Part shown: in pieces, positions 1 to 64,000 of the stretch
Position numbering within the stretch: the stretch's first letter is position 1
Layout: every line of letters starts with the position of its first letter
Assembly (NCBI GenBank): GCA_008360955.1
Contig: LUCM01008695.1
Location: forward strand, 326,596-390,595
Reading direction: 5' to 3'
DNA from: Fasciolopsis buskii
Lineage: Eukaryota > Platyhelminthes > Trematoda > Plagiorchiida > Fasciolidae
DNA length: 64,000 bases
Program-made: the position numbers and the translations under genes
The notes under the pieces: model-generated
Database searches by the model: none
The model's input: the letters and a program-made list of their open reading frames with translations, nothing else
What the model was told of the DNA's origin: nothing

Positions 1-3000
1 GATTTCGTCTCGGAAAATGCCAGAATCTATTAGTTATGGTTCACGAGCATGACTGATTACGAATTTGATTTTGGCGGTTATGATAGCTAGCTAGCATCGA
101 TTGGTCACTCATGGAAATAATAACTAATAGTCCAGTGAGTTTCAGTTAAGACAGTTACATTTACGCACAACCAAATGAACAACATGAATAATATGAATTA
201 CGTGCTTTTACTAAAACGCACAAAAGTCGTACGCAAATCGGCCAGTTATAAGAAAAATGGGCTTGTTTGGAAAAAAAACACCTACTTGGCAAAAGGACTG
301 CCATCTACACAACATGATCTCAACCATTTTGCTTTCACCCATCACACAGCGGACGGATTCGCATCACTGTCGAAACACAAAGTAATCTAGTCAACAGCGA
401 ATAGTGCGCTTCAAGACGTGACCATTTCGTTCCCAGCAAAATATTTTCTAATTAATTTGTTATCGGTTATCGTGACCTCGACACAGATTAATTTGGAAAA
501 ACGTACCCTGCTTTCGAGAATGTCTGATTGTTGGGTGTTTTTAGGTATTTTAGGCTTAATAATAAACTGATCATGTTTAGTGGTGATTGAAACGTCTATA
601 GATGCCTCTAGTTGTCCACTAATGAAACGAAATGATTGACTTTGTGATTTAAACTACTATCTGCTCAACAAAATCTCAGTCGAATCACTAGAGGCGTGAA
701 TCGATGATAAATTGGTTTAGGAATCACAGAGGGATTTGCCACGAGTTTGGCGTCAGCAATAGGACACAAAGTGTGACAGTTTGGGTTCTTGTTGCTAGCA
801 CTGAGCTTCACTCACACGGACGCATTAATAAACTTTCTTCGGGGACGTGCGACGGATTTTGTAGTTGCTGTGCCCGTTCACGAATAACAACGCGTACTTT
901 CAAATATGATGTCCCTTTTCTGAAGGTTAACCCTGCGAGATCGGCTAAAATCTTATAACGAATGACCCTATGATTCTCAAAAGGACTGATCATTCCTTTT
1001 TGCTCCTAGTAATTTAAACAGGATTCTAGTGCGAAACTAACAACGGAGTGAACAAATAGGGGTACAATTACACAGGCGACTACCCGCTACGTAATAACCG
1101 TGAAACCGACTGTATGCTTTCGGGTAAATTGTGTCCATCCAACGTGCTACTGACAACTTAGGATATTAGCCTTAGTACGTATTAGTAAAAAAAATGGAAC
1201 TTTAATACACCGGTAAGAAATAATCAAAAGTGACAGGCACACGTCTATTCGTGCTCACGTATTTGTTTCTGGCACATACCTAAAAGTCTGGACCAAGCTC
1301 CCCTATACAGAGGGTGTACAAACCTTCAAACAGCTGCGTGTAAAAATGAAATGACGGCAAACCCGTGCTCAGAATCTGTGACCACAATAGAACCGAGTGC
1401 TAAAATAAGGAAATTCCCTAATTCGAATGTGCTTCAGTGACTAAGCCTATTAAATTTCATTTGGAATCTTCACAAATCTTTCGCATTCTGTATGTGTGAT
1501 ATTGGGAATTGTCATTTCTGATACCCGTTTGAAATTGAAGGTTTCCGACCAATCAAAATCTAAGTTCTGTTTACAACTTGTTCGCTGAGCTTAATGTCCA
1601 GAAGACCTTTCCCTGTTAAACTTGATATTGACTCATTCGGAAGATTTGAACAGGTGGCCAGATGGGGCGAAATGGTACCAATGTCGCTTTTGACTTGGGA
1701 AACTAATTCTCATAATTTTGACTCCGTTAGATTTTGTTTAGATTTTGGGGATACTTGATTATTTCATTACGCACGTGGGTTTGAAGAAAGTTAAGATTCT
1801 TTACTGTCATGTAGAAAGTTTTCATTGTTTGGATCTGATTTTTGATTTCTTTATACTAGTCAATTCTTTTAGTCCACGTCAGGGGTACTCCTGATCCGGT
1901 TCATTGTACATTTAGAATCATTAAGATGAATCCTTTCGAACTTTCAAGGTTGCCTGATTCAAAGCTTGGACCAACTCCCTTCTGAGAACGCATCCTTCGA
2001 GCTCTTGAACATGACTAAGATAAGTTACGTTATTTCTTTATGTTCAGGCCATACTGTGGGATTCTTTTCTCCAGTCCGGTTGATGTACGCTTTTCCACAG
2101 TGAAGGCAGCTGACTGCACTTATGGTACTGGTTTTGGCTTTAGCTTTGATTCATTCAGCCGGGTAATGCCCTCCATGTAATTTAAACACGGGGTGACTTC
2201 ATAGTGTAACAGAGTGATCCTTGGTGGAAAACTGTCGCAAACTTTTTCAGAGTTATTACTCACGTAGTACGAACGTCCAGTTTGCCATTGGAAACCATGG
2301 AAGCAATGTATAGCTGTTTGGAATCATCAGCAGTGTTCCTTCATCCTGTGCTTGAAATAATGATGTCCGAATAACCTATGGAATCCATCCGGCTAGTTTG
2401 ATGGCTAAGTATTCCTGAGGTTGCGCCCGTTACGGCTCGATGAAAACCATACAACCAGAACCGATGGAGAGGATGACCAACTCTGTTGCAAAAACCAATC
2501 GGAACTGGTCCTCTAATGACGCAACAGTGATTAAGTCAAAACGTTGTCCAACAGACAAAGGTGAAACGTAGGACTCTCTCAGCTGTGAGCCACAATTTAA
2601 GCTGCCATTTAAGAACCAACATAGGCATAGAAAGGCCCAGGAATGCTCGCCAGTCAGAATATGGATCGTGTATGTGTGTAATATGCAAACGAGTAACACA
2701 TGGGCTGAACAAGCTACGTGAACTGGGACGTGTTTCGATGCAGATTAACCGAGCTAAACACTCGCTTGCCTTCTCGATACAGTTTAATTCTCTGTCAGTA
2801 TAAACGGCACGATTGAGGAAACAGAAACGGAAATATTGGTCGAGTATCCAAAGCATTTGAATGTCGCGGGATTTGAACCAGTTGGAACAGAAGAATGTAG
2901 ACCCGTTGGAAAACTGGCATGAGTTCTCGATTTCTAATATATCTTCACCAAAGGATCGTTGACTAACTGGTCGTTAGGACAATGCATGAACGTGAAACTT

Positions 3001-3601
3001 GATCATTTCTAAAATCGGGCAATGCGTGAACGTGTATAAGACCTGCAACTTTCCACTTCGTGGATATGCGGTCCGACGAACGGTCTGATGTAGCTAATGT
3101 TCACAACTTTGACCATGAGAGTTTATTTATGAATGCGAAAGAGCCGGTACCTTTGGAGCGCGATCCACTCAACCGTCTCAGCTTTTAAATCCAAAAGGGT
3201 ATTGGAACCTAATTGTCCAGTGTTTCCGCACTTCTACATTGGTGCTCAGTCTATTCCGATCGTCTTATTTTATCGACCATTAATGGCTTCATTTCTAACT
3301 TTCATTTTATTTGGAAATTAAAACGCCTGTGGCACATGTCCAGACACTGCTAGTAATAAGTCACATGGTTACATTACCTCATCAGAACCGATAAAAAAGT
3401 CTGTGTTAAAATCAAAGAAGATTTCTTCCATCGAAATTAAGCAGCCATTCATAATGTTTGGCTGCTTCCTTGAAAATCATGGTAGCAATAGATGATGGAT
3501 TTCATATCGGTTAATACTGTTTGAGAAATTTTTCGAAAATAGTGGATACCAAATCCGTCAAAAGAAAGCAAAATTTTTTGACTATTCGCTTCCTCTTTTA
3601 A
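1..3601. other. no recognisable gene or repeat
   Basis: AT-rich sequence with only short open frames (107 codons or fewer) on either strand. None has a recognisable domain, splice context or codon pattern. A lone B-box-like string in reverse at about 2868-2880 has no A box or SINE body nearby. I see nothing I can annotate here. Confidence 0.6.
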
Positions 3602-4180
3602 CTTCCTTCACACGAAATTACTGAGTTCTATCACGAGATCAAAGGGAGCTATAAACCGTGTGACGAACGACTTGTACCGACTGTGAGTAAGGAAGGCGAT
3701 AAATTAATCATAAATGGTCACGGCAATGGACAGCTTTTGCACTTTGCAGAATGTGTATGTGATCTCAACGGGGAGGAATTTCTCGTTCGTCGAATCCACC
3801 GATCTTCAGTATTTCATTCGGCAGAAATTCCGTGCAATAGTGAAACCATTTCACTATGGTCATTTCACCAATCAAGAAGTTCCAAACCTTTTTATCACAA
3901 GATTTTGAGGAATGTCAAGTTTTCTTCAAACAGCCTTGTGAAAAGCGTGAATGACTTTCTGAAACTTGAAACTAATCCAATAGGATTGAAATGTCCGACC
4001 TCTTGACCTGATACTGGTTCTCCAGTTACTATTCCCATTAGTGACGACCCGGACGGTCTTAATTGGGACTGTGAATCCTTGGGATTTGTCGACTGCCAAC
4101 TGAAATGGGTTCGCTCAACAGATGTCCGCACAACCCTCAAACGGAATTGGTTTTGTCATATTTTCTTGTCCTCCTGAAGA
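3602..4180 (+). other. nearly open frame, unidentified
   Basis: One plus-strand frame stays open from 3602 to 4003 (134 codons), meets a single TGA at 4004-4006, and continues open to about 4180. It has no in-frame ATG near its start, so it would have to be an exon or a decayed element rather than a free-standing gene. The translation includes the strings KEGDKLIINGHGNGQ and DDPDGLNWDCESLGF, and I recognise no family in it. It lies just upstream of the terminal-exon candidate at 4428, in a different frame, so a shared host gene is possible but unproven. It could also be chance in an otherwise featureless region. Confidence 0.2.
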
Positions 4181-4427
4181 ATAGCCTTGGAACGAATTGG
4201 GGTTTTTGTTCGTATCACCTGCGTTCGTAATAAACTCACAGATACTGAAGTCATTCTCGTCTTACAGCAGTCGATTCAAGTATTACCATCACAGATCTTG
4301 AATACCACACAATGGTTTTCACTATATCCAGGATGCAGTGTTTTGATGATCTAATTACTCATTCCAAAGTATCCGGAACAGTTGTCCGTTGTTCAGTCCT
4401 AGGGGACCGGATTGTATTTGCTTTCAG

Positions 4428-4583
4428 GTTACCAAAGAAAAAGTCAATTCTAACATTCAGTCAATGATGCGCAAACTCAATGATATGTCGTGGGATACTT
4501 TCGATGTTCAGGTCTTGTTACAAAATAGTGGGGAACTTATTGCTGCAGAAGTTTTCATGTATGTTCCTAAATCTGATGTCTAG
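4428..4583 (+). CDS. candidate 3'-terminal exon of an unidentified host gene
   Basis: A pyrimidine-rich tract ends in TTTGCTTTCAG at 4427, which is a good splice-acceptor match. From 4428 the frame encodes 51 residues starting VTKEKVNSNIQSMMRKL and ending EVFMYVPKSDV, then TAG at 4581-4583. The peptide has a helix-like first half and alternating hydrophobic (beta-like) residues in the second half (FDVQVLLQNSGE). I do not recognise the family. A resemblance to the C-terminal strands of AIG2/gamma-glutamylcyclotransferase-like folds is only an impression. A SINE in reverse orientation begins within about 30 bases of the stop, so any 3' UTR would run into it. Upstream exons are not identified. 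Confidence 0.3.
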   Translation, partial: VTKEKVNSNIQSMMRKLNDMSWDTFDVQVLLQNSGELIAAEVFMYVPKSDV

Positions 4584-4610
4584 TGGCAATTTAACCACGG
4601 CCACTCATCA

Positions 4611-4795
4611 TTTATCTTTTATCTTTTACTTCCCTTATCAATGAAACGACAATGTACATCAATTTTCAGGAAGGCAGCCACGGACAGCAGAGGGTTGCCA
4701 AGCGGGGAAGTTGACCGGCGGTGGGCGGATTCGAACCCGCGACCTTCACGTCCAAAGGCCACGACTTTATCCTTTTGGCCACCACCGCCCAAGGT
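4611..4795 (-). repeat. tRNA-derived SINE, copy 1
   Basis: This is a well-preserved minus-strand copy of the main SINE family in the window. Read on the minus strand it has a tRNA-like head with an A-box-like TGGCCAAAAGG and a perfect B box GGTTCGAATCC (complement of 4727-4737). A body follows that resembles the other copies (CGGTCAACTTCCCCGCTTGG, then CTTCCTGAAAATTGATGTAC), and the 3' end is rich in AAAGATAAA. The internal RNA polymerase III promoter and unique body are the standard plan of a tRNA-derived SINE. It sits immediately downstream of the candidate exon at 4428-4583. Confidence 0.85.
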
Positions 4796-5763
4796 CACTG
4801 TAAAATATTTGAAGTCTTTCAAGTGTTTCTATTTTTCTACAGCACAAACACTCACATACACACAGGAAAACACGTACACATCTGAAAAAGTTACGTGATC
4901 GCTACTCTTTAGTGTTTAGAAAGTTCATTTTTACCATACCTGTTTTTGCGCCTGTCTGGTATGAATTATTTACCAGTCAGTTATACCAGGAAAAAATAGT
5001 CAATTTATGTTAGGGCTTCCTTATACGACATATTCGATTCGAATGCAGACGATGTGCTAACTGCTACTAATGGAAGCATGCATTCATTTGCTATTTTATC
5101 CTGGAACAATTGTTTCTACTAGTGCCAAAATGTCTCTGATGACCATCGGATTACCAAGGATACAGAACTAATAGATGCATTTGCATCAGGACCAAGTTCT
5201 CGTTATACTTTCATTCGTTTTGACTGACCGGGAGAAATAGGAAATTCAAGCCAATCCTAATTGGACTACGTGGGCAAAACGCAGTGGACTGACTATTCCG
5301 GCGGATTTTAATCCCAGCATGCATTTGATCTATTTGGCAGAGGATAGCAAAACAAATCCAAACATTTGTATGCCTCGTATGTTCATCCAACAACGGGAAA
5401 ACATTTTCTCGCGCCAAATAGGCTGCCTTCAGACTGGACACTTTTCAACTGGAATTTAACCCTAAAAGCTGCACTACAAATGCAGTTCCCTTGCTCTGAC
5501 CTTTAGTTTACAATCACCGACTTTGTTTACCCCGCGAGCTGAACCATGGCATTTCCTTCAATGAAATTATGACCGTCTGGCTGCCTGATTTCTGTACTTC
5601 ACGGGCGGGCACGTCGTTTTTCCGGGTGAAGTTAACGAACCGTTAGTTATATCAAATTTTTAAATTCCTCGGCTATTAAACACGCTCTTCCCAAGATTGC
5701 TGCATTCCGGCTACCTTTTAATCACTCACGCTAGTGACTAGGTTAATGAGAAAACTGTCCTTT

Positions 5764-5949
5764 TATCGTTTTACATTTATCTTTTACTTTCTTTATTAAT
5801 GAAGTAACAGTTTACAACATTTTTCAGGAGAGGGCCGCCGACAACAGAGGGCTGCCAAGTGGAGACGTTGACCGGCGGTTGGCGGATGCGAACAAGCGAC
5901 CTTCACGTCCAAAGGCCACGACCTTATCCTCTTGGCCACCGCTGGCCAA
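5764..5949 (-). repeat. tRNA-derived SINE, copy 2
   Basis: Minus-strand copy of the same family, full length (about 185 bp). The 3' tail, the body and the A-box side (GGCCAAGAGGATAAGG) are conserved. The B box is damaged: where other copies read GGATTCGAACC on the plus strand, this one has GGATGCGAACA, so the copy is probably transcriptionally dead. It has diverged clearly from copy 1, which suggests a separate, older insertion. Confidence 0.8.
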
Positions 5950-6228
5950 AGACTGACCAAGTTACCGTTTACCTACAGTCACCAGCCCTGCAAATCCAAA
6001 TGGTTTGACCGTTCCACCAACGTTAAGACCTCTTTCAATCAAATAACAAAATGTTATTACAGTTCCCCTGTCGTGAATCTTAATTTCTTCCATATTTGAA
6101 GATTACAATAGTGAGTAAGCAAATACATAATCATTTCTACAGGCCTAAATGGACCAATACCAAACTAGCGAGTATAGAGTCCATCTTTTATCAGTGAAAT
6201 CTTCTTGTCTTATTGCACTCCTATGTTT

Positions 6229-6355
6229 ACCAAGGAGGCTGCGGCCAACTGAGGGTTTAAAACTGAAGAGGTGAACCTGGTCTGAAAGGATCTGAACACG
6301 TGACTTTTCGGTCGGAAACACACAGTGAGTCCCGTTTAGCTACCACACCCATGCA
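6229..6355 (-). repeat. old divergent tRNA-derived SINE
   Basis: Read on the minus strand this shows the same order of blocks as the main SINE: a tRNA-like head (GGTGTGGTAGCTAAACGGGA), a B-box-like GTGTTCAGATCC, then CAGTTGGCCGCAGCCTCC in place of the usual GCTGGCCGCGGCCACC. The head differs enough to be a separate subfamily or a very old copy. The AAAGATAAA tail is not visible. Confidence 0.5.
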
Positions 6356-6359
6356 TGGT

Positions 6360-7280
6360 GCACGAAATGGGACGGTATATGTAGATAAACGATTACGAGT
6401 GAAACGTCACTGCCGAAGTTGAAAAATCTTATGGAGCTGTCTAAGAGTATCAATATCTCTGTCAAAATCTCAATCTTTCAAGCCACGTGAGACAAAATGG
6501 GATTGAGTTGTAAATACAGTTTGCGTCCAAACGGCTTCCAATGAATTTTCCACTTGCTGACACTGAATTCCGAGGGCAGAACTGTGCTAACGACTTGGAC
6601 TTTTATCAAATTAAGAGGATGAAACAACTATATGAAAAATCATTCACGTCCGAAATGTTACTCGAAAGTGAACCTAAGCAACCTGTCTCCCCAGCTGACA
6701 GGAGTGAACCGGATTGCAACAAACACAGATGAACACGGGTTAATGGATATTTATCCATTCTGATTTGTGTGCTAGGTTTTCTCGCGACTGGCGTGTAAAA
6801 ACCCAATCAAACACTTCACAGACAACCGGACATTTTTGTAAATTGGAGCAGAATTCCCTAGTTTCATTTAGAAATATCCGAATGCCAATGGTTGGCTTGA
6901 ATCCTTAATCTTAGCAGTGACACTCCATTGCGATTTCTGAACGGATAGTGCAACGAACACAACAATCGACTGTACCCGAAAATTGCATTTTTACCAATTC
7001 CAATACGATTGAAATTTGATCTTTCTGAACGTAATGAATACCTTGTTTTGAGTTCAGTAGTAGACGTGGCCAAAACTGACTCTTCCGGGAGAAAAGCTAC
7101 AAAGATAAATTGTAGTCTTGCGTTTCATTAGAAAGAAATTTCTTCAAGTGGAGCATGAATGAAATTATTGTTATTATGAATGTTACGGATTGGAACCAAA
7201 AGGGGAAACTGTTAATGGTCTGAAATTATCAGCCGGAGAAATTTGCATTAAATAATATTATTCAAATGAACGCTGAGGTA
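6360..7280. other. no recognisable feature
   Basis: Only short open frames on both strands (under 70 codons), with no domain, splice context or repeat that I can identify. Confidence 0.5.
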
Positions 7281-7350
7281 TGTTTTGCCATTTCGACCTG
7301 AAGGTAGCGGGTTTGAATCTTCCCATCGTTTGTCAACTATTCCATTGGTC
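7281..7350 (+). repeat. SINE fragment (B-box region)
   Basis: A short plus-strand match to the main SINE: GACCTGAAGGTAGCGGGTTT, then GAATCTTCCCATCGTTTGTCAAC, which corresponds to the stretch around the B box and the start of the SINE body in the copies at 51.9 and 56.0 kb. The 5' head and the 3' tail are lost or too diverged to see. Confidence 0.45.
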
Positions 7351-9144
7351 AGCTTAATGCTGATCTTGATAGTCTTTGTAAAAGCGATGCGCACTGCGGT
7401 TTCGCCAATTAGAGGAAGTAAAAAGATGTAGGATAAGACAGAAGATCGGAACAGACAAGACTTGTTCATGTTTTCCTGCTATAGGTTGTCATGTTACCCT
7501 GGGTACTCGAGGCATTAGACGGATATCGTCTCCTTTGAAAGGATGTTTTTAATGACTGTCTTTATCGATTGTTTGTAATTCTCGCGAAGCAGATACATAG
7601 ACACGAAAAATACACACAGACACCGATATGCAAGTGTCTGAAGAGGCCAGTAAGGTTCCGAATCCAAAATCTTTACTGAATGTACGTGGGCGCGAACCTG
7701 GAAAAAATGAACTACTTTAGGTCTGGATTGGTAGAAACGCGGTTTATTCGTGGAAAACTAACTTGTTTTTGAAAAGTACAGTATGATACCGGAAAAGTGG
7801 ACAAATTGGAAAAATTCTAGCAGAGCCAATCTGATCCAGATGTGTGTGTATACATATTGCATACGACTGCGCGGTTCTGTCTTTGTTGTCGTTTCAATTG
7901 ATTTTTTGCTTTTACTTTGATACGACTTTCTCATCCAAAGTAACGTCATTTACGTGGACACTGAAATGTGTCGTCAATGAAATGTTGCAAATGGAGCTCA
8001 ACCCCGTGCAAATGATCATCCGGTTTTGCTTACAGTAACTGTGACCGTAAATCAAACTCCGACCTTGGAGCTTAAAATCGTTCTCTATAGCAATAATCCA
8101 TGTTCTTAACTGAATCCCGAGTTAGGAAAACCGGTAATTAGTGGGCAGGATTCCATTCCCGTGTGCTATATTTCGCGAGCAAACTATTGTGGTCGATGTC
8201 GCGGGCCGACGACAGACAGTCATTCTACATTCCACCCTGGCCTTGTTTTATCATCCCCTAGACATCCTTTCATGCCAATTTTTCAGAGGAATCGACTGCA
8301 GACACCAGGGACCAAATGGTTTCTAATTATTGAAACCTTTGGGTCGAGAGTATCAGATTTCCTACACCTAAGTGCACATAGAACGTGAAATAGCAAAGTT
8401 ATACAAACTTATTAGTAGTATGTTTCGCTGATGGATGGATGAACTCAAATTTTTCAGAAGCCCACGGCCAGTTTAACGGTTATTGCCGCTCCTCAGGTAT
8501 GCGCACCCGGTACTCTCTTGCCCAAACATCCCTATACACATATCTGAACAGCGCCAAGGACCGCGAAACCGGTCATGTGCTTCAAGGGAAATTTTGTTTA
8601 TCCACAACTGAGAAATTAACCGTTACTTTCGGACCTTTTTTTCCACTTTCTGAAGATTACCTTGCCTCGCCGATGAAAATCCTCCGAGGAATCACCATGT
8701 GATTTCTAAATGGGCGTATTTTCTACTCATTCCTCTCGATTCAAATTGTATTCTCGTGTGATGCGTACTTCATTTAAAGAGCTGATCACGCTATATTTCC
8801 GCGGCACGCGTCGCAGTTACAGAAACGGTCCGCCTGATTTGGCAATTCTTGCTTCATATATGCTTTTTTCTGGAAAATCAGGTGGAATACATTTGATCCA
8901 ATGCCTACTTTTATACACTACTCACTAGTAGTGGTGAAACATGTTCAAGGAAAATGTTTGCTAATTGCTCATGCATAATTTCTGAACAATTTAGTCCGGG
9001 AATATCGGAGTGTTTTTGTCTAATTGATTTTGATTTTTAGACTGAATTTTACCGTGTAAAGGTCTGTCTGACCGAGAATCGGCCGAAAAATCACTGGACA
9101 CATTCAACCTACTCCGGGGACGAGGAAAAGACTATTGGGCTCAG
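7351..9144. other. no recognisable feature
   Basis: AT-rich sequence with several open frames of 60-87 codons, for example 8439-8702 on the plus strand. I could not assign any of them, and frames on opposite strands overlap as expected by chance. Confidence 0.5.
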
Positions 9145-9145
9145 A

Positions 9146-9297
9146 TGAACACCCAAAGAACTAGCTATCGCATTGTCCACTGCTCGATTCGTGAAGTTTA
9201 CAAACAAAATTGCGGACACTGTCCAGTCGTTGTTTTATCCCAGAACGAACAGTGAATTCCGAAGTTTCCTAGGCGTACTTCAGCATCTATGCTGTAG
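9146..9297 (+). pseudogene. Ty3/gypsy-like retrotransposon fragment (end of RT)
   Basis: A plus-strand frame open from 9146 to the TAG at 9295-9297 encodes KIADTVQSLFYPRT followed by NSEFRSFLGVLQHL. This resembles the conserved block after the catalytic YxDD of Ty3/gypsy reverse transcriptases, where 'KI.A(V/I)..(F/W)P.P....ELRSFLGL..YY' marks the junction to RNase H. It is preceded by a stop at 9143-9145 and ends in a stop. No protease, integrase or long terminal repeats are visible nearby, so this is a small relic. The downstream 9300-9860 sequence may hold a decayed RNase H, but I could not confirm it. Confidence 0.45.
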
Positions 9298-12200
9298 TGA
9301 GCGAATAGCAGGTTGCTAGGAGCCCCTTGAGCTTTTCAGGCATGCCACAAGCTTTTGTTAGCTCCCAAAGGGATTCACAACTAATAAAAAGCTGCCCAAA
9401 AATCGGTGAAAAAACTAAAGGGGAATGCCGGAACGTGCAACTGTTTGACCGAATTTCCACAGCATGATTATTTTTGATACACTTTAGCGTTAATTTCCAC
9501 TTTGATTTGGCCGAGTGCGATGTACTTGTACAGCTACGGTGCTAACGAAAGGCTGTTTGTAGAAAATTCGAGCAGCAATGTCACTAAGATTGACACCCGT
9601 GCAGTTCTCCTAGACCATTTTGTCACTTTAGTTGGGAATAAGATAGAGTATGAATGTACTTCTTTGGAATGAAACTATCTTCCATGCTCATGTGAAGCGC
9701 AGCGGCTCGTCAAACTGGACAATCCACTGGAGCTCACAAGATCTGCAGCATTTAGGCAAGATTCTTGCACCTCTGTCGATTTTATGGCTCCCTAATTGAT
9801 TGTAGATTTCCACGGTTTCTGAACCACTGAACCGATCTCAACTGACGTTAAACAGTTCACGCCGAACACAAAATGACATTTTCCCACTTGGCCCGTGGGC
9901 GAATTAGAAAGTCAGTTAAAATATGCTCACCATTCTTTGGTTTTCTTAATTTGTTCCTTAGTAAAAATAGCCCGATGCCTTGCAAATTACGCGCATATGT
10001 TGGCAGCGCTTGTTTGACTTGTAAAGGATCAACTAGAAGGGGAAGGCCGAGGTGACTAGTTACCCCTTACTATCCCTATTTTTGGGCTATTCTTATCTGG
10101 TACTGTTTACGACCGGCCCGATGGGAGATCTTAACAACATGCTGAAGCCTGTGACGTTTGAAGTTTTGTAAAAAAAATGCTTTTGCTTTCATTTGCAGCT
10201 GAATAATGGTCTTGGATAGCCAAAATTTTACTTGTTTCAAGTGTAGTCTTTTGTTTCTCCCCAGAAGAATCAAGTATTCCGCAACTAAGCATCTTCCATT
10301 CAACTTCCGCCGAGGCTTTGTCGGTTTGCGTATCCTTTACGGATTTCAGCTTGGCCAATAAGGCGTTGGAAAGCGTCGGGTATTTTCGTGGCACCTTCAG
10401 AAGGGCAATCACTTATTCGATTTAAAATGCCATATTAAGTTTGATCTTGCATTACGGTTCATCGAAATGTGCAATTCCTGCGGAGGATTTGTAAAGTCTG
10501 TCCAGGTTTGAACACCAGTGTCGGTGTAATATTGATAAGACATGGATACAGTTTGTCACAAATTCTGTGATTAGGCATATGATCAAAGGTAACAAAACTA
10601 TCTCAGTCAAACAAAAATGGTGAATTTGAATAGATTAAGATAGCTGAGACTTGGTTTTCCGCGGGTCTTCTGATCGAAACTCTCTTTGTGCGCTCCACGT
10701 GGTAACAAACAGTCATTGAACGATCGGTCAGCGTAGTCACTCCAGAGTACGAGGACGTTGGTCACTGGACTGTCTTGAGGTGGAGCTAGATTACGGCGTT
10801 GAAACTCGCGAGATTTCCCACATGATGGCTCGAAACTTAAGGTGAAAGGGTAGCAGTCACTGGCGTTTACATTTTCGAAATAATTTCGTTTTTCTGTATT
10901 TCTTTGATATTATGTTTGCAGGATTTTCCGTTCACTGTTATTTAATTGTCAAGCGGTAGGTAACCAAAACCAGTGCACTTTAACGAAAGGCAAATGGTGA
11001 TTAGAATTCCAGATCGGTCACGCAGCCGTCTGATGATGGCTGTCCCAATGCATGCCACATGTGACAACCCTACCAACGCAGCCATAGTTAGATCGATTAT
11101 AATTCTGGTTTCTGTGTTCGCCAGGGCTTTGACAAAAGATATCGGCTATTTCAGAAAGCCTCTCTGAGTTGAACAAAGTAGACGGAATTTCAGCAGGCTT
11201 CTACCCTAGCTTGCATGTTGCTTTTACCCTGCAATGAATTCCGTCTTTTTCTGCCTTAGATGTGATGTTTTTGTGACAGATGTGGTCTAAGTGAATCCAG
11301 CAAACTGCGAACGGTGCAACAATCCATACAGTGTTATTTCCCTAGAAGAAACTGCGCAACGCTTGATCTATAGGCCGTCACATCTATGAGACCATGAATG
11401 TACAGATCAGCTTATTGGGTTCCAGGTCATTTTGGGTTTCTAGCTTCTGAACGTTTTAGACTGGTCACGTAACCTCTTTAAAGGTCGCTGTCCCCATGCA
11501 CACTGCACCCAAAAATTATTTGTATTGTTAATAATCAATCCTCGACCGCAGCATTCAACTCGTCAGGGGGCAGTAAAATGATCCAGGGTATAAGACAAAA
11601 TCGACTTTTAGCATCTATAGCCACTGAAGTGACCATTTGAAAAACAGGTGCTCAAGACTTTCCAATTTAGACAACAAAAATGCATAAAATCAAAATAGGC
11701 ATATGAATAGAAAACCGGACAAAATGATAAGAAAAAATACAAACTGGTGGACGCCGTCACCTAGCACTTTTGACCGAAGTATTAGTTGTTTCTTCATGTG
11801 TAATTCATTCGTGGACGAAAAAATGAACTATCGCTAGTCCTGTAATTGACAGTGACAGAAGAGGACCTTTTAAGTGGGAATGTATATGAGTGCGAAGAAG
11901 CCATGAAAAATACGGCATGACGATTATGATTGGTTTAGCTCAATTCAAATTTGAAACCACTGACCTTGAACGAACCAATTCCGGCTTTGATTGGTCCCTC
12001 ATGACAGGAGCAGAACAGAACTAGAAATGGTGAAAGATTAACTGTAAAATAACAACGTGGGCGACTATACAGCAGAGAAGAAATTTGGAGCGCGAGAAAT
12101 CCTCCGAATGCCGCACTGACAAAAACTATCCTTGGTTTCCAACCATTGTTTGGAGAAACTTTGTGAAATCCAAATTGGAGGTTTTATAAGACTAGCATTA

Positions 12201-13186
12201 TTCAGTCTATTAGTCACGAGATTCAAAGACCGCATATGCCCATCTACTCTCCCCGGTCATGTTTCTGAGTCGCGTGACAGAGCCAACCTTAGTGCAGTTG
12301 AAAAGATAGAGTTACAATGCAACGTACAAAACATCTTAGAGAGGTAGTAATGAAATCGTGATTCGTTCCTTTGAGAACCGGTGGGAAGCACCGAAGCCAA
12401 ATGGTTGAAATGCTTAATGCAACAAACCGGAAGACAAATTCGTAAGTTGTTCTATCCGTAAAAATTGAAACGAAGATTTAGCGTAACAGAAGAAATTTTT
12501 CGGTCATAGTTATTGCTGAGAACACGACTTATCATGGCCTGTGACAAGCTGAGGAATGGATAATTTCAATAATCCGGTAAGGAAAGTAGCCAGTGAATGA
12601 GTGCTCTAGATTCAGACGTACACAATTTGCCTACAGTTGCGTTGAACGAATGCACTATTATTTCTTCTAGCCTAGTGGAATATGGTTGCCGTGACTTTCT
12701 GTCTAAAAATTCCCGCTCTTTGTGGAGGTTAGAAAAACAGCTTTCTTGTAATGAAACCAATTAGGTAATATTACCCTGTCTAATGGCCGCATGAGAAACA
12801 GTTTTCTGCTTCATATAGTTGTCGAAACCATTATGAACAATATTCATCAATTTGTAGTGCCGTGATTACAATCAAACCTACGGTTTTGCCATAATCGATT
12901 TGTTGTATTCCGTGGGCAATGAAAATGAAGCATAATATTGTTTAGTAAATAATTTTGGATTACAAAAGTACAATAAGCGTCTCGACCGATCAGTTTTGTT
13001 CAAAACAGATGCCAAATAATCCTCGTTCATAGCAACTCGTGATCCATTGTTTGCTTGCCCTCGTTTTGTTCTCTTTAATTGTACCAAATTTCTTGCATCA
13101 CCAATCAAGGCTGGTGACCGGCGGGGTGAAATTTATCTAAAATTCCACTTAGATACCGATTTCTCTAATCTCCAAGTGCTATTCTT
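9298..13186. other. no confident feature
   Basis: This 3.9-kb stretch follows the gypsy-like relic. A minus-strand open frame at 10131-10412 (93 codons, lysine- and serine-rich) and a plus-strand one at 9873-10055 are the longest, and neither has a recognisable domain. I saw no SINE, LINE or PLE match. Confidence 0.45.
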
Positions 13187-13347
13187 TTTTAATCTTTTAC
13201 TTTCTTTATTAATGAAATAACAATCTGCATCATTTTTCAGGAACGGGGCCGAGGCCGTGTAGAAATTGACCGGGAGTGGACGGATTCGAACCCGTGACCT
13301 TCACGTCCAAACGTCACGACCTTATCCGCTTGGCCATCGTCAGCCAT
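13187..13347 (-). repeat. tRNA-derived SINE, copy 3 (internally deleted)
   Basis: Minus-strand SINE with a perfect B box (plus strand GGATTCGAACC, 13282-13292), an A-box side TGGCCAAGCGGATAAGG and an AAAGATTAAAA-type tail. The body is about 20 bases shorter than in copies 1 and 2 because the block normally reading GGCAGCCCTCTGCTGTC is missing. Confidence 0.8.
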
Positions 13348-15098
13348 TAGGCACGCATGTATTCGAATCCTTGTTTGCTGTAACTGCACTGATCACCGTG
13401 AGTCCACCGTCGTCATTGTTTTAGAATTGATTCGGCTAACAAATTCACTAGCTGGCCGTGCCCATCAGAGATCAATCCAGCAGACGATCATAGACATACA
13501 TGTATCGACCTGACTGTCAAATTATACCTGCGGCAATATTGTGTGACTTTCTAATATTCGTCCAAGGTCCTGCAAGTATTATTTAAATAAGTGCAAACAG
13601 AATGGATTATTACACTTCACTGTGGAACTTCACCTCACACTAAAAACTACCCTATAGAAGTGCGTCCTGACTGTACTACTTTCCTAGTAAGTAGTTTTTA
13701 CAATTTGGATGCCCAAACCCAAATTTAGTCTCATCTTACGAGGTCAACTCCAAGTACGTGGCTGCAAGGTCGTTTATAGTATTCATCAGAACGAGAGGTG
13801 CAATCCTCAGTGAATGGGAATAATACGTTTGCTGTCCTGTTCGCAAAAACCACTTGATAAATATCAATCAACTCCGCCACATTCTTGCGACTTATCCTGA
13901 AGCCAACGATCCCGAAAAGCTTGTCTAAATTTGAAAAACAAAGTGGACGGGAATGGAACATAGGTGCTGTATACAAAGACAACCTAAACAGTAGATTACA
14001 AATTCGGGTGGAATATTTAAAAAGGACGTTTCATTGGAAACGAGCTACATTTGCATAACATTTTATTCGTCCAGTGATGTTTCCCTTGTTCGCTCATCGT
14101 TACCGCGGATAATTCTTTTTTTCCCGGCAATCATTTCCTAATCTTCAAAGTTGTCTCTTTGTTGTAGCATTCAATCAATACTTTCGGAAAAAATAGCCTG
14201 TTCACCTTCATGTGTATGGGGTCAGTTACTTTAGCCACGGAAGCTTTTAGTACTGTTTGAAGCCATGAAAAGGTTAGAAAATAATTCTCGTAGATCATAA
14301 GATGCAAACAAGAGCTTGTGAAAAAAAATCCTTCCGGTAAAAATGTTTCTATTTTCTGCCTTACTTCAAAAATTATCCTAGGCAAGTTAGGGTCACAGGC
14401 TACTCGTTGTGGAAAGTAATCGGATGGAGGCAACATCTAAGGAAATAGGGGAACTCTCACGTGCGGCGGTCCTTTTAATTTTGCGAGAATAATAAAACTG
14501 CCTGGATATTGTATATCTATTATTCATTGAAATATTTAAACTTGGTCAAAGTATTATCTACATTGTCAGGAGTGCTTGGCAGGTGAGATAAATTGCCTAG
14601 CACAAATGAACCATTGTGGTGTCTGCAGCTGACAGTTAGAATTGATTTGACTGCTAACGTACGCGCCATTTGACTGGTTGTGCAACCGTTCTGTATCACA
14701 ATCATCGCATGGCAATTCATGTGGAATTTTGGCTTCTTTATGGTTTTTATTCCGTGTTATAATTGCTCGGGATTATTGTTGTTTGAACGTCCGGCTGGTC
14801 TCCATCCTTGATTTGGATCAGACAGTGATAAACCTTAGACGTATTTTATTTCATCCAGGAGGAAAACTCGTGACGGCTCTCAGGTAGCTCCGAAAACGTC
14901 CTGCGCATGCCATGATGTCCAGTCCGGTACACTTACACACGAAAAATGCTCTCCGTTCACAATGCAGTGCAACCTATCCCTCGAACTCCAATCACCGATT
15001 GATCTTGAAACCACTGTCGTTGGCATCAAAGAATTAGGGTCGATCGCGGATATTTGCTGACTCACCCGTATTGATCATATTCTTTATCCATCCATGGT
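13348..15098. other. no recognisable feature
   Basis: Open frames of up to about 101 codons occur on the minus strand (for example 14131-14436), but none carries a motif or splice context that I recognise. No repeat family match was seen. Confidence 0.45.
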
Positions 15099-15263
15099 TT
15101 ACTTCCTTTATTAATTAAGTTACGATGTACATCATTTTTCAGGAAGGAGGCCGTAGACAACAAAGGGCTGCCAAGTCGGTAATTTGACTGGCCGTTGAAG
15201 GATTCGAACCCGTGACCTTCGCGTCCAGAGTCCACGACCTTATCCGCTTAGCCCCGCTGGCCA
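15099..15263 (-). repeat. tRNA-derived SINE, copy 4
   Basis: Minus-strand SINE with a perfect B box (plus strand 15200-15210). The A-box side is slightly decayed (GGGGCTAAGCGGATAAGG). The body, including the block around CTTCCTGAAAAATGATGTAC, is preserved. The tail ends at the AAAGGAAGTAAA stage and lacks the AAAGATAAA repeats seen in copies 1 and 5. Confidence 0.8.
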
Positions 15264-16059
15264 AACTTCAGATCACTCTCTAAAAGTCAGAGATAACAAC
15301 ACAAGAAGGACTGGAAATGGTGTAGCATCATAAATAAACTGCTTCGGGCTTTGCAATTCCAGTTATTCATACAAAAATTTCACAAGCGGAACCGACTGCC
15401 TGATAATTCAGTGTCATCCTAGGCTTTCATGTTAGTTTTACAGTCGTAACTCCTTTCTGTACAGCCGCTTTAGGTCAAAACACAATTTATCAACTGTTTT
15501 ATTTCTTTTTAGTATTTATTATTCCAATTCTTGAAGTTACTTCACATCTAATTGTATGTGATTCTATTTAAGCAACGACTCTGCCACCGTTTGCCTTTGA
15601 TCGTACAGATCACTGTGTTATTCCTGCCGGAAGCCATCATCTACTATGGTGACTTATTTTTTCTTTTTCACGTGACGAAATCAGATGTCCAAAGATATGC
15701 TTGATATTTGCTGTCTCCTTGAAACCCTGATTGGCTCAAATGCCCAAATCTCCCAATTATTGAAGCCCGGTGAGGAGACGTCAGGTGCATGTTTACAAAT
15801 TTCGCAACAATTCATGTATGCGATATATTTCCATTTTAATTTGGACCGAAATCAAGCGGAAGGAGACGACGTTTGTCAAAAATTTTTGAATGACAACACC
15901 AACAGAACCATGTGGCAAGGCGCTTGACTCTTGTGAGGGGATTGATAGAATCGTGGAATGTTCTGCATGTGTTACCAGTGTTAGGCGGTTCTTCATCCTC
16001 CGTTCGAATTATCACCAAATCACATTTGTACAGAATGGTAGTATCCCAGTTAACTTCAT
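15264..16059. other. unassigned, upstream of LINE copy A
   Basis: Contains a plus-strand open frame at 15685-15927 starting MSKDMLDICCLLETLIG, preceded by a T-rich tract ending in CAG. This could be an exon or part of the 5' region of LINE copy A, but no domain is recognisable and the frame does not connect cleanly to the RT downstream. Confidence 0.25.
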
Positions 16060-17450
16060 TTCTGGGAAGAAGATACTTAAGCTTCTGTGCGCCGCTAAAA
16101 TTACCACATGGGTAAGTCCTAGCTGGCTATCTGTGTTAGGGCACAGTGCTGTGACTCTGACTGATTCATCCATTAATCTGATCAAAATCATTAAGTTCAT
16201 ATTTTATCTCTAATTACCGGAGACCTGTCACTACTGTTCTTATCTCAAAATCTATTATTTCTTTTGCTTTAATCAAAATCTTTCATCTCGTTTCCTTAAA
16301 GTCCTTTGGTCTTAAACTAACACAGTGTGCTTTTTTTTAAGCGCCTCCATTCTTGTAGGACTCATTCTGGCAGTCCATTTTCAGTTCGCCTGTTAATTTA
16401 ACAGGCCCACGTTGGACGCTTTCTTCTCTCTCATTCATCAGATTTGTAAGTCCTTAGAAGAATCAAGAAAACCGATAAGTTCTGTCTCCTTTACCCACTC
16501 GTCTGCATTCGATTCAATCTCACGACCTCTCCCATTTCATAAACTGGGCCTATTTATTTGTCTCAGGCGCTAAATAGCATGGTTGTCTGATAACATGACC
16601 GACCGAATTTGTGAACATGAGTGGACAGTAAAACTTCAGAATCGTACCTTAGCACTTCAGGTGAACCTCGAGGTTCCGTTCATTCCGCCCATCTTTTCTT
16701 TGAATACGTCACTGATTTATGGACCATTCCCTCATGTTGCTTGTTTAAGTTCACTAATTTTGCTCGTTTTCTCTCACATCGCTTCTATCAAAAGATTTCC
16801 GAACATTTTTTTAACTTCTTATCATCCAAGTGAAAGTTTTCTGCACAAGCTATTTTTTTAATCTGAACGCATGTAGATATTTCGGATGTCGTCGACTCAG
16901 AAACACTGACCAGAATTGGTTCTGGTATTCATCCCGAGGGTTATTATTGACATAAGTCTGAAGTGTCCTTGTCACATTTCCGCTTGTGTAGAGAATCTCC
17001 AAGGGTTATCTTCTTAAATCCGAAGGCCACGACACTCGATTGCGAAACAAAGTAACAACTATATTTTTCCATACAAATGTTTTTCCAATCCTTCTTTATT
17101 ATTCTCGAGGTTTCCGCAGGTTTATTCAAGAACGGCTGTAAACTTTCTTCCGTGGGACGATCGCTTATTAGCTGTTTCTTTCATACCATTCCACGAGCTA
17201 TATATATATATATATATATTTACACTGATTTATAACGTTTATTTCGATTTTTCGACCCAATCTAGAACTTGTTGTCAAACGTGAATGAGTGATATATACA
17301 TTTACATATGAAGCAGTCTTTCTCATAATCTCGCGTAATCTCCTTTATATTCCATACTCCAGTACTTATAGGAATTCTGCTGCTCCCTATCTGGTGCACA
17401 TCTTAACAAACCGAGACCGTGTTTAGCCGACTTCCTGAGAAAGTAATGGT
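16060..17450 (+). pseudogene. CR1-like LINE reverse transcriptase, copy A (decayed)
   Basis: Several RT landmarks occur in order on the plus strand, in different frames. KKILKLLCAAKITT (about 16066-16107) matches KEKMFKLLRSTNITT in copy D. A YRRPVTTVLISKS-like block lies at about 16213-16255. SGEPRGSVHSAHLFFEYVTD (about 16654-16713) is the 'SG.PQGSVLSP.LF..Y..D' block ahead of the catalytic YxDD. YRNSAAPYLVHILTNRDRV (about 17370-17425) matches the C-terminal ARILTNRDRV of copy B. Frameshifts and stops are frequent and a (TA)n tract lies inside, so it is non-functional. In life such an RT carries out target-primed reverse transcription in the nucleus. Confidence 0.7.
17199..17219. repeat. (TA)n microsatellite
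   Basis: Perfect TA dinucleotide run of about 10 copies inside LINE copy A. Confidence 0.9.
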
Positions 17451-20400
17451 AAATGCTCAATTCATTCACCGGGAAAGTATTTATTGTATGCCTTCCCTCA
17501 TTTATTTCGACTAAAATGCATGCATGAATACACTCAAAGTCTGTGCAAAGCAATTTACCATGTGACCTCTACCGAATAAATGTGATCAAAAATACTAGTT
17601 CGATATTGAAAGATTCAAAGCCCATAATGTGTGCCAGCGTTTGTCTGAATGTGGTAACCGCTCTTCAGGAATGTCAATTGAAGTGAAATAAAACAGTCCG
17701 AGAGCTGTGGGCTTCACTACCACACCAGTAAAAACAATCAGTGGAAGCACGGTTGACAAGAAACTACTTTTCTCCCGACAGTCGACTACGGCCGAGTGTA
17801 GACGTACTACTTTAAATCCAAACGGTATTCAGTAGCGGATAGAAGACAGTGTGATTTTTTTACATGGAAATGAGACGAAACAGAATCAGATCCTTTGGCC
17901 ACGTTATTTGAGTTTGTAAGGGGTGGAGGTAAACAGTAAAAAATGTACTATTTGTAGTTGTACGGATGAACTTATCAATCATTTTCAAATCGTTTGTGTA
18001 GACATAAATGAAAGAATTGTTTAAATGTTTCGTCGAAAGAAGATGGAGTGAGCCACAGGGAGACTTTAACATCCGACTGACATCGGTGTATTCCTGTTTT
18101 ATGATTTCTGTATGTCCTAAAGAGTTTGTCAGGAAGCGAATTCGAATACATCGATTCCGGTCTGTCCATCATTTAGCAGAGCGCAGTTACAAAATCCGAA
18201 ACTGAACGGACATCAATAAAAAAGCACGACATATTTCATTTCCGAAATATTGAATTATGTTCACCTATAGGTAAAAGAGGCATTTAAACAAACTAACATA
18301 CCGCGATCAATGCAAAACTTATTTTATTCATCTTTACCAATGAGAATGCCGGCATCTGAGTCAAAGGTTCCATGACACCGATTCCACTTCGACGTAAAAG
18401 AATAAAAAAATCTGTTCGTTTTGTGATAATTTTTGGTTTAAATCATCTCTAGCATGTTTGTTAAGCAACAAAATGTCACCAAATTAATTTTGCGCAATGA
18501 AAGGTACCGCATTTTCAATGAAAAACACGATCACTATTTCTTAGGAGGCAGAACAATAGATTTCCCTTAAAAAGACAAAATACGCTGGATAACCTTATAC
18601 CCGCATCACTTTGGCATACGGGACTGACAATGTCATTCATTTGGGCATTCGACCAAGTGCCGTGTGAAACGTGAGGCACATGTAACGTTGAAACGGCAGT
18701 CTGCGAACAGATTGATTATATTCGACAGATTGCTGCATTCGGAACGCACATTGCTGAGTGTAGTGCCAGGAAATGTGGTACACGCAGGGGTTGTTCGTTT
18801 AAGCGGAGCGTACCAGGAATGTGCTTTGGCGTTCCTTACCCGACGAATTTAATTTCACACTTGGGATAGTTTATCCAATCGTGATTTTTCTACAAAGTAA
18901 TCGGTTTTGAATAAGCACAGGTAGAAAACATTCCCGTGATTGCGTGTAATTATGTACGTAGTTCTAAAGGCATCCCAACTCGTGGATCAGCCGCCTGAAC
19001 GTCGTTTGTCTGGTCTTCAGTAGTGAGTAGTGACGGTAGACTTCATTCTATGACTGTCTAAAACGTTTAGGGCTGAGGAAAGCAATCTTAACTTCTTAGT
19101 CCAAAGGTTGGATTTTATTTAATAATCTTCGGTTCTGGTCAGCGATGTTTTGTCTACCCGTGTTTGTTGTCCATGTAAAACTTCCGTGAAAATCCTCTAT
19201 TCTATTTTGATTTTATAATCATATTTTTAACAGACAGGTTGGAATGACTGATTGCTTCGGAGTGCACGACCAGTAATTATCCACAGCCGATCACTTCATC
19301 CTGAGTGTGGGTTGCCTTTCTTCTAGTCATTCATCTGGTTGATTTTTACTACTTTCCATGGTTTTGATCCGATTTTATTCGGTAGTTTGTGGTAAATATA
19401 CTTGAATTAATTTTTCCAGGAATAACGCTTATGGTTAGTACCGTCTGATCAATAGTTCTTGGTGCACACTGCGAAAGTTTAACTTCAGTTTCATTGGTAA
19501 TAAAGTTTAGGTTAATAGACTTTCAAGGCGTACAGTCGCTCAACTTGTTTGCAGTTTACTGATGGACCCAGCCAGACAATTTTGAAACCAAACGAATCGA
19601 AGTCAGTGTTGGCTTTCATAGATACAATCAACGTATTTCAAACAAACGGTACGGCAAAGATGAAACACACTAGTCAAACAAAATACTTTATTAGAATCCG
19701 AAACGCTGACTTTTAAATGTCTTCAAATTTGAGTACACAGTACACGTTGCGTATGGAAAAATCTTACTTCGTTTATGCAATCAGTCAGGCTGATCCAGTG
19801 AACCATAAGTCAGCAGGTTCAATATTGACCGACAGACGGATATGATATAAAACGTATCTTATAAGCGCGGACGGATGGACAAAGAAGCTCTCTCCCGGAT
19901 CACCAAGACTAGTTTTGAAGTTAACTGCACCAATTTGGTAGATGACAAAAACCACAAAACCGATCTCGTGTTTCGTATGAAAATTTGTTCTTCCATCCTC
20001 CCACAAAGCATCTGGTTGGCGTAAGAGAAAACAAATTTTCGACTAGTATGTGTGCTTTTAGCCAAGGTCAGTTCTGATTGACTGTTCTGAGTACGAAAAG
20101 CGATGCGTTATTTATGATTGCAGCTGGCGATGCACCCACGAATATGATGTCCAAATATAGGCTGGTCTGACCAATATGATTGACTGAGAAAAGGAATAAG
20201 TTTGTTTGCGTTTGACACTACACAGTACTTTTATGTCAGTAATCAGGGAAAAATGACAGAACAAGTTTCCATGCTGATTTTGTACCAGAGAAAAACTCAC
20301 CAATTTATTTGCTGTCACTCTAGTCCCGAAAACCGACTGCAGCGGTGCTATTTTCCAACGGAATGACTACTGTCCGTCATAGCGTTATCTGTTTTTTAAT

Positions 20401-21643
20401 GCGATATTCGATATTTCTTTCCGGTTTATTCACTGTAGGACAAAGACTAATGTAGGCGGACTAGAACTGACCCCATCAAACTCTGCCGTCAAATAGAAGG
20501 TAGTTTTTTGATTAGGAAATGAACCCTCTGAGATAGACGAACTGTTGGCATTCTTTGACTAACAAGTCCATTTGCGAGGTATTAATCATGTAAATTTGCC
20601 GAGTGCAGACAGGTTATACGGACGGAATTTGATTGTTCTCAATTCCAGTGTGTGAAATCTTCCGGAGAACCGTGGCCGCGTGAACTTTTGACTTCATCCA
20701 CTTGGACGAGTATGTTGCCGAGTGAAATTAAAAACCGACTGCATGCAAATTTAAGGTTTCCTTTGAACTAACCGAGAAGTAAGACTTTATCAAACCGGTA
20801 TTAAACAGTACGGTACGATTCAACACAATAGGCCGGCAAAGGATGTTATTAACTCACCAAATACTGCTGCATACAAAAGTGCACTTGTTGTTTCAGAACT
20901 AACGAGCATCTTCAACATGTCTGTCTGTTATTTGGTACTACTGACAACTGATCTGCCGTTGTATAGACCGTCAGACTTGGAAAACAATTTGCCAAAAATC
21001 ACAACCCACGCTAGATTATCTCCAAAAATATTCACACGGAAAGACATCATTTTGCCAGTTGTGTACATCGCAAAGCGGTAAATTTGAGGCGTAGCTAATT
21101 TTCCGCTAACCGGTGTTCATTACACTTGCTAAAAAGTACTATCCGTGCTCTTTCACCAAAATTTGTGTTCAACATTCGGACAAGAAATGCTGACGACTGT
21201 CGTTTGATATCTTCGGATTGCGTTTCATATTTGACATTTGCATTCGCAGTCGATAACAATGAAATTCGTTCCTCGGGCATTCTTCCCTTTTTGCATACTT
21301 TTGTATTGTGTGTACGTGTATGATATGTAAAATACCCATTCACTTCAGACTACTATGCAAAAGCATGATATCTTCACACGGTACTTCAGATCAACAACCG
21401 CGCATGTATCAACTCTAACCTGGTGAACGATACCATTCGCTTCTAATCCAGAAATATATGTCTCATGAGCTACCCACCGGTTCAATCAAACACTGAAAAG
21501 AAATCCTTTTTTCTAGACCGGTGATCTCTTCCACTCCCAGTTATTTTATTGCCTGCAAAGAAGAAAGAAACGAACGACTCTGTGCAACGAGCTAAGCAGA
21601 TCCATTGGACTCATACGCACACGAACAGAGCTCTTCACAGTGG
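17451..21643. other. no recognisable feature
   Basis: A 4.2-kb stretch with only short open frames on both strands (82 codons or fewer). No RT, PLE, SINE or ribozyme match was found by eye. Confidence 0.45.
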
Positions 21644-21840
21644 ACAGATAAATAAAAGATAGATAGATAGATAGATAGACAGAAAAAAATAGGTAGATAA
21701 ATAGATAAATAAATAAATAAATAGATGGATAAGTAGATAGAATGAAAGATATAGACAAATGGGCTGATAGATAGACATATTTGTTGATTGATAAATAGGT
21801 AGATTGATAGGTAGATGTGTAGATAGCCATAGATAAATAC
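21644..21840. repeat. (GATA)n / (AAAT)n imperfect microsatellite
   Basis: About 200 bases of imperfect tetranucleotide repeat, mainly AGAT/AGAC with an AAAT section at about 21706-21722. The minus-strand open frames here are translations of this repeat (runs of IYLS-type residues) and not genes. Confidence 0.95.
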
Positions 21841-22611
21841 ACAGGAATGGGTTAAGTTTATTTATCGTCATATGACACCCTATAGATTTTAAAGCCGTTT
21901 TAGCTAACTGTACGTAAGTACTCAATGTCTAAGAAAATCCGGCTAGTTTTTGCAATATCTCTGAGTACGAAAATGTGGTATTTCCCTAACTTGCTATTTG
22001 TTGTTCAACGAAACAAGTAAGTTTTTGTCTGTCTTGAGGAAAAAGCCAGTTCACCGTGATGTTTTCCTGAATCTGTCTTCTAGATAATATCGGCAGACAA
22101 CGCAGACCAGAAGAACTGTTTGAATGCCCTTCGTCACAGAAATCCAAGGACTAATTATTACCTAGCTTCTTTAAGATTGAACTTTACCGTCTGTTTTCAG
22201 TAGTTTTATTATCCAACGGTCGAATTACCAGCCACCATTTTGCCTGTGACTGTGTAAATATTGTATGCAGTCGGCTATTGAATTAAGACTCGGATTGGGT
22301 TTCCCTTTGCTGTTCAGTCGGATCGAGACGTTGGGGCTGCTTTCACAAAAAGAGTTAACTATTATTACACACTCATTTCATTTGACTAAACATTGTAGTC
22401 AATGAAAAAATCGACTTTTCGTCATTTTCCCTCCGAAGATAGATCCCGCTGAATGGGACTGAACCACATTTGGAAAGTTGCTGTGGACCGCCGGTCGACG
22501 TTTGTACGTAGTTTTGGTAAGCTACTTTGTAACCAGAAGGCTTACATTTGAGAAACATCCTGATAAACGCCGACAATCAAGTGGTGAGCTTCAAACAATT
22601 CTATCCGAAAT
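21841..22611. other. no recognisable feature
   Basis: No open frame with a motif and no repeat match beyond the adjoining microsatellite. Confidence 0.45.
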
Positions 22612-22750
22612 TCGCTGGTTCGAATTCTAATGTTTTGTCGGTCAACTTCCACATTTGGCATCTTTCTGTCGGCCGCTACCCTCTTCCTTGAAATGATAGA
22701 CACTTGTTTCTGCATCAAAGATTATAGATAGTAAAGAATAAAAAGAAAAT
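22612..22750 (+). repeat. divergent tRNA-derived SINE (5' truncated)
   Basis: Plus-strand match to the second half of the main SINE. A B-box-like GGTTCGAATTC comes first, then CGGTCAACTTCCACATTTGG, CTGTCGGCCGCTACCCTC, CTTGAAATGATAGACAC, and an A-rich tail containing AGTAAAGAATAAAAAG. The order and spacing match the intact copies. The A-box half is not recognisable. Confidence 0.6.
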
Positions 22751-22927
22751 GACAAATCAACTGTTCGCTTTGTAATTGCACAGATAAGCGACAGGCATGT
22801 TAACGCTCGAATTCAGACAGTATTTTTGTTCTCATCTTGTTCTCACCGATCAGTGTACGAGCCGCACCGGCCACACGAGAATTTTATGTGTCAGTTCTAT
22901 TAGAAACTATCCGAAATTCAGATTCGG

Positions 22928-23138
22928 TTGATAGGTGCAGATGACAAATGGATAGAGACGTTAGTGGTGGATGAACTGGATCCTATTCTATTTCGTCAAT
23001 TAGGACCAAGCAGGATTCATTTAGTCGAGCAACGGAGTCAAAAGTGCATTGCCGGGGATGAATTAACCGGGGCTTCTGACTCTCAGTCCATTGTAAGTGC
23101 ACGCAAATTGTCATTGGAAAGACACTTTTCGATTAGTT
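22928..23138 (+). other. open frame of unknown nature fused to a SINE
   Basis: A plus-strand frame opening with MIGADDKWIETLVVDELDP stays open into the reversed SINE at 23139, giving 154 codons in total. The last half is SINE sequence read in antisense, so only the first 70 codons could be genuine. No family is recognised. Confidence 0.15.
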
Positions 23139-23319
23139 TCTTTTATCTTTTATCACTTGCTTCGGTTATGAATGAAATGACAACGTACATCATTTTTACG
23201 GAAAGGGATCGCGGCCAGCAGAGAGATGCCAAGTGGGGAAATGACCGGTGGCGGGAGGATTCGAACTCGCGGCCTCCACGTCCAAACGCCACGACCTTAT
23301 CCGCTTGGTCACCGCTTTG
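23139..23319 (-). repeat. tRNA-derived SINE, copy 5
   Basis: Minus-strand SINE, close to full length. The B box reads AGTTCGAATCC on the minus strand (plus 23257-23267), with one change from consensus. The head reads GGTGACCAAGCGGATAAGG. The 3' end has AAAAGATAAAAGA. The 5' edge has lost the GCTGGCC-type start. Confidence 0.85.
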
Positions 23320-24486
23320 GGAACGACTTTACTGGTATTCGAATGTCTCAGTACTTAATCAACAGAGCCGTGAACGTAAGGTGACTAGGTGACACTGATG
23401 TGTAATATAAAACACGGGTTTTTCAGCAAAGGTACACAAAATAAGAACTTGGAATTCAGTGCAGTAAGCCTAAGAGATACAACTGAATCAAAACGACTGA
23501 AAACAAGAGCAAGCCGCCGAGGTCAAAGCGGTTTGAGACCAGTGGTAGATTCGCATCGGTTATCCTGGGCAGACATGGGTAACTGATTGAATAGAATGGA
23601 TATTAGATCCCGAATGACTGTTTCAGTATATAAGATCCATTACAACAGCATGTACGTGTCCACACTGGGCTATCATAATCTCGGCCGTCAAATACAGTTG
23701 GCCCAAGCCAACGTTTGGGCTATTCAACCATAATTCGATTGATTTGTTTATCCGATCATTCATCTGGGGCATTTTCCTTGTTAGAAAACTAACGAACAAA
23801 ATCCAAGGACTGTGTGCGCAATAAAAACGTTCCATTGTAAATTTAAATAGAGTGCTTCCAAATCAAATAATTATGTCGTTATCGCGGGGGCTCCTGGAGA
23901 TGAGCACGGAGCTAAGGACGATTTACGAATCATTTTTCTGTCATATTATTCCTTCCACTACTTGAATCCACTCAGCAATTTTATGCACCGAGACGAACCT
24001 ATCCAAAAGAATCTGTTTTCTCCTCCACCCCAAAACAATCATAAATATCAGTGTGTAGAGAAAATTCACCGATAGTCTTCAACTTTTACAAGCGAAACCT
24101 CCTAGTTTTGGCCAAGCGAACCAAATCATCAATTCGTGTGACACTTAAATGGAATGAGATAAGGAGTAAGTTTCCTTGTAATTAGCCAAGTTTCCTTATC
24201 TATCATATATTACTGATGATAGGATTTGGAATATTTATCATGTTCGTTATTAATGTTGATCAAACAAATATTTCGCAGATTACCAGCTGGAAACCTGGTT
24301 GTTTAAGTGGAATTTGAAGGGCGTAGGTGGAGGTTTTGAAAGCCCTCCTCTATTCGTTATTTGTTGTGAATTTAGCAAACGACATTACTCTAGTGGATCC
24401 GCAGCAAATCGGAGGTGATCTAAATGGGAAAATTATTCAAGGTTTGAATTCGTAACACCAAGTTCTGAATCGCAATCCGATTTCCG
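23320..24486. other. no recognisable feature
   Basis: Short open frames only. A 65-codon plus frame at 23389-23586 has no recognisable motif. Confidence 0.45.
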
Positions 24487-24525
24487 TGGCAGTATCATGC
24501 CACGAAGTTCATCAAGCCGTTGAGA

Positions 24526-24600
24526 GCCTGCCCGGTGGCCCAATGGCTAAGGCTTTTGACTCAAGATCGTTCTACCCGGGTTCGTGTCCCCGTTCGGGCG
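24526..24600 (+). promoter_or_regulatory. tRNA-like internal pol III promoter, unit 1
   Basis: The A box TGGCCCAATGGC (24536-24547) and the B box GGTTCGTGTCC (24579-24589) match the TRGCNNARNNGG and GGTTCRANTCC consensus sequences well and are about 43 bases apart, as in tRNA genes. The arms around the B box (CCGGGTTCGTGTCCCCGTTCGG) are only partly complementary, so this is a tRNA-derived promoter and not a working tRNA. A TTTT at 24554-24557 lies inside the head and could terminate pol III early in this copy. Unit 2 reads CTTT there. Confidence 0.7.
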
Positions 24601-24604
24601 TGAT

Positions 24605-24659
24605 GGATATGCACTGATGATGATTCCTGACAAGGATGAAACAGCTGTATAGTGCTTCC
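24605..24659 (+). ncRNA. hammerhead-ribozyme-like motif, unit 1
   Basis: Order of parts: 5' stem I strand GGATAT-GCACTG, core ATGATGA (consensus CTGATGA, so C3 is changed to A), stem II TCCT-GACA-AGGA, core GAAA, a palindromic short stem III (ACAG/CTGT), cleavage triplet GTA ending at 24649, and 3' stem I strand TAGTGC-TTCC. Stem I pairs over six positions (one wobble) and again at GGA/TCC beyond an internal loop, as in natural type-I hammerheads. A second register puts an intact CTGATGA at 24613-24619 but weakens stem I. The four-pair stem III suggests action as a dimer. Confidence 0.7.
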
Positions 24660-24993
24660 ATGGTTTCTTTGTGGTGAGTTTAGCGATGATATCACATGGT
24701 GAATTATTTCATGAAAACATTCAACCTCCCACTGCTAGCATGTACCAAGTAATCAAGCTCTGTAGGTCATATCCAAAGCCTTCTTCTTACTTCAGCCAGT
24801 TGAACAGGAGTCATCGTTCAGTAAGGGCTAATCGCTGTGCTGGAGGCCCGTGGCTGTGAAAGTCAGTGGCGGATAGATGCAATATCATGTGGTGATGTCC
24901 ATCAAATTCCTGGAAGCCTGTCTGATAGCGCAATGACTAAGGCCTTTGACCCAAGATCGTTCTTCCCGGGTTCGTGTTCCATTTCGGGTGTGG

Positions 24994-25025
24994 TGGATAT
25001 GCACTGCCGATGATTGATAACCACG
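24994..25025 (+). ncRNA. hammerhead-like motif, unit 2 (broken)
   Basis: The stem I strand GGATATGCACTG and core CCGATGA (U4 changed to C) are present. The sequence then diverges and the GAAA and stem III blocks are missing, so this copy cannot fold as a ribozyme. Confidence 0.55.
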
Positions 25026-25045
25026 GTGATCTCTAAATCGTGATG

Positions 25046-25339
25046 AATAAACAATAAGATCTTTAATTAAACTTATATTTCGACCAAGAGCAATATATTT
25101 ATACAATTAGCAGATTCCTTACTAATGGTGGTTAGTACTATACATGTCTAACTTTGTGTTTGCATTTGAAATAACCGAATATCATGTGACTTCGTCTGGG
25201 AAGAATTCTGTTTACCAAATACGTTGGTTATTGTACACTTAACACGGATTATAGGCGATCGACTATTTTCTATGACTTCATTTTTTGGCACTCGTAACCA
25301 ATATCGCATTAGAAATAATGGCATAATTGCCATGATTTT
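25046..25339. other. no recognisable feature
   Basis: AT-rich spacer between the tandem repeat and the minus-strand LINE. Nothing assignable. Confidence 0.4.
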
Positions 25340-27720
25340 AATGATGATTAAGAGTATGTGACGATCTCAAAAATCCCACTTTTGTATGAAAATGTGATTT
25401 CTGAATGATCCGGGGCTAGAAATCGAAATAGCAAAATCATCAGCATACTTGAATAGACAATAATTACGGATAGCCGCTATGTTGTTGCTGTTAACTGCAA
25501 GAAGAAACGACGTTGGTGCGACACGTAATATTCCAGGGCTGTCAATCGGCGTTATAATCCGTCTCATTCTTAAGTTTATATGCTTTCATCGCTGAATGTA
25601 GTCAGTAGGGCATACGACAAAATAAAAAGACAACTTGATTGCGGTTTGCTAACAGAGAAACGGGCACAAAATCAAAGACAGAAAAATAATCTAGAAAGAC
25701 GCAATGCATCTTTTGCTATCTATTGCTGGAAGATTTATAATCAAATAAACCAAGAAACAACCTTCATCCAACAACAACAATGTCCCCAGTAGACGTACCA
25801 GTGGATACAATCGGGATACGAATTGATGTCTGAAATCATTTTGAAACAGGTATATTCACTATTTTCAAAGTAGCAAAAATGAGAGCAGTTGGTCCAAATC
25901 ATTTGGATAATGTCCTTGAATTGTCCTTTTACGGATGGCCGTGATCCTCACTCGAAGCCAGCACACGGTGATACTGTTCAGGCAGCAAAGGGACTGGAAT
26001 TATTTGGACCCTCGACGGCTGAAAATCTAAAGGATGACATATGTCTGTGCATTTCGGCAGATTTAACCCGTTCAAATGGAAAAGAAATGCTTGAGAAACA
26101 CGCATCCAGGTTATCTGTGAGTGTATCAGACGAGGAACGAGTGAATGCCGCGGTTGGCTGCCCAATGTCTATGGATGAAATGGAAATAGTCCTATTTCTT
26201 AGCTTATTGGTGTAATTTCACGTCTTATTTGTTTATGGTTATGCGTTTCAATGAAATTGTTTTTCTGTTCTAACAATCAAGAATTTTTAATTTGGCTGCT
26301 GTGTATTCGGGCACATATTTTACTTCATTCGTGGTGTCATATCTACAAATTCGCTAGCATTCACGAGAAGTACTTCTATGCATTTTTCTACGTGTTCAAG
26401 TAGTAGTGTTTGGATAGCACATGATTAAAAAATTGTCCTACGTAAAGGTAGCATTAGTAAACTAAGATTTATTCACCAATATGCAGTTTGTGAATAACTC
26501 GATTGATATTCTTCCTAGAAGCGAACCAAATGGAAACTTGAATTATGATTCAAAGGTTGAGGTAGAACAACGAGTACCAGAAGACGTGGTTAGAGTTTGT
26601 GACAACTATTTGCCAACTGTTAGCTCGAGATGAGTCAACAGCCAACAAGAAACTGTCACTGAATAAATCCGTTTGGGATATCCGACATTACGTGATTATG
26701 CACAAATTGCTGACTTAAATAAAAGGAAAAATGGGTACATTTATTGTAACGGACACCTCCAGTGGACGTAAATTTGAAATCACTTGAGAAACAATGCTTA
26801 GTTGTGTCATCATTTGCAATTCGGATAGGCGATTATATCACCGAATCAGTATCGATAAAGTTGATTCATTTGTTGACAAAATAAATCCCGAATGGTGCCG
26901 TGTAACCGTGGCTTATTAGAGGGGACAGGAGATATACGCTAAGGAATTCTTGCAATTGGAATATACCGGATAAATCCTGAAGCAAGCATTGTCCCTCATG
27001 ACGATAGGTGCGGTCATCTTGCTGCAGGACTCAAAGCAAAGACCAGTTTGTGAACCAACATGCATGCGTCTCTATATTTTTCGTTTCGGTAGTTTATCAG
27101 AAGTATTCCATTCACACTCGATTCAATGCGGCACAATTTTGCCAAGTTGAAACTAACCCCAAGCGCCGCGAACAGCACTGGTTTGAAGAACACACTTAGA
27201 AACCCATCGGAAAACTGCAATTCTAGTACGAATTCAGGTTCGCTGTCCGTTGGTACACCCAGGTCTATCGTACTTTAAATTTCCAAATTCGTTAGTATTT
27301 TCTGCAAGCCAGATTAGCTTCCTCACGGTTGTTCTGGTTACCTTTCCACAGGAAAATTTTTTACGTCCTCGACTGCCGCGGACCACTGATTGCCTGAGTA
27401 CCTCCGGCACTCATTCTATATGGAACCGTACCAAACCTGTGATCAGATCATGCTGTTGCATAGCAGTCAACATAGTGCTTATCAATACAAATTTAGTGGT
27501 TGCAAAAATTGAACCGAGTTGGATTCAGTTGGCTTTTTATCTCCTAACTAAGTATCAGCCTTTAACAACATTTATTGATCTGTCCGTCTCAAGAACCCGA
27601 AATCTCTTGGCTATCGCGTACAGTTGGTTGACAAGTTGTAAATCAGTTTCCCTAGAAGAAAACGGTGCATCAATGCAAACAAAAAGAATATCGAACGTCT
27701 ATTAACGGAATTCCCATATC
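25340..27720 (-). pseudogene. CR1-like LINE, endonuclease to RT, copy E (decayed)
   Basis: Read on the minus strand, the landmarks appear in the expected order with many stops and frameshifts. An endonuclease-like block FSSRETDLQLVNQLYAIAKR lies at about 27640, and MLTAMQQHDLITGLVRFH follows at about 27450, resembling the '..QHV..PTRF' block of APE-type endonucleases. A pre-RT block SFRFSAVEGPNNSSPF lies at about 26000, in the position of 'SPGPD.L.P'. RT motif A is HCVFLDYFSVFDFVPVSLL at about 25700-25650. Then PGILRVAPTSFLLAVNSNN precedes the catalytic FKYADDFAIS at about 25450. The YADD residues are intact. Antisense open frames on the plus strand here (for example 25889-26215) are shadows of it. 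Confidence 0.65.
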
Positions 27721-30274
27721 TCGTAGCATAATCATTCAGTGACCTCGCATCATTAACCAGTCTCATTATTCGATAACCATGCTGAATGCAGTCAGTTTTA
27801 TTCTGCGAGTCTCTCTCCACTGGTAGTTATCTAATCAAATAACCATTGTTTACCCACTCCTCACATTTTGTTACCAGCGAGGTAAGGAATAATGCTAGAA
27901 ATTTCACAAAAATGATTTTCTGATGGTATATGCCAGAAGTTTCGCATAAAATATAACATTTCTGTTGATCGAAATTGGGAAACTGAAACAGAGTTGAAAT
28001 GTGCTCACTGGGTGATTTGCATGTTGCCGTAGATTCTACAAATGGGTGAAAAATGCACATCGTTGCACTGTCGTTCAGGCACAACATAGCACGGATTTTT
28101 CTTCTAATTAATCTGTCAGGCCGATGTTGCCCGAGCATATAGCGAATAGTGAATAAAAATATTAAACAATACAATATAATACGAAAATCCCACAGTTGTT
28201 TTGCCTAAAGTAGGACGCAATGGAAGACATTTCTTGACTGTTTCTCTCATTACCGAAGTTCGATTCAACGTGGAGAGTAAAATAACCGCTCTTCGACTCC
28301 ACTAACGATTAAACCTAGTAAAACACTAGTACCTGATGATCACTTTGAGTCCTCGCTAATACTGATGCCTGACACAGGATGCAAACGACTGCAACTATGC
28401 ACGAGAATAGTCCTTAAACATCAATAGGATACCCAGGCTTTCCTTTTCTTGTAAGGGTGTAACAAGGCCCAGTTGATCGTGATCGCTAGAATATTGATGA
28501 AACTGAACAGATGAATCACCGAAACCAATCAAAATGATGTTTCAGCAACCGCAACCATGACACAGAAGAAGACTCGTACGATGTTGCTTTATGATTATTC
28601 CTTTGTCCAAGTGCAACTATGCACGGTGATTCTGACAACTAATCTTAATGAAAGTCTGAGTGGGTTTAGATAGCTTCTATTAGAAATCGAATATAACAGT
28701 CAAATTAGGAACCAGTCAACAAGACTGGTCACCTTTCTTGGGAAGAGAGGAGTTAGATCATATTTTAATTAGCTGGAATAAAGAAAATTCTGGGAAATTA
28801 GGAAACAGACGGATTTTGGGGAAGTCGTTGCTTACTAATGTTCCGGAAATTAGGTATCCTCGAAATCTGATGCGGCGAACAAAATGACGGTTTGCTGTTT
28901 CTGGTCCTAAGCGACCCTGATACTCTCGAATACTTCATTTTTCTTCCTATTATTGTTCAGCATATCCTAGTGCATTGTCTGTTTCCCCTTTAGAATGTGT
29001 GCTCCATCAGGCTGATGATATTTTGTTCAACCGAACACATTTGGCGGAATTCGTCGATCAATATTTTTTCTGTTGTTGAGCACTGCAAGATGTGAACAGT
29101 ACACGTTTTCCATTAGCCGGTCACTGTCCACAGGGGAACGCGGCACCATTTACGCCACACTTTTGGTACGGATTATCCGTGTTGCAAATCTGTGTGACTT
29201 GCGTCGATCTTCGCAGGTTGAGACACCTGTAATTGAACCAAAGACCCGTCCAAACTCAGTAGGCGAGCAAAATAACTGGGAACTTTTGCTTCCAAGTCCG
29301 TCTTTGACGCTTTTGAAAAACAATACTCACATTGTCAATCATCGGGTGGGTTTCTTTTGTCACTGTTTCTCGTTCAATAAAAAACACTTCATCGCTCTTT
29401 GGAAACGTTCACGCTACATTAATACTACCTGAGTTGGTCTTGAATGACACTGTTTTGAGGCAAGTCATTGGAGCTTATTCATGGGGTTACCACAAAAACC
29501 AACTTCCGAATTTCCTTATCTAATGCTTTTAGACGTCTCACTTAGTCGGTTCACACATGTGTCCATTTCTTTCAAGCCAGTCATACGGACAAATTTGATG
29601 AAAAAGGATTTTCCTATTGAAACAAATACTCTCATTGATAGTGGGTGAAAAGCTGGCAGTTTTTGGTATCGCACCACGGGAATTGGCAGAGTTTCGTTTT
29701 AGTTTCCAGTAGGGACAATCAGGCACAAATACGAATAAAAGAGGTGGTTCATAATTTCGTTATAACTGGCAGCGTCGCGATCTGATAGACAAAACAGGTT
29801 GTTTGTAAATGGTGAGTAAAAAAGCTGAAACAATGCAGCAGTTTCAAAAACGAAATGCAAAAGATAGATGAATGGGGTTATGCTTGTCATTGCAGATAGG
29901 AATATGCAAGCGAAATGATCAAGGCTCGCTACGGACAGGGGCAGTTTTATTTCGTGGACAGAGTTGGGCAGACTACACGATTCAGACTCCGGGATTTCTT
30001 TTTGCTATGATCATAGAGATTAGCGAAAGTCTTCGCGCGATCTGTTATTGCTTACTATTGATGGAGCTAAGAAAATCCTGGCGATGGTCATCGGATTAAA
30101 GAATTACTCAGTATCAAGAGATTAGTCCAATCTGTGCATGGTGATGCCTTCTTCCGAATGTTTTGTAATGCGCAACTGGGTATCGCTCTGCCTGTTTTGA
30201 CGGGATCTTAGCTCATATGCGCATATACATATATATATGTATATTGAAGGCGAGAGAGAACTAAAGACCGATTT
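27721..30274. other. no confident feature
   Basis: Possible 5' region of LINE copy E (on the minus strand) at 27.72-28.2 kb, too decayed to call. A 119-codon plus-strand frame at 29073-29432 and a 75-codon one at 29872-30099 have no recognisable domain. Confidence 0.4.
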
Positions 30275-30362
30275 ACGCATCAAGCCGGAGTCGAACCGGC
30301 GACCTTCGATTAGACACCGTGTACCGGGATCTCGCGAGCAACCTACGTAACCAGACATCTAG
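30220..30362 (-). repeat. tRNA-like SINE head, second family
   Basis: On the minus strand a tRNA-like head has an A box TGGTTACGTAGG and a perfect B box GGTTCGACTCC within a perfect T-arm hairpin (GCCGG-TTCGACT-CCGGC). It is followed by TTGATGCGTAAATCGGTCTT and then an AT-dinucleotide tract (plus 30224-30247). The flanking arms do not close an acceptor stem, so it is not a functional tRNA. Its sequence differs from both the main SINE and the hammerhead repeat, so it is a third tRNA-derived family. Only one copy is seen. Confidence 0.6.
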
Positions 30363-31277
30363 TATGGTGCGCACCGTTATTTCGGGGAAGAACTCACCTA
30401 CGCTGGTTTAGTCCGTAGCACCTAAGGTAAATTAACTTCAACCCCAGTATTCTCTGGATCCTGTTCCCTTATGATGTTTAAGTCAGTAAAACCAAATTAT
30501 CTGCGGTGTGGCACTAGAAACGTTGTTCACAAAACACGGCATATTTGCTCACATAATTTGCGCTTGAAACCCATGTCGGCGGTCACCCAGGAGTAGAAGA
30601 TCATCCGTTCATTTCGGGTTTTATGTCCAATTTTAGGTGGGTAGTGCCTAAGTGAATTTTCAATTCTCTGTTGGTGGTTACCTTTGCTCTTAATTGTTTT
30701 GTAATTTGACTCGTTTCATAATTGATTCCTACGATCAGACAACGAAATAGACTTGAGTATTTAGTCTTGACAGTATCTATTTTGTATTAAATCTCTTCGC
30801 ACCCAGTGTTCGGGATTTGAACACATTAGTTAAACAGCCGATTAGCTGACGCTTAAAATAGCATAATATTGTTCCGGACTCGTGCGCTTATGAAACATCC
30901 TACCTCTTTGTCTATCATTATTTTTCTTAGGCACAATAGCACATCGAAGCTTGTTAGAAAAGTGTCATTCTCAGAACAGGACATAATTTAGGATTGTGTT
31001 AGGTATGTCACCATTACGGATATTTTAATCGTCAATATTAAATGCCTTGTACACGTATATGGTATCCACTCCTTAAGCCTGAAGGCTTTTGATAGGTCGG
31101 TGTTCAAACATGGTTAAGAAAATGTCTGTCATATCTCAAGATTAAGCCCATAAAAATAATCACCGGTTCTCTCATCTGCTTCTCGTTATTCACTGATTAT
31201 TGCACTCAGCAATTTCCGACTGAGCCAAACATGTAAACAATGTTTAAAGAAGTGAAAAGAAGTGTGCCCCAATCTTT
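30363..31277. other. no recognisable feature
   Basis: No open frame of note and no repeat match. Confidence 0.45.
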
Positions 31278-32150
31278 GATTTGACTGACAAAAACTCAAG
31301 AGTGCTGCAGGGTACTGTTCTTTCATATCAACTTACATCAACTAGCTCCCCTATTATCCGTTTAATTTTGCTGTTGATGTTGCCTTCTCTCAATCGGTCT
31401 CGAATAACGATGATTTTTACAGTTTTTCCAGCAACATATCTTCTATCTATGATTCCCCTGAACGAGCTAATTTAAATCCCAACACATCTGAATGTTTCGA
31501 AGGTCTGTTCTCTCCCTCTGTCGGTCAGCCAACCCATCCGAAATATCTTACATCAACTCAAAAATACTTGCCACGGTTGATTCTGTGAAATATCTAGGAG
31601 TTAATTTTGGGAAAATTCTGAAGTGACCTCACATTTCTACCTGTGTAAAAGCTCTCCGATGGTTGTCATTTCAAATCAGGGAGTTTCCCCACTACAAGGT
31701 GAAACAAAGCACCATCTCCCGATTTGTATACCAATGTGTTTCCAGTCCTTCTTTACAACACTCCTGTCATTTTTCCAAGTTTACTTAAAAAATAGTGTAA
31801 AATTCTTTGTTGGGGACTATCAATTATTGTCCGGATGTCCTTCGTACCACTAACTGAATTGTCCCTTAATCTGTGTGATCAACACTTATCAGCATGTAAG
31901 AAATTTGCTCACAAAATTCTTTCTGATCCCACGCATCCTCTGCACATTGATCTTTCAAATTGCCGCTCATGTTTCAAAGAGATACACTTTTCGTTCGATA
32001 ACCTATGGAGTTAGTAGCCATAGGAGCTCCACTGTGTCATGCCTAGCACGTATTCTGACAAACCGTGATCGGGTTTCAGCCGATTTCCTGAGCAACCTCT
32101 CATAATGTGCTATGATTTTTCCTCGATGAGTTTTTTACTTTTTACAAGGT
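31278..32150 (+). pseudogene. CR1-like LINE RT C-terminal part, copy B
   Basis: Starts at the block before the catalytic site (VLQGTVLSYQLTSTSSP) and runs to the C-terminus. VKYLGVNFGKILK (about 31586-31624) is the typical 'YLG..' block after the RT palm. TYGVSSHRSSTVSCLARILT then NRDRVSADFLSNLS (about 32004-32105) is the C-terminal end, shared with copy A. A short repeated tail ACAATACAATACAA follows at about 32153-32166, as expected of a LINE 3' end. Stops and frameshifts occur throughout. It is 5' truncated, which is typical of LINE insertion. Confidence 0.7.
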
Positions 32151-32166
32151 TATACAATACAATACA

Positions 32167-32999
32167 AACCAATGAACCCCTAGTGCAATCTTTCGACAGG
32201 TCGTCGAGCGTTCATTCCAAAAACTAGCGGATTAATTAGACTACGTTTTCTTCGGCGGACTTGCCAATTTCAGCTACATGCGCCCATGGTAACCATGGGT
32301 CACGTAGTTTCGACAATCCATAATTGAACTATTTGATTATAAACACTCAGGAGATCGAATACCTCTTTAAGTTTTCTCTTGCACCCCTACTGATGTTATT
32401 CCAATTCTTTGTTTCACATCCTTGACTCGCCCAATAGCAATATATTCTGTTTTATGTCATACCGGATTAGTGTCGATTTTCCGGCCTATTTCTAATGATT
32501 CATTATTTACTAATACAACTATTCCTCTGGCCTGGGCATTAATGAATCGTGTTTGCTGGACAGCCGTCGGACAGATTCAACGTACTGTGAACGCATTAAA
32601 ATATTTCAAAATATTTCCCCAACGCTGCTTTCTGGTATTTCAACAGTTCTTCCTTGAAAATTGTTTCTTACTGTGTCCAACTGGTTACAATTAGAACGTC
32701 ATAATGATTTGGCACTCAGCATACAGGGAGTTCATAACAAAACCAACACTTAACCCACAGAAATCAGTTGTTACTATTCACTAATTCTTTTTTCCACAAG
32801 TTGCTTGATGATCAATCGCAAGACAATTAGTGTTAGCCGGACACGGGAAGAAATGTTCACGTTTTAGGCCTCTAGAAAATCGCTTAGTTAATAAATTTTT
32901 TCAAATACGTGAAGGACTAATACCAAAAAAACAGCCCGTCTGAAGATGAAGTATGTGACAAGAGAATAAATTAAGGCACAGGTGAATCGCAGATACTTC
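32167..32999. other. no recognisable feature
   Basis: A 90-codon plus-strand frame at 32422-32694 has no recognisable domain. Nothing else stands out. Confidence 0.4.
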
Positions 33000-33268
33000 T
33001 TAGTGTCTTTGGAAGAAGCTGTTGTTACAAGTGGGCACCAAAGCAAACTGCAGACCAGCTAAGCTTTGTTCTAGTGGACCATGGCGAACTTCGAAGAGTT
33101 TATCCGAAAGCGAGACAATGAATCTGGTTTCCATAGGATGGCTTCCAAGTGGCCTCAAACCCCTTCTGAAAATTATACACGTCGTGGTACCAACGACCAG
33201 GGGAAGCAAAAAATACAAAAACATATAGCCCAATTCGCCCAGACAAATCAGACTGTTATTGTGACGCC

Positions 33269-33313
<45 letters not shown>

Positions 33314-33509
33314 TCCATGGCACGCCGTGGATAAGGTCCAGGGTTTGCAATCCAGGTTGGCTACGAGGCTCGTCCCTACGATAGCAGAAGCTGTTGCGTT
33401 TGACCAAAACACTCCGTGTGTTCAAAAGTAAACTTTGTTCTACGGCTTCCTTGGTCCATTCTTCACGACAAATCGAACAAAAGTTCCGACTACGGTTGAC
33501 ACAGATCAT
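33000..33509 (-). other. longest open frame, built around a (TAG)n tract; probably not a gene
   Basis: The minus-strand frame of 169 codons is the longest in the window. Its centre is a run of leucines (CTA codons) from the microsatellite at 33270-33313. The flanks, including CSICREEWTKEAVEQSLLL on one side and PLGSHPMETRFIVSLSDKL on the other, do not match a family I know. It may be the relic of an unidentified repeat that tends to carry this microsatellite. Confidence 0.2.
33270..33313. repeat. (TAG)n microsatellite
   Basis: About 14.5 perfect TAG trinucleotide copies on the plus strand. One plus frame is therefore all stops, while the minus strand reads through as leucine. Confidence 0.95.
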
Positions 33510-35724
33510 TTTTGTCCGGTTCGGCGTTGCACATAGTTCATGAATGTCCTCAACGGTAATCGTCTGCTGAGTCTGCTCTTGTCCAGTTGAACCTTTTCTC
33601 TAAAATCTGTCTATTATGTTCATTATAATCGTATGATTATCAGTCACTGAACACGAGCTTGCTGACCAACGTTTAGTTTCTGTGATAAAGTTGTAGCGCA
33701 TAAAACTTTAGGTTATTTATTATCGTTTCGAGGTTTCCAAGACTCGCTTCAGGGCCTACGATGATAGTTACTGCGTATACGATAATTGTATAGATTCCAG
33801 CAGTGATCTTTAAAGGCATCAGACGATCCTCACAAAATCCCTAACTCTTACGGATAAGTAAGAATGTAACTGTTCGCAGACGGTCACTTGTTCAACTAAC
33901 AATCTTGGATAGAGGTATGAACGTTTCCTGATGATATCATCATTTTTGTACAAAACAATTGATAGTATAAATTCGGTGAGAGTGCACGAAAGTACATTGA
34001 TAAAAACTTCTATAAGATTTGTGGTCTTTTCCACTCAGTCGATAAGCTTCGCTTATTTTTGCCGTGACTGCGCAAAGCTGGCGAATTTTGAATTTGTGAT
34101 TATTCCGTTCCCGAGGCAACGGATTATTTTCTAAGGCCCCGGGGTATATTTCCGAAGCACGTACAGCTCGCTGTGTAAAAATGCATGATTTTCCATTCGT
34201 GATAAAAATTTGGCAACCAGTGAAATGCACAAATAATTCGTGCATTATCAGGTAATTCTAACGTTTCTTTCCCATTTTGTCTTTTTCGGATGATAGTCTA
34301 TGATGACGATCAGATATGAAGTGTTCCAGTGGTAGCAAGGGACTGTAGGCTATAGGAATCCTTGAAGGTTAGACACCACAACTATCTGAGAAATCAACTC
34401 AAATGAACGCGAACGCGACGTCACATTAGAATTCCCGAAAATTTGTTATAAATTGCAGGTTTGTGGTAGACAAAAACGACCACAATGTATTCACACGGCC
34501 CGTGTACTTCAGGCGTGATATCAACCTGAAACAGAAAACGTATTTCGACCAAGTCACGTGATTCCGGTGCTCGGCTGTCCAAGATAGTTTTTAGTTACAA
34601 ATACGCGCTTCTTTCATATTTGGCTCACATAGAGATCTGCTCTTAAACATTACTTTCTGTGATCAGGCGGAAGATGGCAACTAATTACTGTTAGATTATT
34701 ATCAGTTCTACGGCAGTTGATCTCTTGTTCGATACAGATAGGAAAGTGAAAACACAGAGTTGTACATGCCCAACTTATTGTAGTATTTGTTAGGATATGC
34801 TTTTTGCATAAGAAATTTGCCTGCATTCACATTAGTTAATCCTAACGCTATTGGGTTTTTCTTTGCTGCTGAAATTTTTTACTCCGAGTGACGTTATGAC
34901 GAATCCGCGCATGTCAATTTTGTAACTGCTGGTAGTTACCGTTTAACCGATTCGAAACGCAGAAATCTGTGGGCTGAGGGGACAAGTTTTAAGCAATTTT
35001 GCTGGTTTGAGGATATCACATCGGTAATTTTTCGGTCTAGTCGGGGTATATGCGAGTAAATTACGACATGCCATCCGTTTGGTAAAGTCTTTTTTCGCTT
35101 TTGATTGTCCGTTCCCAGTTAGGAACAATCAAAATTCTTGCAACTATGTATACTCCGTTTAATGACAGTCGTCCGGGAGTGAACACGGATGTCCTGCTCG
35201 TAAAGGTTATCCTGGTAACATTCAGATGATTAGGAGGGAACTTTTTCAAGTAGGCTAACGTGAACATCGGAAAATGAAGCGTACGTGAGAAATACCGCTT
35301 CAAATTCAACGCACTGCGAACGTTTCAAACTATCGCCAGCAAATACAGGCTGCTTTGAGAAGTACGCCTACTTCCTAACAAGTGATGAGCGATTAATGCT
35401 ACTAAGAAGTCAGAAAAGATCATGGCGTAGATACGAAGTGTTCAAAATAGATTTAGCAATAAACTACCAGTAGGAGGTGAGAAAAAAAGCACGTTCCTTA
35501 TATGGTTGTATCTGGGAGCATTTGCATAGGGGTTGAGATGTGCTTATTTGCTTGTTAAAGAAGACAACGTGACACGGAAGACGGATTTGCGAATCAGATG
35601 TAACAATCATGGCTAATTAATGTCTTGCTGGCCTGCTTCCTCGTATGCGCACCAGAACAGCATGCCACCTTGCATTCACTGTGTTCGAGCACGTACTGAT
35701 ATGAGTACACACTTTCTGCTCGAC
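33510..35724. other. no recognisable feature
   Basis: Open frames of up to about 101 codons on the minus strand (33940-34245), with no recognisable motif. No repeat match was seen. Confidence 0.4.
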
Positions 35725-35932
35725 TATGCCTTTTGGTCTAATGAAAAATACAAACCTCAAGGATATCTCTATCTTCTTGCCAAGCAAGTTTATTACTCAT
35801 TTGTCACAGTTCCTAACTGTCAAAAACAAATTCCGCTATGTGAACAACACAGATATAATTGGATCGTCAAACATTGCAGTTCTTGCTACTCATATTTTGT
35901 TTTATTGCATGCGTATTTTACATGTGAAGTGA
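35725..35932 (+). pseudogene. possible Ty3/gypsy RT fragment
   Basis: A plus-strand frame starts MPFGLMKNT, like the 'MPFGL.NAP' block of Ty3/gypsy reverse transcriptases. About 40 residues later it has FRYVNNTDIIGSSNI, in the position of the catalytic 'YVDDI'. If real, both aspartates are changed to asparagine and the enzyme is dead. The match is weak and no other gypsy domain is visible nearby, so chance similarity cannot be excluded. Confidence 0.3.
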
Positions 35933-36459
35933 TGGACGCATAACTTACTCGTCAATGGGAACATCTTCAGGGATCACTAGTCTCGTACTTAATGGGACTG
36001 CCGTGAAACGTTTTATATCTCAATTTCAAAACGGTTTCTAAACAGCTGTCCGATTATCACTAAACCGATTTACGAGACAGTTCCCTAATCTGTCTCGGTT
36101 TGAAGAAATCAGCATCCGGCCCATCTAAGACATCCAACTGAGTGCAATCAATCCCTGAAAATCTTATTTTTCCATTTGTTATCGAAACCCTTTCACATTC
36201 GTGTTACGAGTTCAGCCGAACGAAGATTGTTTCATAATAGATGAGTAACCAATAGGGCTGTGATTAGCACTTACAGGACATGTGGCGAACAGGTTCGTTT
36301 TCAGTTATTCGTATTCATGCCAATACATGGTTGGAAATAGATCAAAATAATTGTTGGCTTGCAGTCACACACGACTTCATAAACTGAAGAATGTGTATGT
36401 GTGTGTTGATGATCATTTCGTCACACTATCACGTCTAAGCGTCTGAACAAACGGTTTCT
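35933..36459. other. no recognisable feature
   Basis: Spacer between the weak gypsy-like match and the PLE C-terminal fragment. Confidence 0.4.
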
Positions 36460-37140
36460 GGGCGGATACACACGGAGGGGAGTTGTACAAATGGATGCAT
36501 ACGACTTCGGCTGTGTTTGCACAAAACGGATGTCCCGAAAGCTCCATAAAGAAGATTATGGAAAAACACGATGTGCGACGAAGATATATTGGACCGATAA
36601 AGAAGCCCGTATATGCTAGTTTGCTATTCAAGAATGACGGAAATTATCAAACGAAGGTTGTCAGATCCACTCAGCAGAACATTATTCTCTGCTCAAATGT
36701 AAAATGGACTCACATCCAAACCGACTAAGGGACAGATTGCCAGATTCTTCAGCCTCATTTTGTGTGTATCCAATCACCTGCTTCTCTAGGACTAGGTTAA
36801 CTTGCCTTAAGACCAGAGGTTTATCCGATCGCGAACGCCAATACTGCTTGGCTTGGCCGAGCACAGGGACAGTTAAGGTGATCACTGGCGCGGTGTGTTA
36901 ACACCTAGTCGAGTCAAATCACTCGGTAAACGTGACAAGTGCTTTTCTCGCATCATCTACACAAAACGGAGCGGACAATGAAGAGCTGCCTATTGTCACA
37001 CACCTGAATCCCCATGTATCCGTTCGTATAACTCCTTCCGTGAGCTCACAAGCAATTTATTCAGACTTTTAAACTTCCCTGGCCTACTTATTATCCTCCA
37101 ACAAGCGGTTTACAGCCTGATCGTCTGACAGATTGATCAA
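36460..37140 (+). pseudogene. Penelope-like element C-terminus with GIY-YIG region, copy 3
   Basis: The plus-strand frame 36483-36728 has FAQNGCPESSIKKIMEK, resembling the 'L..NGYP..FI' block after the RT of Penelope-like elements, and then KKPVYASLLFKNDG, like the 'V...LPFKGD' block. In the next frame (36704-36901) come RDRLPDSSASFCVYPITC and, after a short insertion, RGLSDRERQY and WPSTGTVKVITGAV. These match the region around the GIY-YIG endonuclease and the following 'H.P.W...G' block. HLVESNHSVNVTSAFSRII follows after a stop. The frames are unusually well kept for this window. The core RT is missing, so the copy is 5' truncated. Confidence 0.65.
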
Positions 37141-37142
37141 TT

Positions 37143-37159
37143 ACACACACACACACACA
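37143..37159. repeat. (AC)n microsatellite
   Basis: Perfect AC run of about eight copies immediately downstream of the PLE fragment. Confidence 0.9.
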
Positions 37160-40100
37160 TTCCAAGATTTATGAACTGTTGTGACTACAAACCCACAATT
37201 CCCTTGATCCATGTCCAACCAAGTTTGCTGTTGTGTATTGGCCTGAATACGAATGACTGAGAATGAGCTTGTTGGCCATGTTATATTGTTTTCAATGTGT
37301 TCCATGGGATATTTCAAATCCTCACATTGTCACCGTTTTGGGTTACACAGTTGCCGTAGCTTCTTTAATGACAACAAAATCTTCATCCGGATTTGAAGAT
37401 CTGATAAGGCGGCCGTTACACAGTTTGTCTACGGATGAATGTTCATATTTAGCCCACTGAATATTTCCTTATTCAAAGTGTTTTATGATTCGTTGGTAAT
37501 GATTAACCTTAATATCGATTAAACTGTCTTTGAAGATCGTGGTTTTGATTGTGCGGCAAATATTTGAAAATGATAAGTTCTGCATCAAGACACGTAATAG
37601 CGAATTAATTAGTTCACATTTTTTGCAACGCCGTTAACTTTGGCCAAAGATGGGCACGTCATCAGCGTACTACTAATCCTGAAGGGCAGATCGAACAAAT
37701 TGATGAATTCACTCGAAATGAAGACATTCAAAAAATATATTTTATACAGTACGCCTTCAAATTGTTCATTTCCTCAGTATACATTGCTTAGTGGGGCTCG
37801 TGTGTTATTTTCAACAATGATTTCAAAACACGGTGACCAGATTAAACGAGAGGGATTGTGAATTTGTGCTACTTGTATTTGTTTGGTTAGATGATAAGGT
37901 TTTCTGGATGCGGGACTTCCGAAAGTCACTTTACTTGCAAACTACTGTTGAGCGAGTCGCCTTAGAATAGTTGACCTTAAACAGATAGGGAATATGGTTG
38001 TCGATGCAACAGTCGGCTAACCACGAAAATGATTAGTTTGGACTTCCGAATATGGACAGTTTGCGGATCATTCAAGAACGAGAAATCAAATTGGAGAAAT
38101 TGACGAAAGGAGAAGTTGGATGACTGCTTTCGTCTGATCATTCGACCAACCGAGGCCAAGAATGTTCTCATGAACAGTACACACATTGGAGCGGTTATGT
38201 GCTATCATTTGATATAGATGCAGTCAAGCAACTATAGTAGTTTCGGTAACTTTGGGCCTAACTGACGTTGGAGCTAACGAGCAATGCACTTCATGAACTT
38301 GACAACTTGGTCGATTTTGAGGACGTGAACAACAATGGCACCGTCCTCTCTGAAAAACAATAAGCCTGTGCACACAGATTCAGAAACCTCAGGTGCAATG
38401 AAAATTCCACTCATTACCATTACACCTTGATCGAAATTCCCAAGCGGATGGTCAAGTATGAACTTGTTCATAATCGCCCAGTTTTATATGTAAAATTTCG
38501 ATAAAATTCGTTCGGAATTAATCTTGTTGTCGGAGTTGTGAATTACAATTGGCCAAATAGGCTGAAGATGCATGTAGACCGGCATGTATTAATAACCTTC
38601 AAATACAATTAGCGCTAGCTAATTCATTCTCTGCAATCCGGCTGACCAAGATCGTACCAGAGTGGTGCATTAACTCAACGCCTTTTACATTTAGCTCATT
38701 TTTATTCCATTTTTTTCTCAAAAACTTCTTTTATCACATCTTCATAAAAAGCTTAGGCAATACTTGGGATTTTATATTTGACCAAATATCAATTTGTCCC
38801 CCAACTGGTGACTATGTCAAAGCTCTCACCGTGACTCTGACAAATGAGAGATATGAGATGTTGCTAGGGAAGTCTTCAGATGTCTTCTGTAAGCTAACGA
38901 TCACTTAGGTTTGAGAATCAGAAGCAATGATGCTTGCTCCATTCTCGCCCATGGCACTTTATTTTCGACTGCTTCGACCGGATGTGTCGAGCTGACAAAT
39001 ATGGAGACCTTCAAGGTTAAGAAATCTGTCAGAAAACGACTCACCGTGTTTCGACTCCACCGGATGCTGAGTTAAGCTTACTCGCTACAACGTTCCACAG
39101 TATTTTTCTCGGTTTATAAGTCTTCAGCCTCAGTTCAGAACATTCGTTTCAAAGTTTAGGGATCTCAATGAACTTCTTTCAAATGCTATGGATCACAGTG
39201 TAACAGCCTAACTCGGTTGGTTCATGATAATAACTAGACCTTCCACTCCGTCACAAAGCTTCTAAATAGTGGCATTAAGTTCTCAAAGAGTATTGCAGGG
39301 AAATTCAGAGAATGTCGCTGAAACCCTTTTATAGCGAATTTAACATTTTGATTCTTTACATGGACCGAAATTAAATTTAGAATATCTCTCAGCGCATCGA
39401 TTTAGGCTTCTGACACCCATGACTATTGGTGGAAGCCCTTACTTCCACTACTGTGAAAATCTATTGTCAACTGTAACAGCTTCACCTATGATTCATCCAA
39501 GTACATAACTTGTATCAATATAAAGCGTTAGACGCAAACAGAAATGAGAACGCTGTTGTTCGAAGCAACGATCCAATTATGGTCATAGTTTCATTAGCTT
39601 AATTCCGATAGATTAAAAGAGAATTCATTAAAGGCTGCATGCACTTAGTCATTTTATGGCTAATAAAGGAGTTTTAGTTTGTTCTATAGAAATGTTGAGG
39701 TGGTTAGAAATTACCGACATGTACTCATTGCGTTACCTACTTGCCTGAGTTCATGCTTGTTCCTACTTATGCGATGGCAGACGTTCCTTTCGGTAAAGGA
39801 AACGCACACGTTCATAAACGTGCATAGAAGAAAAATGAACAATGTAGACTGTTCGAAGGATTGGTCATCTAAGGAAAGAATGCGCATTGTAGCTCTCGTC
39901 CAGAGCTAACTGAGTAAGGCTAATTAAATAATGTTATTGCATTATGGCACAAAGGGCATGATAGCGAACACGTTCGTTTTCGGTACGTTCATCCTCCAGT
40001 TAAAACGGTTACGATTAAGTGGTGCGGTGCATATTTTGTGAATAAAGTTCCCGCTGAAAAGATAAGAATGACTATTGAGTGCAATTTGTGGAACGTAATT

Positions 40101-40559
40101 CAGACAAAGGGACACACTTGGTGTTCACTGTTAGTAGATTGGAAAGCCCACTGAGCGAAGTATGCATAAGACGGATTAGCTGCTTGCCACCACGTCAAGA
40201 AAGGTTACGGTCTAAGGCACAGTGACCATGATCAACGTAGTTGGGTTGATTTGAGAAAATTTTACGGTGACGCAACGATGGATTCAACAATCCGACTGTT
40301 GCTGATTTTCGTTGTCCCCAGGTAAGGCTGATAGACCGCCTCTAGCACATTCTCCGGTACTATGTAAATCATGTGAAAGCTTTGTCATTCACCTGGTGTT
40401 CTGTGTCTACGAATTACTCTACAGTGATAGAAGTTAAAAGATATCTGGTTCCGGTACTCATCTAGGTTAGTTTCTGCTCTTTGATTCTTTGCGACTACTG
40501 CCTCGTTGTTTTATTAACAAACTGTTGAACATGTTGAACGGTCCATTTGTTTATTCAAG
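37160..40559. other. no recognisable feature
   Basis: Open frames of up to 76 codons. The minus-strand frame 38274-38471 (contains SESVCTGLLFFREDGAIVV) looks protein-like but matches nothing I know and lacks clear splice sites. Confidence 0.4.
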
Positions 40560-42000
40560 CTCGGCCAACCATATAGCACTTTTTGAATCGGAAATTGCGT
40601 TAGAGTCATCAGGTTGCCTGGAGGATACTAAGCGCAATCTAAGTCAAATCATACATTCAGCACAAGGCCATCCACACGAAACACTACACTCTTTGGAGAA
40701 AGGCAAATTCACGACCATTTTATCAACTAATAGGATATGAATGACGGTCTTCCTGGACACAACTGACAACAGTAGGAATGCAAAACAACTATCAGGCCAT
40801 TCCACCACCGACCGTTTGCTTGACAGTAACCGAAACCAGAACAGGAAAACCGAAACTAATAAAACTTTAAAGAAGTTCCGAATCATGCAAATGATCACCA
40901 AAGGGGAATGTTGGAAGACGATTACTTCATCCTCAAACGCTGCTCACTTATTCGGATTGCCAAAGGTTCACAAAGAATTTATTCAACTCCTATCACTCGT
41001 CTTGCTCCTTGGCACGCTAATATGTCGACCAGTTAGAGAACTGTTAATAGTTCCAAAATCCATCTACAGCCCAGACCCAGGAGTTCTTGGGAAAGCTAAA
41101 AAACGTGAATCTAGTGGAATATCAAGTCATGTTCTGGTTTGAGGCAGTCGTGCTGTTTACTTAAAGTGAAGCAGCCAAAGAACTCATAAAAAACATTAAA
41201 CGAACAAACCACAGGAAATACAAACCGTTTACGAACTACTAAAATGGTGTCTATACATGTGTTGCCAATTTAATGAAACATTGACTGGTTCACCCACATC
41301 CGAATTCTCCCACTGGAGCCACAATCAAGATGTCGGAAAACACCGCACTAGCGAGAATTACGCTGGAGTTTCTGATCAGATTTATCAATATTAAATGCTC
41401 GAAAGTTGAAGAGACATAGAATAATGGCAACATATTAACAAAACATCATTTCCATTATTGAATTCGAGAAAGGTGGAGACCTGGCATCTCTAGATGACTT
41501 GGTCAAAAGAAAAGCCACTGGCTCAGTAGAGACAAAACTGCTCCTGGAAACAAATACGCATAGAATAAATATTTGGCAACCACCGAAATACTCAAATGAT
41601 GTCATTCAACTCAATCCTATACATGAAGGATAAAAACCAGTGTATCAGAAAAGAGCTAAGAATGCATGAATAAACCTATTTCTTTACTACGTTCAACAGA
41701 AACGGATATCCAGGATACTTCATGGTAAGAAACGTGCATGTAAAGAACAGAGGGACAAACCGCAGAGTATAATACGGACAGAACGATTCAACATAAACCA
41801 TTTCAGACTTCCAGAATACCCATATTAAAACCAAAGGAGTAGCTGAAGGAACAGATATGATACTAAGTCAAATGCATGGACACCAGCTTTGTTGTCTAAA
41901 CCGGGACAGAAATGGCCGCTAAAATGAATGGGCACAACATGGATATATAAAGATGCCCAATCTCTCCGTCAGATCTGTTCACGAAAACCAAGGAGGACAT
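40560..42000 (+). pseudogene. Penelope-like element RT, copy 1 (decayed)
   Basis: The plus-strand frame 40741-41142 contains HLFGLPKVHKE, the 'YGLPK.HK' signature of Penelope-like reverse transcriptases. It is preceded by a stretch around EKGKFTTILSTN (about 40695-40730) in the position of the 'KG..TVI' block. About 500 bases downstream FEKGGDLASLDDLVKRKATG and SVETKLLLETNTHRI (about 41463-41570) match the 'LPFLDVLV.R...GSL.T..YRKPTHTDRY' block, and NRNGYPGYF at about 41699 matches 'NGYP'. The palm core with the catalytic YVDD is not recognisable. Many stops and frameshifts show an old copy. Confidence 0.65.
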
Positions 42001-44082
42001 CAATCCAATCTTAAACAAGCAACGACGGGACAAGAAAGTGAGCTTTCGCAGCTCAGTGTTCTTGAAATAATTTAACCGATCAATATGATGACTAGTATTG
42101 CGTGTACATTCGGAGAAGGGGCAAACAGGTCAGCTGACTATGAGGGTCAGCAATTACATTATACAAACCCATAATCATAAGCTGGAGTTCCTTATACAGA
42201 TACGCCCAGAGAACTGAAGCATCTAGCCTTCAGAGAGATGCAGTATCACACAACCTAAATGTCCAAAGTTCTTAAGCTGAATATCATACTTCAAAGATCG
42301 AGGGTCAAAGTAACAGAGGTCACGTGGAAAATTAATGCTTAATTTGTTGTTCGGAGTTATTACAGAGGTCCAAGTACAAAGCTGATGATAAATCTATAAG
42401 TATGGAACATACTGAAAAATTGCACACATGCGCTGACGATATCACCTCGGCTGGTGATAAAAAGGTTTCCGATAGGAACGTAAGGTTCATAGATCAGAAA
42501 CCCATAAAAAAGTAATTCATTTGCACGACACCACATCATCTCACTGACGACAGACCCCCATTCCGATTGATAAGCAGCTTGCTGGGGTTTGCACAGACAG
42601 GTGTCATTCGCCCTGAGAAGCTTGATTTATCCAATCAGTTGTAATCTGTGACCAGTCTCGGTTTTCATTGTGGAGACATGCAGACGGATGACCGTGATCT
42701 CCGTTCATCTGAACAATCAGTCCGATTTCGGTGGTGTTTGTTCTTCCAATTGGTTCCCTTTTATTTGTTTTTTTCGGTATCCACGGCCTAGTGATTTTTT
42801 TCAAAATCAACCCATATGCGAACGTTTGTTTAAAGGTAAGGAGCACACGCGAAATAGTTGAATTCAATACAAATCATTGTAAAATTCAAGTGTCCATATT
42901 TGCGCCCACTTTCCTTCTTCCGCCAAATTTTGGCTCTTTCGACATGGATCCCACTAATTTGACTGAGTAGTCTTTTATTTGTCTCGAGTCTCATGGCGTA
43001 ACCAAATTGTATCCTCACTGTTCACTGCACAGGTAGCCCAACTTCTTTTGGATCACTCACTTCGAATGAACAGTTATTGCCCGACTACCTATCTTACAAT
43101 ACTCGGTAGCATCGCATATTTCAAATAATTCCACATTAACAACGGTTATTTAGTCCTATCTTTACATAATGTACTTTTGCAAAATCCATTGTCCATTTGC
43201 ACGGTTAGCAGGACAGAGATCAATGAAGAACCCGGACAAATGTTTCTCCCCTTGCGCACAACACTCAACTGGCTGTACTGCAGTTCCGAATTTCGTTAGT
43301 GTCACCTAATGATTTTAAGGGGTTAGCTTTCCAACGTGAGTGTTGTGCTTCGTTGCACACGTATCGAATAATTTCTGTTGTAATATTCTCCTGAACGTTT
43401 TCCTTGTTTGTACGTAACTAGACATACACTTATATCACGGGTGAACTTATATCCATCGAATACCCAGTGGTATAGCAAAATGACCGGCACTCCAGTGATA
43501 ATAAAACCAGGGGGACATGGTGACATAAGTCAACTTTTACTGGTCAGACCAGTGTAAATCAATTTGTCCATAGTTTGATAATATCCCAAATACTTAATGT
43601 CCTTCAAACATTTCCCCTACAAAACAGCACATAAGCCGATGATTTGGAACTTTTTCACTGTTTTGTTTATTTGCGAATGATAATTTACAAATTTCTGTCT
43701 TAACGGTGCCTCTTATCACGTTTGATCAACCCGATTGGTGACAATGCATTGAACAGAATTGTTACCAACCGTTTCGATCTAGTCCCTTAAATTTGGTGCT
43801 CTAATCTTAGCCAGTGATCGTTTTAGTCCCAAGGTTTATTCCCGGTTAGCTTCTCATGCCTTAAGGTGGCCAAAACAATCAACTCACGGTTGCATAATTT
43901 TCTCGGGGAAAACGTCTTCTTTGCCCTCAGTGATCTTTCTTGAATCTCCAGTGATGCCATTCTCTGCATAGAATTGCTGGATTTGACTTTTGATGTTTGT
44001 TATCCGGTAGAAAAGTTTCATTCTGGAATGACCATATTGCTTAAGTAATATTGAAGGTGTTAAGGAGACGACAGAGACATGT
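42001..44082. other. no confident feature
   Basis: The first few hundred bases may hold the rest of PLE copy 1, but no GIY-YIG motif is visible. The overlapping short frames at 42604-43018 on both strands have no recognisable domain. Confidence 0.4.
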
Positions 44083-45400
44083 ATGCAACTTACAGGTTCC
44101 CGGAAGTCCAGGTACGTTCCATTATTGATAACGCAACATTATTTTCCAAGGAACAAGCTTCCGGACTACCCTGCTCGACCAAAATAAACGCAAGTATGGA
44201 TCCTGATGATCTGTTCTCACTACACCCAAAGTCTCATGGAGCTTCTCACGGGGCTACACTCAATCCTATTCTTTGGGAATTTTTCCTTTTTCGATAGCCG
44301 GAGACCTTTCACACATTGTTCCCATACCCAAACATAGTAATCCCGGTATTCTAACCAAATAGTTTGGTCCGAGTGCTGTTACCAGTTGCTACCTTAAGTT
44401 AACGGAAAATGCTTTCCTAAGACGTCTAACTATTTATTGTGCCCAAATACCCCCTTCATTTTGCCTGTAAATAAAAACAGGTCTACCTTGAATGCTGTTG
44501 CTTCTCGGGTTCGTCTTAGCACCAAATTTTTGGCTACACCTGCCAATCCCACGCGACGTGCCCTCCTGAACTTTTCATCTGTGTTCTACAGTCTTTGATT
44601 TCTTCTAGACTAGTACACTTCGGATATCTCGATCACTTACTCGCATGGTTATCGGACTATTTTGCTGACAGAATACAATGTACCAGAAATATCTGGGTCC
44701 AGAAATATCCACATCATCTGTGAATAACTCAGGAATCCTTCAATATATTATCCCCTACCAGTCCAATTGTTTCCAGTGCACATCAGCGATCTGTCAATTA
44801 ATTCTCAAGGTCAGTTACTCAAGCGCATTGATGATGTCGCTGTTTGTCAGTCTGTATCTGAAACTGGAGATTTTCCCCAATGAAATGATACAAAATGATT
44901 CTTATTCTCGTTTTTATTGTGTATTCTGGTGTGTCAGAAGTGTCTGTTTACTTCTTCCCTAGCTGCTTGTCCGTTTGACCGTTCTTCCGTAAATACAGAC
45001 CCACTCAGCAGGGCAGATTCCGTCAAATGCTTTATGTAACGAATCCTTGAACACTATCTTTTCGCATAAAAAGACCGTGGAAACTTCACGTTAATATAAA
45101 CAGCATCTTGTTTTATGTACCAAATTGTTTTGTCTGCTTCTTTATATTGTCCAACTGTCACTTTCGCTTGTTTATTAAGTGATGTTTATGCAATCCTTTT
45201 ATAACGTCTGTCGATTATATGTAGTGCATTTTGTATCGCTGAAATGATTGTGCACTTAACCGAACAAAATATAAATCTGTGAAACGAATATACAGAAATT
45301 TTTCTCAGATCCGTCATATCCCTTACACAATGATCTTCATAGATCCGGTTCTCACACTAGGATACGTTCTACCTGCCACTACATTCGATCTCGTATAAAC
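44083..45400 (+). pseudogene. CR1-like LINE RT, copy C (decayed)
   Basis: Plus strand. INASMDPDDLFSLHPKS (about 44190-44240) lies in the position of the 'GPD.LHPK' block, and a Y/S-RRPFTH block follows at about 44293. A block in the position of 'SGVLQG..LSP.LF' lies at about 44722, then ISDLSINSQGQLLKRIDDVA (about 44785-44844), which aligns with SDLHVNSPGKLFQYVEDVA in copy D and marks the catalytic site. The aspartates DD are intact, but frame breaks surround them. Further downstream the copy fades into a possible C-terminal remnant near 45310-45430. Confidence 0.6.
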
Positions 45401-45527
45401 ACAAAATGGATACCGATTGTTCTTTATTCAACCCAAAATTTACATCACTCGGGTCACAGTCGTGAGTAATTTTATGCACATCCTTGTTAGATCATACATT
45501 TTAACAGTAAGAGATTGAATGTTTTCA

Positions 45528-45880
45528 TGAAATAATTCAGCATGTGATATCATCGCTCAACTCAACACAAAGAAACCACGGAAGAACTGTACAGTTGGTT
45601 CATCCTTGTTAGCAATCAGCAGCAATGCATATCCACCGCGCCCGAACTGGCACGCGAACCCGAACAAGGACGAACGATTCTGAGTCGAACGCCTTAGTCA
45701 TTACGATATCGGACAGGCTCTGAACGATTTGTCGAACTTCACCACATGATGTCGCACCTATCCTTCACTGATTTGCACGGTTACTGTCCGCTAGCTCAGA
45801 GCGGTCGACCCCTACTGATAGATGACTTCTCCGCAGGCAGCCTAAGTGCGACGAAGGCTTTGGATATGACCTACAAAGCT
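45528..45880 (-). repeat. pol III / hammerhead repeat unit, inverted arm 1
   Basis: A 353-bp unit with, on the minus strand, linker, tRNA-like head, hammerhead-like motif and tail in the same order as the array at 24.5 kb. It is nearly identical to the plus-strand unit at 48379-48731: five differences in 353 positions, all transitions, with no indels. The head starts about 162 bases from the linker start, as in the other copies. It abuts the plus-strand unit at 45881 head to head. Confidence 0.8.
45581..45634 (-). ncRNA. hammerhead-like motif in inverted arm 1 (decayed)
   Basis: On the minus strand: stem I strand GGATAT-GCATTG, core CTGCTGA (A6 changed to C), stem II partly paired around CTAACAAG, GAAC instead of GAAA, stem III reduced to CAACTG, GTA triplet, and CAGTTC. 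Changes at two conserved core positions should abolish cleavage. Confidence 0.55.
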
Positions 45881-46055
45881 GGACAACTTGGTAGCTTAAT
45901 GGCTAAGACGTTCTATTCAGAGTCCTTCGTCCGGGGTTCGCCTCCCTGTTCGCGCGCGGTCGATATGCACTGCCGATGAATCTCAACAAGGATGAAACAG
46001 CTGTACATTGCTTCTTTATGGTGAGTTGAGCGATAATATCACATGGTTTATTATT
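45881..46055 (+). repeat. pol III / hammerhead repeat unit, plus strand
   Basis: The tRNA-like head starts at once (A-box-like TAGCTTAATGGC, B-box-like GGTTCGCCTCC), followed by the hammerhead-like motif and the tail GGTGAGTTGAGCGATAATATC. The usual upstream linker is missing. It lies head to head with the inverted arm ending at 45880, so two units diverge from this junction. Confidence 0.7.
45961..46014 (+). ncRNA. hammerhead-like motif, unit at 45.9 kb
   Basis: CGATAT-GCACTG, core CCGATGA (U4 changed to C), a stem II that no longer pairs well (TCTCAACAAGGA), intact GAAA, intact palindromic stem III (ACAG/CTGT), GTA triplet, and CATTGC with one mismatch in stem I. This is the copy with the best-kept 3' half. 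Confidence 0.6.
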
Positions 46056-47325
46056 ATACATATTGTTCACCCGATTTTTAATCTGTATCGTTTGGCTGAA
46101 ACGCGATCACCGGTGTATGGAAACCTCCATGCAAACGAAAATTCTAACGCACATGTTCAATAAGTTGTATAGTAGTACTGATATTGTGCGAAGTAGAGGA
46201 CACCTGGTCAAAATTCCAATTACAACAAGCGTCATACTTTAGTCATCCTAAAGTTTACTTGCTGTAACCGGCAATCAACCAAACGTTATAATTCTTTACA
46301 CTTTGACCGCAATTCGGTGCACAACAAGCGCAGAACGTGGTCAGAATGTGGTAACCGGTTTTCTGTCCTCGTATCAAGCCCTTCTTGGGCTTGGTAGCCA
46401 CCAAATACAAGGAACCGCAATAAAACCATTCCAAAGCATTGCTTTCAGACAAAGTCCTGTCGTCTGAAGTCTCAATAAACCTGAAAAAACGTGATAGAAA
46501 TGGAATATTCCTCTCACCGGCATCTAACGCGTTGCGATAAAAGAAAAGGAATACTTCGGAATGCGATATTCATCGATAGTTAGAAGAATGGTCTTGCCAA
46601 CATCCAGAATGAGTAGTTCAGGACCAATTTTATGTGATCATTCAAACCTCTGGGATGATAAAAGATCCACCATGGAAAACCGAAAGGTTAAAATGCTGAA
46701 CTTATAGCCATGTGGAGTCTCAGTCATGCACCAGTCTTCGATTGTAATGTGAGCACGCAGTCTGTACAATCTTCTATTTGCATTGAATCACAGAAATGCT
46801 TGAATGTAACCAATCGTAACAGAAAAACGGAATCTTCTAAATCATCTACAGAAGCACAACTTCCGGTTTCCTTGATCAAAAGAAAACTAATTAGAAGCAA
46901 ATATAATCCCAATGACAAAATATTTCTCCAGTCATTTGTGCATCTTTTTGTAATAATTAAGAAATGTCGAAGTTTGGGTCTGTGTAATTCGGTTACGGCA
47001 AAGAAAAAATGTTGAATGCAGTAGGACAAGAAAAGATAGAGCATGCACGAAACGCAGGAGGAGGAAGGTAGAAAAATTGGTTTGTGCTCTACGCAGGTCT
47101 ATGACAGACAATGATGTTCATTTTGCATACACTAACCGAAACTGATTTCAGCCGCTAAAACAACCTCTGTGTAAAACAAACAATTTCCAATGAAAACGTA
47201 AACAAAAAACAAAACGAAGTCTGCGGCAATATTTGGTGATTCCAGAGTAAAAGTTGAGCACAACCATGAAGGCGGGAACGTGTTTTTTGATAACCGGAAT
47301 TAATTTCAGAGACAAAAGAAATTTG

Positions 47326-47344
47326 GATGATGATGATGATGATA
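47326..47344. repeat. (GAT)n microsatellite
   Basis: About six perfect GAT copies. Confidence 0.85.
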
Positions 47345-47506
47345 CGCGTGAATTGTTATTTACGCTTTCAAAAAAAGCGAAAGCGCTTGTCTACAAATAA
47401 CTTCGCCTCCATTCGCGTTGGCACAGTTGCTTCCGGACCAGAATGCTGATGAAACGGGAACAAAGGGAAAAAGGGAATCGACAGGAAGACAGCGAGGGAG
47501 ACACGG

Positions 47507-47529
47507 CGAGAGAGAGAGAGAGAGAGAGA
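47507..47529. repeat. (GA)n microsatellite in purine-rich tract
   Basis: About 11 GA copies within a longer purine-rich stretch (about 47455-47590). This may form unusual structure, but no function is evident. Confidence 0.85.
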
Positions 47530-48378
47530 AGGAGATAGAGGGTAAAAAGGCACGAGGGAGTGGCAGGGGACGAGTGAGACAAAAAAGAGAATGGAAACTT
47601 GTACACAAGAACTAAAACCGACGCAACTACTGGTACACAGTTTTTGTTACGTGAGCAGGAACAAAATTTATTTAATTAGATCTATCTTTGACCCAGTATT
47701 TTCAAGCCCAAGCAATGACCAAAAAGCAAAGAATCTACTTTCCTCGTTTCATCTTATCAGTCATCCCGTTCCCCCACCTAAGAGGAAATATTCACCTATA
47801 ATATTGTATCGTTTTTAGTAGAACGGCCACCTGGGTGTGTATTACTAATGCCGATATCAGTAGTAAGTGCACAAGTGCCACCATAACCCCATGATAAGTG
47901 GAAAGGAAGTCAGTTAACCGTTGTTTTTTTCTGATTTTAGACAACTGCTTCGTTTATTACTATCAATTTGTAGTTGGAAAATAAGTTCCATAGATTTCGT
48001 ACACGTGCAGTTGTTACGTCAAGGCCATGCGACAGATATAGTTTGGTCGACATTCTAAGACGACAATTTTGTTATTTTCTGGAAATTCTTCGGTAATCTC
48101 TTAGTTTTTGCTAGCAATTGGAAATCGAACGAACTATGAGGGTGCACATTTACCTACAGTGGTCCAATGGAAAGTCAGTTACATATGTGAGCCTTGTGAC
48201 AGTCCAAATTGAACTCAACAAGCTACTGCCCTGGAGATGGCAATATTCAATGATCAAGGAACTATTAGGACGATCTCACCCTTAGCAATACAACACCATC
48301 TGATTACGGAAGACAAAACTGACAGCGAGGAAGTTGTTTGGGTCATTTGCATAGATGATTTAGATTGGCTAGAAAGAA

Positions 48379-48731
48379 AGCTCTGTAGGTCATATCCAAA
48401 GCCTTCGTCGCACTTAGGCTGCCTGCGGAGAAGTCATCTATCAGTAGGGGTCGACCGCTCTGAGCTAGCGGACAGTAACCGTGCAAATCAGTGAAGGATA
48501 GGTGCGACATCATGTGGTGAAGTTCGACAAACCATTCAGAGCCTGTCCGATATCGTAATGACTAAGGCGTTCGACTCAGAATCGTTCGTCCTTGTTCGGG
48601 TTCGCGTGCCAGTTCGGGCGCGGTGGATATGCATTGCTGCTGATTGCTAACAAGGATGAACCAACTGTACAGTTCTTCTGTGGTTTCTTTGTGTTGAGTT
48701 GAGCGATGATATTACATGCTGAATTATTTCA
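48379..48731 (+). repeat. pol III / hammerhead repeat unit, inverted arm 2
   Basis: Plus-strand counterpart of the arm at 45528-45880, 348 of 353 positions identical. It has the linker from AGCTCTGTAGG, the tRNA-like head from 48541 (A-box region TATCGTAATGACTAAGG, B box GGTTCGCGTGCC), the hammerhead-like motif, and the tail ending GAATTATTTCA. Both arms differ far more from the units at 24.5 kb than from each other, so they arose by a recent duplication or are kept alike by gene conversion. Confidence 0.8.
48625..48678 (+). ncRNA. hammerhead-like motif in inverted arm 2 (decayed)
   Basis: Same changes as in the partner arm: core CTGCTGA, GAAC in place of GAAA, shortened stem III. The shared changes show that the ribozyme was already damaged before the two arms separated. 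Confidence 0.55.
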
Positions 48732-49599
48732 AGAAAGATGACAAGTAAATCATAGAAGCCACAGCTTTAAAATCAAAAACAACTTAATAATTTGAGAAGA
48801 AACCGACCACCGCGTAGAGGAACTCAGCGCAATCAAGGTCTATTGCTTGGACTCCATTGAGTCTTTGATTCTGTCAGTCATTCACATCTAGATTAGAAAA
48901 GTCCTTTTTTCAGTAAACTGTGAGAATAGTGACAATAGTTGAAGCAGTAGTTTGCCATTCATTGCTTTAATTTCCTAACGGATGGCTAGGTCTGCAGATC
49001 GAAAAGTGTCACAAACGGAGTAATGGAGGGCTCTCTTCTTGGACCTATTATGTTTCTCCTACCTGGCTCCATCTTTACCGTGCTACATTTCAACTCTGGC
49101 TGCCGTCATCTTATCAATTTAATGGATTTGCTTTTTCCACGTCCCGGACTGTTCATCGCTATTCCCGTATGCATTTGCCCCCACTCAAAAACTTTAAATT
49201 TCGGCTACTCATGCACATAACGGATTTGCCACTAAACCAAAAAGACACATTCGTACCGCTTGGCAGGCTACTCTTAAATGCACCCCGCCAGTCCATCTCA
49301 AATGAGTACCGACATGCGCTCTTTGTTAACAAAATTACTGGGTCTATTTCTCAATTTGTGCTCTAAGATACATGTTCATACGTGTGATTTTCATTCAAGA
49401 GCCGTGGCTGAACTCACATTTTGCGGATACTCTAATATTCATCCCAGGCTTTCATATATACCGACTGGACGGACAATACAGCGCTATTGCAACTGGAGGT
49501 GGTTTGGTCACTTACACAGATTCCTTCTGTTCAATCAAATGTTAATCAGTTTATTGATATTCATTCTCCGCTATTGACGGCCTAGTTATTCAGTATCAC
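48732..49599. other. possible 5' region of LINE copy D
   Basis: Plus-strand frames at 49023-49220 and 49278-49577 lie directly upstream of the recognisable end of the endonuclease of copy D and may be its decayed 5' part. No motif proves this. Confidence 0.3.
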
Positions 49600-51680
49600 C
49601 CTTATCGTGTTTGATTCACCTGATCTACCGGTTTTCCCAGCCAAAGTTAACTCCACTCTAGAGGGAATTATTGCCGATCATTCGGCGTTATTGCATCGTA
49701 AACTACGTGCTCTAATTTCAGCAATCGATCACTGTATGTTACTTTTTCTGAGGAAAACCTTCTTCAAAGATCAGTTTTTGTGGTTTTTCCTTTGAATTTC
49801 TGCATGGTGTTGCAAACCTTTTTGTAGATACCATCACTTTGGTTTGTTATACTTTTTGTCTCATATGAACACTTTGTCTCTCTAACGGTCGTATTGCTTG
49901 ATCCACACGAAAGTCCTTAGGGAACGGAAGGGATACTTCTACATATTACGGGATTCCCATAAGGTCAGGTTCCCTTCATTATTAATGTCAAAAGAAGTAG
50001 AACGAATCGTCTCGTTGTGTGCAAGCCAACTTCTGGCCAGCTGCAATAGCATGCGCATCTGACAGGGAATTCCGTTTTTGTGTGGATAGAGAACGAAACC
50101 AATGAACTCTATTGCGTTTATCCGCACATCTAATGGCTTTGCAGTTTCATGGTTCCCGGATGTATGCGCTTTAGTAAGAGTATTTTCCAAAGAAAAAATG
50201 TTCAAACTTCTTCGCTCGACTAATATAACTACAGATAAAGGTCCTGATGACCAGTCTTCGCTTCTCCTGAAGTACGGCGCGGCTTCAGTTACTGATGCTT
50301 CTAATCCCCTCCTTAATACGTCTTAGTGCCAACCTTCCTTTCGCGACTATCAGAGACCAGTCACTATTGTGCCCATCTCCAAGTCTAACATTTCAGTTAT
50401 TCCAGCCAAACGTTTTCGCCCCATCGCCGTTACGTCATGCGGTCCTAAACTAAAAATACGCGCTGTCCTAAGTCGTCTCATTTCTTCTGTTAGTGTGCTC
50501 GATGACCCTCTTCCGTTTGTGTATAAATCAAACAGGTCCACTTGGGCCATTGTGGTTTTCCTGGTTCATAATATCCCCAGATCCTTGGATGTGTCCGCCA
50601 TATCTCTCCGATGTGTTTTGTTAGATTTTTCACTTCTCTTCGATTCTGTTCCACAATCTTTATTTCTTCGCAAACTGGAACAGCTCGACTGTCCCAGTTG
50701 CCTTCTGGTATGGCTATCAGATTAGTTTACCAGCAGAACTCAATGCACAACTCGCGGAAGAAATACATCTTACCGGTTGGTAAATAATTTTGGAGTCCTT
50801 CAAGAAGCTATCCTTTTTTCTTATTTGTTTCCAGCATGCGTTAGCGACCTGCATGTTAATTCTCCCGGGAAATTATTCCAATATGTTGAGGATGTTGCTC
50901 TCAGTCAGTCTGCGCCTTGAATTGAAGCTTTCCTGAACTTTCCCACCAACTCTTACCTCCTGCATGATTTTTCTGTTCGATCTGGCTTGCGTCTCAGTTT
51001 GCCAAAATGTGTCGAGTGTTTGTTTGCTTTTCTTGGTCTACCTACCCGAGTGAACCTTGTTGACTAACGCAGAACCACTTACTTAGGAATTGCTATTGAT
51101 AAAAGCTTTCGACTGTCCTCTCACATTTCCAACTGTGCAAAAATCTTAGAAGACTATCATGTTACATGAAAAGACTACGGCATTTCCAGCTAAGGGAAAA
51201 TGCCATCTACTTTTTGTCTACCAACGTTTATTCCCCACTGTCCTCTGTCACGTTTGCACGTTTACTAAAGAATGATTTCGGAAACCTTTGACGTGTTTTG
51301 TTATGTATTAATGGTGTATCTTACATACCACTAAAAGAACTCTGCACCAAACTGTGCGGCAAGCAAGTACACATGTGCGAAAAATTTGCACACAAATTCT
51401 TTCGGATCTGTCTCATGCCTTTAACAACGATCCTTCACAATGCTGTTCTCATACCAGGACACGTTTGTACATTCCGTTTTATATATTCTTGCATAAAAAT
51501 CTATAGGAAATCAAGTGTTTCTTGTCTAACCTGAATTCTCGTTAAGTGATTACTATTCTCCCCGCTTTCTTCCCAACTCTCTATTCTGATGGGTGATGAA
51601 CGCATCCTTTTTGACTGAAAGATGTAAACCTATGTGCGAAAAAGATCAACCAGTACAATGCAACACACGGTAGCCGGCTT
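49600..51680 (+). pseudogene. CR1-like LINE, endonuclease end and RT, copy D (decayed)
   Basis: The most complete plus-strand LINE here. EGIIADHSALLHRKLRAL (about 49662-49715) resembles the final 'SDH' block of APE-type endonucleases. Then KMFKLLRSTNITTDKGPDD (about 50197-50253), RPVTIVPISKS (about 50353-50385), and in the frame 50369-50725 FRPIAVTSCGPKLK, VYKSNRSTWAIVV, and motif A RCVLLDFSLLFDSVPQSL. Next come FGVLQEAILFSYLFP and SDLHVNSPGKLFQYVEDVAL (catalytic YVDD with one D changed to E, about 50790-50905), then TYLGIAIDKSFRLSSHISNC (about 51079-51140). The tail ends near CAGTACAATGCAACACA at about 51654-51670. Multiple frameshifts make it inactive. Confidence 0.75.
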
Positions 51681-51840
51681 TAAATGTTGTTAAGTGATTG
51701 TCGACATAGTTGGACCTACTAGCGCATCCAGCTAAATGCTATTACTAGCAACAAATGTGGACCACATTAGCAATAAGCCGCGTTGTTGTGTGTCACACGT
51801 TAGTGATTTAGGGGTTATTGTTACACACGATTTGCAGCAG

Positions 51841-52022
51841 CTTGGGCCAGTGGTGGCCAAACGAATAAGGTCGTGGCTTTTGAACATGAGGGTCGCGGGT
51901 TCGAATCCTCCCACCGCCGGTCAACTTCTCCACTTGACAGCCCTCTGCTGGCCGCGGCCACCTTCCTGAAAATTGATATACATTGCTGTTACATTAAGAA
52001 AGGAAATAAAAGATAAGAGAGG
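51841..52022 (+). repeat. tRNA-derived SINE, copy 6
   Basis: Plus-strand SINE, full length: A-box region GTGGCCAAACGAATAAGG, perfect B box GGTTCGAATCC (51898-51908), body with CGGTCAACTTCTCCACTTG and CTTCCTGAAAATTGATATAC, and tail GGAAATAAAAGATAAGAGA. It lies about 160 bases downstream of the LINE copy D tail. Confidence 0.85.
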
Positions 52023-53859
52023 AAGGATGCCAGATGGTCGACAACAAAACAGGATTGCTAACTAAACTAGCCAAAAATAGGTGTTAATGCTGTTGGCCTC
52101 AATTTCAGCAGATGTTCTGCACTAGGTCACTAACCTGGCAATTCCCTGATATATATCTAGTTGTATGTGACGAATTCGAAAAAAAAACACTAACGATTTG
52201 CGAATAAGTTAAAATCAATTGCTTAGCCTCGTTATCTTATTTAATGCATGCAAGAATTCGTGTGCCAAGTTGCGATCACAGTAATTGGAAAAAAGGGCAA
52301 AACCCTAGGCGGATAATAGATTTCTCCAAGATCACTCTGCGTGACCGGAAAGACGAACCCAGGGTCATGGACAGAGGAACAGTGTCAATGGGGCGTGAAT
52401 TTTTTAATAAGAATCGGACCTGTTTGAATCGATCAAATGTGTAGCGACAAGCGGTGGCTACTTCAAAGGACTGCCCTAAGCGGTTGGATTTCCGATGCAT
52501 TATCGCTCACAAAACCAGTCCTAGATTACCGCGAATAGAAAAGTCAAAAGCAAGTAATATCCTTGAAGGAGTTACTGTTAGATTTTTGCAAATATTTTTC
52601 GAATTCCGCACTACTGCGAGGTCGTCATTGCGCGATTGATTTCGTGCAACTGACAAGTTGATCAAACGATCAAAATTTTGGCCCTTCACAGTAATCATCT
52701 TGACTATGAGTACACTGACCGGTAGCGTTCTTCCTCGATTGGACGCTCTCAGCTAGTCACAATTACCCATCTAAGAATAATGAATATCGCTGTTCCATTG
52801 ATGATAAAATGTGATGATAAAATAAGAACCTTAGATGATGGCGGAATTCAGGTGGATCGAACTCACAAAATTTCGCATAGATTGTATTTTGACGAAAGTT
52901 TAGTTACATTTTTTTCGTTTTAGTTTTGGTTCGGTTTGCTTGGCAAGATGAATGGAGGCAGAGTGAAATTTCACGTTTCATGTGTACCATAAGGCCAATG
53001 ATTTTTGTCGACAAATTTGGATCGAACAAGGTTCGGAATGTATCGAAAAATCGATGCACCATGTAATGAATATATGCGTGCAATTGCACATAGGTCAGTA
53101 ACACCGTTGTTGGCAGAATGTGCATAGTTTGCCGACTATTCGGCTACCATGGGGTGTCCTTTCTCAACTATTCAATTAGATAAAGGGTACCCGAGGTTTC
53201 ATATTCATTCTACTTCATTTGTGCATGAAAATCAACCGGTTAAAGGTCACCAATTGAACATGTGAACTATCGATACAGAATTCTCACGTGAGGCCCACGA
53301 TTGTATTACTCGGTTTCATAATCTCAAAATCGTTATTACTCGACGTTCTGCGTATGGTAATAAATGTATTGGGCACTTGCGCCCTATACGTTTGTTTAAT
53401 TATTGTATTAAATAATCCCGACTGATCATCACGTGATTGAAGAGCGCGATGGCAACAACTTTAGTAACAATGCACAATTAATTACTTTTGTATTCGCTTT
53501 CACTAAAATAGTCCATCCAGATTTATTTAAAATGATACTGTGAATGAGTTGTTCCACGATTGCATCCCACTATGGTTTCCAAAAATCACTTTCCCTTACA
53601 CATAGGTGTCAGTCTATCCGATTTATGTGAAAACAAAACTGGGATAGAACCATGAAACGAAAACCTTCTCTGGGCTAAAAAACTGTCACTTTTTCATCGA
53701 TTCACTAACATTATGGTTCTGGGAGGCCGGTCTTAGTTGCATTGAATTTCAAGCCACCGTAGGTTTTCAAACAGGAATAAAATGGATTGTCTGCTCGTGT
53801 TAAACAGACGCGAATTCTCGATAAGACCTTCGAAGACTAATTTATAAATATGTAGACTC
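52023..53859. other. no recognisable feature
   Basis: Short frames only (74 codons or fewer) on both strands. No repeat match was seen. Confidence 0.45.
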
Positions 53860-54020
53860 TTTCTTTTCCGCTTACTTTGTTTGATTTATCAATGCTTGAC
53901 GAATTCATGACATGCAACAATCGGATCATGACGGAGGGGAAATTACCAGGCTGTGGCCGGTTAGGAATCCATGACTTTCGGGTTCACTTGTCATGATTTT
54001 AACCGGTTCTCCGCGAGATA
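53860..54020 (-). repeat. possible very old SINE copy
   Basis: On the plus strand the order of blocks resembles a reversed SINE: CTTTGTTTGATTTATCAATG in the position of ACTTTCTTTATTAATGA, then GAGGGGAAATTACCAGGCTG in the position of GTGGGGAAATTGACCGG, then a B-box-like GGAATCCATGACTTT, CGGGTTCAC and AACCGGTT. Identity is low and chance cannot be excluded. Confidence 0.35.
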
Positions 54021-55986
54021 TTCGTAGTACTGTTGCGTAATATTTTTACGCACTATCACTATGTGTTGAGATTATGCGCACACAAACCTTCTCTTTGTGT
54101 TTATTGAGTGATTGTTCTCCTGTGATTCACATAGACAAACTGTTGACTCTGTAGCCTTCAGAAGTATTTCCCGTAAATGGCACTTAATTGGGTTACTCTT
54201 CCCGATATGGGTTTTTCACAACCATTCTTTGGAGAGCGGTTCAAATTGTTTAGACAAGCCTCGAAAACTTCGTTTTTTTTAAATGGGCTCTTTTACAGCA
54301 ACGTCGTGGAATTATTGCAGATTTCCCAATTCCGAATTATCATATTTCATTGAATTTTCACCAGGATAACTTGATTCAACAGACATTTTGTTCCTCCTAA
54401 CCAAATTGGCGATCATCTGAGCAGAATTAAAATCTTGTCCATCCCAGTCACGTGACAAACTTGGCCGAAATCTCCACGGAAGAAGTGTACATGGCCTAGT
54501 AGAGCATGTTGTCAGCGTTACGTATTCTAACTCACATCTGTTAACGCATTCGCACTGGTTCTCACGAACTCCTGGCATTTCGAATTATTTCCCTGTACGT
54601 TTGCAACTACGTTTGTGTCAGTCAAACTGAACGGTGTTTTTCGGTTCACCAGAAAATTCCGTTTTAATCCACCAAACAATCTGACATGTTTCCCTTGGTC
54701 CAGAACCTAATGAGAGCAAGTTTGGAAAATAAAATTTTCTAACTGTCGGCCGCACGAATGATTGGCGATATCGTTAACTTTTATGATAGAAAATGGCGAA
54801 TCCTGGTTGCATTATTTAGACCGAAAGTGGATTATTTGGCAGCCATAAAAGATAGCATGAAGGTGAACAATATGTAATAATTTCTAAAATGGGACGATGT
54901 TTGGACAAACCGTTTGACAAAAAGCACATACCCTAAAATGTGAGAATCGAACGAAGACTGTCAGGCTTTTATTTTGGCCAATGTTGTGTGAACTTTCTAC
55001 TTGATGTAAGGGCAAGCTAACTTATTTGTATTCGATGCAGACTTCAGCCCAATCAAATCTAGGGCTTATCAATAAGCCTTTGTTTGACAGGGTACCTAAA
55101 TCTAAGCCAAATTTTCCTCAAGAGTCTCGTCTAGACAGACTTACCTATTTTCATGGGGTTCTGATCGCTGAGCTGGGCGTTTAGATTGCAAACTTTTCAT
55201 TATCAATCCAGGTGGCATCGTTAGTCCACGTGCGCTAAGCTACAACCAGCACAAATTTTCAAATCCATTGGGACCTTTCTGTACATTTCAGCAACAACTG
55301 GTAGATTTACCTAGTAGTACCGGAGACGTTTGTGACGAACTTGAGTCTATCTCATTTCCGAAACAGTTCGGACGAGTGATACAGTGCGCTAAACAGTAAA
55401 CGGAATAAGCAAGAAATCATTTCAGTGGAGATCCGACGGCGATGAAAGCGCAATGAGTTATTGAAGTACGTGGTCAAACAGTACTAGTAAGAATTCGAGA
55501 CAGCGAAACAGCGGTCATGTCCTCTTTGGTCAATCCAATATTGTTTCCACCAAGCACCTTGCTGCTATCCCTACCAGCGCTCGTTGTGAGACTGCAACTT
55601 CATTTCTATCTTGTTCACATTGGCTATCTCAAACGCAAAAGGACAGAGTTTTGTTTGCCCAACTTGTCCTTCACAAACGTTTTATATTTCTGACGTTCTC
55701 TTTTTATAGTTATCTTCATGGTTACACTCACTTCTTCGCATTCCAACCTCTCGAAACTTAAGCCCTCACTCTGCAAAAACTTTGATTTTTGTCACCCTTC
55801 ATAGATTTTTGGGCATAACGGCATTGCGACATTCTGTCGTCGGGACCAGGATGATCAGGAATGCCTTGGCCCCAGGCAGAGACTTGCCCTTGCACATTGG
55901 CGGGTTGAAGCCTGCGACGATCCCCAGCCGGGATCGATCGGGCGTATGGATTTCACCTGTGGGGACATCCTCGGACGATCTCCAAA
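54021..55986. other. no recognisable feature
   Basis: A minus-strand frame at 54312-54578 (88 codons, cysteine-rich: ENQCECVNRCELEY) has no splice context that I can defend. A plus frame at 55782-56033 runs into the SINE at 55987 and is partly SINE sequence. Confidence 0.4.
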
Positions 55987-56170
55987 TTGGCCGACGGTGG
56001 CCTAGCGGATATGGTCATGGCACTTGGACTTGAAGGTCGCGGGTTTGAATCCTCCCATCGCCAGTCAGCTTCACCGCTTGGCAGCCCCTTGTTGGCCGCC
56101 ATTTCCTTTCTGAAAAATGATGTACATGGTCATTTTGCTACTAAAGAAAGTAAAAGATAAAAAGGTAAAA
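55987..56170 (+). repeat. tRNA-derived SINE, copy 7
   Basis: Plus-strand SINE, full length: head TTGGCCGACGGTGGCCTAGCG with the A box, B box GGTTTGAATCC (56042-56052, one change), body CAGTCAGCTTCACCGCTTGG and GTTGGCCGCCATTTCC, and tail AAAGAAAGTAAAAGATAAA. It shows the clearest 5' end of the family (GGCCGAC-GGTGGCCTAGCGG). Confidence 0.85.
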
Positions 56171-57041
56171 AAGATGATCCCCTCATGTTAAACCACTGCG
56201 CCAGTTAAAAGAACAGACGTACAAGATCGGCCATTTCGAAACTCTTAGGGATCTGTCTCAACTCATCCGAAATGAGATCAATCAAATGGAAACCTTTCAC
56301 GGAGGGGAATTCAGTTGTTTAAGAATCGAATGAAAAACGATTCACCAACCACTACAAGCCACCTTCTTTAGCGATTTCACAATCATTTCCTCATCCCGTC
56401 GCACCACAGATTTTGACGAATTCGGACCTAAAACCCGAGGATGGGATCTTTAAAACGATAAAAAACCAAGAATGCAGCCACAGCTAAGGCAACCGCTTCA
56501 ATATCACCTTAAGTTAAATACGGTGCTTGCATACAGTTTGAATTCACAGCTTATCCTGTTAGCAAATCCTTACATTCATGTTCCGTTTCGGTCTGTTCTA
56601 AAACCACTGCAACTGTGCAGATTCTCAAGAAAACAACAAGTGCCATTATATTCAAACAATTTTGTTCCATTCCTCTTACCTCGAACTTTTCAAAAGCTCA
56701 TTGAGTGCGTCATACGTGGTGGCCCCCCAAAGACCACTGTAACTCCATCCGATTACTTTTATTTGGATTACAAAACCCATAGTAGCACCCTGGTTGCATT
56801 GCCTTATTTACCGGATCCTCTGTTTGCATGTGATCCAAAACTCTCTTTCGTCATCATTCGTTTGCTTCTGAATTCATCTCAAAGTAGTTTTTTGCATGAA
56901 AAGCCTTATTAATTGCGATGCCCGTCCTATTTACTGGCATGATCTGCCGACTGTTCCCGTGGACCCGTGAAACGCATGATTTATGGAGAAAACAAAACTT
57001 GTCTACATTTTCATCCAAGAATTCTGGTGTTTTTCAACGAG
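56171..57041. other. unassigned, upstream of possible LINE endonuclease
   Basis: A 146-codon plus-strand frame (56472-56912) is among the longest in the window. It is rich in leucine, proline and serine and has no recognisable domain. Because it precedes the possible endonuclease start at 57042 it might be a decayed LINE 5' region, but nothing shows this directly. Confidence 0.25.
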
Positions 57042-57200
57042 CTATTCTTTCGCTCTCTCTTTGCTTTTCCAATGTAGATAATCTGCTTAGCAATTTGTCT
57101 GATTTTGTGGCCAAGTCTTTGGACGTGATTGTCACACGTTACTCCGTATCAACTGATGATGAATTAGGTGATCTATGATAGATTCTTCGGAATGCCGCAA
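57042..57200 (+). pseudogene. possible LINE endonuclease N-terminus
   Basis: The frame encodes LSLCFSNVDNLLSNLSDFV, then AKSLDVIVTRYSVSTDDELGDL. This follows the pattern of the first APE-endonuclease block in CR1-like LINEs ('L...YTNA.SL..K..EL......DVI..TETWL.D.I.D.E'). The conserved TETWL is changed to TRYSV. The match ends at a stop after 57175, and the next 300 bases are unclear. Confidence 0.4.
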
Positions 57201-58300
57201 ACGTCTCAGAATAAGACGGTCTTACAAGTGACTCTTCTAAATGTTTTGAAGGCATCTTCATCCGATTCCGTTCTGCTTTTCCCAAATACTCCTCATGACC
57301 CTGCCAATCATAGTCCTGCACGATTGTGTCCAAAGTACGGTGCCTAATTTTTTTTTCAAACCTGACAATGCCTTGCTAGGTACAATTTTATTCCCGATAA
57401 TTTCTTTTTGCATATTGTCATTGACATGTACGTCAATCACATAAGCTTGTGAGAAATTCGGCCTTAAAATCGAGGAAAGTCCGTTCTAATCCCTGCTATT
57501 TGACTTAATCAAATGTCTTTCGAATCTCCGGACTAGAACTTTTTTCTCCGCATTGTAGCGTCTAGAGTTTAGCTCTATGGAAACTCACGTGTATACTACT
57601 CCGGTTGAGTTCCACAAAAAACAACTTAGTCACTAGCGAACCACAGGTCAACCCATTTAACTCTCATTGTATTACGTCAACAATTTTTTTCTGTCGTTTT
57701 AACCATGCTCTGGCCAGTAGAAATGATTCATTACTATCTTATTAGCTCTAAAATCCAAACCTATGCTTGCTTAAACCCAAAAGTGCAATTTAATTGCAAC
57801 ACAATTAGAAAAGTTGTATACAAAATTCTTCATTTTGGACGCGGGTCCCATGTTCCCCAAAGGCCGACCGCTCAGCTTGAGTTCCGATCTCTCAAGTCGG
57901 ACAACAAGTAAACAAGAGGCAGAAATCTCGTTCGAGAGTTTATGGTTCAAATACACCATCCGCTAGCCAAGTCATAACATGAAATTAAAAGCCTTGAAGC
58001 TATGCTGGTAAATTTCTGCTAGTCAGTATCGTAAATACGCCTCATCCTACATCTCCCAAATGAATTGCTTTGTCAAGGATACCGTGATGCGCCAGAATAC
58101 GCAGCGACCCAATGGTACGCGCTTAATCAGACCAGATACGGGCTTGAGGAAGAAATCGTAAATCGTAGTGGATTGGTTGGAAGAATGTCCGACTTGCCGT
58201 CGAAAGAGACATTTTTGCACTAAGCACTCCGTCCCCCACCTCCATAAGAAAACAGAATGACACACCATATGCACAAAAAGTGATTGAGGAACTACCAGAC
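57201..58300. other. no confident feature
   Basis: Short frames only. The last few hundred bases could be the upstream part of PLE copy 2, but no motif was found. Confidence 0.35.
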
Positions 58301-59160
58301 TTGACATCTCATCCCAGACCGTCTGGTTCTGTTTTTCACCGCATATACACCAATCCGTTATCGATAACCATAACTTAACGGTACATGAAGAAAAGTCCTA
58401 CCCTGGTTTGCAGTTGACTTCCAATTTCCGTTTAACGGAAAACAGTATCATCAGAGAACTGTCACCTTGGGGTCGCCTTGATGCCCAGTTTTCGTAAATA
58501 TATATACATATATATATACGGTGTGGTGCCACAATAGAGTTGGAGATCTAAGACATGACTTCATATTGACACTACGTAGACGTGATTTATAGACCTGAAA
58601 TCTATCCTCCGGTAGAGTAAAATCTACAAGCTTGTTTTTCGAGAAGTTGCACTAAACAAGCTCCCTCGAGGGGAGCCCTTGGAAGGGCAGTACACAGGCA
58701 AACCATCTGACTCCAAGACTAAGCAAAACATTAAAAAAGCCAGCCTCAGGAAAAACGGATGCAACGAAGAAAACAAAAATATGCACTAAGCAAAGTGTCA
58801 CTCTGCCTACAAAAAATCCTTGACGAAGTTCGTCTGTCATGAAAAATGATACTTTATCAAACCAAGTCAAAGGTTGCCACACAAGTGCAAGTTTACATTC
58901 CGCGATAAACTATACTTCTAAAATGATGCCGAAAGTAGCTGCCTCAATGATAATTTGCCGTTCCAAATGGGCTTGCAATGCAACATATGCTGGCCAGAAC
59001 GCCAGACGAGGAAGTGGACGTACACGAACCGCAGGAGAACTAGTTTTCGGGAACTACGGAGACATAGGCTACCAGGTTGAAACAAATCAACTTTCGAAAT
59101 CTTGTGCTATAAGCTCATTGTTTCCGGAATTCATATAACCATATCCTGATAGCATTCGCC
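58301..59160 (+). pseudogene. Penelope-like element RT and GIY-YIG endonuclease, copy 2 (decayed)
   Basis: Plus strand, in order. FQFPFNGKQYHQRTVTLGSP (about 58421-58480) lies in the position of the 'F.FNG..Y.Q.DGVAMGSPL' block of Penelope-like RTs. HYVDVIY at about 58570 lies in the position of the catalytic 'YVDD'. SLRKNGCNEENK at about 58748 corresponds to '..RNGYP'. In the frame 58839-59138, SMIICRSKWACNATYAGQNA corresponds to the GIY-YIG signature ('..IY...C.C.A.YVG.T.R') and IGYQVETNQLSKSCAI to the 'GH.VD.NQAF' block. PLEs reverse-transcribe from a nicked end and use GIY-YIG as the endonuclease. Stops and frameshifts, plus an AT microsatellite at 58497-58518 inside the RT, make it inactive. 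Confidence 0.65.
58497..58518. repeat. AT-rich microsatellite (TATACATATATATAT)
   Basis: Short imperfect TA/CA repeat inside PLE copy 2. Confidence 0.85.
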
Positions 59161-59756
59161 CTTCATCATCCTCCGTGGAAGGAACTGGATCACTATCACT
59201 ATAGTGATTCAAAGGACCTAACCTTGCCGATCTAGAATCGATCAATTTTCATAGATTCTTGTTCAACTAATTTCATCTTTGCCGTCGATAAATCAAGTCT
59301 TTGTATGGTACTCAAAAAATACTAACAAGTTTTTTTCTTCTGAACTCGTGTTATAACATGGGACTCGAATGTCGACAGCAGAGCCATGTTTGGGTAACTT
59401 TTGCTAGACCTGACTTAACAATGAACTGCAGTCAGTCAGTATTTCTTGTAGAATGCAATTGACCACGTGACGGGACTAATTCTGATCCTGAATGAACAAC
59501 ATAATTAGGTAGAATGGAAAATCCGCACATCAAAAGTAAACCCTTCTAGCCAAAATCCAGTCGATACCTTTTCACTCTCAGGTTCGTAATACGTGAATTT
59601 TCCATTCACTACATCTGCTCGTTCCTGATACCAACATAAGACTCCCGGAGAACATAATTACCGTTGAAATGAATTAGTGATATTGTGATGACTCTTGACA
59701 GATGGCAATTTAGTCGCAATCAACATGAGAATGCGACGGCGCTTTGGTTTGTGTCA
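59161..59756. other. no recognisable feature
   Basis: Nothing assignable. Confidence 0.4.
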
Positions 59757-59872
59757 ACAACGCCGGTCAACTTCTCCCCTAAGCAACCCTAAGCAGGCCG
59801 CGATTCTCTTCCAGAAAATGTTATTTCATCCCAAAGGAAAATGATAGATAAATAATAGGAGGAAAAAAGATG
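59757..59872 (+). repeat. SINE 3' fragment
   Basis: Plus-strand match to the 3' half of the main SINE: CGCCGGTCAACTTCTCCCC, AAGCAGGCCGCGATTCTC, TTCCAGAAAATG and a tail with AAAGGAAAATGATAGATAAA. The tRNA-like head is absent. Confidence 0.6.
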
Positions 59873-60221
59873 ATGAAAACAGACACACTATTTAACTAAG
59901 CATCAAATTTTCGAATGCCCAAGTGGAATGATGCTAGCACCACTGGTTTAATGCTACGGGATATTGCTCGCATTGTCACATGCATTATCACTCGTCAGTT
60001 GGTAGACCGTAAAACGGTCACTTTTCCTGGTTTCCACTCTTCCTCTATGGCAAACACACCTTGATGTACAGAAGAATGAATAAATGAATTGGGCTGTCAG
60101 CTTCTATTCTTTTCACACTTTTACAACGAATTTTACATGGTTAATTCTCGCCTACTTTGCAGTCCAAATTCTTTTATTCTCTGTCGCCCACTTTCACAGA
60201 ATGTTCCCGATTTGCAAAATA

Positions 60222-60248
60222 GCATCATCGTCATCATCATCATCATCG
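60222..60248. repeat. (CAT)n microsatellite
   Basis: About nine CAT copies with one CGT interruption. Confidence 0.9.
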
Positions 60249-62320
60249 TTCAGTAGTCTCGTTGTTACAAATTAGCACAGTTATAACGAGATCAGTGAAT
60301 TGACCGACGAGTTCAATCTAGCCCTGAGGTCAGGTAGTCCTTCTTTGTCAATTTGGCAATCGTATTTTGAAGACCATTCACGTGGAAAGGTCTAGCTTAA
60401 AATCTGCCGTTACCGAATTTCATCGTGCTTTTCAGCCATTTGTTGCTTAATTTCCTAAAATCTGGCGAATTAAATTGGCTGGACAGTCTTGCGTCCGTAA
60501 CACTAAGTCTTTGGAGGGCTTGCAGCTTTAATTGCATATTTGTAATCATCTACGCCGACCACAGAAAATAGCAACCAAATAATCTGATACGGCGTCGGTA
60601 AACTATCGGGTAACATGTAATGAGAAAATGTACAGCGAACTTGGGAAAAGTAGGTGTCTCACGTCTCCTTGGTTGGGGTCCGAAAGACTCGTCAACTAAC
60701 TGGCTGGAGACATTGAAGGATATGACAGTTAACCGTGAACAGTGGCGGTCGTGTTGTCATTTTCTATGGGCTCAGAATAATTGAAAGTGTGCGTTTGTAC
60801 AGTTAGACTGTGTTTCGTGTGTTGGCTACATCAGAATCCCAATATCTTCCCACCTGCTTAGGTCCACTCCCTGTTTCCCTTGGCTATCTACTCCTTCTGC
60901 AGAAGCAATGAAATGTGGGGAAATGGCAGCGGTCAGTAAGGCTTGCCTTACTGTTTGACGCTGAATGACGATAATGATGATGATGATGGTTGACGTCTTT
61001 GTGTTTGGATATAGTGATGGTAGACTCGACTGTACCTATCGTTGGTCATCTAACTCGCGGCAAATGTACAAATACCTTAGCGTTCTTCGTAACATTTGTC
61101 ATGTGCTAACTAGAACGAAGCAAAAACTTAGGAAACAACCGATTTTAAAGATAAAACAGATGGAATTCCTGGTTTGCTTCAAAGGTCGGCTGATGCGAAG
61201 ACGCCAGTAGGCAACAGTTGCTGAAACGTTGGGGCATTGTTGTCGTTCGTAGAATAAAACTTGCAGACTAAGTATCCCATATTGGTCGGATTGGTGACAG
61301 TAGATTGTAGCTTTCTAAACCGAAGTAAGGTAATCGCGACTCGTATTGATGCCACAGTCAAGAATTCCGATGATGTGTACACGCACGGTCGACCAATCCG
61401 TCGTCAGAAGGCCACAGAAGGCAACGAATTAAAGTTTGTACTATGCACGTTTCCTCGGTTTCGAAGTGGTACCTTTTTTATAAAGTGGTTAGCTAAATTT
61501 GAGATGCATGATTAAATCTTTTTTGAACATAGAACTTTAAGTTTCAGAATGACTGTGCCCCGGGTTCACTACACACTTGATTAAGTGGCAGTGCCTATAA
61601 GCGATGTAATACACAGCCCGAAGCAGAATACCTAATGGTATTAAATAACAGTAATAATAAAACTGTGCTCATACCAGTTTTCTCGGAGATGAATAGATTG
61701 CTTATAATCCAAGAGCATTGTCCCACTGTCACACCTCGTGAAGCACCCGATGAAATATTTCCAACTACAATTTACTCAATGGAAATTGTAAAAAAACGAG
61801 ATCTCCTTCCGCCTTTGGACTGATTTGCTAAATTTGGATTAATTAAAATTTACGAGTTCGAAATGCAGGAATCAGTCTACAAACCTTTTGTTTTTTTAAA
61901 AACTGCTAAAATATTGTCTGATTGATTATTGGCAATCATACCAGCGCGATCGTATCAAGGAGACAACTAGAAGTTTGAAATGGGGTATAGAACATTCAAA
62001 CAATTCAGTTTCAACTGGTCGGATTTGACAATCGCATCTGGGTTCACTTTATTCTGTAAAAAATACTATTGAATGTTGATAACTTAACCCGTGTTGACTA
62101 ACGCACCCAATGGTGTAAGCAGCTGAGTCCCCACAAATTCATTTCGCTCCAACTACTGGTCAGTATTCAACTTTACAGACTGTAGCAATCTAATTACTTC
62201 AGTTAAGTTATGAAACGTGACTGTACAGAGTAAGTGGAACTTCCACCTGCTCACTTTTGTCCTCCCCATATGCGATTCTTTTAAGGTTGACTTCCTGAGT
62301 AGCAAGCATTCTATCTTTAT

Positions 62321-62339
62321 GCATATATATATATATATT
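62321..62339. repeat. (AT)n microsatellite
   Basis: About nine AT copies flanked by the near-palindrome TATGCATATA...TATTCGTATGCATA. Confidence 0.85.
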
Positions 62340-62712
62340 CGTATGCATACATTTAAAACACTCCTTCTCTGCAAGATATCTGTCTCCCAGTGTATTTGAT
62401 CTTTGCAGAAGTAAACGTGTTTAGAATAACCCTACTAGAGACAAAAGTATATAAATGCATGCCTTTAGTCTTTTCGATTTTTTTATACGTCCGACTTGTA
62501 TTATTCCAAGCAATATATATCCTCCTCCTCGGCGGCGGTTCTTTGAATTCGGCAACAAAAATTAACGTGTTTCCGTGAAAATCGGGTATTGTGCCTGTTA
62601 TCCAACTTCAATTCTGTTATCCAAATGCGTCCGGTCTCCACGGTAGAATGAAAAAATATGGCCTAAAAACCGTGGCCCTACACGTAAATAGGCTTGCGAG
62701 CAGGCACAGGTG

Positions 62713-62715
62713 CAA

Positions 62716-62746
<31 letters not shown>

Positions 62747-62782
62747 CGCAAGTACACATACGTACATAAGCACACGTACACA
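62713..62782. repeat. (CACG)n/(CA)n compound microsatellite
   Basis: GCACGCACGCACGCACGC followed by CA repeats and then imperfect ACGTACA copies, about 70 bases in all. The minus frame and the 62591-62794 frame ending in HTHTRKYTYVHKHTY are translations of this. Confidence 0.9.
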
Positions 62783-63300
62783 GAAGTAATCTAAAACATT
62801 AAGTCTAATTTTAGACAGCTTTTGTATTCTTATCTACTGCATTCATCAACATCCACGAGAGAGACCAACATCTGTTCAATTCGTACAGCGCCCGTGTAAA
62901 AATCGGCCTCGGGAAAAAACCCAAATAAAAAACCGGTCTTCTTATACAAATATAGACATTTTATGGTTTGGTATTGTTAAGTTTGAAGGAATCCAATGGA
63001 TAACAAAAGATATTTGGATACATTGGTACAATTTGTGTCTGGCATTGAGTTACAAATTTGTGAAAAGAATGAGGCAACAAACTTCGCGGGTGACGAAATA
63101 GTTGAAAACTTGATACATAATTGTTTCAAATTCATCGAGATCGACATTCAACATTTTTAGTACGCAATTCATTTACTACATAGTTAAACTGTTAATCGAA
63201 TTTTTCCAAGAAGGGAAAAGCGTGCATGAAAGCCGACGAACTTTTGCTTTTCACAGTAAACCGTCGGTAGAGGCATCAAATATTTCTATCTAGTTATTTT
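62783..63300. other. no recognisable feature
   Basis: AT-rich with no open frame of note. Confidence 0.45.
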
Positions 63301-63662
63301 AGTCATTTAGATTTTTTCATTTATTTATTGACTCGTTCATTTAATGGTTAGTCAATAAATCACGTAGTTAACTGACTTCAAGATTGTCTAGGGCTGCCGA
63401 ACAAAATAAATCTTCGTTGAAAAAACCTGTAAAGGAAGAAGTGAGTACGCAGTCGACTGTACAAAAAGATATACAAGAAAATAACTGATTGAATGATTGA
63501 CTAATTAGGCAAATGCGAAAGCGAGTAAATGAATGAACGAGACAGCAAATCAGACAGTCAGTCGGTCAGTCACCCACCCAATTAATGACAGCTTAAATTT
63601 GGTGACTGACAGACTAACTTTGTTGATTGACTGATTGAATGAATGAATGGTTGAATGATTTT
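63301..63662. repeat. degenerate TGAN/GTCA tetranucleotide repeat region
   Basis: Three blocks of imperfect four-base repeats: ATTT/ATTC-type at about 63301-63352, then TGAT/TGAA/GTGA-type from about 63475 to 63662 with a central CAGTCAGTCGGTCAGTCA (63555-63572). No coding potential. Probably an old tetranucleotide microsatellite. Confidence 0.65.
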
Positions 63663-64000
63663 TGATGAGCATTTGTTTCACTCCAATTCGATTCACTCAG
63701 TGCAAATCCGTTCAGTTCATATTTTGCGATCTTTGATCTAGCGCCAAAGCATCCTAGTTTCGGTCGTTACCTTCCAATAACATCTACTCAAAAGACAAAA
63801 GTGAAGGATAGATAATCAAGTGTCAACCCAACGTAAGTATATAGAAGAAGAAAGGTGTTGGCAGCAAGAACTCCACTGGCTGTAAAATGTAACCACGCTG
63901 TCTTTCTTAGAGAGAACCAACTCTGGTTAAATTGTTCATACTTATTTGCTACGTTATTGAGTGATCACTCCAATCAGTTTATCTACAATTACTTCCCTCG
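63663..64000. other. no recognisable feature
   Basis: Nothing assignable up to the window end. Confidence 0.45.

Follow-up and report, generated by a model that had tools for sequence, protein, structure and literature searches.

A decayed tandem copy in the window

The window, by which we mean the whole 64,000-nucleotide stretch of Fasciolopsis buskii DNA that was analysed, contains at 24489-25029 on the plus strand an old and decayed retrozyme copy of about 1.4 units, recognised by alignment to a family consensus and by genome search. It consists of 15 nt of one unit, a 390-nt unit and 136 nt of the next, and is 83% identical to the 392-bp consensus over 528 nt (consensus 378-392, then 1-392, then 1-136). 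The two tRNA-like heads, 390 bp apart and each with A and B boxes, that a preliminary description had noticed are indeed present. The head of unit 1 occupies 24530-24600 (+), with box A at 24536-24546 and box B at 24579-24589, placed from the consensus box positions; the second head spans 24926-24979 (+), with box A at 24926-24936 and box B at 24969-24979, placed from the sequence and alignment. The Rfam tRNA model matches the unit-1 head at 18.9 bits, under its gathering score of 29, and ARAGORN made zero tRNA calls in the window.

The same description gave each head a hammerhead-like motif, which is clear in unit 1 and does not hold for unit 2, where similarity is lost before GAAA. By the consensus structure and a comparison of cores, the unit-1 hammerhead lies at 24602-24661 (+), with stem I formed by GCACTG (24611-24616) and TAGTGC (24650-24655), the core at 24617-24623, GAAAC at 24638-24642 and the expected cut at 24649|24650. 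The family reads GCACTG-CTGATGA-TTCC..GAAAC at this place and window unit 1 reads GCACTG-ATGATGA, with C3 changed to A at 24617; the CTGATGA core named earlier was 3 nt out of register, the true window core being ATGATGA. What is left of the second hammerhead, at 25001-25029 (+), is a 5' half reading CCGATGA, and its 3' half is unrecognisable, the alignment fading ahead of GAAA. Rfam finds no hammerhead in window 24400-25150, even at E 10. A transcript across several units had been expected to self-cleave; judged by the C3-to-A change in unit 1 and by CCGATGA with the lost GAAA in unit 2, both appear dead in this copy, and self-cleavage is not expected.

The two units of the copy are 78% identical by BLAST and 81% identical over shared consensus columns, against more than 99% in several arrays elsewhere (L009, L010, L011, L018, L027, L030 and L044), so the copy is old. 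The family's reverse transcription start sites, as mapped from the ends of 43 insertions, fall inside it (24716-24743, +), site A at about 24716 and site B at about 24743. The window holds two further copies. One, at 45495-46055, has a main arm at 45495-45893 (-) with a B-type end and an inverted arm at 45890-46055 (+) with an A-type end at consensus 205; the other, at 48378-48736 (+), is nearly one unit, running from consensus 252 round to 213, with an A-type end.

A dispersed tandem family

A search of the 703-Mb assembly, which had been set as a test of whether further tandem copies exist, found them: there are at least 107 dispersed family matches among the 40 places scored of 4195 candidates, so that the true copy number is larger. 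Since related arrays are dispersed over the assembly, the tandem structure is far beyond chance. The 392-bp consensus was built from 64 near-full-length units taken from the window and from the loci of the genome search; loci L002-L008 were not taken into the analyses, and L048 and element pieces shorter than 250 bp were left out of the unit comparison and end mapping. Some arrays have seven full units plus partial ones (L010 and L036). Some arrays are near-uniform, with a mean identity of 0.999 in L009 and 1.000 in L011, and in L026 and L036 the inner units are alike and the edge units diverged. Single-N joins and adapter junctions occur inside several arrays, where assembly gaps have been filled, and the inner homogeneity of L026 and L036 is therefore unusable as evidence. 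Nextera adapter junctions, for example, stand within repeat arrays beside a single N at L015 2381-2419 and L017 2431-2470.

The arrays also show an excess of C-G transversions, which make up 29% of pairwise between-array differences (L009-L047), compared with 9% between copies of Penelope-like elements (PLEs) in the same genome. Among the C-G changes from the retrozyme consensus, 171 of 279 are in TC context, and by site they affect 30 of 53 TC sites and 47 of 133 others (Fisher P 0.009). Base-pair flips in the RNA were rejected as the source of the C-to-G changes, there being 6 double and 189 single flips, and the excess may be an assembly effect.

A tRNA-derived head and a type I hammerhead

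In the 392-nt consensus unit, the two boxes begin at 33 (A) and 76 (B), the core CTGATGA at 114 and GAAAC at 135, and the ribozyme is expected to cut after position 146 (GTA|CAGTGC). The sequences TAGCGTAATGG and GGTTCGCGTCC are those that we take to be box A and box B, respectively, by comparison with the pol III box consensus. Several relatives match the Rfam tRNA model at 23.7-25.6 bits, again below the gathering score of 29. These features describe a head that derives from a tRNA and bears the A and B boxes of pol III genes, its use as a promoter being putative; the unit contains no run of four T and consequently no obvious pol III terminator.

The hammerhead, for which a covariance score across the family had been proposed as a check, is found in relatives, though below the Rfam gathering score. 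Hammerhead_HH9 matches 6 of the 10 loci searched (L009, L010, L011, L018, L022 and L035), all under the gathering score of 52; the best unit scores, in L009-L011, are 25.0 bits (E 0.061 over 4227 families), those in L018, L022 and L035 are weaker, and one fold-back match among the relatives reaches 28.6 bits. Searching L012, L014, L026 and L036 gave no hammerhead at E up to 5. The assignment to type I rests on the core and stems of the consensus and on the HH9 matches of the relatives; the window copy itself has no such match.

Covariation was assessed in an alignment of nine related rows, comprising five family members and representatives of two other hammerhead families (L066 twice, window 8526, and L071). 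In this alignment 86.7% of cells pair, and double-changed cells number 23; shuffling gives 7.9, with none of 500 shuffles reaching the observed count, and sliding the structure gives 6 at most. Two measures are weaker: 35 of 500 shuffles reached the observed number of pairs carrying a double change, and 111 of 500 that of further pair types. Compensatory changes across the three families thus support the hammerhead fold, as support rather than proof with nine related rows. Of 136 units, 64 keep an intact core, as do 21 of the 43 array consensuses, the core being damaged in the other 22; G5 is C in 13 of the 43 arrays, and a comparison of core columns with random columns shows no selection on the ribozyme core (P 0.85). 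All 43 arrays have U at both position 10.1 and position 11.1, which leaves the base of stem II with an unusual mismatch. The palindromic sequence of stem III, ACAGCUGU, suggests that a dimeric form of the hammerhead could exist; amphibian retrozyme hammerheads are described as acting as dimers (PMC7229834).

Two other hammerhead families were encountered. A remnant of one, at window 8526-8598 (HH9 26.6 bits, E 0.023; stem III palindrome ACCGGU), has relatives in L066, where two copies in inverted orientation lie at 1028-1099 and 1148-1219. The other scores 41.9 bits and occurs in L071 and L078 (C2587, near 84314 and 95761), with an apparent tRNA-type box pair just upstream, as judged by eye.

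Two fixed and opposite ends

Ends were mapped in 43 insertions, namely 39 genomic places, one extra copy in L011 and the three window copies. Because the sample was chosen by likeness to a two-unit query, it favours arrays, and some mapped ends adjoin assembly gaps (e.g. L018 and L030). The 65 RNA-3'-type ends fall largely into two classes, 33 in class A (consensus 203-223, centred at about 213) and 23 in class B (229-249, centred at about 240), with 9 elsewhere; the 21 5'-type ends are scattered. The copies that lay outside the query-based choice (window 45495, window 48378 and L011.3989) likewise have A or B ends.

In twenty-two insertions a head-to-head inverted arm supplies a second 3'-type end, and these comprise 17 A/B, 1 A/A, 2 A/other and 2 B/other pairs; opposite ends are therefore found in 17 of the 18 inverted-arm insertions with both ends classifiable. 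The sole A/A pair is L023; inspected by eye, its left end could be a B end that has suffered a deletion. Among the 17 A/B pairs, 12 have the A end on the long arm and 5 have the B end there, and the A-B offset has a median of 25 nt (range 17-38). In 16 of the 22 insertions the arms share an overlap of 1-5 nt where they meet head to head. When 21 inverted arms were compared with all arrays, 2 were strictly closest to their own, and the private sites common to arm and own array are 6 of 7 in L041 and 5 of 6 in L044.

TSD-like repeats of at least 10 nt join the flanks of 9 of the 22 two-ended insertions, compared with 1 of 460 mismatched flank pairs, and the remaining 13 of 22 have no flank match of that length; among one-ended copies, a match of at least 9 nt is present in 3 of 18, compared with 1 of 304 mismatched pairs. 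This test covered 40 of the 43 insertions, those left out having an N in the flank or lying too near the end of a locus. The flanks are 65.7% AT within 15 bp and 59.1% AT further out. The TSD-like repeats and the defined ends support retrotransposition of the family and, with it, the earlier suggestion that it is copied by a retroelement route. A short non-coding tandem unit with a hammerhead, dispersed with TSD-like repeats in part of its insertions, answers in these properties to a retrozyme, and two adjacent 3' end sites that give a tail on one inverted end are the pattern described for the PLE pathway.

Penelope-like elements of the same genome

PLEs of the kind that could serve as helpers are present, with abundant RVT_1 and GIY-YIG frames. 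PLE family 1, entered through a GIY-YIG frame detected with PF01541 in L050, has at least 150 matches among those scored of 3598 candidates; the frames beside it match RVT_1 at E 4.1e-6 (27.1 bits, cut-off 29.6) and GIY-YIG at 23.4 bits (cut-off 22.6). At least 89 homologues of the PLE frame were found, with proteins of Clonorchis, Opisthorchis and Trichobilharzia at 44-46% identity, and a PDB search with a PLE frame returned nothing. Copies of PLE family 1 stop at two places about 52 nt apart, mostly beside (TA)n, as classed by eye. Three of the six inverted pairs examined in it are classifiable (C6338, C4434 and C2400) and all three have one end per class, the longer end of C2400 falling short of the usual place; C1979, C2633 and C3827 are unclassifiable. 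A second PLE family has an 813-codon frame in one copy, and the four copies read end in TA-rich DNA at one site. The PLE match in the stop-free 813-codon frame (G000 C6157:193343-194503) is possibly a recent autonomous copy.

No sequence shared between the retrozyme start region and the two PLE families was detectable, and neither of the two is a partner with a matching start region or the same target choice: both adjoin (TA)n, whereas the retrozyme mostly does not. No sequence kinship emerged between the 3' region of PLE family 1 and the retrozyme, three copies giving P 0.19-0.66 and the tail by itself 0.21. The spacing from core to B is 127 nt in both the retrozyme and PLE family 1, an agreement that may be chance. 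Fragments resembling the 3' regions of the two PLE families occur in the window at 17199-17293, 42429-42462 and 55157-55228.

Discussion

What might move an element that encodes no protein of its own? We consider that the copy at 24489-25029 is probably a dead member of an SM-alpha-like retrozyme family moved by PLE machinery, the part of the PLE as helper being deduced from the ends of the insertions. In intact relatives, a pol III promoter derived from a tRNA would drive transcription through several units, and the hammerhead may cut the RNA and join it again. A Penelope-like RT/GIY-YIG protein would then reverse transcribe it in trans, each of the two nicked target strands being primed at its own internal site of the RNA, A for one strand and B for the other, and the two cDNA arms would join head to head at short microhomologies to give an insertion with inverted arms, a tail on one end and TSDs. 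It had been suggested that the transcript would self-cleave into unit-length RNAs that could circularise or be copied. As a direct template, a linear, ribozyme-cut monomer is not compatible with the multi-unit copies, which run through the expected cut site, and on the evidence of those copies the template must be an uncleaved, multimeric or re-circularised RNA.

The family resembles SM-alpha and Sj-alpha of Schistosoma, and the preliminary description was right to place it on the SM-alpha plan, with pol III-type boxes and a type I hammerhead in a tandem family. As in those elements, going by their published descriptions, the repeats are of 300-400 bp, tandem and dispersed, in very high copy number, with a tRNA-derived head and a type I hammerhead, the likeness being one of plan. 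SM-alpha of S. mansoni is reported to derive from tRNA-Gln-TTG and to provide over 38,000 hammerhead candidates (PMC2770079), and working hammerheads are reported from related satellites (PMC8490949). Unlike them, the present element is found in F. buskii, a non-schistosome, and its stem II begins U-U in every one of the 43 arrays. On the one gene compared, a sigma-GST exon agrees with Fasciola hepatica at 48 of 70 positions and with a 28-kDa GST chain of schistosome type at 20 of 69, which places this trematode closer to Fasciola than to Schistosoma; an eEF1G-like exon was uninformative in this respect, and searching proteins with the GST exon returned nothing. It likewise resembles the metazoan non-LTR retrozymes in having units within the range of 150-450 bp, in tandem, with type I hammerheads, dispersed copies and TSDs longer than 4 bp (PMC7229834, PMC7761336). 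It differs in its tRNA-like promoter head, the review describing retrozymes as seemingly without promoters (PMC7761336), and in its PLE-type paired ends, for which we found no counterpart in the retrozyme accounts consulted (PMC7229834, PMC7761336).

With PLEs, exemplified by PAc of Anolis and by those of Adineta vaga, the element shares a hammerhead upstream of two adjacent reverse transcription start sites, a pair of inverted ends with the tail on one, partial tandems, AT-rich targets and TSDs of about 8-14 bp, as far as these are described (PMC11167929, PMC3846280). For A. vaga, two inverted pLTRs are reported of which one carries a 31-bp tail; the TSDs measure 8-10 bp, and one case has none (PMC3846280). 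The present unit, unlike a PLE, is short, with a pol III-type head in place of the RT/EN ORF, and its median A-B offset of 25 nt compares with a reported 30-40 nt and with the 52 nt of resident PLE family 1. In vitro, the PLE protein is reported to cut and extend both target strands and to start reverse transcription at two adjacent internal RNA sites, giving rise to the tail, a behaviour described as unique to Penelope-like elements (PMC11167929). The main start is reported to lie 111-118 nt inside the ORF, with the hammerhead cutting at +26 (PMC11167929), which by subtraction puts the PAc start 85-92 nt after the cut; sites A and B lie about 67 and 94 nt past the expected cut in the present unit. 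In vitro, the top and bottom strands are reported not to differ in where synthesis starts (PMC11167929), a comparison distinct from the opposite-end rule, which concerns pairing within one insertion. Against a PLE model stand the 9 of 65 ends in neither class, the one A/A pair, the shorter A-B offset, the 13 two-ended insertions lacking a flank match of 10 nt or more, and the want of a matching start region and target choice in the two PLE families read. The cores, no better conserved than random columns and damaged in 22 of 43 array consensuses, the two weaker covariation measures, the query-based sampling and the filled gaps inside arrays weigh on the same side.

The nearest alternative keeps PLE-type insertion and replaces the self-cleaved circle by a long linear multimeric transcript, making the hammerhead dispensable for mobility; we give it close to, and slightly below, an even chance. 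L010 is a mosaic at positions 94 and 299, and it and L009 each hold one unit with the same 3-nt insertion, which points in L010 to multimers or to template switching and away from a single circle, so that one monomeric circle as the sole source of arrays is not sustained for L010. The arrays in which G5 is C point the same way, as does the report that hammerhead mutants left in vitro insertion unchanged (PMC11167929). The near-uniformity of L009 and L011, the abundant circular RNA described from other animal retrozymes (PMC7229834) and the prospect that the mosaic and the dead cores are partly assembly effects argue in the other direction.

A further alternative replaces the PLE itself, treating the element as a SINE moved by a LINE of CR1 or RTE type, with L1-like twin priming producing the inverted arms. 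A tRNA head, TSDs and microhomology at inverted junctions are compatible with LINE-moved SINEs too, and an RTE-like frame is visible by eye in L050. In L1 twin priming, however, the outer end of the inverted arm is expected to fall at variable internal sites, with one end alone being fixed. Here both ends are fixed and opposite in nearly all classifiable pairs, which is not the pattern of a LINE-dependent SINE, and no A-rich or microsatellite tail was seen at the ends inspected by eye; we regard this explanation as improbable. Plain satellite DNA, spread by unequal exchange with the ribozyme as passenger, would suit the seven-unit arrays, the inactive cores that are common and the alike inner and diverged edge units of L026 and L036, but that inner likeness may stem from gap filling, and the existence of short, dispersed copies that stop at fixed points and have TSD-like repeats and inverted arms makes the explanation highly improbable, although unequal exchange may lengthen arrays after insertion.

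Movement by PLE machinery, the reading we prefer, permits a wider interpretation that we offer tentatively, as one with somewhat less than an even chance: that the A/B rule reflects one RNA primed from both target strands, and that retrozymes parasitise this step of the PLE cycle. A PLE ribonucleoprotein, probably a dimer, would place the nicked strands on neighbouring start sites, one strand per site, and a complete insertion would be an inverted pair with a tail on exactly one side. The retrozyme would keep the hammerhead and the two-site module near the spacing of an autonomous PLE, the pol III promoter replacing the ORF. The A/B ends would also bear on how PLEs join the second strand, as the two strands nearly always use different start sites.

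PLEs have been proposed as a strong candidate helper for animal retrozymes, with the mover stated to be an open matter (PMC7229834), and retrozyme repeats are described as having no motif that reveals the helper (PMC7761336). No report of PLE-type tails in retrozymes or SM-alpha was found in the literature searched, most subscription papers being outside that search. The kind of element described here is already known, and the evidence for PLE-type insertion is the part of which we found no published account. Paired A/B ends would be a helper-revealing mark, one that can be searched for in Schistosoma SM-alpha and in the retrozymes of coral, mussel and axolotl, and the end signature of this retrozyme suggests what moves such elements in animals.

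Other features of the window

A Pfam scan of window 1-14000 in frame 1 found nothing. Another tRNA-like stretch lies at window 4717-4788 on the minus strand (25.2 bits). A U1 snRNA-like match at window 55829-55984 scores 62.2 bits (E 5e-13), under the gathering score of 69.5, and is either a divergent gene or a pseudogene.
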